DNA of 64,000 nt from Gossypium raimondii (lineage: Eukaryota > Streptophyta > Magnoliopsida > Malvales > Malvaceae). The notes beneath the pieces were generated by a model. That model saw only the letters and a list, made by a program, of their open reading frames with translations. It was not told where the DNA came from and made no database searches. This document shows, piece by piece, positions 1 to 64,000 of this stretch. Position 1 is the stretch's first letter; each line of letters opens with the position of its first letter. The stretch is taken from the NCBI RefSeq assembly GCF_025698545.1, contig NC_068570.1, forward strand, positions 55,075,924 through 55,139,923. The letters run 5' to 3'. Made by a program: the position numbers and the translations under genes.

Positions 1-87
1 AAAAAGAAGATACCACACCCAATGCGTTAGGGCACAGCATTTTAATTTTCCCCAAAATGAATTGGGCCAAAATACTTGTACAATAAA

Positions 88-283
88 ACTTTAAAAGAAC
101 ATCCACTTATCCAAGATTTAAGAAATCACACCCAATACATTAGGGCACGATTCCTCTAGAATCCCAAACTCGGAATATTTCCTTTACTTTAAAAGAACAT
201 CCACTTATCCAAGATTTAAGAAATCACACCCAATACGTTAGGACACAATTCCTTTAAAATCCCAAACTCGGAATATTTCCTTT
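88..283. repeat. 98 bp tandem repeat, two copies
   Basis: Copies at 88-185 and 186-283 are nearly identical. Each contains the segments aaaagaacatccacttatcc, aatcacacccaatac and cccaaactcggaatatttcc. Degenerate partial units carrying the acccaatacgttagg motif follow near 330 and 432. The repeat lies inside the LTR. Confidence 0.85.
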
Positions 284-1718
284 ATTATTTTTTTTAAAAA
301 TATTCATTTCGAGAAATCAATGCGTCACATCCAATACGTTAGGACACAACGTGTTGAATTCCCAATAATGAGTTTTTATTTTTTTGATTGAAGAGAAATG
401 CTCGATTGTTGGATTTAACGAAGAAAATCGGAACCCAATACGTTAGGGCTCAATTCCCTTGAAAATCCTAAATACGAACATTATCTCAATTTTAAAAAAT
501 TTTCTATCTTTAAATTTGAGTAAAAAATGATGTAATGTGATTTTATACATACAAATGCTATAATAATAATAACAATAATAATAAATACATTAATGACATA
601 AAAATAATGTAAACAAATGAATAAACGAAATAAAAAAAACAGTAATCCATGACATGCAAAATATTAAATGTAAACACAATTATACAACGAATGGGAAAGC
701 AAACAAAATAAATAAAGATCAGAAGACGTATAATATACACATGAAAATTATGAAGATTAAAATATATATATATATATATATATATAATTTACAAATAAAA
801 TTTTGGGTTATAGAATTTATATATAAATACAATACATAATATACTTATGCAAATAAAGAAAAAATATAATTATACGTACATATATACAATAATAAAAAAT
901 AGGTATATTTTAAAAAGAAAAAGTGAGTATTTAATCATTTAAAAAACGTAAATATATACATATAAATATGAAAATATTCTTTAAAAAAATATACATGTAC
1001 ATATAAAAGGAATATACATAGATAAAAAAATTAAATAATGAGTACATTATCAAAATTAATTTAAAAAAATAAATATACGTATATATACATATATATATAT
1101 ATATATATAAATATGAGAAAATATTAGCTGAAAAAATAAGTATGTTCATAAAATATACATATATAGATTTTTAAAAATGAAAATAAAATTAATAATTACA
1201 CTATTAATTAATAAAATAAATAAAAGAACATAAAAAAAACTAAATTGAATTGCAATTAAAAAATTTGAGGTAAATCTGCAAATAAATAAAAGTAAAAGGA
1301 CTAATTTGAACGCGCGAATTACATAGAGGGGCTGGAAGGGAAATTTTCCCTTCTCCTCTAAAACGGCGCCGTTCAAATGGATCAAATTGGAATTTAAAAT
1401 AAATAAAAGGGTAAATTAAAAAAATAAAAAAAACTTAATTACAAAAACATTAAAAGGCGAAGGGGCTAAATAAAAAATAAATAAATAAAATTCGCAGTGG
1501 TATCACCTTCTCCTTTTTTTTTAAATCGTAAATAAGTAAAAAATAATCGAACGAAAAAAATAGTAAGCCACCTTTAAAAAACTGCCAATCGTTCTCTTTT
1601 TTTATTCCTCCCTCTCCTCTTTCTTTTTTACAATGAAGGGAGATGCCTCTATTTATAGTTGAGACTCCCCAAATCCAACGGTACAGATCAATTACATCAG
1701 CGGCTGAGATTAAAGGGT

Positions 1719-1858
1719 ATCTCTAAGATTACAAAATCATATCTTCTAAGATTGCATATCATATCTAAGATTATATATCATATCTAAGATTGCATATATC
1801 ATATCTAAGATTGCATATCATATCTAGGATTGCATATCATATCTAAGATTACATATCC
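1719..1858. repeat. Short tandem array of a ~20 bp unit
   Basis: The unit is close to atctaagattgcatatcat and is repeated about six times with small changes. The array lies about 50 bp before the LTR end. Confidence 0.75.
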
Positions 1859-1908
1859 TCAAAAATTATATTTCCATATGTGAGCCCGGGCTAAAATTGG
1901 GTATTACA

Positions 1909-2456
1909 GCAGATTCATGGCGTTCAAAGCTATTTTTTGAAAAATACTTGAACTATAGAAGATAAGGGGAATGAGAGCTTTTGAGTGGTGCAGGTGATGT
2001 AAATAGAAAATATCATACAACAACGATTTTAACAATCTAGTGACTTATATGAAAACTTTTGAATAATTCGATGATAAATTTTGTAACTTTTTAAAGTTAA
2101 GTGACCAAAACGTAAACTTAATAATAGTTTAGTAACCTTTAGGTATAATTTATCCCTTTATTTATTATGACAATTAAAAAACGACAGCATCGTTAGTCAT
2201 TTATCGGCTAGGCCTAAGTAAAATTTGAATAATTGGGTCACCAAAATGAAAATTTGTCCATAGTTAAGTCACGAACGAGCTAGTTTAATCGAACTTTGAA
2301 ACAGCTACCAAACGGCGTCGTGCCATATCAAAGATATGATTTTCTAGCATTTTTTTTCCTACCAAAATTTTAGAGAAGGGAAATAGAAATAAAACCTGAG
2401 ACGAGAGCGAGATAAGGAGAGCCAAAACCCTTGCCGAAAATTACTAACCCTAGAGA
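1909..2456 (+). promoter_or_regulatory. 5' flank and leader of PRP3
   Basis: This is the only non-LTR sequence upstream of PRP3, so the promoter must lie here or in the LTR. It is AT-rich, with phrases such as aagttaagtgaccaaaacg that resemble dispersed plant repeats. A telo-box-like taaccctag lies at about 2445, just before the start codon; this element is common in leaders of plant RNA and ribosome genes. I see no convincing TATA box. Confidence 0.4.
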
Positions 2457-5400
2457 ATGGACAAAGATAAACACGCAACCAAACGCTCCCGAGACCGCGA
2501 CGGCCGGCATCACCGTGACTCCGATCACCACCACGACAGCCGCGATTCCCACCGGCGATCGGATCATAGATCTTCCACATCGCGCCGTGACGAGCGCGAG
2601 AGATCTTTTGAGAGGGAAGGATCGAGAGATAGGAGGCATCGCGAGGGTTCCTATGAAGAAGTTGAAGCGAAGAGGAAGAGGAAAGAGAGGGAAGAGAGTG
2701 AGGAGAGGGGGGAGAAGAGGAGTAAACTTGGAGAAGAAAATAGAAGAGAAAAGAGAGAGAGGAGGAGATTTGGGGATAAGGCTAAAGAAGATGATGAAAT
2801 TGAGTTCTCCAATGGCGCCAATGGTGGTGATCCAGTTCAAAATGTGAGTCTTTTATGTTCTATTTTTGCTACTTTTATCTTTGCGATAATTGTTCTTTCT
2901 TGTTTGCTTGGTTTTGGTAGATGAATAGAAAAAAATGCACTTAAAATTTAACTGGTAATAACAATTCTAAAGCATTCTATGACGAGCTTGTTATAAATTT
3001 GAATCTAATATGATTTAGTTTTCTATCATTTTCTTTTGCTTTGAAGCAAATTTTTATGTAATAAGAAGAAAATAGTATAAGTAGCAAGTATAACAACTTC
3101 GATTGTAGATTTAACCTTCCTGCTTTATGTTTAGTAATCTAGTCTGTATCAGTTTAAGTTTCTCTGGGATTATAAAGGCAGCTTAAACTTGTTTAGTTGA
3201 TTTTATGTAGTTTTCTGGGATTTAAATTGACATTGCGGATGCATTTTTTGGTCACCTTTGTTGTGGACATAATAAATGCTATTGCAGTCAATTGTGATAA
3301 ATGTTGGCCATGAATATTGGTGGCTGAGAGAGATAGCGGCTGTAATGTCACATTGTGGGCACTGCTTAAATGCACATTTGAACATTGAATTCCCTTGATA
3401 TTATGCATTTCTTTCAAATGGCTATTCCTACTAGGAGTGAATTGTTACATACTTTCATTATGGTATACATTGTGTTTAAACCGTGGTGAGTTAGTACTTA
3501 GTACATGAGTTTTTGAACTTGATTGTTGGAATTTCTTTTTCCTAGTTGTTTCCTTGTGTTGCTGGTTACATTGATTTGTGGCCAGAGTCATAGTTGTTGC
3601 CGTCTTACATTTGCAGCTAATCCAAGGCTTGTAGAAAATAGAAGTTCATATTACATGATTTAATGCATGTTGCTCGGACTCTTCTTTTTTCTTGAAGTGT
3701 TTGACTGGCACCATGTTTGATGCATATCGGATATGGGTATGAAGATTGACTCTTCAAGTGCATGGAAAAAATTAGAAAAAATTGAATATAATGATGACAC
3801 ACAATACCATTTCTGATACTCACATTCGAGTTCAAGTAACTTAGATTTGATGAACTTTCAAGGAACTTATCCATCTTCTGTTGTCTATTGTTAATATAAT
3901 GTTTCACCATTTTTGGCTCAAGAATATATGCTAACTCAAGCATAACTAAAAAGCTTAGATATTGGCTAACATCACATGCTAGCATGAGATCTAAACGTAT
4001 AATGATGCACAATGTTGTTTGAACAAAAATATGGCATGTATCAGGTTTTAATGGAGTTATTTGATATTATGCTAATTTAAAATTGATCTGAAGTTATATC
4101 ATATTGCCAAGTTGTAAGTTTGCATGCTGATGTAATTTACTTTTTTTCATACCTGAAGGGTGCTGCTCAGGCATCATTACCGAAGACTGGTCACCCCCTT
4201 CCTACCAAGGTATCTTCGATTTCTACTGCTGAAAATAAAGCATATAGTGTTACCGGATCTCATGAGGTTACTGGATCTAGTACAGATGGCTCTTCTTCTA
4301 CTGGGAAAAGTGGTGCAAACCTCTCTCTTGATGCCTTAGCCAAAGCGAAAAAGGCTTTACAAATGCAGAAAGAATTAGCTGAGAAACTGAAGAAGATACC
4401 CTCAGTAAGTTCATCTTTTTTATTTTTCCGTTTTGTCCGGATGTTTTAAATTAAAAATATTCATGTTGTATTGGTATTGTTTGGTGTAGTTGAACAAAGG
4501 CCCTAGCTCGAGTTCAGTAGTGACTACTGGAGCAGTTCAACGACCAGTCTCAACTGTGGCTACATCTGTTGCCACTGGACCATCAAGCTCATCAGTTCCC
4601 CCTGCCTCTGCAGCAGTAGCTTCTGTGAAGCCACCTACTACTGGCATGCCTGCTGTTCCGGGCCTTGAGTCAATACCCAATTTAGAAGCTGTTAAACGTG
4701 CTCAAGAGCTGGCTGCTAAGATGGGATTCCGCCAGGACCCTCAGTTTGCTCCTCTAATAAACTTGTTTCCCGGACAGGTGCAAGTAGATGTTCCAGTTGC
4801 GCAGAAACCTACGAAGGCACCTCTTCTCCGTGTTGATGCACTCGGTAGAGAAATTGATGAGCACGGTAATATCATAAATGTGACTAAACCAAGTAATCTT
4901 AGCACCCTCAAGGTTCGTGAAATTTGTTGTCTTGGTGCAATAGTTATGTTCTTACTTTCAATTCTATTTATGTGTTCTTTAACTCAATCCATTTGATATT
5001 TCAGGTCAACATTAACAAGCAAAAGAAAGATGCATTCCAGATCCTTAAACCTGAACTGGAGGTGGATCCAGAATCAAATCCACATTTTGATGCACGGATG
5101 GGAATCGATAAGAACAAGCTTCTTAGACCAAAAAGGATGACTTTTCAGTTTGTAGAGGAAGGGAAATGGTCAAAAGATGCAGAGGTCATCAAATTGAAGG
5201 TATTATTGTGTTTTTATTTGTTTGATCATTTTATTAGTTGCTTGGTTTTGTGATTATTGTCTTTTTATTACAGAGTCAATTTGGAGAAGCAAAAGCGAAA
5301 GAGCTAAAAGCAAAGCAAGCACAATTGGCAAAGGCAAAGGCTGATATAAATCCAAATTTAATTGAGGTGTCGGAAAGAATTATAACAAAGGAGAAACCAA

Positions 5401-7005
5401 AAGACCCAATTCCTGAAATAGAGTGGTGGTAAGTCGATATTCCTTTCATTATCATCTAATTTTAAGTTCACATATGTTTAATTAATTCAATCACATTGGA
5501 GATCTTGGTTGATTCAACATGTCTTCAAATTAAACCTGAAAAATCCATCAGCTGGGAATTATTTGTGAGAAAGATTCATTTATTGCTAAAAATGCAGTTC
5601 ATTGCAATGATTGCTTTTGTTTTTCTTCTCACTGGTTAGGCTGTAATTATTGGGTTGTGTATTCTTTTTCCCATAGAGGAGTTTGTTTTGATACCATACT
5701 GTTCGCTAAGCAAAAGTTTGAAACTCTTGCCTTCTTGATTTTGTTAGTAATATTCAAACTGAGACTCGAGGCATGCAACGCTATTCACCATGTGTAAAGC
5801 CGAAAACCTTTGCATTTATTTTCAGCATCATATGTAATTTCCGTATAAATAAATTAAAAAGGAGGCACTAAAATCTATGTCACTTGGACTCAGGTATGAG
5901 TGTCAGATATGAGTATATATATATTTAAAGTTTTCCATTTATTTGGTGGGTCTTTGGACCATATTCACATATCTATGTCCGGATATGTGTTGGACATGGG
6001 TATTTTAAGAAAAATGAAGAGCCGGAGCGACATGGATTAGAACTGCTAGGTTATTTCATATTTTTAAGTTCCCTTTTTCTCACTGTGTTTTGTTTGGGGA
6101 AATATTTATTGTTGTATTGCAGGGATTTACCTATTCTGGTTTCGGGTTCCTACGATGATATCCCTGATGGTGTGCTTTGTGAAGATAAACTGAAGAAGGA
6201 GAAAATCACAATATATGTTGAACATCCTCGTCCGATTGAGCCTCCTGCTGAGCCAGCTCCCCCACCACCTCAGCCCCTGAAGCTAACCAAGAAGGAGCAG
6301 AAGAAACTTCGGACTCAGCGACGTCTGGCCCGGGAGAAGGATAAACAGGAGATGATTAGACAAGGCTTGATAGAACCTCCAAAGCCAAAAGTTAAGTTGA
6401 GCAATTTAATGAAAGTTTTAGGCTCCGAAGCTACCCAAGATCCTACTAAGCTTGAAATGGAAATCCGAAGTGCTGCTGCTGAGCGGGAGCAAGCTCATGT
6501 CGACAGGAACATTGCTCGCAAGCTTACTCCTGCTGAGCGCCGTGAAAAGAAAGAGAGAAAGCTTTTTGATGATCCAAATACGGTGGAGACTATTGTTTCG
6601 GTTTACAGGATCAATGACCTCTCTGATCCCAAGACCCGCTTCAAAGTCGATGTTAATGCCCAAGAAAACCGGTTGACTGGTTGTGCTGTGATTTCCGAGG
6701 GCATTACTGTTGTAGTAGTGGAAGGTGGAAGCAAATCCATTAAGAGGTATGGGAAGCTTATGCTTCGGCGAATCAACTGGGCTGAAGCTGTAAAAGATGA
6801 CAAGGACGGAGATGAAGATGAAGACGAAGAGAAACCACCTAACAAGTGTGTGCTGGTTTGGCAAGGTAGCGTTGCGAAATCAAGTTTCAACAGGTTCTCG
6901 GTTCACGAGTGCATCACCGAAGCAGCCGCGAAAAAGGTATTTGCTGATGCAAGAGTTGCCCATTACTGGGACCTTGCGGTTAATTTCTCTGAGAATGATT
7001 TTTGA
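2457..7005 (+). CDS. PRP3: U4/U6 small nuclear ribonucleoprotein PRP3
   Basis: This encodes a core protein of the U4/U6.U5 tri-snRNP that holds the U4/U6 RNA duplex during spliceosome assembly in the nucleus. I read six exons: 2457-2843, 4159-4404, 4490-4912, 5005-5199, 5274-5428 and 6123-7005, all with GT..AG introns, giving 762 codons plus a stop. Residues 1-115 are rich in Arg, Asp, His and Ser dipeptides. Residues about 355-600 match the PRP3 domain (start NINKQKKDAFQILKP). Residues about 624-755 match the C-terminal DUF1115 region (VSVYRINDLSDPKTRFKV), with an acidic DEDEDEE insert. The length fits plant PRP3. The Arabidopsis orthologue is known as RDM16, linked to RNA-directed DNA methylation as well as splicing. 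Introns 1 and 5 each carry a copy of a fold-back repeat. The start is the first ATG of the frame and begins the charged N-terminus. Confidence 0.93.
3665..3848. repeat. Fold-back repeat copy A (PRP3 intron 1)
   Basis: This copy starts with catgttgctcggactcttc and ends with gagttcaagtaacttagattt, an imperfect inverted match of the start. The middle is built from the family's characteristic tggatatgggtatgag-like phrases. It belongs to the dispersed family described in the findings. Confidence 0.65.
5873..6039. repeat. Fold-back repeat copy B (PRP3 intron 5)
   Basis: This is the clearest copy of the family. The left end, atctatgtcacttggactc, pairs imperfectly with the right end, gagccggagcgacatggat. 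The inner segment contains ggatatgtgttggacatggg. It ends about 80 bp before the acceptor of PRP3 exon 6. Confidence 0.75.
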
Positions 7006-8383
7006 TTTATTGAAAAGCTTCAAGGAAAACAGCTAGACTTAACTACTTCCTCCGAGCCTTTTGGTTCGGTTGTGTTCATTGCGAAATACTTTTTATCGAG
7101 GTCTGTTTGTTGAATGATTGGATTCAGCCCGAATTTGAGCATCGTATTATCAACAGCTGCTTAGACCAAAGTTCAATCTGAAATATGAATAAGAAATTTC
7201 GCTTGAATCCGATACATGTCACACCAAAAGTGTGCTGTTGTTACTTAGGACACGAATTTAAATTGCAGGTTTTTACCATTTTTGTTTTATCGATTTGATT
7301 TTTTAATTCATCCATCAGACTGAATTTCCCATATCGTCCGAATCTAGAATCTTTTTTATGTAGTGTAATTCTAGGAACTAAATTTGGTCAAATTTGCTCC
7401 ATTTTTTTGTTTATTTTAAGATGCAAACCAATAGAGCAAATGGGAAACACAAAATCGAAAATCTAACAAGCTGTTCGATCTTCCTTATTTTCTTCTTCCT
7501 GAAATGCCTTCGTAAAGGATTTGGGTGTGAGTATCAATCTTCTGGAGTTGGTTCAGTTTCTTTTCTAAATTTTTGTCATATATGTTTGGGTCATATTTCC
7601 TTCAGTTTCAGAAAAAAAGTATTGAAGAGTCTGAATCAGTCCTAATAAAGCATATATGGAGACTCAATTTTCTTTGAATTAGTATTTCGTGGTATACTAA
7701 CAAAACATGTTTCTGACGAAAACTTGAGGCGGCAAGAAAATTGGAACATATGGAAAATGAGGCGGAAAGAAACTTTCTGACGAAACCAATAAGCTTAGGG
7801 TAAACTTTGTAACAGTAACTCTTTGGTTTGGCAATTCACTTGATTATTAAAATACACAAACTATCACTCTATTAAGATTTTAATAGTTTAATCATGTTTT
7901 CCATCCAACAGAAAGCGATGTAACAAAATTTTAATCATCCAAACAAAAGAATTAGGATTAAATGCCAGGTTAAAAAACTAATTGAATCTACGATTTAACC
8001 AAAAATTTCAAATATATTAAAAATTGATGACTTAATTAATTCCACTATTTATAAAACATCATCGTTTGAGTCGCATTCTTCTTTGGCAACCAATTACATA
8101 ATATAACCGAATTAAAAATTAAAATAAAAAATTACATATGATTGTCCTTACCTGCAAACTGTGATTTCTTTTATTGTTTGGCTAAGGTGTTCCTTTTATA
8201 ATTTTCTTTTTGGCCAGTAGTGTTCTTTTGTATTTAGTCCAAGTTTGAAACATGCCACATCTTTTCCCGAGCCTATTATTGTCATTCCATACCCAGGGGA
8301 GGGTCTTTCGGTAATTATGCTTTCTCTGATTTTTGAGTGCTCGAGTGTGTTGACTCATCCTTATCCTTAGGGCGTAAGCCCCC
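7006..8383. other. PRP3 3' region and spacer to RS2Z
   Basis: The stretch directly after the PRP3 stop should hold its 3'UTR. No single polyadenylation signal stands out among the many A/T-rich candidates. The rest is AT-rich with no coding frame that resembles a known protein; the 83-codon frame near 7394 is low-complexity. I see no terminal inverted repeats here. Confidence 0.5.
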
Positions 8384-8389
8384 TATAAA
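8384..8389 (+). promoter_or_regulatory. TATA box of the RS2Z gene
   Basis: TATAAA lies in a GC-richer context (cccctataaagaaaacg). It is followed by a C/T-rich leader with a telo-box-like ctagggtttttc at 8461, and then by a 5'UTR intron. Spacing to the presumed transcription start at about 8410-8420 is normal for plants. Confidence 0.6.
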
Positions 8390-8514
8390 GAAAACGCTGC
8401 GTTTAATTCACTACTCCCACTTTTCTTCCTTTCACTCTCCCCTCTGTCTTCGAAAAAAATCTAGGGTTTTTCATCTTCTCCTTTCCTTCGCCTCTCTCTT
8501 TTGAAACTTTAATC

Positions 8515-9545
8515 GTAAGCTTTTTTTTTCTTCTATTCTTTCTCATTTTAGTATCTTGATTATTTTATTTTTGCTTTTCGTTTTCAATCTCATGCTCTTA
8601 CGTCTCTAATTTCTTTATTATTGTTTGTAGATCTGAAATATTCTCGAGCTTTTTGTTTCCGCTTTTTTTATTTTTTATTTTCGTTTTTTTTATGATTTAT
8701 AATTGTAATTTAGAGATGTATGAATTTAATTCTTTAGCCTGTTCCAATTGTGAACTGAAAACTAAATCTCTTCCTCAATTTCGTCCCTTTTTAGTTAATT
8801 TTTTTCAGATAAATTTATTGTATTTTTTCTTGTTTGTTCACGACATGTATAATGATATATAACATGAAATATGAGTTAGTTTATTTATTTCTTAATTGGA
8901 TATAAAGAAGTTAACTTTTGCAGTATTAAAATTAAAACTTACTTTTTCAGAGGAATTTATTTATTTTCTTGTTTATTTATGAGATGTATGATAGTAGACA
9001 ACATGAACAATGAGTTTGTTTTGCTTTTTATTACTTGAATTTTCTGTGTGTGTGTGTCCAATTGGATTTAGAGAAGATACTTTTAAAGAATTAAAATTAA
9101 AACCTAGTTTTTCAGAGAAATTTATTTATTTGTCCTTGTTTATTTATGAGATTCGTAATAGTAGATAACATGAACTATGAATTTGTTTTACTTTTAATGC
9201 TTGATTTTTCTTTCGTGCGATTGGATTTAAAGATGCTCTTAAAGAATTAAAATAAAATGGTAATACTTTAGGGGGGGGTAAACTGCATGGTTTTATTTAT
9301 ACAGAAGGTTCCTGTTAGAATTAGCATTAAATTTTAATTGTCTGTTAAATTAAAAATTGATTTGTATTTTCTGTTCTACAATGGAAGCAAAAGGAAGAGC
9401 TTTAAGATGAATTGAGCTTAAAGTCGACTGTTGATTCCATCATTTAAGACAAAATCTTTCTATTACGTTTTGTTATAATTATTGGAGTGTTCTAATTATT
9501 TTAATTTGTGTGGTTGTATTTTCTTTCTAACGGAAGTTACTGCAG
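8515..9545 (+). other. 5'UTR intron of RS2Z
   Basis: The donor is gtaagc at 8515 and the acceptor tgcag ends at 9545, 11 nt before the start codon. The 1,031 bp intron is T-rich and contains three diverged copies of an atttatttatttt..cttgtttattta segment (about 8810, 8950 and 9120), which suggests local duplications. Leader introns of this kind are common in plant SR genes and often raise expression. Confidence 0.65.
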
Positions 9546-9556
9546 GGAAAGAAAAA

Positions 9557-12475
9557 ATGCCTAGGTATGATGATCGCCGTGGTGGCACTCGCCTTTATGT
9601 CGGTCACTTGTCTTCAAGGACAAGATCACGTGATCTTGAGGACATGTTTAGCAGATATGGAAGGTAATCTAGTCTTTTTTTTTATATGTTGAAAAATTCC
9701 TAAATTTGTTTTATAGTTGCATTTAATTTAATGTGCTTGTTCCAAGTGTTCTGTTTGGGTGTTAGTGGTGGTTCGACTCTTATGTATGGATGCCTTTTAG
9801 GATAGGTTCAGGGTAGGGATGGCAAAACTTGAATCACTTGATGGATTCCGAACCAATCTGTTCCAAATAGAGCGGATTTTTTTTTGAAAAGTGGATGCAG
9901 GGCGGGTCGGGGTGGTTATGATAATTGTTTACCCCGTTTCACCCTGCTCCACTATATGAAATTACATTGTATCCTTGTATATTTAACTATTAAAAGGGTA
10001 AAAATGTAATAATGTATTATAGTTCATGTATTTTATGTTTAAATAATTTGTAAAGAATCGTATTTAAATATTTACTTAACTTTAAAAAGATTGAAAACAT
10101 TTAAGGTAAGTAGCAAAATACACTGAAACGAAGTGGGTGAGGTGGGGATGGATGCGTCTAACATGCATGGAGGTGGTAGTGGTCTTCAAGATTTTACATC
10201 CATAGTGGAGCAGGGTGGGCAGTGGAGTAGAGCTTGCCAACCATGGAGCGGTGGTGGATTTAGCAACATTTGCCTCTGCCCCGTTCCATTGCCATCCCTA
10301 GTTTGGGGTGTAGTGACAATGAAGTAGGAGAAAATAGTCATTGCCAAAACCCTTAATGTAGCACTTGACATCTGGTCCTCCTATTAAAATACGAGTGAGA
10401 GTGTTGCAACCCTCCACCTGTCTGTGTGGTTTAACTTGAATGATCTTGTTGAAGGTCCCTTGGCTTTTGCCTAACCTGGAGGTCTATGGTGAGAGGGTGA
10501 CCTTGGTGGATTTGGCGAGTCTTTCTATAGTGTTATTGCGTGTTTTTATCGAAATGGCAACAATCTCAAAAGTGGGTGTTTTTGGTTCATCTGTGAGGGG
10601 CAAACTATCAACCCTTCGATAATTGTGTCCTGATGGCCTTACTGTTTCTGGCACCCGTTTACGCAGAGTACGTGATGTGGATATGAAGCGCGACTATGCA
10701 TTCGTTGTATGTATATCTTTACTCGTAATTTTATCTGAAAAACTTTTCTTCATTATATCTATAGATTTTTCACTATGTATTGAAAATATGATCTTTTCCT
10801 TGGATTTTTTATTCTTTGTTCGTTTTGTGTGTGCTTTTGTTTGCCTCCCTGATAACAGGAATTCAGTGACCCTAGAGATGCTGATGATGCAAGATATTCA
10901 TTGAATGGTCGAGACCTAGACGGATGCCGTATCATTGTGGAATTTGCCAAGGGAGTAAGTTTGCTGATTACTTGACTGCCACAATTTTCTAGAAACAATG
11001 CTATATGAAACCCATTGACAAATTTAACCATTCATTGGTTAATCTTATCATGTATATATATCACTATTCCTTTATGCCTTTGGTATAAGTAATGAAAAAT
11101 TTGCATGTTCAGTTCAGTTGCTGCTGAGGTATTAGTAAAAAATGGTCTGAATGCTGACACAGGTTTTTGAAATCTGGTAGTAGAGACCTATAGATGGGGT
11201 TAAAGCAGCAAAATGTGGTCTAGCAATAAACTTTGGAACTAGGTACAACTTGCTAGTGAAGCCAATAATGTTTGCATGTTTATGCCTTACGATTATGAGT
11301 TTGATTTTAAATCAATGAATATGTCTAAATACTGCTGCCTAGAAGAAAGTTTAAAGCCGTTTACGTAACTACAGATTAGAATATTGTTGTTGCCACTCGG
11401 TTTGTATATTAGAAACAAAATATGAGAACTGCTGGTGAGGTAGAAAGTGTTAAAACTTGCCTTGCATGTGGAAACGTATACTGTGTCATTCCTCTTTCTC
11501 CTTGTTGCCCTAGACTTGACTTGATAGTGTTTGAATATTGAATCTGAATTGAATTGCATTTTAGGTGCCCCGTGGCCCTGGTGGATCACGTGATTATGCT
11601 GGAAGAGGTCCTACTCCTGGATCTGGGCGCTGCTTCAATTGTGGAATCGATGGCCACTGGGCTCGTGATTGCAAAGCCGGCGATTGGAAGAATAAGTGTT
11701 ACCGCTGTGGGGAACGAGGCCACATAGAAAGAGATTGTCAAAACAGTCCAAAGAAACTGAGGTCCTCCTCTCTCAAAGTCCCATCTACTTTTTGTTGTTC
11801 TCACTAGTTTGGTCTGAAAAGGAGCGTAATCATATTTTATCATATGAAAGCTTCTATTTTGTTTACTTGGGAAATGACTCTATTGTTGCAGCCGTAGACC
11901 ACGGAGTTACTCGCGTTCACCCAGTGCCCGACGTGGTCGAAGCAGAAGCCGCAGTTACAGCCGAGGGCGTAGTGACAGGTTTGTATTTAGCCTTCCACAT
12001 CCAGGATTCCGGATCTGATATGTGAATTATTTTGGTTTGGTTAACTGTTTATGCCTCTGTGTTGAATCTTTGGGCCTTGTACAGTAGATCAAGATCACCT
12101 GTGAAGCGAGAAAGAAGTTTTGAGCGCGACGATAGAAGATCAAGGAGTCCTAAGCGCCACAGGCGTTCTCCGTCCCCAGTTCGAGGGAGGAAGCATAGTC
12201 CAGCACGTGATGAAAGAAGCCCACAAGAGAGACGTAGCCCATCCCCAAGGGATCGCAGACATGCCAATGGTTCGGATTACAGTGGGAGTCCCAGGGGGAG
12301 GAGCAGAACTCCAGATCGTGAAGCTGATGCTGGAGACAGGGATTATAAGAGCTCCGCAAAGGAAAATGGGAACAGCCGCAGTCCTAGCCCGATCCCCAAG
12401 GATGATCGGAGCCCTATTTATGATGAAGAAGATGATGACAATCATGCATCTCCGAGACGCAGCGAATCAAATTAA
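9557..12475 (+). CDS. RS2Z: RS2Z-type SR splicing factor (RRM, two zinc knuckles, RS/SP tail)
   Basis: This is a nuclear serine/arginine-rich splicing factor of the plant-specific RS2Z subfamily (Arabidopsis RS2Z32/RS2Z33). I read six coding exons: 9557-9663, 10667-10706, 10859-10954, 11565-11761, 11892-11978 and 12085-12475, giving 305 codons plus a stop. The start [16 protein letters not shown] matches the family start exactly in form. The RRM covers residues about 11-80. Two CCHC knuckles follow, [14 protein letters not shown] at about 103-116 and [14 protein letters not shown] at about 126-139. An RS then SP-rich tail runs to the end. The RNP1-type segment (KRDYAFVEFSD) is split by intron 2. 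The 1 kb intron after codon 35 is where plant RS2Z genes are known to splice alternatively and autoregulate. In this gene that intron also holds a MITE. Confidence 0.93.
9814..10300. mobile_element. hAT-like MITE in RS2Z intron
   Basis: Perfect 12 bp terminal inverted repeats lie at 9814-9825 (tagggatggcaa) and 10289-10300 (ttgccatcccta). The flanking 8-mers, gttcaggg and gtttgggg, match at 6 of 8 positions, compatible with a decayed 8 bp hAT target duplication. The 487 bp element has no transposase. Its interior has clusters such as ggtggggatggatgc and gggcgggtcggggtgg. Confidence 0.7.
10380..10640 (+). promoter_or_regulatory. Possible alternatively spliced (poison) exon region of RS2Z
   Basis: Inside the long RRM intron this block is much more GC-balanced than the surrounding T-rich intron. 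It contains a strong donor, tatg|gtgaga at 10488/10489. The family is known to keep conserved non-coding sequence and alternative sites in this intron that create premature stops. The exact alternative exon borders cannot be read from sequence alone. Confidence 0.4.
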
Positions 12476-13418
12476 GCTGCAGTGGTTTGAATGGGGTAGG
12501 TGTTGGTTACAGTCTGTGTTTGTTAGAAACTTTTGAGTTAATATATATTTGATGGATAATTTTGTGTTCTGGAATATTAAAACACTTTTTTTTTTATTTA
12601 AGTCTATTTATATAAATTACCTTTTTTTTATCTTGTCTTGCAATAGTTGATAATGAATTTGTTTGCTAGTAGAAACTAGTTTTTCTATCCAATATTCCAA
12701 CAAATGTTTTAACCATCTCTTTAATATAGTTTTCGAAATGAAGAACCAATAATTACATTTTTAATATTCTATAATTTATTAGAAGTTGTTTTGAATTATG
12801 AATTTATAAAAAAGATTTTATGAGTTTTAAGCGTATATAATATTGTAGTATTTTATACCTTTAAAATATATTGTTTATATGTTAAGGAGAAAAATATAAG
12901 ATTAAAATAAATGTTGTCACATCTTGGTTCATCAATTAATTTAACAGATAGGTATTTAGTTTTTTTCTATTGATAAATTTAATATAGGGACTCAAAATGC
13001 TGGTTGATCTTTTAAACGTGCATCTCTAAAAACAGTGTATTTCTCCCATCAATAATTTTAAAATCGAAATTTATATATTTTTCATATATTTATTATAAAA
13101 GTAGTAAATTTGAAAAGCAAAAGGTTTCCCACTATGTATCCTTATTTTTCACTTGTTAAAACTTTATTCATAAAATTAATTTCCCACTTACTGAATTTAT
13201 TTTTAAGTTTCGATTCTTTACTTTATTGTTATTATTATTTATTCAAATAAAACATTTTAATCTATTCTGTAATTGCAGGATTGGAGTAGATACTTGGTTT
13301 CTATAATACCCAAATTTCCTTGATATTAATTTTGCAAATTTATAGTCAACATTGTTGTTTCATTACATTACTTAAGATATTATTTGACTTATTTATCATC
13401 ATTAATGTATTTAATAGT
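12476..13418. other. RS2Z 3'UTR and AT-rich spacer
   Basis: The RS2Z 3'UTR should occupy the first 100-200 bp. A candidate upstream element is ttaatatatatttga near 12538. The remainder is about 80% A/T with no recognisable gene or repeat structure. Confidence 0.45.
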
Positions 13419-13858
13419 TAGGAGTGAGCAAAATTCGATCTGATTTGAAAAATTCGATAAAGAATTCAAATTTTGAATTAAATAGTTTGAGTTCTTCGAG
13501 TTAATCGGATCAACTCGAATAAGAAATTTCAAATTTTTCGGTTTAACTCGAATATAAATTACACAATTTGAGTTACCCAAAAATCCAAATAATAAAATGC
13601 AAAATTACGTCGTTTTGATAAATGTTTACCCATCGACCTTACTTAAGTTGTTAAATAATCTTGTCTTTCGTCTACTAGTTAAATAATCAATCCATGTATA
13701 AATAATATGATTCATTAACTCGACTTGACTCGAAATTTTTTTACTCGATTCAGAAAAAATTCAAATTGAGTTTGGTTGCTAAAATAGGATTTGTCAACTC
13801 GATTAACTCGAAATTTTTTTACTCGATTTGACTCAACTCGACTGAATGTTCACACCTA
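13419..13858. mobile_element. hAT-like MITE, 440 bp
   Basis: The ends taggagtgagcaaa.. and ..tgttcacaccta form an imperfect terminal inverted repeat. The element is flanked by an 8 bp direct repeat, ttaatagt (13411-13418) and ctaatagt (13859-13866), matching 7 of 8. The interior is full of actcgaa/ttcgagt motifs that fold back on each other. There is no coding capacity. Confidence 0.72.
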
Positions 13859-14714
13859 CTAATAGTTCATATCGATATGAAGTGCATGTAAATTGCCATG
13901 CAAATTATCACGCCAACTTTATTAAAAAAATTGTTTAATCAATATTTTTATTAAAGAGAAGTGACTTGATACTTTTTAAAAATTTTATTGTCAAATTTAG
14001 CTATATATATATATATATATAAAAGAAGAAGAAGAAGAAGAAGAAGAATGGTCAAATTGACAAAAATATGTAAACGTTGAGAGTTAAATTTATCATTATG
14101 CCTAATTTCTAATATGAAAATTTTGGCTTAATTAACCCTCGGTCCCTACCTATACGCTTTCGATATTTAAAATTTAGTCTCTTTAATTACTTTTCTAATT
14201 TGAAAATTAAAGTCTAATTGATACACTATTAATAAATTTTGTCACATTTAAATATGTGGCATTTTAGTATTAAAAGATCAGTTTTAAAAATAAAATTTAA
14301 TTCATAACACATTAAATTTAACATAAATAAATTAATAGTATTAAATTACACAAGTAAAGAAAAATTAAACATAATGTCAAATTTAGTTCTCACATTTATA
14401 TCTTTTGTTAATTTGATCATTATTCTTTGTTTTGAGATAAATTCAAGCCTCAACAGTTTAGCTTTTTAATAGAAATTTTGACTAAACTTATTAAATGGGG
14501 TAGACTTTAATATACAACCAAGGCTTTTTTTAAGGAAATAATTATGACTTTTGTTGAATTTTTAATGTTGTGTTTATTCTATTTTCTTTTCTTTCCAAAA
14601 AATTTTAAATTTCTTAATAATATTTAAAATGAGATATATTTGACTTGTTGTATTGAAAATAATGGTTGACTAAAAAATTATTTTAAAAATTTTTGATATA
14701 TTCACTCACTTCTT
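13859..14714. repeat. AT-rich spacer with microsatellites and a dispersed repeat
   Basis: This holds a (TA)n run near 14002-14021, a GAA run at about 14024-14047, and at 14049-14343 a dispersed repeat whose second copy lies at about 23517-23805. The two copies share long phrases such as ttaattaaccct.ggtccctacctat and aattcataacacattaaatt in the same order and orientation. No gene is visible. Confidence 0.7.
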
Positions 14715-15060
14715 TTAACAATTAATAAGATAGGGATTTAACTCGATTCTTTTTTGGTGAAAAGAAAAGAAAATATTGGCCTCCATATCAACAACTACCA
14801 TCTTTGCAATTTGATCTGCGATAATATTGGCCCCCCTTGAAATGTGTCTAACCACCCAATGCTCGAAATTTCGTAACCTCTGTTGAATCCGTCTAACCAA
14901 TGCTGAGTTTGAATTAGCGGATACACTCCTTTGCAAAGCATGGACTACCTCAAGGCTATTAGTGTGAATGGAAATCTTGTTAAAATCACGGTTTTATAAA
15001 AGAGTCAATCCATCTAAGATACGCCACAATTCAGCGTAAAAAACCCGAACACATCCCCAG
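14715..15060 (-). pseudogene. LINE ORF2 remnant, C-terminal RNase H half
   Basis: On the minus strand this encodes the second half of a plant LINE RNase H domain. Signs are FYAELWRILDGL near the border with the LTR, and a segment containing HISRGANIIADQIAKM near the end. The acidic residue normally found in the vE.DS motif appears as Asn (IHTNSLEVV). There is an in-frame stop. It continues the fragment at 17924-18970, from which it is separated by the solo LTR. It is dead as a mobile element. Confidence 0.75.
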
Positions 15061-15720
15061 TGTAGCACCCCTAACCCGTAAACATCGCCGGATTTGGGTT
15101 ACGAGGTATTAACGAACCAAAACTTAAATTCAAATACTCATAGTTATATGCATGTTCAACCTACTGAAACAACCTAATCTAAAATAAATATAATTAATAA
15201 AAAAAAGTAATATCAATTTATTTCGAGTCATTTCATATCATGTATCAAACATATATGTAATCATATAATTAATAATTAAAAGTTTATCCGAATATTTCAA
15301 ACACCACTATCGGTCATATCACATTTCGCCTACTCGACTAATAAATCTATTATAAACAACAAAGACCAATTATGTATATAAAATTCCATTTAAAATTACT
15401 CATTTTACATGTAATCATTATGTTTTAATATATGTACCTATACCAACCTTATAATTACCAACATTTATAATCATTCGGCCGAACATTCCATAAGCATTTA
15501 TATGATTTCATAGTATATCCGCATATTAATATTCAATTACACAAAACTGTCAATCAAGCTGTATATAACTTCTTGTTCATCAAACAAATAAAGTTACTAT
15601 TCATATGGTCAATTTTTTTCAACTTTAGCGAATATAATTTTATTTTATTTTACTAATGTCACATTTAACAATATTCAACATTTTCATACCAAGCATACCA
15701 ACACCAAATCAACACCAAAT

Positions 15721-15721
<1 letters not shown>

Positions 15722-15776
<55 letters not shown>
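15722..15776. repeat. (TA)n microsatellite, ~52 bp
   Basis: This is an uninterrupted TA run inside the solo LTR. It is likely to vary in length between individuals. Confidence 0.9.
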
Positions 15777-15778
<2 letters not shown>

Positions 15779-16611
15779 TATTATTTATTCCCCATTTGAT
15801 CAAAGATCATTTGTAAGGCCAATTCTATAAACAAGATTCATTATGCAAATAACCAATTTCAACTATCCTATAATCACAGTAACTCAATATACAACTTTCA
15901 CATAGTAAATGTTAATCCAAATTTCAATCTCAATTACCAAATATAAAAACATTAAATTAGCATCTCAACCATTTACGAAACTTAGCCATATCATCAACCA
16001 TAATATTTAATCAAAACATGAAACCATTCATAACAAAATAAACAAGCCATTTTCGTATGGCTTATTATATATATACACACTTTATTCAATATATATATAT
16101 ATATTCAAAAGATAGTATAGCCTATACATGCCATAGAGTTTACATTTAACTTTTATAAATACCGATGAACGGATGATAGTGTGATTGACTTTGCTGACGA
16201 TTCCCGAGCCCGTAACTAGCTTTCAAAATCTATAAACTGAAGAAAACACACACACCATAAGCTATCATAGCTTAGTAAGTCATAATCAAATAGACAATTC
16301 AATAATGTTAATAATTCAATAACAAAACCGAAAAATGCAATCATATTCATATATATATAAATGCATATAATTCACAATTATAATATCACCTAAATTTACC
16401 ATTTGGCCGAATATAGGCCTTCATGTACTAGTATACTTTCATTTACCTCATATACCATTTTTTTTTATTCACAATCGAAGAAACCAACCTACCTTGTTAT
16501 CATGCATTATTCAACCATTTCCTACTTGATCTATCATGTACTAAATAATTGTTCTAGACCATAATAAAGTTGCACAATTTGTGCTCTTACTCATCTAACC
16601 AAATTGCTCCG

Positions 16612-16765
16612 GTATCGCATAACTTAGTGCCCGTTATTCAATATCTCCATTTTAATTTCGCACACTTAGTGCCCTTTTATTCAACCTCATCATTTTAGTT
16701 CCGCGCACTTAGTGCCGTTTATATAACTATAGTTATCTCATACTCGCACACTTAGTGCTAATTAT
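16612..16765. repeat. Four diverged copies of a cacttagtgcc unit
   Basis: Copies of (c)gcacacttagtgcc occur at roughly 45-60 bp spacing within the LTR, separated by T-rich spacers. This is an internal LTR repeat of unknown role. Confidence 0.7.
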
Positions 16766-17923
16766 TAATAAATCACATTCACATCTATTTCTACTTTCAG
16801 ACAATAATACATTCAACTATAAATACATATTTTTGCATACTTTCATTTCAGCATAGATAATTAATATTTATTTAGGAATTATGACAACTATTTGATTATA
16901 AACTTACCTCGGATAGCGATAAACCGGAACGAATCGATTAATCGACGACTTTATTTTTCCCCCGATCCAAGTCTGATTTCTTTAATTCTTGATCTAAACA
17001 CATTCAAATTTAACTCATTCAAATATAATTTCATTTAATTTCATTCAAAAACACATAAATGGCTGATTTACCAATTTGCCCTAAATATTTAACATTTTTA
17101 CAATTCAGTCCAAATTGCACAAAACACAAAATATTTCAAATTAATCACAATGTAGTTTGGCCGAATATTCCCTAGCCCCATATAGATCCTTTCATGTCAT
17201 TTATTTCACATTTTAGTCCCTCAATTTAATATTTCTTACAATTTGACTTAAAATAATCAAATTCATCAAAATTCAAAACAAACATTATAATCTATCACAT
17301 ATATTTTATTTTCTACTATCAACCAACAAAAATCACAAACTATCATCAATGGTATTTCACAAAATCATCATAAATTCCAAAAATTAAAGCATGGGTTTTG
17401 AAGAACACGAAGCAACGATCTCAAAAACATAAATATCATCAAAAACCAAACAAAGAACATACCCGAAAGTTGCCGAACCCTCAAACTAAGAAAATAGCTT
17501 ATTTTCTTTCATGCATTCGGCCATCAAGACAAACATAATGACCATTTTATGTTTTTATTTTATTTTATTTCATATTAATTAACTTTTTCCCATTTTACCC
17601 TTAATGAAACCATTAAAATTTATTTATTTAACATGCCCACTACCGTCCATCATTTCAATAATGGTTAAATTGCAACATAAAGCCTCCTTAATAAAAGAAC
17701 AACCACTATTCAGCCCTTTTAAAACTAACCACTAAATTTTTATTTTATGCGATTAAATCCTTTCATTTAATCGGACACTTAAACGATAAAATTAAAACAT
17801 GAAAATTTCACACAAGCAAATTCACGCATAATAGACACAGAAAATAATATTAAAATATTTTTCTAATTCGAATTTGTGGTCCCGAAACCACTGTTCGACT
17901 AAGGTTTAGACCGGGCTGTTACA

Positions 17924-18970
17924 CCCAGAGAGTGATTAAATCCCATAATCCAATTCCCTTGATGATTTATTATCACTCCCCCTGTAAAAGCATATCCTGT
18001 ACTCAAATTAACAGCTCCATCCGTGTGCAAATGAATCCAATTTACCGAAAGAGAATTCGTGAATCTTGTATTCAAAGCTTCGTACTTCAAAATTGTTTCG
18101 CCCACGTGGTAGAGACTTTGATAATCTCATCTGCTTCCCACATTAAACCTTGGAATAGAAAAAGATTTATGTTCTTCCATATTCTCCATGCTATAAGACC
18201 AATTAAGCTTGCCCGACTAACTTCTAAGGAATCCAACAATTTATGAGACTGTAAATTTGAAATTAACCAATCCGAAATGTTGGAAGTGAAGAACCTGCTA
18301 TCAAATCTTGAAGGAATTACCTGTCTCCAAACAGTCTCTAAGAACATTCAGAGTGCTTTCTTCAACATGACCACAAACCAGGCAAGATGCTTCCTAACCA
18401 ATGCCTCGCCTTACAGGCTCCATGTTAGGGAGAAGGCGTTGCTTGAAAGTGAGCCATAGAAAAAGTCGAGCTCTTTAAGGACCTTTGAAATTCCATGGAG
18501 ATTTCCACATCGGATCCTTGGGATTCCAATGATCTTCCTTCAATGACCAATAGGCACTTTTCACCGAGAAATTCCCTTTAAAATTAGGCGCCCATGAAAT
18601 CCTATTCAATCCATCAACAGGATGTGGAGGAGGAATACTCACAATACGTCTAGTAATTATTTCAAGGACCCATATACGAAAGAAATCAATATTCCAGTTC
18701 GCTTCCAAAGTTACCATATCTTCAAGTCAGCAATTCGTTTCCAAATTCCAATGCGAATGTATTCGATCTATTAAAGGTCCAAGCAGTGGTATCCAATGAT
18801 CTAGCCAGCAACGAATAGATTTCCCATCCCCCACCGACCATATTAGATTGTCTCTAAACAAAGGCCATATCTTCGACAACGCTTTCCAAAGAAATGAACT
18901 ATTGTTTCTCATAAAGCTTTCAGGCAAATTATCCTTCAACCCATACTTTGCTATTAAGCCAATAGATTGT
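17924..18970 (-). pseudogene. LINE ORF2 remnant (zf-RVT and N-terminal RNase H half)
   Basis: On the minus strand, reading from 18970 down, there is a segment with WSVGDGKSIRCWLDHWIP typical of the region after a LINE reverse transcriptase. Next comes a zf-RVT-like segment (FSVKSAYWSL), then a linker with IAWRIWKNINLFLFQG, then the first half of RNase H (WIHLHTDGAVN..GGVIINHQGNW). The reverse transcriptase and endonuclease domains are absent, as expected for a 5'-truncated LINE copy. Several frame changes and stops are present. The RNase H domain continues at 15060 on the other side of the solo LTR. Confidence 0.8.
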
Positions 18971-19241
18971 TAGTAAGTTAAATCCATAGTAAAGTAGTTA
19001 TGATTAATATTAATTGTAATTGAAGTACTAACTAAGTTCATAAATGATATTAAGGATTAGTCAATGGCTAATTTTGTGGCTAATTTTGTGGGGCTGAATT
19101 GTCTACTTTATTGAATTGAAACAAACGTCTAAAAATGAGATAGACTTGGAATTATGACTTACTTGGTTGTTGTTACAATAGACGAGACATACCTTTGTTC
19201 CTTAACTTTGTACTTGTTTCTTTTTTGGAGAAAAAAAAAAT
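18971..19241 (+). promoter_or_regulatory. 5' flank of the receptor-like protein gene
   Basis: Only 271 bp separate the LINE remnant from the start codon, so the promoter is either very short or partly made of LINE sequence. A short duplication (aatggctaattttgtgg / ggctaattttgtggg) lies at about 19063-19092. I see no clear TATA box. Confidence 0.4.
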
Positions 19242-22200
19242 ATGGGAAGCCTTTGCCTGGTTTTGGTGGTGTTGCAACTTTCATGGAGTATGTCTTCTTC
19301 TGTTCCTCCTTCATCCTCTCATTTATGTCTCCCACACCAGAGAGATGCTTTGCTCCATTTTAAAACCACCATTTCTGTTGATTGTGATTTTTATCATGAT
19401 GGTGGTTATCGAGACGATCCTTATCCCAGGATAGACATAGAGTCATGGAACAAAAGCATTGATTGTTGTTCATGGGAGGGAGTGAAATGCAACAACGTGA
19501 CTGGTGATGTAATCGGCATGGATCTTAGTCACAGTTGCCTTGTTGGTTCTCTCTTTGCAAGCAACAGCCTCTTTCAACTTCACAACCTCCAATGGCTTGA
19601 CTTGAGCTCCAACAACCTCAGAGGCTCTCTTCTTGAGAACACTAGCAGCTTGTTTCACTTTCATGGACTCCAACGACTCAACCTTGCTGATAATGGTTTC
19701 GATGGCATCATCTCATCAAAGTTATTTAGCCAGTTGGTGAGTTTAACCCATCTTAATCTCTCTTATAATGGGTTCTTTGATGATACTGAATCATATTTGA
19801 GATTTGATGGCCAAGGTTTCGACATGCTTGCAAGAAACTTGACCAAATTAAGAAACCTTGTGCTTGACACTGTAGATATGTCTGATGTTGCTCTTACTTC
19901 TTTCCTGAACTTGTCTTCATCACTAGAACATTTGAGTCTCAGTTGGTGTCAATTGCATGGGGAATTTGCAACTCAAGCTTTTCAGCTTCCAAACCTCAAA
20001 GTTTTAGATTTAAGTGGGAATGAGAATCTCGCAGGTTATCTCCCTAACACAAACTGGAGTAGTGGCCTTGAGTTGTTGGACCTTTCCGAATGTGGTTTTA
20101 GGGGGTCAATTCCAGCATCATTTGGAAATCTCACTCAAATCATTTCCGTTGGTTTAGAAGGAAATTCGCTTGAAGGACAGATTCCAGATGTTTTTGGAAA
20201 CCTTAGAAAATTAACTTCTTTGAGCTTTTCTTCATGCAATTTGAGTGGTCCACTTCCAATAACTATCTTCAACCTCACAAAAATTACCCAATTGGATTTG
20301 TCATATAATCACTTGGAAGGTCCCTTTCCAAATCATGTTGGTGAGCTTCAATTTCTAGAGGAACTTTGGTTATCATATAACTCTATAAGTGGTGGAGTAC
20401 CATCTTGGCAGTTTACTCTGCCATCTCTTCTACAGTTGGACCTCAGTTATAACAAACTAGTGGGTCCGATCGATCGAATTCAGAAGCCTAGTCCCATCCA
20501 AGAGGTTTATTTGAGTTATAATAACATTGGTGGTTCAATACCGTGTTCCATTTTTGATCTTGTGAACCTTACTTCACTTGATTTGTCATCGAACAACTTG
20601 AGTGGTCCAATACCAGATTCCATTTTTGATCTTGTGAACCTTACTTCACTTGATTTGTCATCAAACAACTTGAGTGGTGTCATCAAGTCAGATATGCTTT
20701 CGAAACTCACGAGTCTTGAATTTCTTGATGTTTCAAGTAATAGTTTATTATCATTAAGCACAAGCGGCAATGATGTGAACTCTTCTTTCCCCCAGCTTAC
20801 AACTGTGATATTCTCTGGTTGTAGCGTAAGGCAGTTCCCGAATTTCTTTCGAACATCGAAGTTGACATTTTTAAACCTTTCTAATAACCTGATTTCTGGT
20901 GGAATTTCCAAATGGGAAGCTGAAGGGTGGGAAGGATTGATATCGTTGGACCTTTCTCATAACTTTTTGACTGCTTTGGAGCAATTTCCGGGGAACAATT
21001 TGGGATATCTCAACCTTCGGTCCAACTTGCTTCAAGGACCAATTCTCTCAACTTGCTTGGATCCTCAAATTCCAAGTTCAAAGGAGTTGTCAGTGATTAT
21101 CATTTCAAAGAATAAATTGACAGGAAACATCCCTTCTTCTATTTGCAATTTAAGTTCACTTGATGTTTTGGACTTGTCCGAAAACAGCTTGAGTGGAACT
21201 ATTTCTGATTGTTTTGGAAATTTACGGTCTCTCGAGTTCTTGAATTTGCAGATGAACAACTTCTATGGCAAGATCCCTGATTCTTTTGTGAATAATAGTG
21301 AGTTGAGCCATCTTTTACTCAATGACAATCAGTTGGAAGGATTAGTACCACCATCTTTGGCTAATTCTATTTCATTGGAAGTTTTAAATTTAGGGAAAAA
21401 CAAGTTAACAGATAGGTTTCCCTATTGGTTAGCATCACTTCCAAAATTGCAAATTCTAATCCTGAGATTTAATAGATTTCATGGATCATTGCCTCATTCC
21501 TTAGCTTCATCTAGTTTCTCTGCGTTGCGAATAATTGATCTCTCTGTAAATGAGTTCACAAGTACATTGCCCATAAAACTCTTTCAAAATTTGAGAGCAA
21601 TGAAAGGTAAACAAGAGTGGTTCTACTCCACAACTTTCAGAAATATGATGATATATGGCAGTGGTATTTATGAAATTCCTGTGAATGTAACAACGAAAAG
21701 ATTGGAGCTCGAATTGACGGAGGCCGTGGCCATTTTTGTATCTATGGACTTGTCAAAAAACCAATTCTGTGGAAAAATTCCTGAGGAAGTCGGGCAACTT
21801 GTTTACCTACAAATGCTCAACTTCTCTCAAAACAACTTCATCGGTCCTATCCCAGCATCGTTTGGAAATTTGGTAGCACTTGAATCGTTAGATCTTTCAT
21901 CAAATAAGCTTGGCGGTAGGATTCCATCTGAAATGACAAATTTGACATTTCTTGAAGTGTTGAATCTTTCGGAAAATAATCTTGTTGGACCAATTCCTCA
22001 TGGGAATCAATTCAATACCTTTTCTAATGATTCCTACAGCGGTAACTTGGGATTGTGTGGATTACCATTATCCAAGCAATGTGTCAACCATGGGGGGGAC
22101 GAACTGCCTTCACCATTGGTGGTGGAACATAAAGGTTCTGAAATACCCTTCTTTTGGCAAGTTGTAATGATGGGGTATGTAAGTGGAGTGGTGCTAGGAC

Positions 22201-22322
22201 TGAGCATGGGTTACATTATATTTACAACCGGAAGACCATGGTGGTTTGTTAGAAAGGTGGAGAGAGACTGGCAATACAACTTCAAGAGGTGGGTACAAAG
22301 AAACAGAGTAAGAAGCAACTAG
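19242..22322 (+). CDS. LRR receptor-like protein (RLP), no kinase
   Basis: This is a plasma-membrane receptor-like protein of 1,026 aa in one exon. It resembles the Cf/Hcr and RLP6/RLP7/RLP12 type, whose members sense pathogen or developmental signals through SOBIR1-type adaptor kinases. A hydrophobic signal peptide covers residues about 1-20. An N-terminal cap follows with CLPHQRDALLHF and the pair CCSWEGVKC. Extracellular LRRs of the LDLSSNNLSG form then run to about 935, interrupted near 783-833 by an island with VNVTTKRLELEL. A short spacer precedes one membrane helix (about 970-995, GYVSGVVLGLSMGY) and a short basic tail without kinase. Many N-glycosylation sites are visible. Two adjacent LRR units are almost identical at DNA level. 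The frame is open throughout, so the gene looks functional; the ligand cannot be predicted. Confidence 0.93.
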   Translation: MGSLCLVLVVLQLSWSMSSSVPPSSSHLCLPHQRDALLHFKTTISVDCDFYHDGGYRDDPYPRIDIESWNKSIDCCSWEGVKCNNVTGDVIGMDLSHSCLVGSLFASNSLFQLHNLQWLDLSSNNLRGSLLENTSSLFHFHGLQRLNLADNGFDGIISSKLFSQLVSLTHLNLSYNGFFDDTESYLRFDGQGFDMLARNLTKLRNLVLDTVDMSDVALTSFLNLSSSLEHLSLSWCQLHGEFATQAFQLPNLKVLDLSGNENLAGYLPNTNWSSGLELLDLSECGFRGSIPASFGNLTQIISVGLEGNSLEGQIPDVFGNLRKLTSLSFSSCNLSGPLPITIFNLTKITQLDLSYNHLEGPFPNHVGELQFLEELWLSYNSISGGVPSWQFTLPSLLQLDLSYNKLVGPIDRIQKPSPIQEVYLSYNNIGGSIPCSIFDLVNLTSLDLSSNNLSGPIPDSIFDLVNLTSLDLSSNNLSGVIKSDMLSKLTSLEFLDVSSNSLLSLSTSGNDVNSSFPQLTTVIFSGCSVRQFPNFFRTSKLTFLNLSNNLISGGISKWEAEGWEGLISLDLSHNFLTALEQFPGNNLGYLNLRSNLLQGPILSTCLDPQIPSSKELSVIIISKNKLTGNIPSSICNLSSLDVLDLSENSLSGTISDCFGNLRSLEFLNLQMNNFYGKIPDSFVNNSELSHLLLNDNQLEGLVPPSLANSISLEVLNLGKNKLTDRFPYWLASLPKLQILILRFNRFHGSLPHSLASSSFSALRIIDLSVNEFTSTLPIKLFQNLRAMKGKQEWFYSTTFRNMMIYGSGIYEIPVNVTTKRLELELTEAVAIFVSMDLSKNQFCGKIPEEVGQLVYLQMLNFSQNNFIGPIPASFGNLVALESLDLSSNKLGGRIPSEMTNLTFLEVLNLSENNLVGPIPHGNQFNTFSNDSYSGNLGLCGLPLSKQCVNHGGDELPSPLVVEHKGSEIPFFWQVVMMGYVSGVVLGLSMGYIIFTTGRPWWFVRKVERDWQYNFKRWVQRNRVRSN
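20546..20676 (+). repeat. 72 bp in-frame duplication of one LRR unit
   Basis: The 72 bp starting ttccatttttgatcttgtga at 20546 are repeated from 20618. There is one difference over the shared stretch to about 20676 (tcatcgaac versus tcatcaaac). The period equals one 24-residue LRR, so the frame is kept. Confidence 0.9.
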
Positions 22323-23516
22323 CTTGTATCCAACATCTTGCTTAGGTGAGTTTCTTTTCTAATAAGTATTTCATGAGCTTCGTCTTTCTTAATCTAATAT
22401 TTAATTTAAAACATGTTTTTTTTTTCTGTTATTGTAATTTGTGATAGTGGCATTGGAACTCGGAGCTAAATTGGATGGGAAGATTCCTTGAGAGTGATTA
22501 GAATAAATAAGTGGGAGTGTTATTAATTTAGCAAATGATATGAATGTCTTTGTGTTCATCATAATTCCTAAATTTATATTTGTGGGTATTATGTAATTAT
22601 GTTTAAGTACTGCATAAACTTAAACTATTAAGCTAACTACCAAACTCTTGTTGTATGAATTCCAATACCAAAATTTTAATATTTATTAAATAGAAATTTT
22701 AACTTAATTTATTAATTTTAATATTTATAAGTTAAATTATTGTTAACTATTAAAATAAAATATTTGAAAGAATTTTTCTTATTAAATTATACTGTGGTAA
22801 TATTAAATTTAAAAAATCAAATTTGATGGCAAAATTAAGTAAAATTCAAAATTAAAACAGTAAAATTTAATCACTTAAGAGTTTAATGGTAAATTTACTT
22901 GACAAATATCAAATACAACTAAGATTAATAGTAAAATTAAACCGTAGGACTTCTATTCATCTTTCATAATTTTAAATATCCATAAAATCTCTACACTCAT
23001 GTATAACGTTTCTAGTTTTACTCATAATCATCACTAATTTCAAAACATCTAAACCCACATTCGAAGCCTTAAATTCCTCGTAATCAAATCCCAACTTTCA
23101 TAGACTTTGACTCATCTAGTCTTCAAAGCCTACCATCCTGGAAATAATTATCACTAATTTCATCCATATCCCATCACATGCAACTTTCCACACTTATATT
23201 ATTATCTTTTAAGCTAAATTTGATCATCGATATTTTAAGAGGAATCAAATTTAATCACCAATATTTTGAAAAAAAAAATCGGATTGATTTTTAATGGAAA
23301 TGTTGACTAAAATGTTACATTTTAAACATAACACCTTACATGACAATTCACGATACTTCATGTTAATATTTTTGAAATTTTATGAACTTTTTATAATTTT
23401 TTTGAATTTATTTATTTTTATATTTTTAAATTATATGTTGATGTGACTTATAAGATAAGTAGTGTTATGTCAAGCATGAAGTGCATGTGGACAAATTGAG
23501 CTAAAAAAATAAGAGC
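22323..23516. other. RLP 3' region and AT-rich spacer
   Basis: The 3'UTR of the RLP lies directly after the stop; a possible small 3'UTR intron starts with gtgagt at about 22347. The rest is AT-rich. Phrases such as aatttgatcatcgatatttta followed by gacttataagataag resemble decayed fold-back repeats of the kind at 42768-43249, but I could not define ends. No gene is visible. Confidence 0.4.
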
Positions 23517-23805
23517 CAAGTTGACAAAATTATGTAAATGTTGAAAGCTAAATTTATTATTATGCCAAATTTCTAATACGAAAAATTTAGTTTAATTAAC
23601 CCTAGGTCCCTACCTATTCTCTTTCTATTTTTAAAATTTAGTCTCTTTAATTACTTTTCTAATTTAAAATTAAAATCTAATTGGTACAATTAACGAGCTT
23701 CTATCACATTTGAATATGTGACATTTTAATATTAAAAGTTTAATTTAAAAATCAAAATTTAATTCATAACACATTAAATTTAACATAAATAAATTAACAA
23801 TATTA
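23517..23805. repeat. Second copy of the dispersed repeat at 14049-14343
   Basis: It aligns over about 290 bp in the same orientation with the copy at 14049-14343, with small indels (for example ccctaggtccctacctatt against ccctcggtccctacctata). It is non-coding and the family is not recognised. Confidence 0.75.
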
Positions 23806-23874
23806 TCGAAAGTTTATGTTTTCAAAATTAAAATAAAAGTAAAATAAATTATAAAATGCTAAGTGAAACGATGT

Positions 23875-24316
23875 TTATGGTGGAATTTGCAATGGGTGCG
23901 AATTCTTCGGGTTCAAAGAGCAATGTCGGTCGGGAAACTAAGAAGGTCTGTATAAGATTGGATTTACCGCTAGATACGAATGACCTGAAGGTGGATGAAA
24001 ACAGACAGAATATATAGAGTTCGAGCATACCTAGGGTGTCGTACAAATCAACATTGCTGGAGGCTTCACTGGTTCCTGCGCAGAATGTGTCCATGGAGGA
24101 GGATTTTGCACTCATGGACAGCGATGTGATCACAAAGATGGTGGATGGTGTTCCATCGATAACATTCTCAAATCGTGTCCATGAGTACATTGAACGTAGG
24201 ATGACGAGAACAATCATCGTGAAATTGTTGGGAAGTAGAATAGCATTTAATGCTTTATTGAGTAGGGCTTCTTTGTTGTGGAATCCCAAGTACTCGATTC
24301 AAATGATAGACCTCGA
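23875..24316 (+). pseudogene. LINE ORF1 (DUF4283-type) remnant, upstream half
   Basis: This is a gag-like ORF1 fragment of a plant LINE. The segment around 24130-24310 contains RTIIVKLLGSRIAFNALL and WNPKYSIQMIDLD, the usual core of DUF4283 nucleic-acid-binding proteins. Upstream there are stop codons (for example at about 24016). The fragment is cut by the Copia element at the ctcga target site and continues at 29581. It is not a functional gene. Confidence 0.75.
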
Positions 24317-24504
24317 TATTAGAGAATAGAAGTAGTTAGTCAGTTAGTGAGGTTGTTACTCAATTTAGAAAGCCTTTATATACTGTACATTAAGAATTAA
24401 GAGGTAGGCAAATTTGAATAAACAACAAGAAGTTTATTCTATCATTTCACTCTCTGCTTCTTTTTGTTTGGATAGTTGTTTTCTTACTTTACCTAGTTCT
24501 TTCA
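24317..24504 (+). repeat. 5' LTR of the Copia element
   Basis: It starts tattagagaatagaag and ends tagttctttca. It should hold promoter and poly(A) signals; ctttatatactg near 24373 is a TATA-like candidate. Confidence 0.9.
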
Positions 24505-24518
24505 TGGTATCATTCGCC
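24505..24518 (+). other. Primer-binding site (tRNA-Met type)
   Basis: tggtatcattcgcc directly follows the LTR. Its first eight bases match the usual plant Copia initiator-tRNA-Met primer site, tggtatca. Confidence 0.8.
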
Positions 24519-24542
24519 AAGTGATTCTGGTCATTGCTTCTC

Positions 24543-27500
24543 ATGGCTTCCGCTGATTCAGCGTCCGGTGAACCTAGCTCCGGTGTATTTGCTGCCGATC
24601 GAGTCACAACAGTTCTTCCTCGACATGAAGTGGTCAAACTCGATGAAGGTACTTACCTTCAATGGCGTAAACAGGTAAAGCTGATTGTTAATGGCTATGG
24701 ACTCGCAGGTTTTTTAGATGGCACTGTTGCTCCGCCGTCGCGATTCATCGCTCTACCCGATGGATCTCGTGCTCCAAATCCGGCGGCTCAAGTCTTTACG
24801 CAGCAAGATCAACTGCTAATGTCCTGGCTTCTTTCTACTGTAACTTCCTCTCATCAATCCTCCTTTGATGATGCTTGCACGGCGTGCGACATATGAAGCA
24901 TGGCCGGTAATCTTTTTACCGCTGATACGGGCGCCAAGCAGTCGAGGATTCGGCATGAACTTCACTCGTTGAAGAAAGGTAATCTTTCGATTAAGGCGTA
25001 TGTTGCTCGGATTAAAGATTTATGTGCTATGCTAGATGCTTCTGGCTCTCGTATCTCCGATGAAGAAAAGATCGAAGTGGTGCTTGCGGGTTTGCCGTCG
25101 GAGTTTGAGGCGGTTATCTCCTCTGCTCGTTTGTCGCCTGTAGTTCTGTCGTTGCAACGTCTGGTGGATGCGCTAGTCGATTGTGAGAGTCGTCAAGATC
25201 GAGTGTTGCAGGAGGTCAGTTTGAACGCGAATCTTGTTGAAAATGAGCCATCGGTGGAAGGGGCCGGTCGTGGAGGTCGTGCGTCTATTCGTGGTCGTGG
25301 CCGGTTCATCAGATCTCGTGTTCAATGCCAGATCTGTAGTCAGTTTGGTCATGTGGCTCAAAAATGCTATTATCGGTATCACCGAGACTCAAATGAAATG
25401 TCTTGTGTTGAAGGTTGTGATTCTGGAACTTTTGTGCAAAATGGTGATGAACAGATGGTTGCTCCTCATCAGAAGAGTCAAAGAATTTTTTATGGTCAAG
25501 GGAGTCATGCTGGTCAAAATAGATATGTTAGTCAAAATGTGTGTGCTGGCATGCAAAATAGGTCATTACCACGTGGGCCACATGTGTCCAATGCACAAAA
25601 TGATGCCTACAAGCCCAGTTTGTCTAAATTCGGTCATGATGCTGGGCAAGGGTATAGTGGAGACACTTTACATGGGTTCACTACTGGAAATGGACAGTGG
25701 CGCGGTTCTAGTGGAAATAAATCCCATGGACAAAATGTCCAGTTTAATGATGGACCGAATGTTCAACACTCTTCTCATGGACCGAATGTTCAGTTTAATG
25801 CTGGGCCGAATTTTGTACCATCCTCTAATTTTGTTCAACTTGATCAAGATGATCCCGGCTCGCCTGAACCGATTGGTGATGGACTAGGTGTTGGCGGTCC
25901 GGTTCTAAAATTTACCAAACCGCGTGCTAGGGTCTATACCGGATCTAATCCATGTATTGGGCTTCCACGGCTAGGGGATTTACATGCGTCTGATTATTCT
26001 GATCCTTCAGTATCAGATTCTCATGTTAATACGGCTCAGCTTGCATCCAGTACTGGTAATGATGATTCATACATTCCAGTGTGCGGTGGCACCACGTCTT
26101 GGTATCCTGACTCGGGAGCAAGTCATCATGTCTGTCGTGATGTGTCAGCTTTACGTAATGTCACGCCATACTCAGGTAAGTCATCTCTTTTAATGGGTGA
26201 TGGTACTCCTGCGGCAATTTCATCAATTGGTACGGCTATTTTACCTACTCAAGATAAATCGTTACGGTTATCAAATGTTTTATGTATGCCACGTATACGG
26301 AAAAATCTCTTATCTGTCTCACAGTTTGCTCGTGATAATGATGTGTTTTTTGAGTTTCACCCTACCTATTGTGTTATTAAGGATACGGTGACTCGGGAGA
26401 TATTGCTGACGGGCCGCATTCATGATGGTCTATATCAGTTTTCTGTCCCAGCGGTTTCTATGTTGCCTACGACTACTCCGTTTGTTGCTCATTCTCAAGT
26501 TCCACATACAGTTTCAACTACTTCTGTATTTGCTTTATGGCATAATCGTTTAGGCCACCCGTCGACTTCTGTGGTCAAAAATATTCTAAATAAATGTAAT
26601 GTTGTTTCAAATAAAATTGGTCTGGATGGTATATGTACTGCGTGTCAAAAAGGCAGGTCACATAAGTTGCCTTTCTCCCCTTCGACTACTAGCTATCGTC
26701 CTTTTGAATTGGTGGTGTCTGATCTTTGGGGTCCTGCACCTGTTGCATGTGGTGATAAGAGATATTATGTTTCGTTTATTGATATGTGTACCAGGTTTAC
26801 TTGGGTTTATCTTTTACGTCAAAAAGCTCAAGCACTTGAATGTTTTACTCAGTTTCAACAGTTGATTAAGACACAGTTTGGCAAGTCTATTAAGCAGTTT
26901 CAGAGCGATTGGGGAGGTGAATATCGTGGGTTTACGTCTGTCTTAGAATCTCAGGGGATCATTCATCGACTGACCTGTCCGTATACTTCAGAACAAAATG
27001 GAGTAGCCGAGTGAAAACATCGTCACATTATTGAAATGGGGATTACGTTGTTGGCTCATGCAAATTTGCCTATGGAATACTGGGGGTATGCGTTTTGTTG
27101 TGCGGTTCATCTCATAAATCGACTTCCCACGGTTGTACTTCAGGACAGTTCTCCGTTTAAAGAACTGTATGGAAGTGATCCGACCTATGATCATCTTCGA
27201 GTGTTTGGTTGCTGTTGTTATCCTTACTGACGTCCGTTTGTGGGTCGTAAGTTAGAATTTCGGTCTCAGCCGTCAACTTTTTTGGGCTACAGTCCTCGTC
27301 ACAAGGGGTATCAATGTCTTTTACCAGATGGTAAGGTTAAAATTTCAAGGCATGTGGTCTTTGATGAGCAGAGGTTTTTGTTTACCGAGACTAGTTCAGA
27401 CAAGTCTGTATCAACAACCGGTCAGACTAGTTCGACAGTTGTTCCTCTTGTATGGCCACCTTCATCCTCGACTCTTGAGCCATGCATGATGACACCGTCG

Positions 27501-29390
27501 GTACAAGGGGTGTCGTCTCAGCCTACTGATCCTGTATTAGATGTTAGTGTGGAGCAGCCCTAGTCTCATGATCCTTCAACTGATGTTAGGACTGGGTTGG
27601 GTAGTCTTCCAGCTCATGATTATTCAGCTAATGATGGAACTGAGTTGAGTAATCTTCCATCAGAGCATGGCTCGGGATTCTCCAGTGATACCAATGCTCT
27701 CTCTTCGTCTAATATGGGACTGTCTGCAGGTGTTTCGTCGGCATCTGATGGTCAGGTTAATAGGACAGCTGTGGGCAATACTCACCCAATGGTTACTCGC
27801 GCTAAAGCAGGGGTTTACAAGCGTAAGGTTTTAAGTGTTGAAGCTGTTGAACCGACTACAATTGAAGAAGCTCTGGCTACTGTTGAGTGGCGCACTGCTG
27901 CGCAAGATGAGTATAATGCTCTTATGCGTAATTCCACATGGGAGCTCGTTCCTGCTCCATATAATCGTAAGGTCATTGGGTGCAAATGGTTGTTCCGAAT
28001 CAAGAAGAATTCTGATGGCACTATTGCTCGATATAAGGCTCAATTAGTTGCAAAAGGTTACTCTCAAGTTCCGGGTTGTGATTTTAAGGAAACGTTTAGT
28101 CCAGTGGTCAAACCGGCTACTATCAGAGTTATTTTGTCTATTGCTGTGTCTAGGGGGTGGTCACTTCGACAAGTGGATGTGAATAATGCGTTTCTAAATG
28201 GTGACCTTGACACTGAAGTTTTTATGCATCAACCTCCCGGTTATGTTCAATATGGCTCAGATGGCAGACCTTTGGTGTGTCGCTTGAAGAAAGCGTTGTA
28301 TGGTCTTCGTCAGGCTCCTCGTGCCTGGTTTGAAAGGCTAAAAGGATTTCTAGTCTCCGTGGGGTTTGTAGTTTCAAAGTCTGATGCTTCCTTGTTTGTT
28401 CGAGTTGTACCAGCGTCAACATTATATGTGCTTGTGTACGTTGATGATATTATTATCACTGGAGATATGCCTTCTGTCATAGAGTGGTTTGTTAATTTAC
28501 TGAATAGTGAGTTCTCGCTTAAGGACATGGGTGATCTTCATTATTTTCTTGGGATAGAGGTTAATCGTTCTTCATCAGGTTGCCTTCATCTCTGTCAGAA
28601 GAAGTATATACGTGATATTTTTATACGTTGTTCGATGGAGAATGCAAAGAGTGTTCATACACCGATGGTTAGTTCCTCTGTTATGACTCGCGATGGTGGT
28701 GAGCGGCTACAGGATCCGACTGAATACAGGAGTCTTGCAGGAGCATTACAGTATGTCACTCTTACGCGGCCTGATGTTGTCTATGCTGTTAATCGAATAT
28801 GTCAATTTATGCATTGTCCTACTTCCATTCATATGACTGCCCTGAAGCGCATTTTGAGGTATTTAGGTGGTACGATTGATTTTGGAATTGTGTTTCGTCC
28901 ATCCACTAGTTTGTACTTAGTTGGATATGCTGATGCAAACTGGGGATTACATTTTGATGACTGGAGGTCTACTACTGGATACTGTGTTTATTTCGGACAT
29001 ACACCTGTGTCATGGTGTACGAAGAAACAACAGGTTGTTGCTCGGTCTACTGCTGAGGCAGAATACCGAAGTCTTGCTGCAGTTACTAGTGAGGTTACGT
29101 GGCTTTTGTCGCTACTTAAAGAATTACATGCTCGGTCTAATAGTGTTCCTCAAATTTGGTGTGATGAGTTCTGGGCGGTTGCGATTCTTTGCAAATCTCG
29201 TTCTTCATTCAAAGTTTAAGCATGTTGAGTTAGATTTATTTTTGTTCGTGAAAAGGTTCTTGATGGCACGGTTGTTGTTGGAGAAGTTCCGGTGCGTGTG
29301 ATCGTCGTCGATGTTCTCACTAAGCCCATTTCGTCATCGAGTTTTACTCGTTTTGAGTTTTCTACTGGTCTTGCTCAGAGAAGATGGATG
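24543..29390 (+). pseudogene. Copia gag-pol polyprotein, degenerate
   Basis: One long frame encodes, in order: a UBN2-type gag with a CCHC knuckle (CQICSQFGHVAQKC) near 25330; an aspartic protease with DSGAS near 26110; a GAG-pre-integrase motif (LWHNRLGHPS) near 26535; an integrase core from about 26700; and a reverse transcriptase from about 27930 with the YVDD box near 28440. RNase H follows from about 28920. The frame is broken by in-frame stops at 24894, 27012, 27228 and 27561, and by two single-base frameshifts near 29175 and 29250 in the RNase H region. The order protease, integrase, RT, RNase H defines Copia; it resembles RE1-type elements. It cannot make a full polyprotein. Confidence 0.9.
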
Positions 29391-29392
29391 AA

Positions 29393-29580
29393 TATTAGAG
29401 AATAGAAGTAGTTAGTCGAGTTAGTGAGGTTGTTACTCAATTGTAAAGCCTTTATATCTTGTACATTAAGAATTAAGAGGTAGGCAAATTTGAATAAACA
29501 ACAAGAAGTTTATTCTATCATTTCACTCTCTGCTTCTTTCTGTTTGGCTAGTTGTTTTCTTACTTTACCTAGTTCTTTCA
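29393..29580 (+). repeat. 3' LTR of the Copia element
   Basis: It is the same length as the 5' LTR and has the same ends. A purine-rich candidate polypurine tract, cagagaagatggatga, precedes it. Confidence 0.9.
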
Positions 29581-29808
29581 CTCGAGAATTACTTTTTTCT
29601 AGTTTGATTCCAAGATAAGGACGATTTTAATAGGGTTTTGGTTGGGGGGCCGTAGGTATTTTTTGGCCATTACTTGACTGTCCGACCATGGTTGTCGAAC
29701 TTCTTGAGGGCCTAAAATGAAATCGATTCTCAGGTGGTGTGGATAAGGCTTTTGGTTTTATCTGAAGGGTACTACTTAGACTGTCTCTTTAGAGTGATTG
29801 GGCAAACT
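29581..29808 (+). pseudogene. LINE ORF1 (DUF4283-type) remnant, downstream half
   Basis: This continues the fragment ending at 24316. Its frame carries FQDKDDFNRVLVGGP and YYLDCLFRVIGQTV, the usual continuation of plant DUF4283 proteins, with in-frame stops. One copy of the target duplication must be discounted to align the two halves. Confidence 0.7.
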
Positions 29809-30671
29809 GTAACAACCGTTTTTCAGTAGTATGAGAACTTTGGAACCCTGTACTCCGACGATTGAGTCCGTAAATATTATTAGTTAATATTTACGAGTTT
29901 ATATTAGTGACGTATTGAATTTCGGTTTGGTAATTTCGAATTCGAGAGTTCCAATTATGATCATTTTAGTGAAGACTGCGCAAGCAAAATTTCTAGACAG
30001 GATTATTATCGAAAATTACAAATTTCGGGATTTAATTCGAGTTTAAATCATATTAATTTTTATTTTAAAACTTAATTTTGATTATATACGAGCACAATAT
30101 TATATTTATTAGATTTTATATTTTTATTTATTTATTTATTTCAAATGATAGATGGCAGTATATTAAGCACATTCAAGTTGTTTGGATGAAGAAAGAATTG
30201 AATCAAACAAGGATTAAGTCCTACTTTGTTCGCAAGTAACCTAATAAATCCTATTAATTAACTTTATAATTTTAAAAGAGTAGGGTCAATTTTTTTTAAA
30301 ATCTTATAATCATTAGATTCTAATAGGTCGATTTTGTTATTTTTAATAAATTTTTTATATTTTTATAAATTTTTGCTTTTAAATAATTTTTAAAATTAAA
30401 AGGACTTAATTGATTTTTTAAAAATTTGTTATTAAGATTTTTTACCCTTTAGTCTTATTAGTTTCAAACATTTTTAATTTGCTTCCAATAAAAGAGTAGG
30501 GTTAAATTGAATAAATGCATAAAGTTGAGAACTAAATTTATGATTATACCTTATACAAACACCAAGTTTAAACAAAAGTGCTGTTTTGGTCACTCTTGTA
30601 AGGTATAGAGATTAATTTGTCATTTTTTCAGTAGGGGACTAAAATGCAATCCAAGATATAATAGAGGGGTT
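29809..30671. mobile_element. Possible LTR start, then AT-rich spacer
   Basis: At 29809 the LINE frame stops abruptly and tgtaacaaccgtttttcag begins, which looks like a plant Gypsy LTR start. The next 200 bp (tccgacgattgagtccgtaaatatt) read like an LTR, but no matching end or target duplication was found. The rest to 30671 is AT-rich, with phrases (aattgaataaatgcataaagttgag) shared by other dispersed repeats here. Confidence 0.35.
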
Positions 30672-32281
30672 TTGACTTTTACCCTCCACCGTGAGATCCC
30701 CTACCCCCACCGAAATTTCTCTATACACGAACTCACCGAATCATTACCTCCCCACTCCCGCAAAAAGAGCATTTCAAAAACATTCCTTCACATGACGATA
30801 ATACCCTCATCCTTTTCCCATATTTCCCAACCCACCCAAAACAAAGAAACGCTCCTTTCTGCTGTCTGTGCTTCACTTTCTTCTTGATCATTTCGACAGA
30901 TTTTTTGTTTTTAAAATTTCGATCTTTGAGAATAATTTGAATTTTCCCGAGAAATATTTCTATCCTTTAGTTGTAAGTAATTCAATGCAAATATTTTTTT
31001 TTTCAAGTTTTCTAAATAATAGCGTTCTTCTTTTTGTTGAATTCAAGAATTCATTATCTGGGTTTTATTTTACCTTTTATTTTCATGGTTTTGATTTTAC
31101 CGCAATCTCCGTAGACCGTTTGACGTGATGAGAAGCTGAGTTGAGAAATTTTGTGATTAGTGAGTTTGTCTCTGTTAATATATATATACATACATACATA
31201 TATAATTAATACTGATCTGTTTGGTTGCTGGGAAAATTAGAATTGACAATGAAGTGTTCACTGATTGATTTCTCATGCTTTGTTTCTCAAGTTCAATTAT
31301 TTTCTTCTAATTTCCTTTTAAGTCAAAATTTTCTTTAATAGATTGATGTCATTACTATGTTGTATTGAATTAATTTACTTCAAATTTTCATTTCCCTCAT
31401 AATTGAATTACTTGTTTGATGATCAGCTATTTTTGGGATCCTTATATGTTGTTAGGATTTTATGAAATTTATTTCATTTCTATGTTCCTTTTAAGAGTTT
31501 ATCATAGATTTAGGAATTGAAAATGATGACTTAAGGTAATTTTTGGTCCTTATATGTTCAACCTCATCTTTGTTCTAACATCTGTTTATTTTATACACAT
31601 AATTTTGTTTGTTTAGTATTTAAAAAAATTGTAGGCAACTGATAGTTGTTGAAATTATAAAACAATTTGGTTATTGAAACTTTTAGTTTCTATTGTTGAA
31701 GTTGTTGTCCTGTTTTCAGGGTTTTTTTCCCCTCTAAAACAAATCTTTAGTTTCTAATTTTGTTTTGTAATCAAATATGGACTCCAAATCTATGTTACTT
31801 GGATTCTGGTGTGTGTATACGTCCTACCTGAGTATGTTTAGTTTTTCTAAATGGTTTTCATGTATTTGAAAGGTTGTTGGAGAATCGTATCCTATACTCG
31901 TGTCTGTGCATACATCGAACATGAGTGTTGGATACTAGTATAAAGAGAAGATAGCTCCAAATACATATAGAACTTTAAAAAAATTGAATATATTCGTGCC
32001 GAACATATACTTGTATCCAATACCCATTTTAAGAAACTTGAATATGAGTTGGATGTACTTATTTTCTTAACCAAGATATATTTCTCTGGAATTTGCTTTA
32101 CAGATTGTTCCCACTGTCTCAAGTGAGCTTAATGATGTTTATACATGTCTTGATGTCCTTTTATATACATATATATATTATATTTTACAGGTTATATATT
32201 AATCTCCAGGTACTTTGAGGTTCCCGAAAATTTCATGAGCTAAAACTACCAGTTCTTTTGATGATATTATTGCATGTATAA
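30672..32281 (+). other. Former 5' region of the coiled-coil pseudogene
   Basis: A C/T-rich stretch (30672-30890) looks like a plant promoter and leader, followed by T-rich sequence like a leader intron. A fold-back repeat copy sits at about 31786-32050. Frames in this stretch are not protein-like. Confidence 0.4.
31786..32050. repeat. Fold-back repeat copy C
   Basis: It begins atctatgttacttggattctgg and carries the family phrases gttggatactagtataa and gaacatatacttgtatccaatac. The right end is poorly preserved. Confidence 0.55.
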
Positions 32282-34508
32282 ATGAGAAGCTATTTTTCTT
32301 CAAATCTTTCTCAAGCAATGACGACATCCATGTCGATTTTTCACCTTCAGCCAACAAGCAAGTTTACTGGGAAAATACTTCGGAAAATGGATTTGATGAC
32401 CAAAATGGTGGCAACGAGGCTGAACACAGTTTTTGCAGTCCTAAACATTTGTCTGGAAAATCTCAAAAGCAAATATCGGATAGCCTGAACTTTAGTAATG
32501 ATTCATGTCTTCAAAGGAGTGGTTTTTTTTTCATCTGCAACATTTATTGTTGATGATCTAAACAAGCTTTCTAATGTTAATCAACATCAGCGGTATGATC
32601 ACTCACTGTAAGGAATTTGATTTGCTTTTTTATTCATGGAGTATAAATCTAAATGCATGCCATTCATGTTCTTGCGGTTTTCTAGGTGGATGGCTCAAAA
32701 TCTGGAGAAGAAATCAAAGACTAAACTATGTGAAGGGGCAGCTATGTTTTCGGTTTCTCTGAGGTTGCACTATGATTCATCTGGAAGCTCTTCTTCTTGT
32801 TCTAGCAATGTGTCCAGTAAAGTTATTGACTGCTATATCGATGGCGAACGGCAGCCAGAACGTTGCAAGTGTAGGGACTGTTCGAAAAGAAATATTGGAA
32901 ATGGAGGTAGAAGGCTTCTGCCCCGGGTTCGATATGCAGCCCCTTCATCTCCAACAGGTGGTGCAGAAGAGAAAAACATGTCCGAATCAGTGGAAACTGG
33001 ATTAGAGCATGAGTCACCACAGATGATAAAAAAAGAATGTGATTGGGAGGCTTTCACAGATTCATGCTATCCCAATATCAAGTTCGAAAGAATTTGACTG
33101 TTGTATTCCGATCACAACTGAAGATGTATATGGTGGATGCTTGAATAGATGTCCAGATTTCTCGAGCCTGGACTTCGCTTCTGAAACAGTAGAGGATACA
33201 GATAAGGAATTACAAAGAAGATCTAAAGAAGCTGAGGAGAGAATCTTGTTTCTTTCTGAAGCTCTTGAGCAGGAAAGCTTTCTTCATGACAGTGGGTTCG
33301 CTGTTTTGTCACTTATTCAAACTGTTAGGCACCTAATGGAGGAGAAAATAAACCTGACACTTCAAGTTTCGGAACTTCTACGGTCTAGAATAGCCGATAG
33401 AGCTTGTGCCAGGGAGGAACTGAGAATGGTAAGGGCTGAATTTGAGTTGCAGACAAAGAAAATAGAGAAGGAAAAGCATGAGATAAAGTTGGGTTTGGAA
33501 AACGAGTTAGATAGAAGGTTGAGTGATTGGTCGCTTAAGCTTGAGAAGTATCAGTCAGAAGAGCAAAGGCTTCGAGAACGAGCTTAAGAGCTAGCGGAGG
33601 ATAACGTTTCACTTCAGCGAGAGGTTTCAACCTTTAATGAGAAGAAAACCAGAAACAGAAGCATAATGACTTATTTGGCAGAACAACTTAAGTGGTCTAT
33701 GAAGGTGGAAAACTTGAGTAATGAGAATGAAGATCTACGGAAAAATCTTTCTCAGTTGCGAGAGAATTATTGAGCAGAAACGGAAGATCAAGATTGCATT
33801 AGAAGAAGTATCAAAGAGAAAGATAAAGAGTGCAAGGAACTGCAAAAGTCCATTACCAAATTGTTGCGAACCTGCAGTGAGCAAGATAAAACAATCGAAA
33901 GTTTGCGACAAGGACAACATGACGAGATCGATAAGAAGAAATCAGGTGAAAAGAATGAAGACAAGTTGAAAAAACTGCAAATGGAGCAAATAAGGTTAAC
34001 TGTAGAAGAATTAGCATTGAGAAGGGAATTGGAGTCGTGTAGGCTGGAAGTTGATTCTCTGCGACATGAGAATATCGATTTATTGAATAGCTTGAATGGT
34101 ACCACAAATGACATTGGAGCTTTAACTTTCAAGCTCGACAAGGAAATCCGAAATCGCATATGCTGCTTGCAGGATCAAGGACTCTCAATGCTTAATGAAA
34201 GCACCCACTTATCTTCCAAGTTAATTGAGTTCATCAAAGGAAAAGCCAGTCACAATCAGCTTCGAGTAACTCAACAAGGTTTAGATGGCCAATTTCTTAT
34301 TGAATCTGATATGAAAGTATGGGGCTTTAAACGTCGAATTTAAAACCTAACAAGAAATCTGGAGACAATACCAACTTTGGTGCACGAAAAATCCAGTTCA
34401 GTAGCCTCAAACTCTCACCTGACATCCATGAATCCTGATGTCTCAACCAAACTCAACAAGCAATCTTCAGAGGTATATGTTTATTGAAATCTACCATTGA
34501 AGCTAGTA

Positions 34509-34665
34509 TATATGTTTCTCAGACTCGAGTGTGAGTGTCTAATACAAGCATGTAGAAAATAGAAGCTTTCTCATGTGTTTGGGGGATCATATCCCTGTTC
34601 TCATATCCGAATATGTTTTGGATCCGGATACTTCAAGCAAAAAAAGTGTCAGAGCAACATAGGCT
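34509..34665. repeat. Fold-back repeat copy D
   Basis: It runs from atgtttctcagactcgagtgt to gtgtcagagcaacataggct, in an intron of the pseudogene. The middle holds tatccgaatatgttttggatccgg. Confidence 0.65.
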
Positions 34666-34969
34666 GATGTACATTAAAATCTTTTCTTTTTTTCTTTTTT
34701 TAAGTTGGTATTCACTGCTTTTGTTAGACTTTACACTTTTTTAGGAGCTTACAAGGACTGAAATTAAAACAGAAAGGTTGCTAACAAGTTTATTGAGGGA
34801 AAAGCTATATTCAAAAGAGCTTGAAGTAGAACAGTTGCAGGCTGAGGTTTCAGCAGCTGTGAGAGGAAATGATATCCTTAGATGTGAAGTTCAAGAAGCA
34901 ATGGACAACATTTCATTCCTCACCCACAGATTGAAGGATCTCGAACTACAGGTAAACTTCTAAAGTAAC

Positions 34970-35600
34970 CAGACTTTTCTAAAGTACCCATGTCTGATAT
35001 TTTTCATATTGTACATATGTGGATGTTTAAAAAAATATGATACTTCAAGTATTAGAAAAACTTGAGAAAAACTAAGTATATCCGCATTGGGCACATACAT
35101 GTATCCTGCACTCACCCCGAATTATGAATATGTTATCCAGACTCTTCATTTTTTGTAAAATATCTCTGCTTTATATTTATTTGCGACACATATTTGGATG
35201 TGTATGAAAGTTTGATACTCCAAATACTAAAAGAACTTGAAAAAAATTGAGTATATCCATGTCAGATACATACCTGTATCTGACACAAAGTATTTTCTTA
35301 TTTTGCATGTGAATAGCAGGAATAAACAAGCAACTACCTACTGAAATAGGTTTGCTTTGGGTGTTGTATGTGTTGTATGGGGTAAGGGAGAGGATGACAC
35401 CTATGTTACTTATATTTTTTATTTTTCTTAACATGCCTATGTCTAATGCACATGTTATACATGTATTTGGATATGAGTATGAGATATGATCCTCCAAATA
35501 TATCAAAAACCTTAGAAAAAAAAATGAGCATACTTGTGTGAGTCTGTGAGACATACTCGTATTTTGATTCCTCCAAATTCATATATATGTATATGTACAT
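34970..35600. repeat. Cluster of overlapping fold-back repeat copies
   Basis: Three or so partial copies are stacked here. Each has phrases such as gatactccaaatactaaaag, gtatatccatgtcagatac and gatcctccaaatatatc, at about 35030, 35210 and 35480. Ends are blurred, probably by nested insertion or tandem duplication. Confidence 0.55.
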
Positions 35601-36108
35601 ACAAATTCAATAGAAACCACATGTATGTTAGGGGTTGATATGAGTGCACCCTTGCAGTTACTTGATGTTTATGCTGCATTTCAATCTTTATGTTTCTGAT
35701 ACTCCGAAGTTTGAACATATATTTTACTTAAGTTTGTTTATTTATTTATATTTTTATGAATAAGGGAGGAGTTTGTAAAAACTGAGATTTGAATCTTAAA
35801 CTTGTTGAATGTCACCTCGTTAGGATAGTTGTATGAATAGAACTAAACCCTAAGTCCTATCAGTAACTTATTTGTTGTTACCATGCATTACTTCTCACAA
35901 AAAGATTATGTTGCTCCAACTCTTTGTTTTTCTTGAAGTATTTGTTTCTGTCACTCGTGTTCGACACATAGTAAGACATATCTATGTTACCTTTACCCAA
36001 AAGTAATTTCCGAATCCAAGTAATATATCAAGATGACAGCCTTGTAAAAACTTGTAGACATGGTTAACTAATCTTTTCAATTCCTTAATAACATTTCAAT
36101 GGTAACAG

Positions 36109-36196
36109 ATGCTAAAGAAAGATGAGAATGAAAGCCGTATTTGGAATGACTTACAAGAATCAATCATGTCAGGGTTCGAACCCCAAACTTGCTAAA
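36109..36196 (+). pseudogene. Partial duplicate of the last exon of the coiled-coil pseudogene
   Basis: atgctaaagaaagatgagaa at 36109 repeats the exon start at 36277 (period 168 bp), including the preceding ggtaacag/gttaacag acceptor. Similarity is lost after about 60 bp, at a tRNA-like segment. Confidence 0.75.
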
Positions 36197-36230
36197 TGCC
36201 ACCGAACCAACTGAGTTAAACCTTGAGTTC
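36168..36230 (-). repeat. tRNA-like SINE head fragment
   Basis: On the minus strand a segment reads taactcagttgg (A-box-like) followed about 25 bp later by ggggttcgaacccc (B-box, perfect stem-loop arm). No full cloverleaf or tail is present. A second, weaker relative lies at about 35765-35860. Confidence 0.45.
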
Positions 36231-36600
36231 TATTAGCCACATGTTTGATTCCTTAACTGCATTTTGATGTTAACAGATGCTAAAGAAAGACGAGATTGAA
36301 AGCCGTCTTCGGAACGACATACAAGAATCCATGAAAGAACTAGCCATCTTGAGAGGGGTATTGCCAAAGGTTTCTCAAGAGAGAGATTTGATGTGGGAAG
36401 AGGTGAAGCAATATGCCGAGAAGAACATGGTTTTGAACTCAGAAATTAATGCATTGAAGAAGAAGATTGAAGGTTTAGATGAAGATATATTATTAAAGGA
36501 AGGCCAAATTACAATCTTGAAAGACACCTTGAACAACAACAACAAAAGCTTTGATCTTCTTGGCAGTGTTGATTCTATATCTGAATTCCTTCTACAATGA

Positions 36601-38641
36601 CCATTGGCTGAGAGGTCAGTTTTGATAATCATACAATATGTTACTTGATTTCACATGAGTGTCAGCTACGAGTATATTTGATTTATACATATATGTATGT
36701 ATATGTTGGATAAAAATATTTCAACAAAAAAAGAAGAGTCCTATTCTTATACTCTTTTATGTGTTTTTAAGGAGATTTTTTTTCCAGTTTTGGAGTGTGG
36801 GAACTCCATGATTTTTTTAAAAATTTGTAATCATCTTTGTGCACAAATGTAGAAGTAATTCTTTGATTCAAGCAATAAAATTTTGGTGCTTTTATTTATT
36901 TATTCATTTTGAATTTTTGGTATTCTTAATTTACTAGTGTTTCAGCATGAATATAAAATAATCATATATTTTAATTATAAATTCATAAAAATATGAAAAT
37001 ATGAAAATGAAATCAGTGTTTAATGAAGGTTTCTATATTGGGAATAGTGAGTTAAAATTTATGATAGGTATATCTATTTATTTATTTTAAATATCAATTA
37101 AGAATTTATTTATAAAATTTTAAAAAATTATTACCAATGTATCGAATAATTATTTTGAATAAATCAGTAAAAGATTAATTCCATATATTATTGCTTGATT
37201 TGGTTTTAGATTAAAAATATCATTAAATAAAAACATATTTTTATTTAATTATTTAATACTTATTTAACATTATTTTTAAAATATTTTAATAAGTTAAACT
37301 GATTAAACCAATTAAGTAAAAAAATTAAACCTTTAACCAATTTACTCCATTTTCTTTAACCTTACTCTAAAGGGAAGTTTTATTTTGCTAAAATGGATAA
37401 AGCTAAATGAGTAAAAGTTGCCTAAAATATTGGTTTGTTTAAAGGCTCGAAACCTAAAAGTCAAAGTCAAAACCCTTACAACCAATAAATTAGAAGAATA
37501 AAAACTGAAAAGAATTATATATAAATCAAATAAATAAAGTTTCCGATCGTTCCAAAAATCTCAAGATTTGTTTTCATAAAAAAAAAAAAAATCATTTCTT
37601 GTTTTTCTTTCTCAAATCTCTCTCCAAATCTACCTTTCAAACTTTCTTACAACCTTTTCAATTCTCTTTTGTTTTTGTTTTTGTTTGTTGTCTCAACCTC
37701 CTTAAAACAAATTTCCCCCCTTTTTTTGTTTATTTAATCTTTCGAATTAAGGGTCTTTGGGTGTGTTCCTAAACAGGGCTTGTAACCTGGAAAGATTATA
37801 GGAAATTCTTCATTGTTTTATAAGGTATGTAAGAAGAAAATCTCTGCTTCATCTTTTTTTTTATTGATACTTGTGTTTTGTTTCAGTTCTTTATTTTTGT
37901 TTGATGTTTTTAAGGTGATGGGGTTTTGTCTGAAATTTCATGGTTTTCTTCATTTTTTCAGTTTCTAGAAATACCCGTAATTTTGATTCTATTTTATTCC
38001 CTTTTTATTGTATGTAGAGAGGTGAATTTGAAGTATTTAAATCTAATAGTTATTGAAATTGATTATCTGAAAAATAAATATTTTGTAGTCTTTATTTAAA
38101 TCCATAATTTTTTATCCATTTTAAATCGTTTGAAGATTGGAAATGTGGAGTTTTTAATTAGGTCAAGTTCATGTCTTTTATTTGATGTCTTTAAGGGATA
38201 GATATTAACACATATTCATATCCAACATTCACACGTGAGTTCGCATAAACTCGGATTAGGGACTTAGATAATGTTTATTGCAACTGTGAAATTTAATATT
38301 ATCTGAATTTATCTATATATGTTTGATTTCTAAAACTTTTGCTTTTTGGAAATTTAGTTGAATTGGAGCTGGCCCTGAATCCTTCTCTTCTTCCGGGAAT
38401 CTGTTTTTTCTGGACCAATCCGTAGATCAAACTCGGATTAGGGACTTAGACGATGTTTATTGCCTGCCTAAGTGTTAAAGATCAAATCATAGTAAGAAGT
38501 GTCGCTAGCACCTATACTGCTCGGTAAATAAGGAGGAGAGAGCATCTCATTCCTCGAAGATAAGAACCGACTAAGCTTGACGTAGAACATTTTGTCGGAC
38601 TCCTTTTAAAATCCGCATATTCGGTTAAGAATATGTAAGCC
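36601..38641 (+). promoter_or_regulatory. Spacer, promoter and leader of the PP2C gene
   Basis: A fold-back-like fragment lies at about 36645-36760 and AT-rich spacer follows to about 37500. A C/T-rich segment (37590-37740) looks like the start of the PP2C leader. A leader intron probably starts at 37825 (aag|gtatgt) and ends before the ATG at 38642; I could not fix its acceptor. A 36 bp direct repeat (aaactcggattagggactta at 38247 and 38429) lies in this leader region. Confidence 0.5.
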
Positions 38642-41600
38642 ATGGTATCAACAACATTAAGGCGAATTGTGTCGCCCTGCTGGAAGCCTTCGGTCGAGGG
38701 TGAAAATTCTAGTAGAGGTGGGGTTGGTAATGGTAGGGTTGATGGATTGTTGTGGTATGAAGACTCAGGAGAACACGTTGCGGGCGAGTTTTCGATGGCG
38801 GTAATTCAAGCAAACAATCTATTGGAAGATCACAGCCAACTCGAATCCGGTCCAATCAGCTCGTTTAAATCAGGTCCCCATGGGACATTTGTTGGAATCT
38901 ATGATGGTCATGGAGGTCCGGAAACCGCTAGGTTTATAAACAAACACCTTTTCAGCCATATCAAGAGTATGCAATTCTTTCTCCTCTTTGCTGAATCATA
39001 TTGGAATTTATTATTTTCTTGTTTAACAAGTGGTTTATCGTTTTATTTTCATTAGTTGAATCCGGAAACTTTGTATTTTTTTAGTTATAAGATATTTAGA
39101 GATGTATCATGTACCTTACATGACTAATGAGGATAAAGTATGCATGCTTGAGTGAGGCCGGAAACCCGGAACTTCACAAGTAAACAAGCATTTATATGTT
39201 TATTTCCTTCAAAAGTTGTAGAAGCAATTTTCGGAAGAAACGAAGATAGTTCGGTTCTTATACAGATTCAGGAACTTAGAACTTAGATATTGGAACTATA
39301 TGATCCTTAACTGCAAAGTTCTTACGAGTTTCGAAAGTCGTCATCAATATCTCATGGTTCAATGATTTACAGGCGATGACAAATGTCAAATTCGGACTTA
39401 TTCAGATCCTCGTTTCCTGCCTCCCTTAAAAACATCGTAGTTATTTCCTCCCCGAGCTTTAGTTGCCAATTTTTAATAGCTAACGCATATGTTTACTGAC
39501 TTGACAGCTTTTAATGGTGCAGAGTTTACAACTGAGAATCACGGAATGTCAGCCGATGTAATCAACAAAGCGTTTTTAGCTACCGAAGAAGATTTTCTTA
39601 ATCGTGTCAAGGAGCAGTTCGAAACTAAGCCACAAATCGCTTCTGTTGGTTCGTGTTGTTTGGTAGGAATAATTTGTAGTGGATTGCTTTACATTGCAAA
39701 TGCCGGAGATTCTCGAGTTGTTTTAGGAAGACTGGAGAAAGCCTTTAAAGAGGTCAAAGCAGTTCAGTTGTCATCCGAGCACAATGCAAGCTTCGAGTCC
39801 GTGCGGGAGGAGTTGCGATCGTTTCATCCCGATGATCCGCAGATTGTGGTCCTCAGGCACAACGTATGGCGTGTGAAGGGTATAATACAGGTATTTTTCG
39901 TGGCTTCGGGATATTATTTTCTTAGTAAAACTTCATATTGCTGTACAAATTCCAGCTTTCGTATAAAGGCATACGACCTATCGCAATCCCAAGCTTATCT
40001 AATTCCTTACCATCCAAGAAACAACCTTAAAACTTTTTATTTGATAATTATTTATTTGTATATTTGATACAGATTATATTGGAATTCGAAATTGTTCGAT
40101 GAAAACTTGTATGTATTGAATTGTGCTGCCGTGAGAACTAGTTTAGCTTTTGATCAATAATTGCCGTAAAAGCTTATTTTGGGATGTAGATGTATTTTAG
40201 CGACAATGTTGTGGATTTCTACAGAGTTCGAATTTCACCTTCTTAAGTGATCATTTTGTAGTCTTCATGGGAATGATTTCAGATTAAATAGCAACTTGGG
40301 TTATTTTGATGTATAAAATTTGATCTAGTCATGATTTTGAAAATCTAAATATGATTTATGACTCGAAGGAACTTTTACTTGAATGAGTGTGATCTACCAA
40401 TGTTACTCGGACTTAGGTGTGAGTATTGGACACATGTATGTTTTACTTTTTAATGTATTTGGAGGGTCATATCTCGTAGTCATGTTTGATATGTTTCAAA
40501 CATGGGTATCAGGTATGATACTTAAGTCGAAATAGCATAGTGATCTACACAAGAAGTATGTGCAAATTGATTGTTCCATTGACCCAACTTTTTTTATATG
40601 ATAGATTTCTAGGTCCATTGGTGATGCATATCTAAAGAAGCCAGAATTCAACAGAGAGCCTCTATTACCGAAGTTTAGAGTTCCAAATTCGTTCGAGAAG
40701 CCGATCCTACAAGCCGAGCCAGCAATATCAGTACAGAAACTGCGTCCTGAAGATCAGTTTCTTATATTCGCATCGGATGGTCTATGGGAACACCTTAGCA
40801 ATCAAGAGGCTGTTAACATTGTAAACACATGTCCACGCAATGTAAGTTCTCTTTTTGTGATTTTCTTTTCGGGTGTTTGTGTCGGGTATGAATATGTGTC
40901 ATGCACGGTATGTTTAAATTGTCATGTTTTTTTTTTTAATGTATTTTGAGGTTTTTGGAGGGTCAGGGACATATCCTCAATCTCATGTCCGGATAGGCAT
41001 CGGACATGGGTGCTAGACATCGGTGCTTCACAAAAATGAAAAATCTGAGCAATATAGATTTAATCTTTCTATGCATATAATGCCTTACAACTGAGAACAA
41101 CTTTCATGCTATCAAAACTAGCCAACCCTTCCTGGGTTCCTTTTGCTTAGTTCCCAATACGTGATAAATGAAGGAAAGGTGATCAGTTCGGGATGGCAAT
41201 GGGTTGGATCAGATTGAAATCTGACGGGTTTGAGTATTTTTCCAACTATAATGGTTGAGTAGTGTTGTCTTCCTTAAATGCCAACTATGAGTTTATCTCA
41301 TGCAACCCGGAAATGGTTTCTTGTCCTTCTAATCCTTGATTTTTAAAAGTTTTTGTTTTTGTTTGTTTTCCTCCACAAACATGAGTTATATACCGAGTTT
41401 GTAAAGAACTGATCTTTATATTGATGATCAAGTTGCCTATGGATAAACTTATACGAGACATCCATGCAGGGTATCGCAAGGAGACTCATAAAAGCTGCGC
41501 TTCGTGAAGCTGCAAAGAAGAGAGAAATGAGATACTCAGACTTGAAAAAGATTGACCGTGGCGTGCGGAGACATTTTCACGACGATATAACGGTCATCGT

Positions 41601-41676
41601 TTTGTTTCTGGATTTCCATCTGATAAGCAACGGCTCGTCGTGTAGACCCCTGGTTTCGATCCGAGGCGGTGCCTGA
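38642..41676 (+). CDS. Protein phosphatase 2C, clade D-like
   Basis: This is a Mg/Mn-dependent serine/threonine phosphatase. The four exons are 38642-38966, 39523-39890, 40605-40841 and 41470-41676, giving 378 codons plus a stop, normal for the clade. Catalytic signatures in order are: [11 protein letters not shown] at about 84-94, with the metal-binding Asp and Gly; [11 protein letters not shown] near 168; [14 protein letters not shown] after exon 3 starts; [16 protein letters not shown] near 284; and [11 protein letters not shown] near 347. All expected metal-binding acidic residues are present, so it should be active. Arabidopsis clade D PP2Cs dephosphorylate the plasma-membrane proton pump and are inhibited by SAUR proteins in auxin-driven growth. 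Assignment to this clade is by overall resemblance. Intron 2 (about 700 bp) and intron 3 (about 630 bp) each carry a fold-back repeat. Confidence 0.93.
40397..40545. repeat. Fold-back repeat copy (PP2C intron 2)
   Basis: It starts aatgttactcggacttaggtg and ends taagtcgaaatagcatagtg, about 60 bp before the exon 3 acceptor. Confidence 0.65.
40871..41060. repeat. Fold-back repeat copy (PP2C intron 3)
   Basis: It contains gggtcagggacatatcctc and catcggacatgggtgctag, and ends aaatctgagcaatatagatt. The left end is near 40871, only about 30 bp from the donor. Confidence 0.6.
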
Positions 41677-42767
41677 GTCTCGGGAAATAGCAAATACTAG
41701 CCACCGAAACAGGTCGTAGACCTCTCTATCGTTTTTACTCAACCCATTCCTCTCATTTTGTATTAAGAAGATATCCATAAATGATTTGATAGAATTGTTT
41801 TAGAGAATGCATTTAGAGAATCCATTCAAGTTATAAATCTTGGGGACTTTGACATATCATATAATTGAAAGAAAGATATAAAATTCATTTAATGTCTGTG
41901 GTATTTTTCCATTTTCCTTTGAGAATTTATTCACTTTTTGCCCCTAATTTCTCTTTTCATTTTCTTGAAATATCCATATTTTATTTACTATCAATTCGGA
42001 TTAACTCCACATTTGGTTGGGGGAATGGAATAGCATTTCTCCTTTATTCATTCAATGATAAACCATTTCTTTGCTTGGTTGAATGTAATACTCATTCAAT
42101 GGAATGACTATTATTTTCCTATTACTTGTCTTTCCGTAATAGCTATTAAAAATGGTTATTCCATGCAACATTGAATAACCAAAAAAAATTCCAGATTAAT
42201 TCCTTTAAAATTTAGATTTAGAAAATATAAAAATAAAATATTTGAAATATTTTAATATATTTTAAAATAAAATATTTAATTTCAAAATATAATTTAAAAT
42301 AAAATATTCTAAATATTTTAATATAATTTAATATAAAAATAATTATATTAAAATTTATTAAATTATATATTATTTTTATTAAATTATATTTAATAATAAT
42401 TATATTAAAATACGATTAAATTATTTATTATTTATTTTTAATTTATTTTAATAATAATTTTATTAAAATTTAATAACAATATTCATCTACCTACACAAAA
42501 AAATATTATTACAGTTATTCCATCCCATTCAACTAAATAGTTGAATTACTGATTATAAATTTATTACATTATAGCAAATCAAACGTAGTGTAATATTTAT
42601 TACTAAATCAACATTTTTATTTTAAATTAATAAAATATATCAATATTAATATAAAATTATTTTTCTTTTCTAAATATTAATTGGTTTTGAATTAAATCAA
42701 ATTTAAGCAAAATTTTTGAATTAATATTATTGGTCCATCAAATCTAATCGATTTTTAATAAAATTTT
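41677..42767. other. PP2C 3' region and AT-rich spacer
   Basis: The PP2C 3'UTR comes first. From about 42006 (acatttggttgggggaatgg) to about 42595 (gcaaatcaaacgtagtgt) the ends form a weak inverted match. This may be a decayed MITE rich in ggaatgga/attcaatg words. No gene is seen. Confidence 0.4.
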
Positions 42768-43249
42768 GGTATAATGATTTATTTGATCCTTCAATTTTAT
42801 AAAAAAAAGTCAATTTAGTTCTTTATTTAAATTTTTTGTCCTTTTAACAATTAAACTTGTAGTTTTGTCAAATCATTCCAAAATTGATGAAAAAATTAAT
42901 TTTTTACTTTGCTGATGTGGCATACATTTGGATTACCACATGGACGACATGTCAAGATTTAATTAATTTTTTAAATTTTAAAAATTCAAAAAAATTATAA
43001 TTTTAAAAAAAGTTAAAACTCATTAAAATTATTTAAAATCTATAAAAATATTTTTTTTAAATATTTTTCAAATTTTAAAAATTAATTATATCTTGACATG
43101 TTACTCACGTGGCAATCCACGTATATGCCACATCAACAAAATCAACAAATGTTAATTTTTCCATTCAAGGGCCAAATGAGGTGAAAAATTAAATGGAGAG
43201 TTAAAATGACTTCTTTTGTAAACTGGAGGGTCAAAAAAGTCATTATGCC
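42768..43249. mobile_element. Long palindromic fold-back element (MITE-like), 482 bp
   Basis: The left end, ggtataatgatttatttgatcc, and right end, gggtcaaaaaagtcattatgcc, are inverted copies. The inner arms also match: gatgtggcatacatttggatt against atccacgtatatgccacatc, and gacatgtcaagat against atcttgacatgt. The whole element can fold into one hairpin centred near 43010. It has no coding capacity. Confidence 0.8.
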
Positions 43250-43488
43250 TAAATTTTTCTTATCTAATTAAATTAATCGATTATAAAATTCAATTTTATT
43301 TTATTAAAATAAATTTAATAAATACTAAAAAAATTTGAAGCCCAATTTAAAACTTCATCAAGGCCCAAATATTATTAGCCCAAAATTCAACCCCACAAGC
43401 AGTCTATTTTGCAATTCTTAAAAAAAAAAAAAAAAACCCTAAACCCCTAACGTCTCTCTAAAAAACTTACCAAATTTCCCAAAAAATC
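43250..43488 (+). promoter_or_regulatory. Promoter and leader of ELP6
   Basis: This compact 239 bp interval lies between the fold-back element and the start codon. It includes an A-run and a telo-box (aaaccctaaacccctaacg at about 43436-43454) typical of plant translation-related genes. No TATA box is obvious. Confidence 0.5.
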
Positions 43489-45623
43489 ATGAACCAGAGA
43501 TCTTCGAACCTACTGGATGAAGCCTTAGGGCTAGACCAGGTCATCGAGCCATGGCCCCTAAGGGGTCGAGTAGTGGCAATAGAAGACCAAGTCGAGACCA
43601 GTGGGTCGTTCGTTCTTCACCATCTACTTAAACGCTCTCTTTCTCCAAATTCCTCTAATGTTACCATCTTCATCGCTTTCTCTCAGCCTTTCTCTCATTA
43701 CGATCGTATCCTTCGGAAACTGGTAAGTATCTTCCTCCATTGAAGCCTTACTTAATTTTCTCTCATTACGATCGTATCCTTCGGAAACTGGTTACCTTTT
43801 CTATGAGTTCATAAGATTTGCATTAGCACTTAAATGCATAAGTCTTGAATTAATTATATTACGGTTTCTGTTTGACACAAGGTATAAGTTCCAGGGTCCA
43901 ATTTTTCAGAGAGGATACGAAGTGAGGGATGAAAACCATGTTTTCTTGGTTATCATGCAGTGGGTTTTTTCTTGGAAATGTTGTTAATATTATTTGGTTT
44001 TGTTGTCCATTTGTTGAAATAGGGATGCAACTTGGTATCACAAAGGGATAACAGTAGATTCTTTTTCTTTGACATGCTTAAGTTGCAGTGTCCAGGTGAG
44101 AAAAAAAATCTGGTAAAATGATTCTTGCATAACTTTCTGCATGAATATTCTTTGTTTAAATGAGAAATCATTTAAATGCTGATGTTGATTCTGAATTTGG
44201 ACAAAGTATATGAGCTGAAATTTGACGGAACATATGTCTTCGATATAAGAAATTCTTTTGTTGCTTTATTTGTCTACATGTTTGTACTGTCAGATTTTAG
44301 GATTTCAAGACTGCAATAGATGGTTTTCCATTAACGTTGTTATTAATTTTACTTGTTTGCGCTAATGTTAAGTGTATAAAGATTAAATCACTCAGTTCTA
44401 TGATACATGGATTGAATTACATATTCGATCATAGTTCAGTAGTTCACGGACTGCATTAATTTATCTTTTTATGTTTGTGATTTCTGTTTATGGTCTTCTT
44501 TATTGTTTTATCTTGATGAGTTTTTCAATTTGTTTGATTAGATGGAGATGAAGGAATAACTCCTGAAGGTGGACTCATTGCATTGTATGGGAAAATACAT
44601 AAAACCATTTCAGCTTTGCCTGAGATTAGTTGGAAAAACGTTTCCATTATCATTGATGACTTATCTCTTATGGAGGTGGCTGCAAATGGCTCTTCAGATT
44701 ATGTCTTGGATTTCTTGCACTATTGCCGCACTTTAACATCTGAGTTTGTAAGATAATACCTTGTTTCCCCTCATTTTGTCTTATATTTTTCTTGAAATAT
44801 CCTTGTTCAATACTTGTGTCCAATGCCTATTCTGAAATGGATATGGGGATTTGATCCTCTAAGGGTTCTCCAAATACATAGAAAATGCGCCCCCCCCCCC
44901 CCGGCGAATATACTCATCAGAAACACATACTTATATCCGACACTCTCACTTGAATTTAAGTAGCATAAATTTTGTCTATCTTTGACCCTCTATTCTTAAA
45001 TTTTCTCTTGTTGAATCGTTGTTGTTAGGACTGTTCATTAATCACACTCAATCATGAAGATATTTATTCGAGTGAAGATAGGCCAACATTTTTTATACAA
45101 ATGGAGTACCTTGCAGACATTTTGATAAAGGCAGAGCCTTTGGCTACCGGTTTAGCAACCGATGTGCATGGACAGGTACCAAAATGCTATTCCTGTTTCA
45201 TTGTTGGATAATTGTGTCATTTCTATTATGTATTTATTTTTGTGGTTTACGGTTTAGAGTAACATAGACTACAATTGGAGATGCCATTGTTTCTTGAATA
45301 TAGACGTTCCTATAAAAATGGGAAATGTCTTGTCTGTCATTTAAACTATTGATTTACTATATTAGAACTTAGAAGTAGCGAATTAGGGTCTCATCGCAAG
45401 GTTTTTATCATGTTCAGTTGATGGTTTCGAGTAACAAGGTTATAATTGGAAATACAATTGTTTATTAAAAGTTCCTATAAAAATAGGAAATGTCCTACCT
45501 CTGAATGTGGTTTTTATCACGTTGCAGTTGACAGTTTCGAACAAGGGTCGGAACAAGGTTAGTAATTTCCATTTCAAGGTCAAGGAAAATGTTGTCGAAT
45601 GCTTCTACCCCGGAAGAAGCTGA
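43489..45623 (+). CDS. ELP6: Elongator complex protein 6
   Basis: This is a subunit of the Elp4-Elp5-Elp6 RecA-like ring of Elongator, which is needed for wobble-uridine modification of tRNA and linked to transcription. The five exons are 43489-43722, 44023-44095, 44542-44747, 45029-45175 and 45528-45623, giving 251 codons plus a stop, close to other plant ELP6 proteins. Recognisable parts are the start [15 protein letters not shown], the segment [54 protein letters not shown], and the C-terminus [17 protein letters not shown]. There is no P-loop, as expected for ELP6. The 5' splice site of intron 1 lies in a 68 bp-period duplication. Intron 3 has a fold-back repeat with a 13-base C run. Confidence 0.92.
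43689..43795 (+). repeat. Duplicated exon 1 end of ELP6
   Basis: tctcattacgatcgtatcct and the following ttcggaaactggt occur at 43693 and again at 43761 (period 68 bp). The first copy continues as gtaagt (used donor), the second as gttacc (poor donor). Confidence 0.88.
44781..44970. repeat. Fold-back repeat copy (ELP6 intron 3)
   Basis: It carries the family phrases ttcaatacttgtgtccaatg, gatcctctaagggttctcc and acacatacttatatccgac, and ends taagtagcataaattt. A C13 run sits at 44890-44902. Confidence 0.6.
45245..45505. repeat. Tandem duplication in ELP6 intron 4
   Basis: A segment with gagtaaca..ataattggaaat and gttcctataaaaatgggaaatg occurs at about 45255-45340 and again at about 45427-45500. 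The copies are about 170 bp apart. Confidence 0.65.
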
Positions 45624-46555
45624 GGTTGATGAAACCTGAAACTAGTAACAGGCTTGAAGGTTATGGTTTTTCATTCGATAGTCGTAGATGATGAAACAAA
45701 GGAAACCTTAGATGGTATTAGAGAAGATATCATGAAAAAGTTCCCTTTGTTGGGAAAGAAACTCAGCCCTTTTGTTGCATCTATTATTAATGTGCATCTG
45801 TTAGTTTTGCTGAAGATGTGGGTTCCGGCTTTCATTAATCCCTATTATGTTAGTGTATTTTATTGGGTTATAATCATGTCTAAGGTATTTTATATTTGTA
45901 TAAATTTTGATATATTTATAATTATGGTTGAGAATAAGAAAAGAGAAAATTGAAAAGCGGTTCAAACTATAGTGATCAATTCGATTTCGATTTAATTTGT
46001 ATTGAATTTGATTCAGTTTTATTTTGGTAATAATTAAAAACTTTTTAAAAATGAACCATGAGATATGGTATGATGGTTCTTTATCTCATCCTTGGGGGAT
46101 TCGATCTTTATTTAGGAGAATGGAGCATATTTTATGATTAGTTGTTTACTTTTTCGAAGAGGATTTTTGGCGAAGAGATTAGTCATTACTATTACTATTA
46201 ATGGTAGATATCCTGGTTTTGACTAAAAAATATTTTTAAAATATGATGAATAAATAATTATTTTAATGGTTAATAAAAGATAGGAGTATTTTGTAATATT
46301 TTTTAAAAAATTTATTAAAAATAGCAAAGGACTTAAATGATTAACAGTTGTAGGGAAGAAAAGGTAAATATAAATTTAGTATAATTTTAATTTATTTGTA
46401 GGTATTTTTTACGGGAATGGTAGAGTTATTAAGTGGGTATTTATTTAGAAATCCAACAAATTTTAAAAATTGATAAAAAATTTTGGACAAATTATTAATG
46501 TTAGTAATAAAGTATAAACGAGTTTTTTAATCCAGATAATACAAAAACAATAACT
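45624..46555. other. ELP6 3' region and AT-rich spacer
   Basis: The ELP6 3'UTR begins here. A 99-codon frame at 45654 does not resemble a protein I know and becomes hydrophobic low-complexity; I treat it as 3'UTR. The rest is AT-rich and featureless. Confidence 0.45.
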
Positions 46556-46559
46556 AAAT

Positions 46560-46745
46560 ATCAAAATGATATTCCCATGATATTATTTATCAAAATGATA
46601 CGAAGTAAATAGTGTTGAGGGGTGGAGGGTTGCACCACCATTTTTTTCCCACCAACAATTTCCCAGCATTAGGCTATATTTTGATTGAAAAAAATATATA
46701 TTTAAATGGTGGAGGGATAAGGGGTGGCGACACTTGTATTTTCTA
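46560..46745 (+). repeat. Left terminal inverted repeat of the MULE
   Basis: It matches the right end (53505-53702) in inverted orientation with many differences. Key shared words are aaatgata, aaaaatatatatttaaatgg and gtggaggg. Confidence 0.65.
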
Positions 46746-46784
46746 CTAATAAACATGTGAAAACTGGATTAAAATACAGGTTGG

Positions 46785-46893
46785 AGGGGTAGAGGGCATG
46801 TGTCAGGCGACACCCAGGTGGAGAGTATGTGTTAGGTGGCACCCAAGCCTAGAGTGGACGGGTGTTGTCAGGCAACACCGGGCCTTATTTAAA
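46785..46893 (+). promoter_or_regulatory. Subterminal repeats and TATA-like box of the MULE transposase
   Basis: Three related words occur in about 85 bp: tgtcaggcgacaccc, tgttaggtggcaccc and the palindrome-like ggtgttgtcaggcaacacc. They are followed by tatttaaa at 46886. This layout fits transposase-binding subterminal repeats next to the transposase promoter. Confidence 0.5.
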
Positions 46894-47055
46894 CGATGTT
46901 TTCTTGAACGGTTTAGCAGATAAGAAGAGAAGAGGAAAAAAAATTATAGAAGAAGAGAAAACAAAGAATCTGTAAGGTTAGTACAGTATGAATTGCATTT
47001 TTTTTCAAATAATTTATTGAGAAATTTATTTATTTTTATAGATTTAGTATTAAAG

Positions 47056-49751
47056 ATGGATAATCAGTTCTTCATATGCGTTTATTTCGATGGAGTAATT
47101 TTAACAACAATAGTTGGATGTATATTTGAATGTCGCCAACAAATAACAATGAGATTTAATATAAATGTGTCTGTTGATGATATGAAAGCAATGATCAGTG
47201 TAAAAATTGTTAGACATTGTGGGAGGAGAATCTTAAAACTATTCTACAAATTCTCAATTTTGACAAATTCCATCAAATTCATCGAGATGGAACTTTTTGA
47301 TAATGAAGACGTGGAGATAATGATCGCACTTTATTTCCAAAATCAGGGTGGCTACACTGAATCGATTCAGTTGTTTGCTGAGTTAGCTAATGTGGAGTCA
47401 GCTGAAAATTTCACTCCATTAAGTGAAGAACATGGAATTCAAGATCCGTGTATGGAGGCTCCGAGAGCGCCTGTTGATAGGCAATCGACTATACGTAGGT
47501 TCGACATCGATTTTAATACTCCACTTGCTTCTGAGAACCTTAACTCGGGTCCCCGTTTATAAATACATCTTGTGGTGATTAAGACTGATGCAAATGGTAA
47601 TGATGGATATGATAATAATGGTCCTTCTAATCACTAGGTTGAAGATTATAGTGATTTCGATCTAGACAATATCCCGAATGATATCAACAACGAAGGCGCG
47701 AATGACGATGAAAATGTTAACGCGTCTTCAGTCGGGAACTTAAGTCGAGGCATTATCATATGCAATAATCTTGGGGTCCACATGTCGGTTGTAGATCCCG
47801 ATACGGCTCATGCATCTGAGTTTTTAGAGTACCCCAATATACCATTTGCTCACCAATTGGCCGTAAATCCTGAATGTAAGGAGTTGTTTGTGGGCCAAAA
47901 TTTTGTAACCAAGGAAACTGCGTATTTGTCATTAAGCGGTATAACATGGATGTGTCGATTGACTACAAAGTCGTCATGTCTAAACCGACATTGTATATTG
48001 GAAAGTGTTGGAGGCCTACATAAGAGTGAAATTGATGGGTACGAGCCGCATTTATCCAGAGGTCACAAATGTGGGAGATCTGGAGATTTGTTGGGCCTCA
48101 CACATGCACTTCTACATGTATGACACAAGATTACCACAAACTTGATGCAAAAACTATCTGCAACTGCTACCAATGGTGAAGGACATGCCGACCATTCCTG
48201 TTTCGGTACTAATTGTAAAATGCAAGAACGATTCCAATACCGAGTGTCATACCAGAAAGCATGGATTGCTAAACAAATTACCATAGAGTAGTTTTACGGA
48301 GATTGAGATCCGTCATACAATGAACTACAGGGGTGGATAGTCACTATGCGGGAGTATGTGGCAGGGACTGTCATTGATTTACAAACATGAACTTATTATG
48401 GCCCAAATGATCAACTACAACTGAGAAGAAAAATTTTTCACTAGTTGTTCTAGACGTTCGATCCATGTGTGCGAGTCTTTCCCCACTGCGAACCACTTAT
48501 GCAAGTTGATGGAACCTAGCTATACATAAAATATATGCAGGTCCTACTTATTGCGATTGCTCAAGACAGGAATTGGAACTAGCTCTCGATAGCGTTTGTC
48601 ATTGTGGAGTCGGAGAACATGGAATCATGAGAATTCTTCTTGATGAACTTGCGGACATATGTTGTTGGAGAAAATAATATTTGCATCATATCTTGTAGAT
48701 CGAAGAGAATAATTGTCGCAATTAGGAATTTCGGTGGTTCGTGGAGATTCGTTTATAGCATCCGACACATCGCCTCACATTGCCTCTAACTTCTACTGAA
48801 ACTATAAAAATGTAGACTGGCGAAAACAAGAAGTGAACATGGGTAATTTTTAGTTTCAACATATTTTTTAAATGTTCTTAATACTTCCACAAATTAATTT
48901 GAAAATGTAATGTGTCTTTTTAAAATACATACACAGTGTACGAGCTAGAACAACAACATTTCAGGTAACGATTAACTAGGCTTTAGGGTGATATGTACTG
49001 TGAAATGACTACTACTTTTCGAGAGTGGTTGGGTACCATGAAGTCTTGGCAATGAACTCAAAGTTTCGATGATGGGTCTTGATATGCTCATATAACCACA
49101 AACCTGGTAAAGACGGTTTACTCTGTCTTGAAGAGAACACGACATCTACTAATTTCATCTATTTTTCTAGCTACGCTCTATATGCTAGCAACCTTAATGC
49201 CAATAATGAGGCTGAAACAAGTAATGGATACGAACCATCAGAGAGAGATGTCGATGAATGTAGAAATATATTATTGACAGTTAGAGACTTTCCAAATTAT
49301 AAAGTCCATTGGCCGTGGACCCAGTATCCCACTTAGGTCCTACAGAGTTGATCTCTGAAACAGACGGTGCAATTGCAGGAAGTTCCAAACACTTCATTAC
49401 CATTGTACGCATATCGTTGCATCTTGTGCTCACACATTGATCAATGTTGAACAATATATCGATAAGGTGTACACTCTGGAACATACATTGCGTATTTGGG
49501 GAAACGAGTTCCCTGTCTTGTGTGATTTGTCTACATGGAAAGTGCCTTCGCTGACTTTCAAGCTTGCCCCAGACAATGGGTTACGTAAGAAGCTAAAAGG
49601 TCACCCGCAAGTCACTAGGATCCATGGTGAAATGGACATAAGAGAGAAAACCAACTTAAAACTTTGTGGTTTGTGTAGAACAACTAGTCATAATCGGGCT
49701 AAATGCCAGTATCGAACTTCCCATATTGGACAATCGACTCGATTGAGTTGA
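47056..49751 (+). pseudogene. MULE (MURA-type) transposase, degenerate
   Basis: It starts with a recognisable N-terminal domain (FFICVYFDGVILTT, MKAMISVKIVRHCGRRI). A DNA-binding segment lies near 48000-48250 and the catalytic core remnants near 48480-48830. After a probable intron (about 48842-48939), a SWIM zinc finger (CNCRKFQTLHYHCTHI) lies near 49345-49395 and a final CCHC knuckle (CGLCRTTSHNRAKC) near 49668-49710. The longest open piece is the first, to the stop at 47560. Everything after is scattered over all three frames with many stops, so no active enzyme can be made. The domain order is that of plant Mutator-like transposases. Confidence 0.85.
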
Positions 49752-50163
49752 ATATAAATTAATGTATTCCATGTTTAGACTTTTATTAATTTTTTATTAT
49801 GATGGAATTTTCATATTTATATTTTAGGAACAACACAGCTATATTACATCTTTCAACACCACTTAAACATTATATTGTTTTCAAAAAAGTCAAAATTTTA
49901 TTTTGTTGGAAAAAGTCTGATTTGAAAACGGTTTTCTTGCATAGTAGAAAGTTGAAATTTTGAAAAGCAACCTGATTTTTTATATTTATAGCAATAAACC
50001 TAAATCGAATTTGTACATACGTTTTTGGATAAACAGATCCTTGATGTTTTTCGGTTTTAAACCAAATGATATTCTCCGCAATTTTCATACCATAAGCTAC
50101 TTCGAATGTGGATTCGAACAAATTGAATTAAAGCACAGAACTAAAAAAAAAATTCTTTTAAGG
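49752..50163. other. Non-coding spacer inside the MULE
   Basis: This is AT-rich sequence between the transposase remnant and the LTR-like insertion. Short frames on both strands have no family resemblance. Confidence 0.45.
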
Positions 50164-52022
50164 TGAAAATGAAAATTCTCTCTTTTTTAATAGAAACTAA
50201 TAGAATTATTATTCTGAAAAATATGTTTATAAGTTGAGAATAAACTATCTATCTTTCGACAGAATAACAATCTCTCTAAAATTTGTAAATAGCTTTATCG
50301 ATATCATCTATTTATAGGAAGATAAGGTAGAACCCTTGTAGAGTTGTAGAAGTTTATTTCCACTAGAAAAATAATATTCTAGTTTGCCTAGGATATAGGG
50401 GGTGGCAACCCTAGTTAATGACACTAGGGTTTTGTCGTCCCACCTCCTTACATGATGGGTTTTAGGCCTCTCTTACATCGGGTCCAATTACGAGTACTTC
50501 CTAGATCTTTTTGACCTGATACTTTGTAATATGATAGAACTTGATTCAGTTTTTCTATTTCTCAAAATAAAATTTAATATCTACATATTAAATAATTTTA
50601 TCATCCAAATTTTATCTCGATAAAATTTTAATGATTTACCTCCAGTAAAATTAAAATTCATTCAATATGTTACAACTCAACATGTTTACTATGACCGAAT
50701 GATTTATTTTCATTTTCAAGCTTCAAAACAGTCCAAAAACATAAACTCATTATTCCATAATTTTTTAATTAATCCTATATAGGCTTGTAAGCTTTCATTT
50801 TCATTTCTATTTCTATTTTTGGGTACCTACATTCATTTCCAAATGATTCCATTTCAAGAAAACTATAATCATTCCTGAATGTTTCCCATTTATCTTTTTC
50901 TATTCATTCTATTCATTTTTATTCAAACACGCAATTTATTTCTGGTTTTAATAAGTTATCTGAGGGACTGATTGGACATATGTGGTTGAGGCTCAAATGA
51001 TGTATGATCAAGTTTTGGCTTTTCACCTATTAATTAAAAACTCATTTAGTCACGAAGTCATTCCACTATAGTATCGTAACTAAGTTCTCCCTAACGACAT
51101 ACCATTACGAAAACAACTATTTAGTGCTCGTCCAATGACATTGTTATAAATGTGTTACCCTCATAGGATATCCTTAGTCTCTTTGGGATAATATTCATTC
51201 TCCTAATATATGATCATATTTTATCTTATGGTAATCATTATATCTTCCTTCATGAAAAGTCAATCACTATCAAATAGTGATCAAGTCATCCATCACAAAG
51301 ATGGACGATCCGTGACCACATTTACTTTTCATCAACCATGCAATGCCAATAAAATGACATCATTTACCCATTCATTAAGATATGAATTCCATTATTGTGA
51401 ATGTTGCTACATACTACAAAAGTCGTACACCCAACGCACTAGCTTTCGGTTTCTTATCTATTTAAACTCAGGCTTTTACTTACATCAAAGTGTACAAGTC
51501 ACACATATATAGTCCGCCATCCACTCATGATTTAGGTACGTCACACTATAAACGTCACAAGTAAATAAATTCATAAACAGATTCAGAATCTATTTTGTTT
51601 GGGTTTTGTCCGATGTACTGACAGTCTAGTTAGTCACATTTATGTCTCTATCTTCTGGGAGTCATCCACTTCGATGTCCAAGATAAGACATTTCTCCAAT
51701 TGGACATGATGGACGACATGTTAGTCTTTCAATCATTTTGTTCATTTTCTATTAGACTAATGGCATGTTTAAGTTCGTCTACTAATAAAATTTGTCTTTC
51801 TGTACTACGATCCGACCACGTAATACCGCTTTGTATTGCTTAAACATTTAGACAACCAATGAGCAACATTTGCTTCTATTTTGCTTTGCATGCAAAAAAC
51901 ATGTGAGGATAATATATAAATTATTAATATAATTCATGAATAATTTTATTAACCAATCTATTTGAAAAAAATTACAAGTGTATTTAGACGAAAGTACTAC
52001 ACTCAGGGCACCAGATCCAACA
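50164..52022 (-). mobile_element. LTR-like insertion inside the MULE, ~1.86 kb
   Basis: Read on the minus strand it starts at 52022 with tgttggatctggtgccctga, a typical plant LTR start, and shows no coding domains over about 1.8 kb. The other end is probably near 50164 (ending ttttca on minus), but no target duplication supports this. It may be a solo LTR or a non-autonomous element. Confidence 0.5.
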
Positions 52023-52280
52023 TATTAAAAAAAAATTTAAGTCAAAAAAATTATATGTTTCCTATTCATAATCATTAAAAATTACAAAAGATTTAAATGA
52101 TTAGTTTAGTATAATTTAATTAATATAAACTTGAAATTTTAAATTACAATTACAAACCACATCCAATAAATATAATGCAACACATGCTAAAATTGATGGT
52201 TTGATGGTGTGCTTCGAAGGATAAACCGTTGTGGTGTCCGATGTTGGCTTTGAGGGTGCTCGCGACGGTTATTGTTACAC
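52023..52280. other. Spacer between LTR-like insertion and PMD remnant
   Basis: This is AT-rich and short, with nothing recognised. Confidence 0.4.
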
Positions 52281-53030
52281 TCACTCGGAACATCGTTCAT
52301 AACATCCATCGAGAACCTTGAGGTATGGTAAACATACTCGAGAAATCGTATGTCCCAAAGGTTTACCTAATAGGGGTGGAATATTGGGTGGTAATGGGCT
52401 GAAGATATCAAACATCATCAATGATCTTGAATTCGAATTATCAAAACTGGAACTGGGAATCTCCGACTGATCTGCGTAGCCTGACGAGCCCAAAAAATAA
52501 TTACCTACCCCCAAGTCCGGATGATAAGAACTACCCACAGATTCTGTATAAGACTGCTTAGGTTCAGGTGCCAGTTCCTGTTCAAGTGCAGGAGGCGGTT
52601 GTGGCAGGCAGTGGGAGAAGTGCCTTAATCGTTGCATGTATGGAGGGACTAGCATCGATTGCCCACCAAATAAATATGATTTTCCATTTTTAATGTACCA
52701 ATGTTGGTACTCCTCTGAGGGCCATAAATCAAAAGCAAAATCCATCCGAGGTTTCCACCCCATCCGATCGTTTACTTGTTTCCCAATTCTTGATGCTTTA
52801 ATGTCCAATTCTTTGCTTGTTCCCTCCTTCTTTTAATTTTGTGGACATCCCCCAAACTCTATGGAATATCCGAAATACATTGTATGCACCTGAATTGTCG
52901 TAGTACTCAATCCTCGTTGTACCACTCGACTGTTGAGAAATTCAATAGGGGTGCTTTCATGCACCACAAGTGTGAGTGGATGTGAGCAAATAGGGGAATA
53001 ACAGTCGCAACGTCCAGAAGGACTGTGACA
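52281..53030 (-). pseudogene. Plant mobile domain (PMD, MAIN/MAIL-like) gene remnant
   Basis: On the minus strand, the region 53030-52840 keeps the pattern of the PMD C-terminus (a WCMKAPLLNF-like start, FSTVEWYN, VLRQFRCIQ). It has stops in frame and then runs into an open frame of 175 codons (52808-52281). That frame continues with RMGWKPRMDFAFDLW, YQHWYIKNGKSYLFGG and a Pro/Ser-rich tail typical of PMD proteins. The main PMD domain upstream is missing or unrecognisable. PMD proteins (Arabidopsis MAIN, MAIL1) act in the nucleus in transposon silencing and development, and related copies occur in transposons. It is a relic. Confidence 0.7.
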
Positions 53031-53504
53031 TCTAGATAAACTGCATAATTAATAACATGGTTATAGTAACACGAGTCAAATAACATAAATAAAATAATTA
53101 CAAATAATAAAAATTACAAAAAGATAAATAATAACGTAATTACAAAAAAAAAATGCACCTTTAAACCTTAATCTACTGCTCCCCTCTCTTTCCAAAGTCA
53201 CAAAATAAGACAAATAGTTAGAATAACAAAACAAACAAATTAATAATATTTGCAAAATATTAATTAAAAATATACCTTTAAAGCATAAAAGGTAAAATAA
53301 CCTAAATCTTTCTTCTCTTCTTTTCTTTCTTTTTTTCTTTCAATAGCCATGGGACCAAGGTCTTTATGTGGGGTAAAAATTACCCCTGAAAAGGCCTAAA
53401 AATTGGGTTGATTGACTGAAAATCAGTCATAAATTTTTTTCCTGTCATCATCAGGTCACGTATAAACCTTTAACCTTTAACCTGTATATAACCCAATATA
53501 ATTT
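53031..53504. other. Right subterminal region of the MULE
   Basis: This holds AT-rich sequence and C/T runs (53300-53345), the former upstream part of the PMD gene. The fragment caatagccatgggaccaagg at about 53340 may be its lost start region. I see no intact frame. Confidence 0.4.
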
Positions 53505-53702
53505 TCATACAGGTGCTGCCGTATGCCTACCCTCCACCACTAAAAATATATTTTTAAGTTCATAACGGTCAAATGATTGGCTCAAAAAATTAGGGTATTG
53601 GCTCAAAAAATTAGGGTGGTGTTGCCACCTTCTCAGGCACCACCACCAGTCACTGTTGCGTTCATATCATTTCTGTAATTAATCAGATTGGGATATCATT
53701 TA
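53505..53702 (-). repeat. Right terminal inverted repeat of the MULE
   Basis: It is an inverted match to 46560-46745. It contains a 21 bp tandem duplication (ggctcaaaaaattagggt twice at 53579-53622) absent from the left end. Confidence 0.65.
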
Positions 53703-54755
53703 AGATATATATTTTATAATATTAGGGTTAAAAGGCTATAAACGGATAGTGATGCAAGCTCTTACTGTAAATGCCATTAAAGTTTTAACAATTCAATCAG
53801 TTTTTTTTTGTCTTAAAAATTTAATTAAAATTTAAATATTTAGGGCTAAAATGATAAAAGAAGAAGAAGAAGAAAGAAGGTCAAAGTGACAAAATTGGTA
53901 ATTAATGATATGGGCTATTTAACGTTGTTATGCTTTATCTTAACTAAATGTTTAAGGTTTAAAAATATTTTATAAAAATGATATAAACATTCCAACAATA
54001 ATATTTAGTTATAGTTTTTAATTTTGATTTTAAAATTTTTGTACTCGATGTTGAATTGATTCGTAACACTAATTCAATAAGTAATTTAACATTGGTATTA
54101 AAAAGATGTAGATATGAATTCAAATTTTCATTTCTATAATATCAAAATGTTTTATTTCAAATGAGTGAAAACCATATAAAAGTTTATAAAAGATATTTGT
54201 TAAATTCTAAACTTTTTTATTGACCATTAATTCAGTTAACCTTGTTGATGTTGTAAAAAACTTGGATTTGAACACATATTATCTTCTGAAATTAAAAAAA
54301 AATCAAAACATAATTCATTTTTCATTAAATCATTTTGCTATTTTTAAAATATTAAAATATCCATTAAAATGTTAAATTTTATATAATTTTTTAAAATTGA
54401 ATACTTTTAAAATTATTAAACTTTTTATACCATACTTAGAATTGCTCAAATCTCTCTCCCCAACTATTCAATAGAAAAATAAACATACTTTAACGTGTTC
54501 AAATTCACATCCTCCTATACTAACAATAATATTGATGTTAATCAAGTTAAAACTCAATAGACAAAAAATATTAAAGGTTAAGAATTAATATCTCGATTGG
54601 CATGGACATTATTGTCAATGCAAGAGGATGTGATTCGAGTGCGCTGAAGCGCATTATTCTCCTATTTATGGGTTTGGGAAGGACTATGGGTAGTTCTAGA
54701 CATTATCTCAAAAAGAGCGATCAAAGAAATCTTTTCAAAAAAATTAATATCTATA
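53703..54755. other. AT-rich spacer
   Basis: This contains a GAA run (about 53858-53875) followed by ggtcaaagtgacaaaattgg, similar to the sequence after the GAA run at 14024. A segment near 54590-54680 (gattggcatggacattattg) resembles 3' parts of plant repeats. No gene is seen. Confidence 0.4.
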
Positions 54756-55084
54756 TAAATTTAAGACCATTTTACCAATAAATGCCTATTTCCAACTTTA
54801 TTTACGGAAATGAGCTACTTTTTTCATTATTTACCGAAATAGGCCGAAAACACCAAAACGTGTCCACGTAGGAGCTATTAGGGGTACATTCTAGCAAAGC
54901 GCGTCCACATCAGCACGTTTTGTGCTGACATGGTAAAATTGCTCCCTCAGGGACGCATTTTACTGGAATTTCCTCTAAAAACGCTTCTACGTGGATGCAT
55001 TTTGGTATTTTTGACCCATTTCGGTAGATAATGAAAAAAGTGGCTTATTTCCATAAATGAAGTTGGAAAATGGTCTAAATTTAA
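54756..55084. mobile_element. Fold-back MITE-like element, ~329 bp
   Basis: The left arm (aaatttaagaccattttacc, then ccaactttatttacggaaat, then gtgtccacgtaggagc) is matched in inverted order by the right arm (gcttctacgtggatgcat, then ccataaatgaagttgg, then aaaatggtctaaattt). Arms are over 100 bp each around a GC-richer loop. It lies upstream of UPF2. Confidence 0.8.
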
Positions 55085-56547
55085 AATATTTTAAACACAA
55101 TAATCATATAATAAAATAGCTGCATGTATTCCTTAAAAAAAAAAAAAAAGCTGTACGTATTAGGCGTACCAAAAACGCATCATTCTCAATCTATAAGGAA
55201 AAAGAAATAAAGGTTCCCAAACCCTAAAATTGGGTCCCACAAAGTTCCAATACGGACTCAAGTTCGACCCGATATCCGATTTCGAGCCCCTTGGCTTTGA
55301 AGAGCAAAGCTTCACTTTATTTTTTATTTTTATTTTCTCGGTTCTTCTTCAAAAAACAATTCGGGTTGGCTTCCAGAAAAAATTTCTTCCAAGGCCTCAT
55401 ACACACCTCCCTTCCCTTCCTCTCTTTTTTTCTTTACTTTTATCATTCTTAGCTTCTTCCCCGAATTTTCAGGTCAAACCCTAACTCTCCCTCTTTCCAT
55501 CTCTCTAAGATCCACGGAAATTTTAACCTTCTTTTTTTTTTAAAAAAAAAAATCAGATTGAATTTTTGCATATGTCTATGATTTGAGTGAACTACGAGCC
55601 TATGATTTGAATTTTTTTAACGATTTAGTATTATCATCATTACTATGAAATGCTTTTAATTGGTCCACTGAAGTTGTAAGTGAGAAGATTTGGAACTTTT
55701 AAGATAGGTTATAGGAGTAATTATGTGAATTTTCTTTTCTTCTCTTTGTTTTTAGTTATCAGTTGACAATTTATTTATCTTTCTTGTTTGGAAAGAAGTT
55801 ATAAGGAAAGGAAGGATAAGAATTTTGATTTCATTTTTAGTTGTCCGAGATTAGGAAAGTGGTAAAAAGGGGGAACTGTGGTTTTAGAAATCTGATTATA
55901 AAGCATTTGTTCTGTATTCTTTCTATGATTTAGCGCATGTATTTTGAATGGTTAGGAATTGGTTTTCTTCGTGTTTACATGCTGTTAATTGTTGGTGAAG
56001 GAGGACTAGTGCTTCAGTATCTTGGGTCCTTTTTAGAGGATTTCTGGTTCTTTTAGTTTTCCCTAAGGTTTTTCTGTATTTGAATGCCTTTGGAGGATCA
56101 TATCTGCATGCCAACGTCTGGATATGATTTGGACACGGGTGTTGGACATAGATATTTCAAGTAAAATGAGGAGTCAGAGCAACACAGATTTACCAAGTAG
56201 TAATTGAAACTAAATTGTGTTATGGGGTTGAATACCTTGTTTGTGCAACATAGCTAGGGGGTACTAATGCTAGCTGAGGTTGTGATATTTAACATGGAGG
56301 AGAGTTATTTATATCGGTACTACCTCAAAATGCATTACTCTGGAAAACTTAGAAGAAGATCTTGTTAGTTGGTATTTTTGTTTTTTTTTTCCATGCTATG
56401 TTCGAGTATTGCTTCTTTAACTATTGTTATAACACTTTTTGAAGGTTCTGTTTAGCTCCTTATTATTCATAATTTTAGTGTGTGTTTCTTGATTATTGAT
56501 AAATCAGTTTATTTTTACAGGGATTATTGTGGCTATAAGTATATGAG
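55085..56547 (+). promoter_or_regulatory. UPF2 promoter, 5' leader and leader intron
   Basis: A telo-box-like aaaccctaaaattggg at 55219 and C/T-rich sequence mark the probable leader (about 55200-55470). A leader intron probably runs from about 55472 (cag|gtcaaa) or later to the acceptor tttttacag ending at 56520. A partial fold-back repeat copy lies inside it at 56072-56190. Confidence 0.5.
56072..56190. repeat. Fold-back repeat copy, right half (UPF2 leader intron)
   Basis: It contains tttggaggatcatatctgc, gatttggacacgggtgttgg and gaggagtcagagcaacacag. The left end is not recognisable. Confidence 0.55.
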
Positions 56548-58360
56548 ATGGATAACCAAGAGGATGAATCTCGGGCTGGAGGTGAACACCATGGAAAACA
56601 AGATGATGAGGTAAGATTGATGGCCTGGTTAATTTCATGTGAATGGATGAAAAAGGTTTACTGTCTGGTCATTTGTCCTTTTCCTTGGAGTGGTTTTTCT
56701 TCATAAGAAGTTACTTTGATATGAAACACATATATGTTTTGTTCCAATTGCAGGAAGCCGTTGCACGTCTTGAGGAAATTAAGAAATCTATTGAGGGAAA
56801 AGTGGCTCTTCGTCAAACCAATTTGAATCCTGAAAGGCCTGGTTAGTAAATTTTACCACATTTTGGGGGTTTTGTATGGTTATTGCTGGTTATGGAAATG
56901 GTTAAATTTTTTAACTTGATTTGTTTATTTTATAGTGATTTTAGCCAGTGCTGGAAATATTTTTGAGGAGATGTAAATGCTTATAGTTGGCCTATAATGA
57001 CTATAGCTTATAGTATGTTTAGTAACAAATAGATCAGTCCTGAGGTAAGCTTTAAGTGGCTTGTGAACTTATCATATCAGATTCTGTTGAAGGATTGAGG
57101 TTTGCATGTTAGAAACTCAGATATTGAAGCTTGTAGAGAAATTGTGTCTTAGGATTTAGAGCATTCAAATATCAAATTATTGTTATCATCATTGTTTAGA
57201 ATTTTATTTCTTTTGACCTTTTCATCCATTTCATCCATGAGATTTTTGGTTTTTTCCTGTTCTATTCTTCTTTCAACTTGAATCAACTCAGACTTTCTAT
57301 TCGGTGCCATGGGCCTATTATTGCAAATAACCAAACCATCTAAAACAATGTTCCTTTATGTTTCCTACTATGGTGCTAACTCAAGTGGACCTGATAGCTC
57401 TTTAAAGTGCTGGACAGCTGGCCCTTCTTAAGTTTTGTCCATATCCAATTCATCTGAATTGGTTGTTGTTATATATTTTATACTGGTTATCTATGGAGTC
57501 CCTTCTTATTATATAGCCACGGAAGCATTTAATATCTATCTTTTTAACATGAAATCAATTTCTATGAATATTGGTACTTAAATAACTGTCACATAAATGT
57601 TAATATTTTTTTTTCTCTTGGTTCTAGACTCTGGCTTCCTCAGGACTTTGGATTCTAGTATTAAGCGCAATACAGCTGTTATTAAAAAATTAAAGCAGAT
57701 AAATGAAGAGCTGAAGGAAGGATTGATGGAGGAGCTACGTAGTGTCAATTTAAGTAAATTTGTTAGTGAAGCTGTGTCTGCTATTTGTGATGCCAAACTT
57801 AAGAGTTCGGATATACAAGCTGCAGTGCAGGTAGCTTTCATGAATGAGTTTGGTCTACAAATTGTATGATTATATTTTTCAATACATGTTTATTTAGATT
57901 GTATGGTTATACATATTGTTTTCTCAGTTAATTTGCTATGAGGACATTGTCTTAAAAAGATCTATGTTATTTCCTATCCAGACATGCAAAGTTAATAGTA
58001 GCATTTTTTGTTTAGATTTGAAATGTGAAGTTTCTTATGTTCTCTTCAGCTGAAAATGATACGTGGTTTCACGAGCCAAACCCAAAGACTTGAATTAATC
58101 ATAGCTGTGTAAGCAAGGTGATTAAGCAGAATTTTAAATAAGAAAGAAAAAGAACCTATTCTCTTTTTGTCCAAATGGGTTGTAGTAGCTTCTTGAATCA
58201 TTATTTAGCTCCTCCAATGCCCTCGTGGGTAATTGTTGAGCTTTTGCTGGCAGACCCAAGTTTTAATGAGGATTCAATAATATAACTATTAAAATTGTTT
58301 ATTCCATACGAATCAAAGATCTATAGAGTATCCTAGTCTGGTTCCTCTTACTATTTTAAT

Positions 58361-58426
<66 letters not shown>

Positions 58427-61400
58427 CATACACATACACATTTATAATAAGCTGCCCTAGTTTATGTTAAGTATAACAGAATTTCTAGTTTGAAATTATC
58501 CATGACCTTCCCAGTTTCTTCTTATATATATTCTTATCATTTTTGGTAAGGTTGCTTGCTCAATATTTGTAAATGTGATTATGGATGTAGGCATGCATTC
58601 CTTAGTATCATTAATGATGCACATATCTATGACATCTGTATCTGCATGTGTATTAAGTTTGCTGGTTTTTTAATATTGAGTTCTCTTTCATTGCTATGAT
58701 TGATGAAGTCACCTGCTTGAAATTTTTAAATGCGTTAATGGATTATTCAGATTTGTTCTCTGCACTGATGAGAATATACTTATTAGCAACATTGTGCGTC
58801 TGTATGTTTGTTAGCTTTTTATTATACACTGAATCTTTTAGTCGTTTTAAGTTTGTTGGTATCTTACTATTGTCTATCTGTCAAAGATCTGCTCTCTGCT
58901 TCATCAAAGGTACAAAGATTTCTCACCAAGTCTAATACAAGGGCTCCTGAAAGTCTTCTTTCCTGGAAAATCTGGGGATGATTTAGATGCAGACAGGAAC
59001 TTGAAGGCAATGAAGAAGCGTAGCACTTTGAAACTTCTTCTGGAACTTTACTTTGTTGGAGTTATAGAGGACAATGGAATCTTTATCAATATCATTAAGG
59101 ATCTTACTAGCACAGAGCACTTAAAGGACCGAGATGCTACTCAGACAAATTTGACTCTTCTTGCTAGTTTTGCTCGACAAGGGCGAGTGTTTCTAGGACT
59201 TCCAGTGTCTGGTCAAGAAATTCAAGAAGAGGTATGTTGATTTTTGTTCTTTAGATGGCCTGATATTTTCATCTCATTTTATTATATGTAAAGCTATTAT
59301 GACTGTATTTCTTATTTTAGATTATTTGTAGCATTAATTTTGATAATGACAATTGATGGTTTGACATAGCTTCTGTTGGCAATTTGCTACAGTTCTTCAA
59401 GGGCCTTGGTATCACAGCGGATCAAAAGAAAACTTTTAGGAAGGCATTTAATCTATATTATGATGCTGTAACTGAACTTCTTCAGTCTGAGCATGCGGTA
59501 AGCTTTTGCAATTGAAAATATTATCTTTTAGGGGCGATAAGTCATGAGATTCTTATTTGGACTTATCTTTAGCCATATCTTGTGTCGTGTAATAAGTTTG
59601 AATGCTTGATTCTTTCATTATCCTTTGCTTTGTTTCCCACTTCCCCTAATTGATGGGGTTTTTCTTTTATAGTCGCTTCGCCAAATGGAGCATGAGAATG
59701 CCAAGATTCTAAATGCTAAAGGAGAGCTCAGTGAAGAAAATGCATCTTCATATGAAAAGCTACGCAAATCTTATGATCATTTGTACCGCAATGTCTCATC
59801 GTAAGTTGCTTTATGATGTCATTTTCATGGACTTTTTATTTAGTGGCAACTAGATTAATGGTCAATTAATTGATATCAACATTTCTGTAGTGAATATGGT
59901 ATCATTTAATTTATTCTATATATAATCATAGATGTTTATGTATAATGCCTGAACCATGATTGATGATGTTATGATTGACAATTTTATGCCTTTATTAGCA
60001 TTGAGTAATGATGGAGTTGCATTTTGATATCTTTGCTCTCTGCGGATGAATGGATGTGTGCTAAGGACCAAACATCTGTTACATAACTACCGATCAGCAT
60101 AAATATAACAGTATAATTGTGGAATTGCCACATTCATACCATAAGCATTTAGTTTTTCCATTTTCTATGTTAACAGAAAATTTTTGAAGACTGAGCCTCT
60201 TCTAATACTACCAATTGGCTTGAGTGGAACCAGTTGTACTTCTTCGCATTTCAAAACCGAAATTTTTTAACTGCTACTAGCTGTTATGTGCACTACATAT
60301 GTACTAAGATTTGTCTTTTAAAGTGTTTGTTGGGAAAGTTGCACATTTAATTTGGTAGAAACTTAGTCTTTGGATGCTCAGTGGAGAGTTTGAGATCACT
60401 TATTCTAAGGATAATATGTTTGGGATTTCTATTGTTTCTGAAGTGCAAAAGCTGGTATCTGTGATGACAACCTAAAAGAATAGATATACTGGTATGGTTA
60501 GCTTCAAGTTCAGTTCTTGAGTTTAGTGCCCCATGTGGTAAACAAAGATGATTTCTGGTAATTTCAAAGTAAGACTGTTGCTCCTGAGGTTGGAGTGATT
60601 GCTCTCATTCCTGAATTTGGAGATCTGTATCAGATTAATGGTTATCAAGAGTGTGATTGTTGGCAAAGCATAAACTGTAATTGACTTTTCTATGATTTCT
60701 TTGGATATTAAATGCTACTCAGATAATTGTAATTGCATGTATCCTGATACGGCTCTTGCATCACTGAGTTTAGGAACTAGATCCCTTATGAAATTGAGAT
60801 CCGCCTAGTACTACTCTCTCTTCCTTCTGATGGATGAGCAGTTCTATCAAGAATTGTGACATGTGCTGTTTTTGGGTTCAATTCAATGGTCTCTTCTGTG
60901 AAATTTTGTATTTACTGATATAGTTGTACAAAGTTTGAAGTGAAATAGAATTGTGATGAAGTGTTGTCCTATTTGTTTAGATCAGTGAAGAATCAGTTGA
61001 GTTATTTGTTACTTTTTTGATAAAACGTTAATTCTTTAATACTTAACGGCAACTTTATTATGTTGGAACTCTGTACCCCGGTTTTATTCGGGTCTCTTTG
61101 GTCTTGCCAAAGTCAGTGACTAACTTGTCCCCGAAAAAAAAAAAAAAGAAAGAAGAAAACAGAAGTTGGTGTTACTAAATTTGCTTGTCTAGCATGCCTC
61201 TTGCATCAGGAGTAACTTTCATATGAGGTTTTATTACTTACAAAAGAAAATCATACTTAACTGATTTTGCCTCTCTCTCTCTCTCTCTCTCTCATATTGA
61301 TCGTTCAATTATTTTAAATTATTGTATTGCAGTTTAGCTGAAGCACTTGATATGCAGCCTCCAGTCATGCCAGAGGACAGTCACACAACTAGGGTTACTA

Positions 61401-63800
61401 CTGGGGATGATGCTTCATCAACATCCGGAAAAGAGTCTTCAAACCTTGAAGCTATATGGGATGATGACGACACTAGAGCTTTCTATGAATGCTTACCTGA
61501 TCTTAGGTATGTTGTGGCCATTATTCAATTAGTTAAAAAGAGACTTCATTAATAGGGCCCTTCATTGATGGTGTTTTTGGAAATCAAAGATGTATTTGCT
61601 TGCTGTTAAGAGCATTGTGTACATGTTCTTCACAGAGCATTTGTCCCAGCAGTATTATTGGGAGAGTCTGAGTCCAAAGCAAGCGAGCAAACGTCAAAGG
61701 CACAAGAGCAACCAACTGTAAGTAGATCAAAATTTTGGACATTATTGTTAGCTCAATTAGGGTCAATTCAAAGCCAACAATTCCTTCGTGCTTTCATCTG
61801 TGGTTTTGCACTGCCAATGATACATTATCCTTTTCTGTTTTACATATTAAGTTTTTGGTTGAGTTCAAGCATCGGATACTGCTGCTTTGCTCTGACATGG
61901 AATTGCTAAAAAAGCTAAATTACAGAAATAAAAATAAGAAAAGTGAAGCATTTTGATCTGGCAAACCACAAAGGCTGAATGAATCATTTCTTAAATCCTT
62001 AGCATCCGATCTTATGCCAGAAACCTATTACTTATTTTCTTTTTTGGTGGCATGGTAGGGCAGAGAGAGTAATTTTCTGGACTTATTGATTGTTTGATTT
62101 GGTGTTTGTGTTCTGACAGAGCTGGTTTAAGACCCCTAAATAGTCCTCTCTATTTAATGTTTATCTAAATTGTTTTTTGGTTTACCTTTTAGGAATCCTC
62201 TTCTGAAGCTGATCAAAGTACACCAGTTGCACAAGATGCCGTGGACATTTCTGCAGACTCTGGCACTCTGCAAGAAGGGAAGAGTGTAGAGAAAGGGAAG
62301 GATAAAGAAGAAAAGGATAAGGAAAAAACCAAAGATCCTGACAAGGAGAAAGGGAAAGAGAAAGAGAAAGAGAAAGAGAAAGAGAAAGAAAAGGATACAG
62401 ATAAAAAAGGAGAAAATGAAAAGGAGAAGCTCAAAGGTAGTGAAGGGACAAATTTGGATGCTCTACTGCAAAGACTCCCAGGTTGTGTGAGTCGTGACCT
62501 TATTGATCAACTGACGGTAATTAAACCTCTGTTTTCAGTCCTACTGTTGAATGCCACTTTTCGATGGGGTTTTATGCAAGTCTAGAAGATTATTGAATTG
62601 TATTTAAAATTTCAGGTGGAGTTCTGTTATTTGAATTCAAAATCAAATCGGAAAAGACTTGTGAGAGCTTTGTTTAATGTACCAAGGACTTCTTTGGAGT
62701 TGCTTCCATACTACTCACGCATGGTTGCAACATTGTCAACTTGTATGAAGGATGTTCCCTCTATGCTCTTGCAGATGTTGGAGGAAGAGTTCAACTTTCT
62801 AATCAATAAAAAGGTTTGCTTCCTTACAAGTCCCCTCGTTCTCTTTGTAACTGTCTTCCATCTCTACATTCATTTCCTTTTTGCTGGTAACTGATTTCTT
62901 AAAATTGAAATTAACTGCAGGATCAGATGAACATTGAAACAAAGATCAGGAATATTAGGTTTATTGGAGAACTTTGTAAGTTCAAAATTTCATCACCTGG
63001 CCTTGTCTTCAGTTGTCTGAAGGTATGTGCAAAGCAGCTAACTGATAAATGTTGAATTCTATCCAGTTTTTGTTCCTGTGATGATACTTCCATCTCATGG
63101 GAGTTTATGAGCTTTTTGAAACAAATAGAATATAGAAATGAGGAGCAGTCAGTTTGTTGCTCTCATTTTCATTGTCTTATAATTTGTATGCCATAGATGC
63201 AAACCTGTTTCATATGCTTTCTTATTCTAATATTCTTTTTGTAACAGACTTGTTTAGATGATTTCACTCATCATAACATTGATGTCGCTTGCAATCTTCT
63301 TGAGACGTGCGGTCGTTTTCTGTATCGTTCTCCTGAAACTACCATAAGAATGGCTAACATGTTGGAGATCTTGATGCGCTTGAAAAATGTAAAAAATTTG
63401 GATCCTCGGCACAGCACACTTGTGGAAAATGCTTACTACCTATGCAAACCACCTGAAAGATCTGCACGGGTCTCCAAAGTCCGTCCTCCATTGCACCAGG
63501 TATTATTTGCTTTTTCTGTCAAATATTCTACTTGTTTTGGTGTTAAACCATTTTACTCAGTTATTTCAAACTTTTTTGCAGTACATTAGGAAATTGCTAT
63601 TTACAGATCTTGATAAGTCTTCCATTGAGCATGTGCTGAGGCAACTTCGTAAATTACCATGGATTGAATGTGAATCATATCTCTTAAAGTGCTTCATGAA
63701 GGTTCACAAGGGGAAATATGGCCAAATTCACTTGATTGCTTCTCTCACTGCTGGTTTGAGTCGCTATCATGATGAATTTGCTGTTGCTGTTGTTGATGAG
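56548..63800 (+). CDS. UPF2: Regulator of nonsense transcripts UPF2 (partial, continues past window)
   Basis: This encodes the bridging factor of nonsense-mediated mRNA decay, linking UPF1 and UPF3 on exon-junction complexes. Thirteen exons are visible: 56548-56610, 56754-56841, 57628-57830, 58887-59231, 59393-59497, 59673-59800, 61333-61506, 61636-61717, 62193-62516, 62616-62813, 62921-63022, 63248-63499 and 63582-63800. They give 761 codons in one open frame; plant UPF2 is about 1,200 aa, so the third MIF4G domain and the UPF1-binding C-terminus lie beyond the window. The first MIF4G domain is at about residues 50-270. An acidic linker follows, then a Lys/Glu repeat at about 428-470, then the second MIF4G domain from about 480 (SNRKRLVRALFNVPRTSLELLPYYSR). 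The start (MDNQEDES) has G at -3 and +4. A second ATG five bases upstream is out of frame. Confidence 0.93.
58362..58442. repeat. (ACATAT)n-type microsatellite in UPF2 intron
   Basis: About 80 bp of atacatatacatatac units drift to acacatacacat at the right end. It lies in intron 3 of UPF2. Confidence 0.9.
61271..61294. repeat. (CT)n microsatellite in UPF2 intron 6
   Basis: About 12 CT units lie 40 bp before the exon 7 acceptor, so they form part of its polypyrimidine-rich region. Confidence 0.85.
62290..62415 (+). repeat. GAAAGA/GAGAAA coding microsatellite in UPF2
   Basis: Repeated gagaaa units encode an alternating Lys-Glu run (KEKEKEKEKEKE) within exon 9, between the two MIF4G domains. 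Length variation in steps of six bases would keep the frame. Confidence 0.85.
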
Positions 63801-64000
63801 GTTTGCTTCTTGAATTTAGAACTAGTTCTTCTTGAGTTGATTTTTATTTTTCCTATATCTATGTTATCTGGGTTTTTAAAGGAATCACTACTGTATATCA
63901 TTGTGTTCTTATTTGTATGGTCAACTTTGTATTCCCTTAGCATTCACAATTTGTTTTGATTCTGTGTTGATATGGTGAGAAATGCTGGTGTGTAACTTAT
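63801..64000 (+). other. Start of the next UPF2 intron, cut by the window end
   Basis: The donor gtttgc follows VVDE at 63800, and no acceptor is reached before 64000. The sequence is T-rich, as in the other introns. Confidence 0.8.

Follow-up and report, generated by a model that had tools for sequence, protein, structure and literature searches.

A decayed Mutator-like element of Gossypium raimondii from a family that probably carries a resident plant mobile domain gene

Introduction

The mudrA and mudrB genes of the maize element MuDR are arranged convergently. As in the family described below, MuDR combines a transposase with a second gene, and mudrB is apparently required for integration according to the introduction of Dupeyron et al. 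2019 (PMC6446971). For most members of groups 49 (MUDRAVI2) and 50 (MUDR) of the Mutator-like elements (MULEs), Table 1 of that paper records a gene for a plant mobile domain (PMD) that runs in antisense to the transposase, and group 50 includes elements of Gossypium raimondii. The tabulated features common to both groups, namely a SWIM zinc finger, long inverted repeats, 9-bp target duplications and the antisense PMD, are those by which the present locus is likened to them. Going by this table, an antisense PMD in a plant MULE is an already known kind of arrangement; the layout can therefore not be regarded as unusual, and the copy is considered ordinary since such pairings are already catalogued in plants. 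It differs from the tabulated groups in being dead, in lacking most of the PMD and in holding a solo LTR.

In Ikeda et al. 2017 (PMC5418596), the PMDs of grass and Amborella MULEs are argued to have been captured from host PMD-C genes, PMD-A is located in Gypsy elements, and an anti-silencing role is proposed for MULE PMDs, an idea also found in a review (PMC8616336). The grass and Amborella PMDs are likewise MULE-borne but fused to the transposase, whereas the present family has a separate gene in opposite orientation. Host PMD proteins have been linked to transposon silencing and gene expression in the sections of the literature considered. A further parallel may be offered by VANDAL elements with VANC anti-silencing proteins, which also have an extra gene by the transposase. 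In their noncoding regions, short motifs specific to each family are repeated in tandem (PMC10398659), and the arrays of the present family are candidate counterparts of these.

The stretch analysed (the window) comprises 64,000 nucleotides of G. raimondii contig NC_068570.1 (GCF_025698545.1; forward strand, positions 55,075,924 to 55,139,923), and all coordinates below are window positions.

Results

The locus was delimited as a decayed MULE of 7,215 bp spanning 46522-53736 (Table 1). Alignment of 46552-46716 with the reverse complement of 53530-53714 gave a score of 46; when one side was dinucleotide-shuffled 500 times, the scores averaged 22.5 and never exceeded 36. The diverged inverted repeats of about 190 bp proposed by the initial annotation are thus real. 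Relative to its extent of 46556..53702, the actual ends lie about 34 bp farther out, at 46522 and 53736, as set by the terminal motif of the relatives. A blind search for a target duplication at the narrower boundaries returned AT-rich near-matches only, while the copies flanking the revised ends agree at eight of nine positions and fall within the 8-11 bp expected of MULEs. The chance of such a duplication at the ends of the element was 0.0028 with 1-bp slack allowed, and the true figure is higher because the pair had been noticed by eye before the test. Among five relatives with delimited ends, an exact 9-bp duplication could be read by eye in L055, L058 and L059 and was absent in L050 and L057; the inverted-repeat ends of L049, L051, L052, L053, L054 and L056 could not be fixed.

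Table 1. Features of the MULE and its surroundings in the window
Feature	Position	Strand	Basis
Left target-site duplication, TATAAACGA	46513..46521	.	8/9 identical to right copy
Left terminal inverted repeat	46522..46716	+	Outermost bases similar to terminal motif of relatives; alignment
Pair of subterminal motifs (AGGCGACACCC, AGGTGGCACCC) spaced 29 bp apart on the upstream side of the transposase	46805..46844	+	Motif search
MURA-type transposase pseudogene broken over several frames by many stops	47056..49751	+	PF10551 and SWIM on frame-joined read-through
TATTA duplication of nested LTR, left copy	49795..49799	.	Flank of solo LTR
Solo LTR, 2,223 bp, TGATGG..CCAACA on + strand	49800..52022	-	TATTA duplication; strand inferred from TGTTGG..CCATCA
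TATTA duplication of nested LTR, right copy	52023..52027	.	Flank of solo LTR
PMD pseudogene restricted to the last exon: PMD end (profile 258-346 of 347) plus C-terminal tail; frameshift, stops	52284..53002	-	Profile match
Right terminal inverted repeat	53530..53736	-	Alignment with left end
Right target-site duplication, TATAAACGG	53737..53745	.	8/9 identical to left copy

A solo LTR, overlooked by the initial annotation, is inserted between the transposase and the PMD, and no second LTR copy was found in 45500-55000 or elsewhere in the window. Subtraction of the solo LTR and one TATTA from the present length indicates that the MULE once measured about 4,987 bp.

The forward-strand remnant had been assigned to a MURA-type transposase, and this assignment stands: a read-through spliced across frames picked by eye matched PF10551 with 28.0 bits (cut-off 27.6). 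SWIM scored 16.4 bits in the same read-through, under its cut-off, and single open frames yielded a weak SWIM match of 13.3 bits in the Pfam search. Transposases of relatives exceeded the cut-offs for DBD_Tnp_Mut (28.6 bits in L057 and 39.5 in L051) and SWIM (28.1 bits in L057), while a profile search with the L054 piece gave no domain match. Two transposase stretches of the window contain two and eight in-frame stops, respectively, and the PMD is cut down to its C-terminal quarter, in agreement with the earlier view of a dead copy.

The reverse-strand remnant claimed as a PMD is very probably one, judging by its relatives, although what is kept covers roughly the final quarter of the profile and its scores against PF10536 (21.2-21.8 bits) are below the gathering score of 34.9. 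One frame, with X at stops, reached 21.8 bits over profile positions 258-313 of 347 (E 1.2e-4), and no PMD was detected by Pfam in single open frames of the window. The assignment follows from L057, in which pieces of exon 2 and exon 1 scored 54.8 and 85.0 bits, both above the cut-off; identity between the window piece and the 28 other loci compared was 46-61%. No match was obtained for PMD exon 1 in 46401-53900, for the window piece in NCBIfam, or for the PMD stretch of L001 among solved structures. In many copies the PMD profile is broken at one common place (about 195 to 237), which looks like a shared intron.

Transposase and PMD occur together in 43 distinct relatives in the same genome (two double counts removed), all of them convergent, so the PMD is antisense to the transposase as in groups 49 and 50. 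This bears out the proposal that the element family carries its own PMD gene. Of 28 PMD loci, which exclude the window's own two, 25 (E 1e-4) or 26 (E 1e-3) had a transposase piece in their flanks of roughly 1.5 kb. The piece beside the PMD was an exon-1 piece in L017 and L032. At E 1e-3, L036 was divergent by its best-scoring transposase piece; the exon-2 piece adjoining its PMD was convergent at E 1e-4. The flanks of L019 and L031 contained no transposase within about 1.5 kb, and by coordinates a convergent one lies about 3.5 kb from L031. Conversely, transposase loci taken at 10 kb had a convergent PMD, or at least part of one, in 9 of 11 cases and, with better queries, which alone detected the PMD pieces of L050 and L052, in 11 of 11. 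Shorter transposase loci had one in 8 of 10; none was found at L042 and L043, where the flanks extend just to the expected PMD 3' end. Copies lacking the PMD, named beforehand as evidence against a resident gene, did not emerge among the loci taken at 10 kb, and the same gene order recurred, within exact 9-bp duplications in three of the five delimited relatives. In a second MULE lineage (lineage B), co-located pairs were convergent in 17/17 and 54/54 cases, with 0.37 and 0.40 such pairs, respectively, expected by chance. The coding match ends of the two genes are 57-929 bp apart in relatives, so the antisense overlap suggested earlier is not seen between the coding ends; the untranslated ends may overlap.

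For PMD exon 2 (39 elements, 722 pairs in all), omega was below 1 in 602 of 602 binned pairs, with medians of 0.57, 0.53, 0.46 and 0.36 by rising dS bin. Neutral simulation through the same pipeline gave 1.00, 0.87 and 0.65 for bins 1-3, the fourth having no control, and the PMD was below the control in every bin that had one; this comparison is weakened by the non-independence of the pairs, by the crudeness of the method when dS is high and by the admixture of post-insertion decay. Distances of the PMD correlated with those of the transposase (Mantel r 0.61, 28 elements, 0/2000 permutations), and two parts of the transposase correlated with each other at r 0.89 (19 elements). Difference rates by codon position were 0.368/0.317/0.453 for the PMD versus 0.232/0.194/0.329 for the transposase; the faster evolution of the PMD fits an arms race and, equally, weaker constraint. 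During the period in which the family was mobile, the proteins of both genes appear to have been under constraint.

In the phylogenetic tree, 37 PMDs of the window type formed one side of a branch with support of 98/92. This is in line with a separate transposon clade, for which the initial annotation proposed to look, but the grouping is partly built in because the 37 had been collected for their similarity to the PMD of the window. The candidates for the MAIN/MAIL (PMD-C) clade are four unnamed loci of this genome, L001-L003 and L005. L001-L004 were left out of the tree because they aligned too poorly, whereas L005 and L006-L008 were kept, their mutual relation being unsure since their long branches meet, as the tree program warned. 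The window PMD was placed among the MULE PMDs, its row being one of four with less than half of the columns filled.

This placement bears on whether the window remnant could have arrived separately, for instance within a Gypsy element carrying a PMD that inserted next to a MULE unrelated to it. PMD-A is assigned to Gypsy elements by Ikeda et al. 2017 (PMC5418596), and an LTR element did land in the window MULE. That LTR, however, has its own TATTA duplication and adjoins the PMD without enclosing it, the relatives have the same gene order with the two genes less than 1 kb apart, and the window PMD falls among MULE PMDs, which makes a separate insertion extremely improbable.

A captured fragment of a host gene carried as a passenger, in the manner of Pack-MULEs, would be another source of a PMD, given that MULEs capture host genes and that capture from PMD-C has been argued for grass and Amborella MULEs (PMC5418596). 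Against this, PMD omega is below the neutral control, the PMD diverged together with the transposase, its orientation is fixed in two lineages, and many copies share the apparent intron; mere passenger status is very unlikely. Convergent recurrence, omega below 1 and below the control, and the correlation of distances together point to the PMD as a resident second gene.

Short-period arrays similar to VANC target arrays were observed near the element ends, and no mention of such arrays in elements of this kind was found in the literature searched. Their period is 27 bp, read without a shuffled control. In 22 transposase leaders, 86 motif sites were counted versus 1.25 expected from shuffles, an enrichment partly built in because the motif itself came from leaders in this set; a relaxed pattern gave 9 sites in a 46-kb control. 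Sites were present in 17/22 leaders and arrays, by a tandem-repeat finder, in 8/22; all leaders were taken at one set length, and part of the sites (e.g., in L052) fall outside the element. Array types were assigned by eye in 13 elements. All five relatives with delimited ends had arrays near both ends, along with scattered interior matches. Few sites were found in PMD-side leaders (7 in 34 rows, including three rows of other PMD types and four sites from the 3,505-bp leader of L017, a coordinate artefact), and on this side the arrays are closer to the element end. The position of the arrays, within the inverted repeats or close to them, is also one at which the transposase would be expected to bind.

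Discussion

The locus is best read as a dead MULE copy from a family with two resident tail-to-tail genes, a MURA transposase and a PMD gene, with a probability of roughly 0.85 that both the anatomy and the status of the PMD as a resident second gene are right. In such a family, the PMD protein would give the element an advantage in trans, from the position held by mudrB in MuDR. The window copy would afterwards have lost the first three quarters of its PMD and gained stops, and an LTR retrotransposon would have entered it and then shrunk to a solo LTR.

As to function, our tentative preference, held at somewhat less than even odds, is that the PMD protects the element from host silencing so that its promoters and ends stay open, in line with the suggestion of the initial annotation that it may counter or hijack silencing. 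The protein may interfere with the MAIN/MAIL PMD pathway of the host or borrow it, and the arrays near both ends are perhaps where it acts. It is rather unlikely, yet worth serious consideration, that the PMD instead serves as a transposition helper standing in for mudrB, in integration or end handling and not against silencing. Such a helper would be in keeping with a second gene adjoining the transposase as in MuDR, where the role in integration is apparent (PMC6446971, introduction), and with arrays at both ends in 5/5 delimited relatives, as expected of end-binding sites; the cited portions of the literature, however, connect host PMD proteins with silencing and gene expression and not with recombination. 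A more specific form of the anti-silencing reading is improbable: the PMD of each MULE lineage would be a sequence-specific factor that reads its own array (of GGCGCC, GGCGGCACC or GGCGACACC type) near the ends and opens promoters, a second and independent counterpart of VANC, with host MAIN/MAIL descended from or drawn into an arms race.

The window copy itself is a mere wreck of a PMD-carrying MULE. Host PMD proteins act in transposon silencing, yet MULEs carry PMD genes, and since the MULE PMD apparently stayed constrained and travels with the transposase, the element appears to use it. The arrays near the ends would offer a concrete, testable target for the role of transposon-borne PMDs.

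Structure of the element and its surroundings

The ends of the element could be aligned as diverged inverted repeats with a score of 46, against a mean of 22.5 and a maximum of 36 in 500 shuffles. The inverted repeats proposed in the initial annotation were therefore real; the terminal motif of the relatives, however, placed the true ends approximately 34 bp outside the boundaries drawn there. The true ends are flanked by TATAAACGA and TATAAACGG, which are identical at 8 of 9 bases, a match with a chance probability of 0.0028 (1-bp slack) when the prior spotting of the pair by eye is ignored. An exact 9-bp target duplication was present in three of the five relatives with delimited ends. Without the solo LTR between its two genes, the element measures approximately 4.99 kb, and the relative L050 spans 4,996 bp between its inverted repeats.

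Window-only evidence for both gene identities was modest. The transposase reached 28.0 bits against PF10551 as a frame-joined read-through, and the plant mobile domain (PMD) gene reached 21.8 bits against PF10536, under the cut-off, as one frame with X at stops. No firm match to Pfam was obtained with single open frames of either gene. The identity of both, a forward-strand MURA remnant and a complementary-strand PMD remnant as originally read, is nevertheless certain because of the matches of the relatives. The copy is indeed dead. Its transposase lies in several frames, and PMD exon 1 was sought in the window copy and not found.

Features of the element and its neighbourhood (window-relative coordinates)
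Feature	Position	Strand	Remarks
Mutator-like element (MULE)	46522-53736		inverted ends, near-matching flanking 9-mers
MURA transposase remnant	47056-49751	+	several frames
PMD gene, terminal part	53002-52284	-	last quarter of PMD
Solo LTR	49800-52022		2,223 bp, TATTA duplication
Copia retrotransposon	24316-29580		gag, integrase, reverse transcriptase domains
Copia direct terminal repeats	24316-24504 / 29392-29580		~190 bp, 95.8% identical
Open frame	19206-22322		1,038 aa, leucine-rich repeats
MITE-like hairpins	42887-43164 and 54789-55069		self-complementary, ~280 bp each
Inverted pair flanking the element at a distance	44785-44884 / 56069-56167		72% identity over 100 bp
PRP3 frame	5929-7002		probably piece of an ordinary host gene
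PP2C frame	39480-40064		probably piece of an ordinary host gene
MIF4G frame	63393-63956		probably piece of an ordinary host gene

The transposase-PMD layout is already catalogued. Dupeyron et al. 2019 (PMC6446971) describe a PMD in most members of group 49, often antisense, and an antisense PMD for most members of group 50, to which elements of Gossypium raimondii belong. The window copy is a dead representative of an already known kind. Nicolau et al. 2020 (PMC7156037) associate most PMDs with transposable elements. Ikeda et al. 2017 (PMC5418596) report fusions of PMDs to MULE transposases in grasses and Amborella, and PMD-A clades borne by Gypsy elements.

Recurrence of the transposase-PMD pair

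The G. raimondii genome (750.8 Mb, 281 contigs) was searched with each gene separately, and matches were located on contigs C1-C13. The PMD query gave 2,288 first-look candidates, of which 150 were scored, and the transposase query 6,538, of which 52 were scored. Among 30 PMD loci, including the window's own two, the other 28 were picked by PMD score alone; a transposase piece was present in the ~1.5-kb flank of 25 of these at E 1e-4 and of 26 at E 1e-3. The flanking pieces run convergent to the PMD. The piece is exon 1 in L017 and L032; in L036 the best-scoring piece is divergent on the far side, and the exon-2 piece adjoining the PMD is convergent. Neither L019 nor L031 had a transposase in the ~1.5-kb flanks (E 1e-3); by search coordinates, one lies ~3.5 kb from L031.

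Conversely, in the 11 lowest-ranked of 51 other transposase loci, taken at 10 kb, a convergent PMD was found in 9 at first and in all 11 with better queries, as a piece only in L050 (exon 1) and L052 (tail). The 10 shorter transposase loci held a convergent PMD in eight cases, with no PMD match in L042 and L043. In total, 43 distinct elements with both genes could be counted after removal of double counts (L055 = L035, L056 = L030), confirming that the family carried its own PMD gene.

In a tree of 41 PMDs, 37 window-type rows, two of which (L019, L031) lacked a flanking transposase, were split from the rest by a branch supported at 98/92, a grouping partly favoured by the search that supplied the rows. 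Outside it were a second type (3 rows) and the host-like L005. L001-L003 and L005 have PMD matches without stops and no transposase match in their flanks; by sequence, these are candidate host PMD genes of G. raimondii.

In L007, which bears the second PMD type, the transposase N-terminus of another MULE lineage was read by eye downstream (L007 2700-4215). Because this piece had no match in Pfam, it is identified by resemblance and position. A search with it drew 2,916 candidates, of which 150 were scored; these were 86-100% identical, indicating that the second lineage is at least partly young. A second-lineage transposase lay within 8 kb of 17 of 117 PMD places (17/17 convergent, 0.37 expected by chance) and of 54 of 125 places of its own PMD type (54/54 convergent, 0.40 expected). 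First-lineage transposases (51 given) were near only two of the 117, both of them convergent. All of these proportions are minimum values, since each family was only partly scored.

Selection on the PMD gene and its co-divergence with the transposase

Codons were anchored by tblastn on L057, one of the relatives. The count excludes L001-L003, L005-L008, both double-counted elements and any row shorter than 100 codons. For PMD exon 2, 39 elements yielded 722 pairs of 80 codons or more (58 saturated, 62 outside the dS bins, 602 binned). Omega was below 1 in all 602 binned pairs, which share branches and are thus not 602 independent tests. Across dS bins of 0.1-0.3, 0.3-0.6, 0.6-1 and 1-2, median omega was 0.57, 0.53, 0.46 and 0.36 for PMD exon 2 and 0.45, 0.38, 0.34 and 0.25 for transposase exon 2. 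Under neutral simulation through the identical pipeline, bins one to three had omega values of 1.00, 0.87 and 0.65, the fourth being without a control; since neutral omega drops with dS, the low values at higher dS are partly bias.

PMD and transposase exon-2 distances were correlated (Mantel r 0.61, 28 elements, 0/2000 permutations as high). PMD against transposase exon 1 gave r 0.94 (1/2000 permutations) in 9 elements only, and the two transposase parts against each other gave 0.89 in 19 elements. A literature search, narrow on this point and mostly open-access, returned no published account of selection acting on MULE-borne PMDs. Judged from these sequence comparisons, the PMD is a retained second gene of the family, and the evidence for its retention is a new contribution. 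That MULEs turn the PMD against silencing is a guess already published by Ikeda et al. 2017 (PMC5418596) and restated in a 2021 review (PMC8616336).

Subterminal arrays

CpG-rich cores of the AGGCGGCACC, TGGCGGCACC or AGGCGCCA type occur upstream of the transposase, often in tandem and mostly ~230-800 bp from its start. By eye, they immediately precede a TATA-like sequence in L052 and L059. A strict pattern found 41 sites in 14 of 22 leaders (0.6 expected; zero across 46 kb of window sequence) and a relaxed pattern 86 sites in 17 of 22 (1.25 expected; 9 in the 46-kb control), enrichments inflated because the motif was chosen from those very leaders. A 27-bp tandem period was present in 8 of the 22 (L042, L043, L045, L052, L054, L055, L057, L059). 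All five relatives whose ends were delimited have sites no more than ~300 bp from each end, and a few others in the interior. In the window element, two sites are located at 283 and 312 bp from the left end, and a weaker pair lies near the right.

Motif types, set by eye in 13 elements, track the transposase lineage (dN 0.067 within type against 0.165 between; 0/5000 permutations), an agreement that shared descent alone would yield. The noncoding tandem repeats bound by the VANC proteins of VANDAL elements have family-specific motifs (PMC10398659). No such arrays in PMD-bearing MULEs were found reported in a similarly narrow, mostly open-access literature search. The arrays, a new contribution, are a candidate target for the PMD of these elements.
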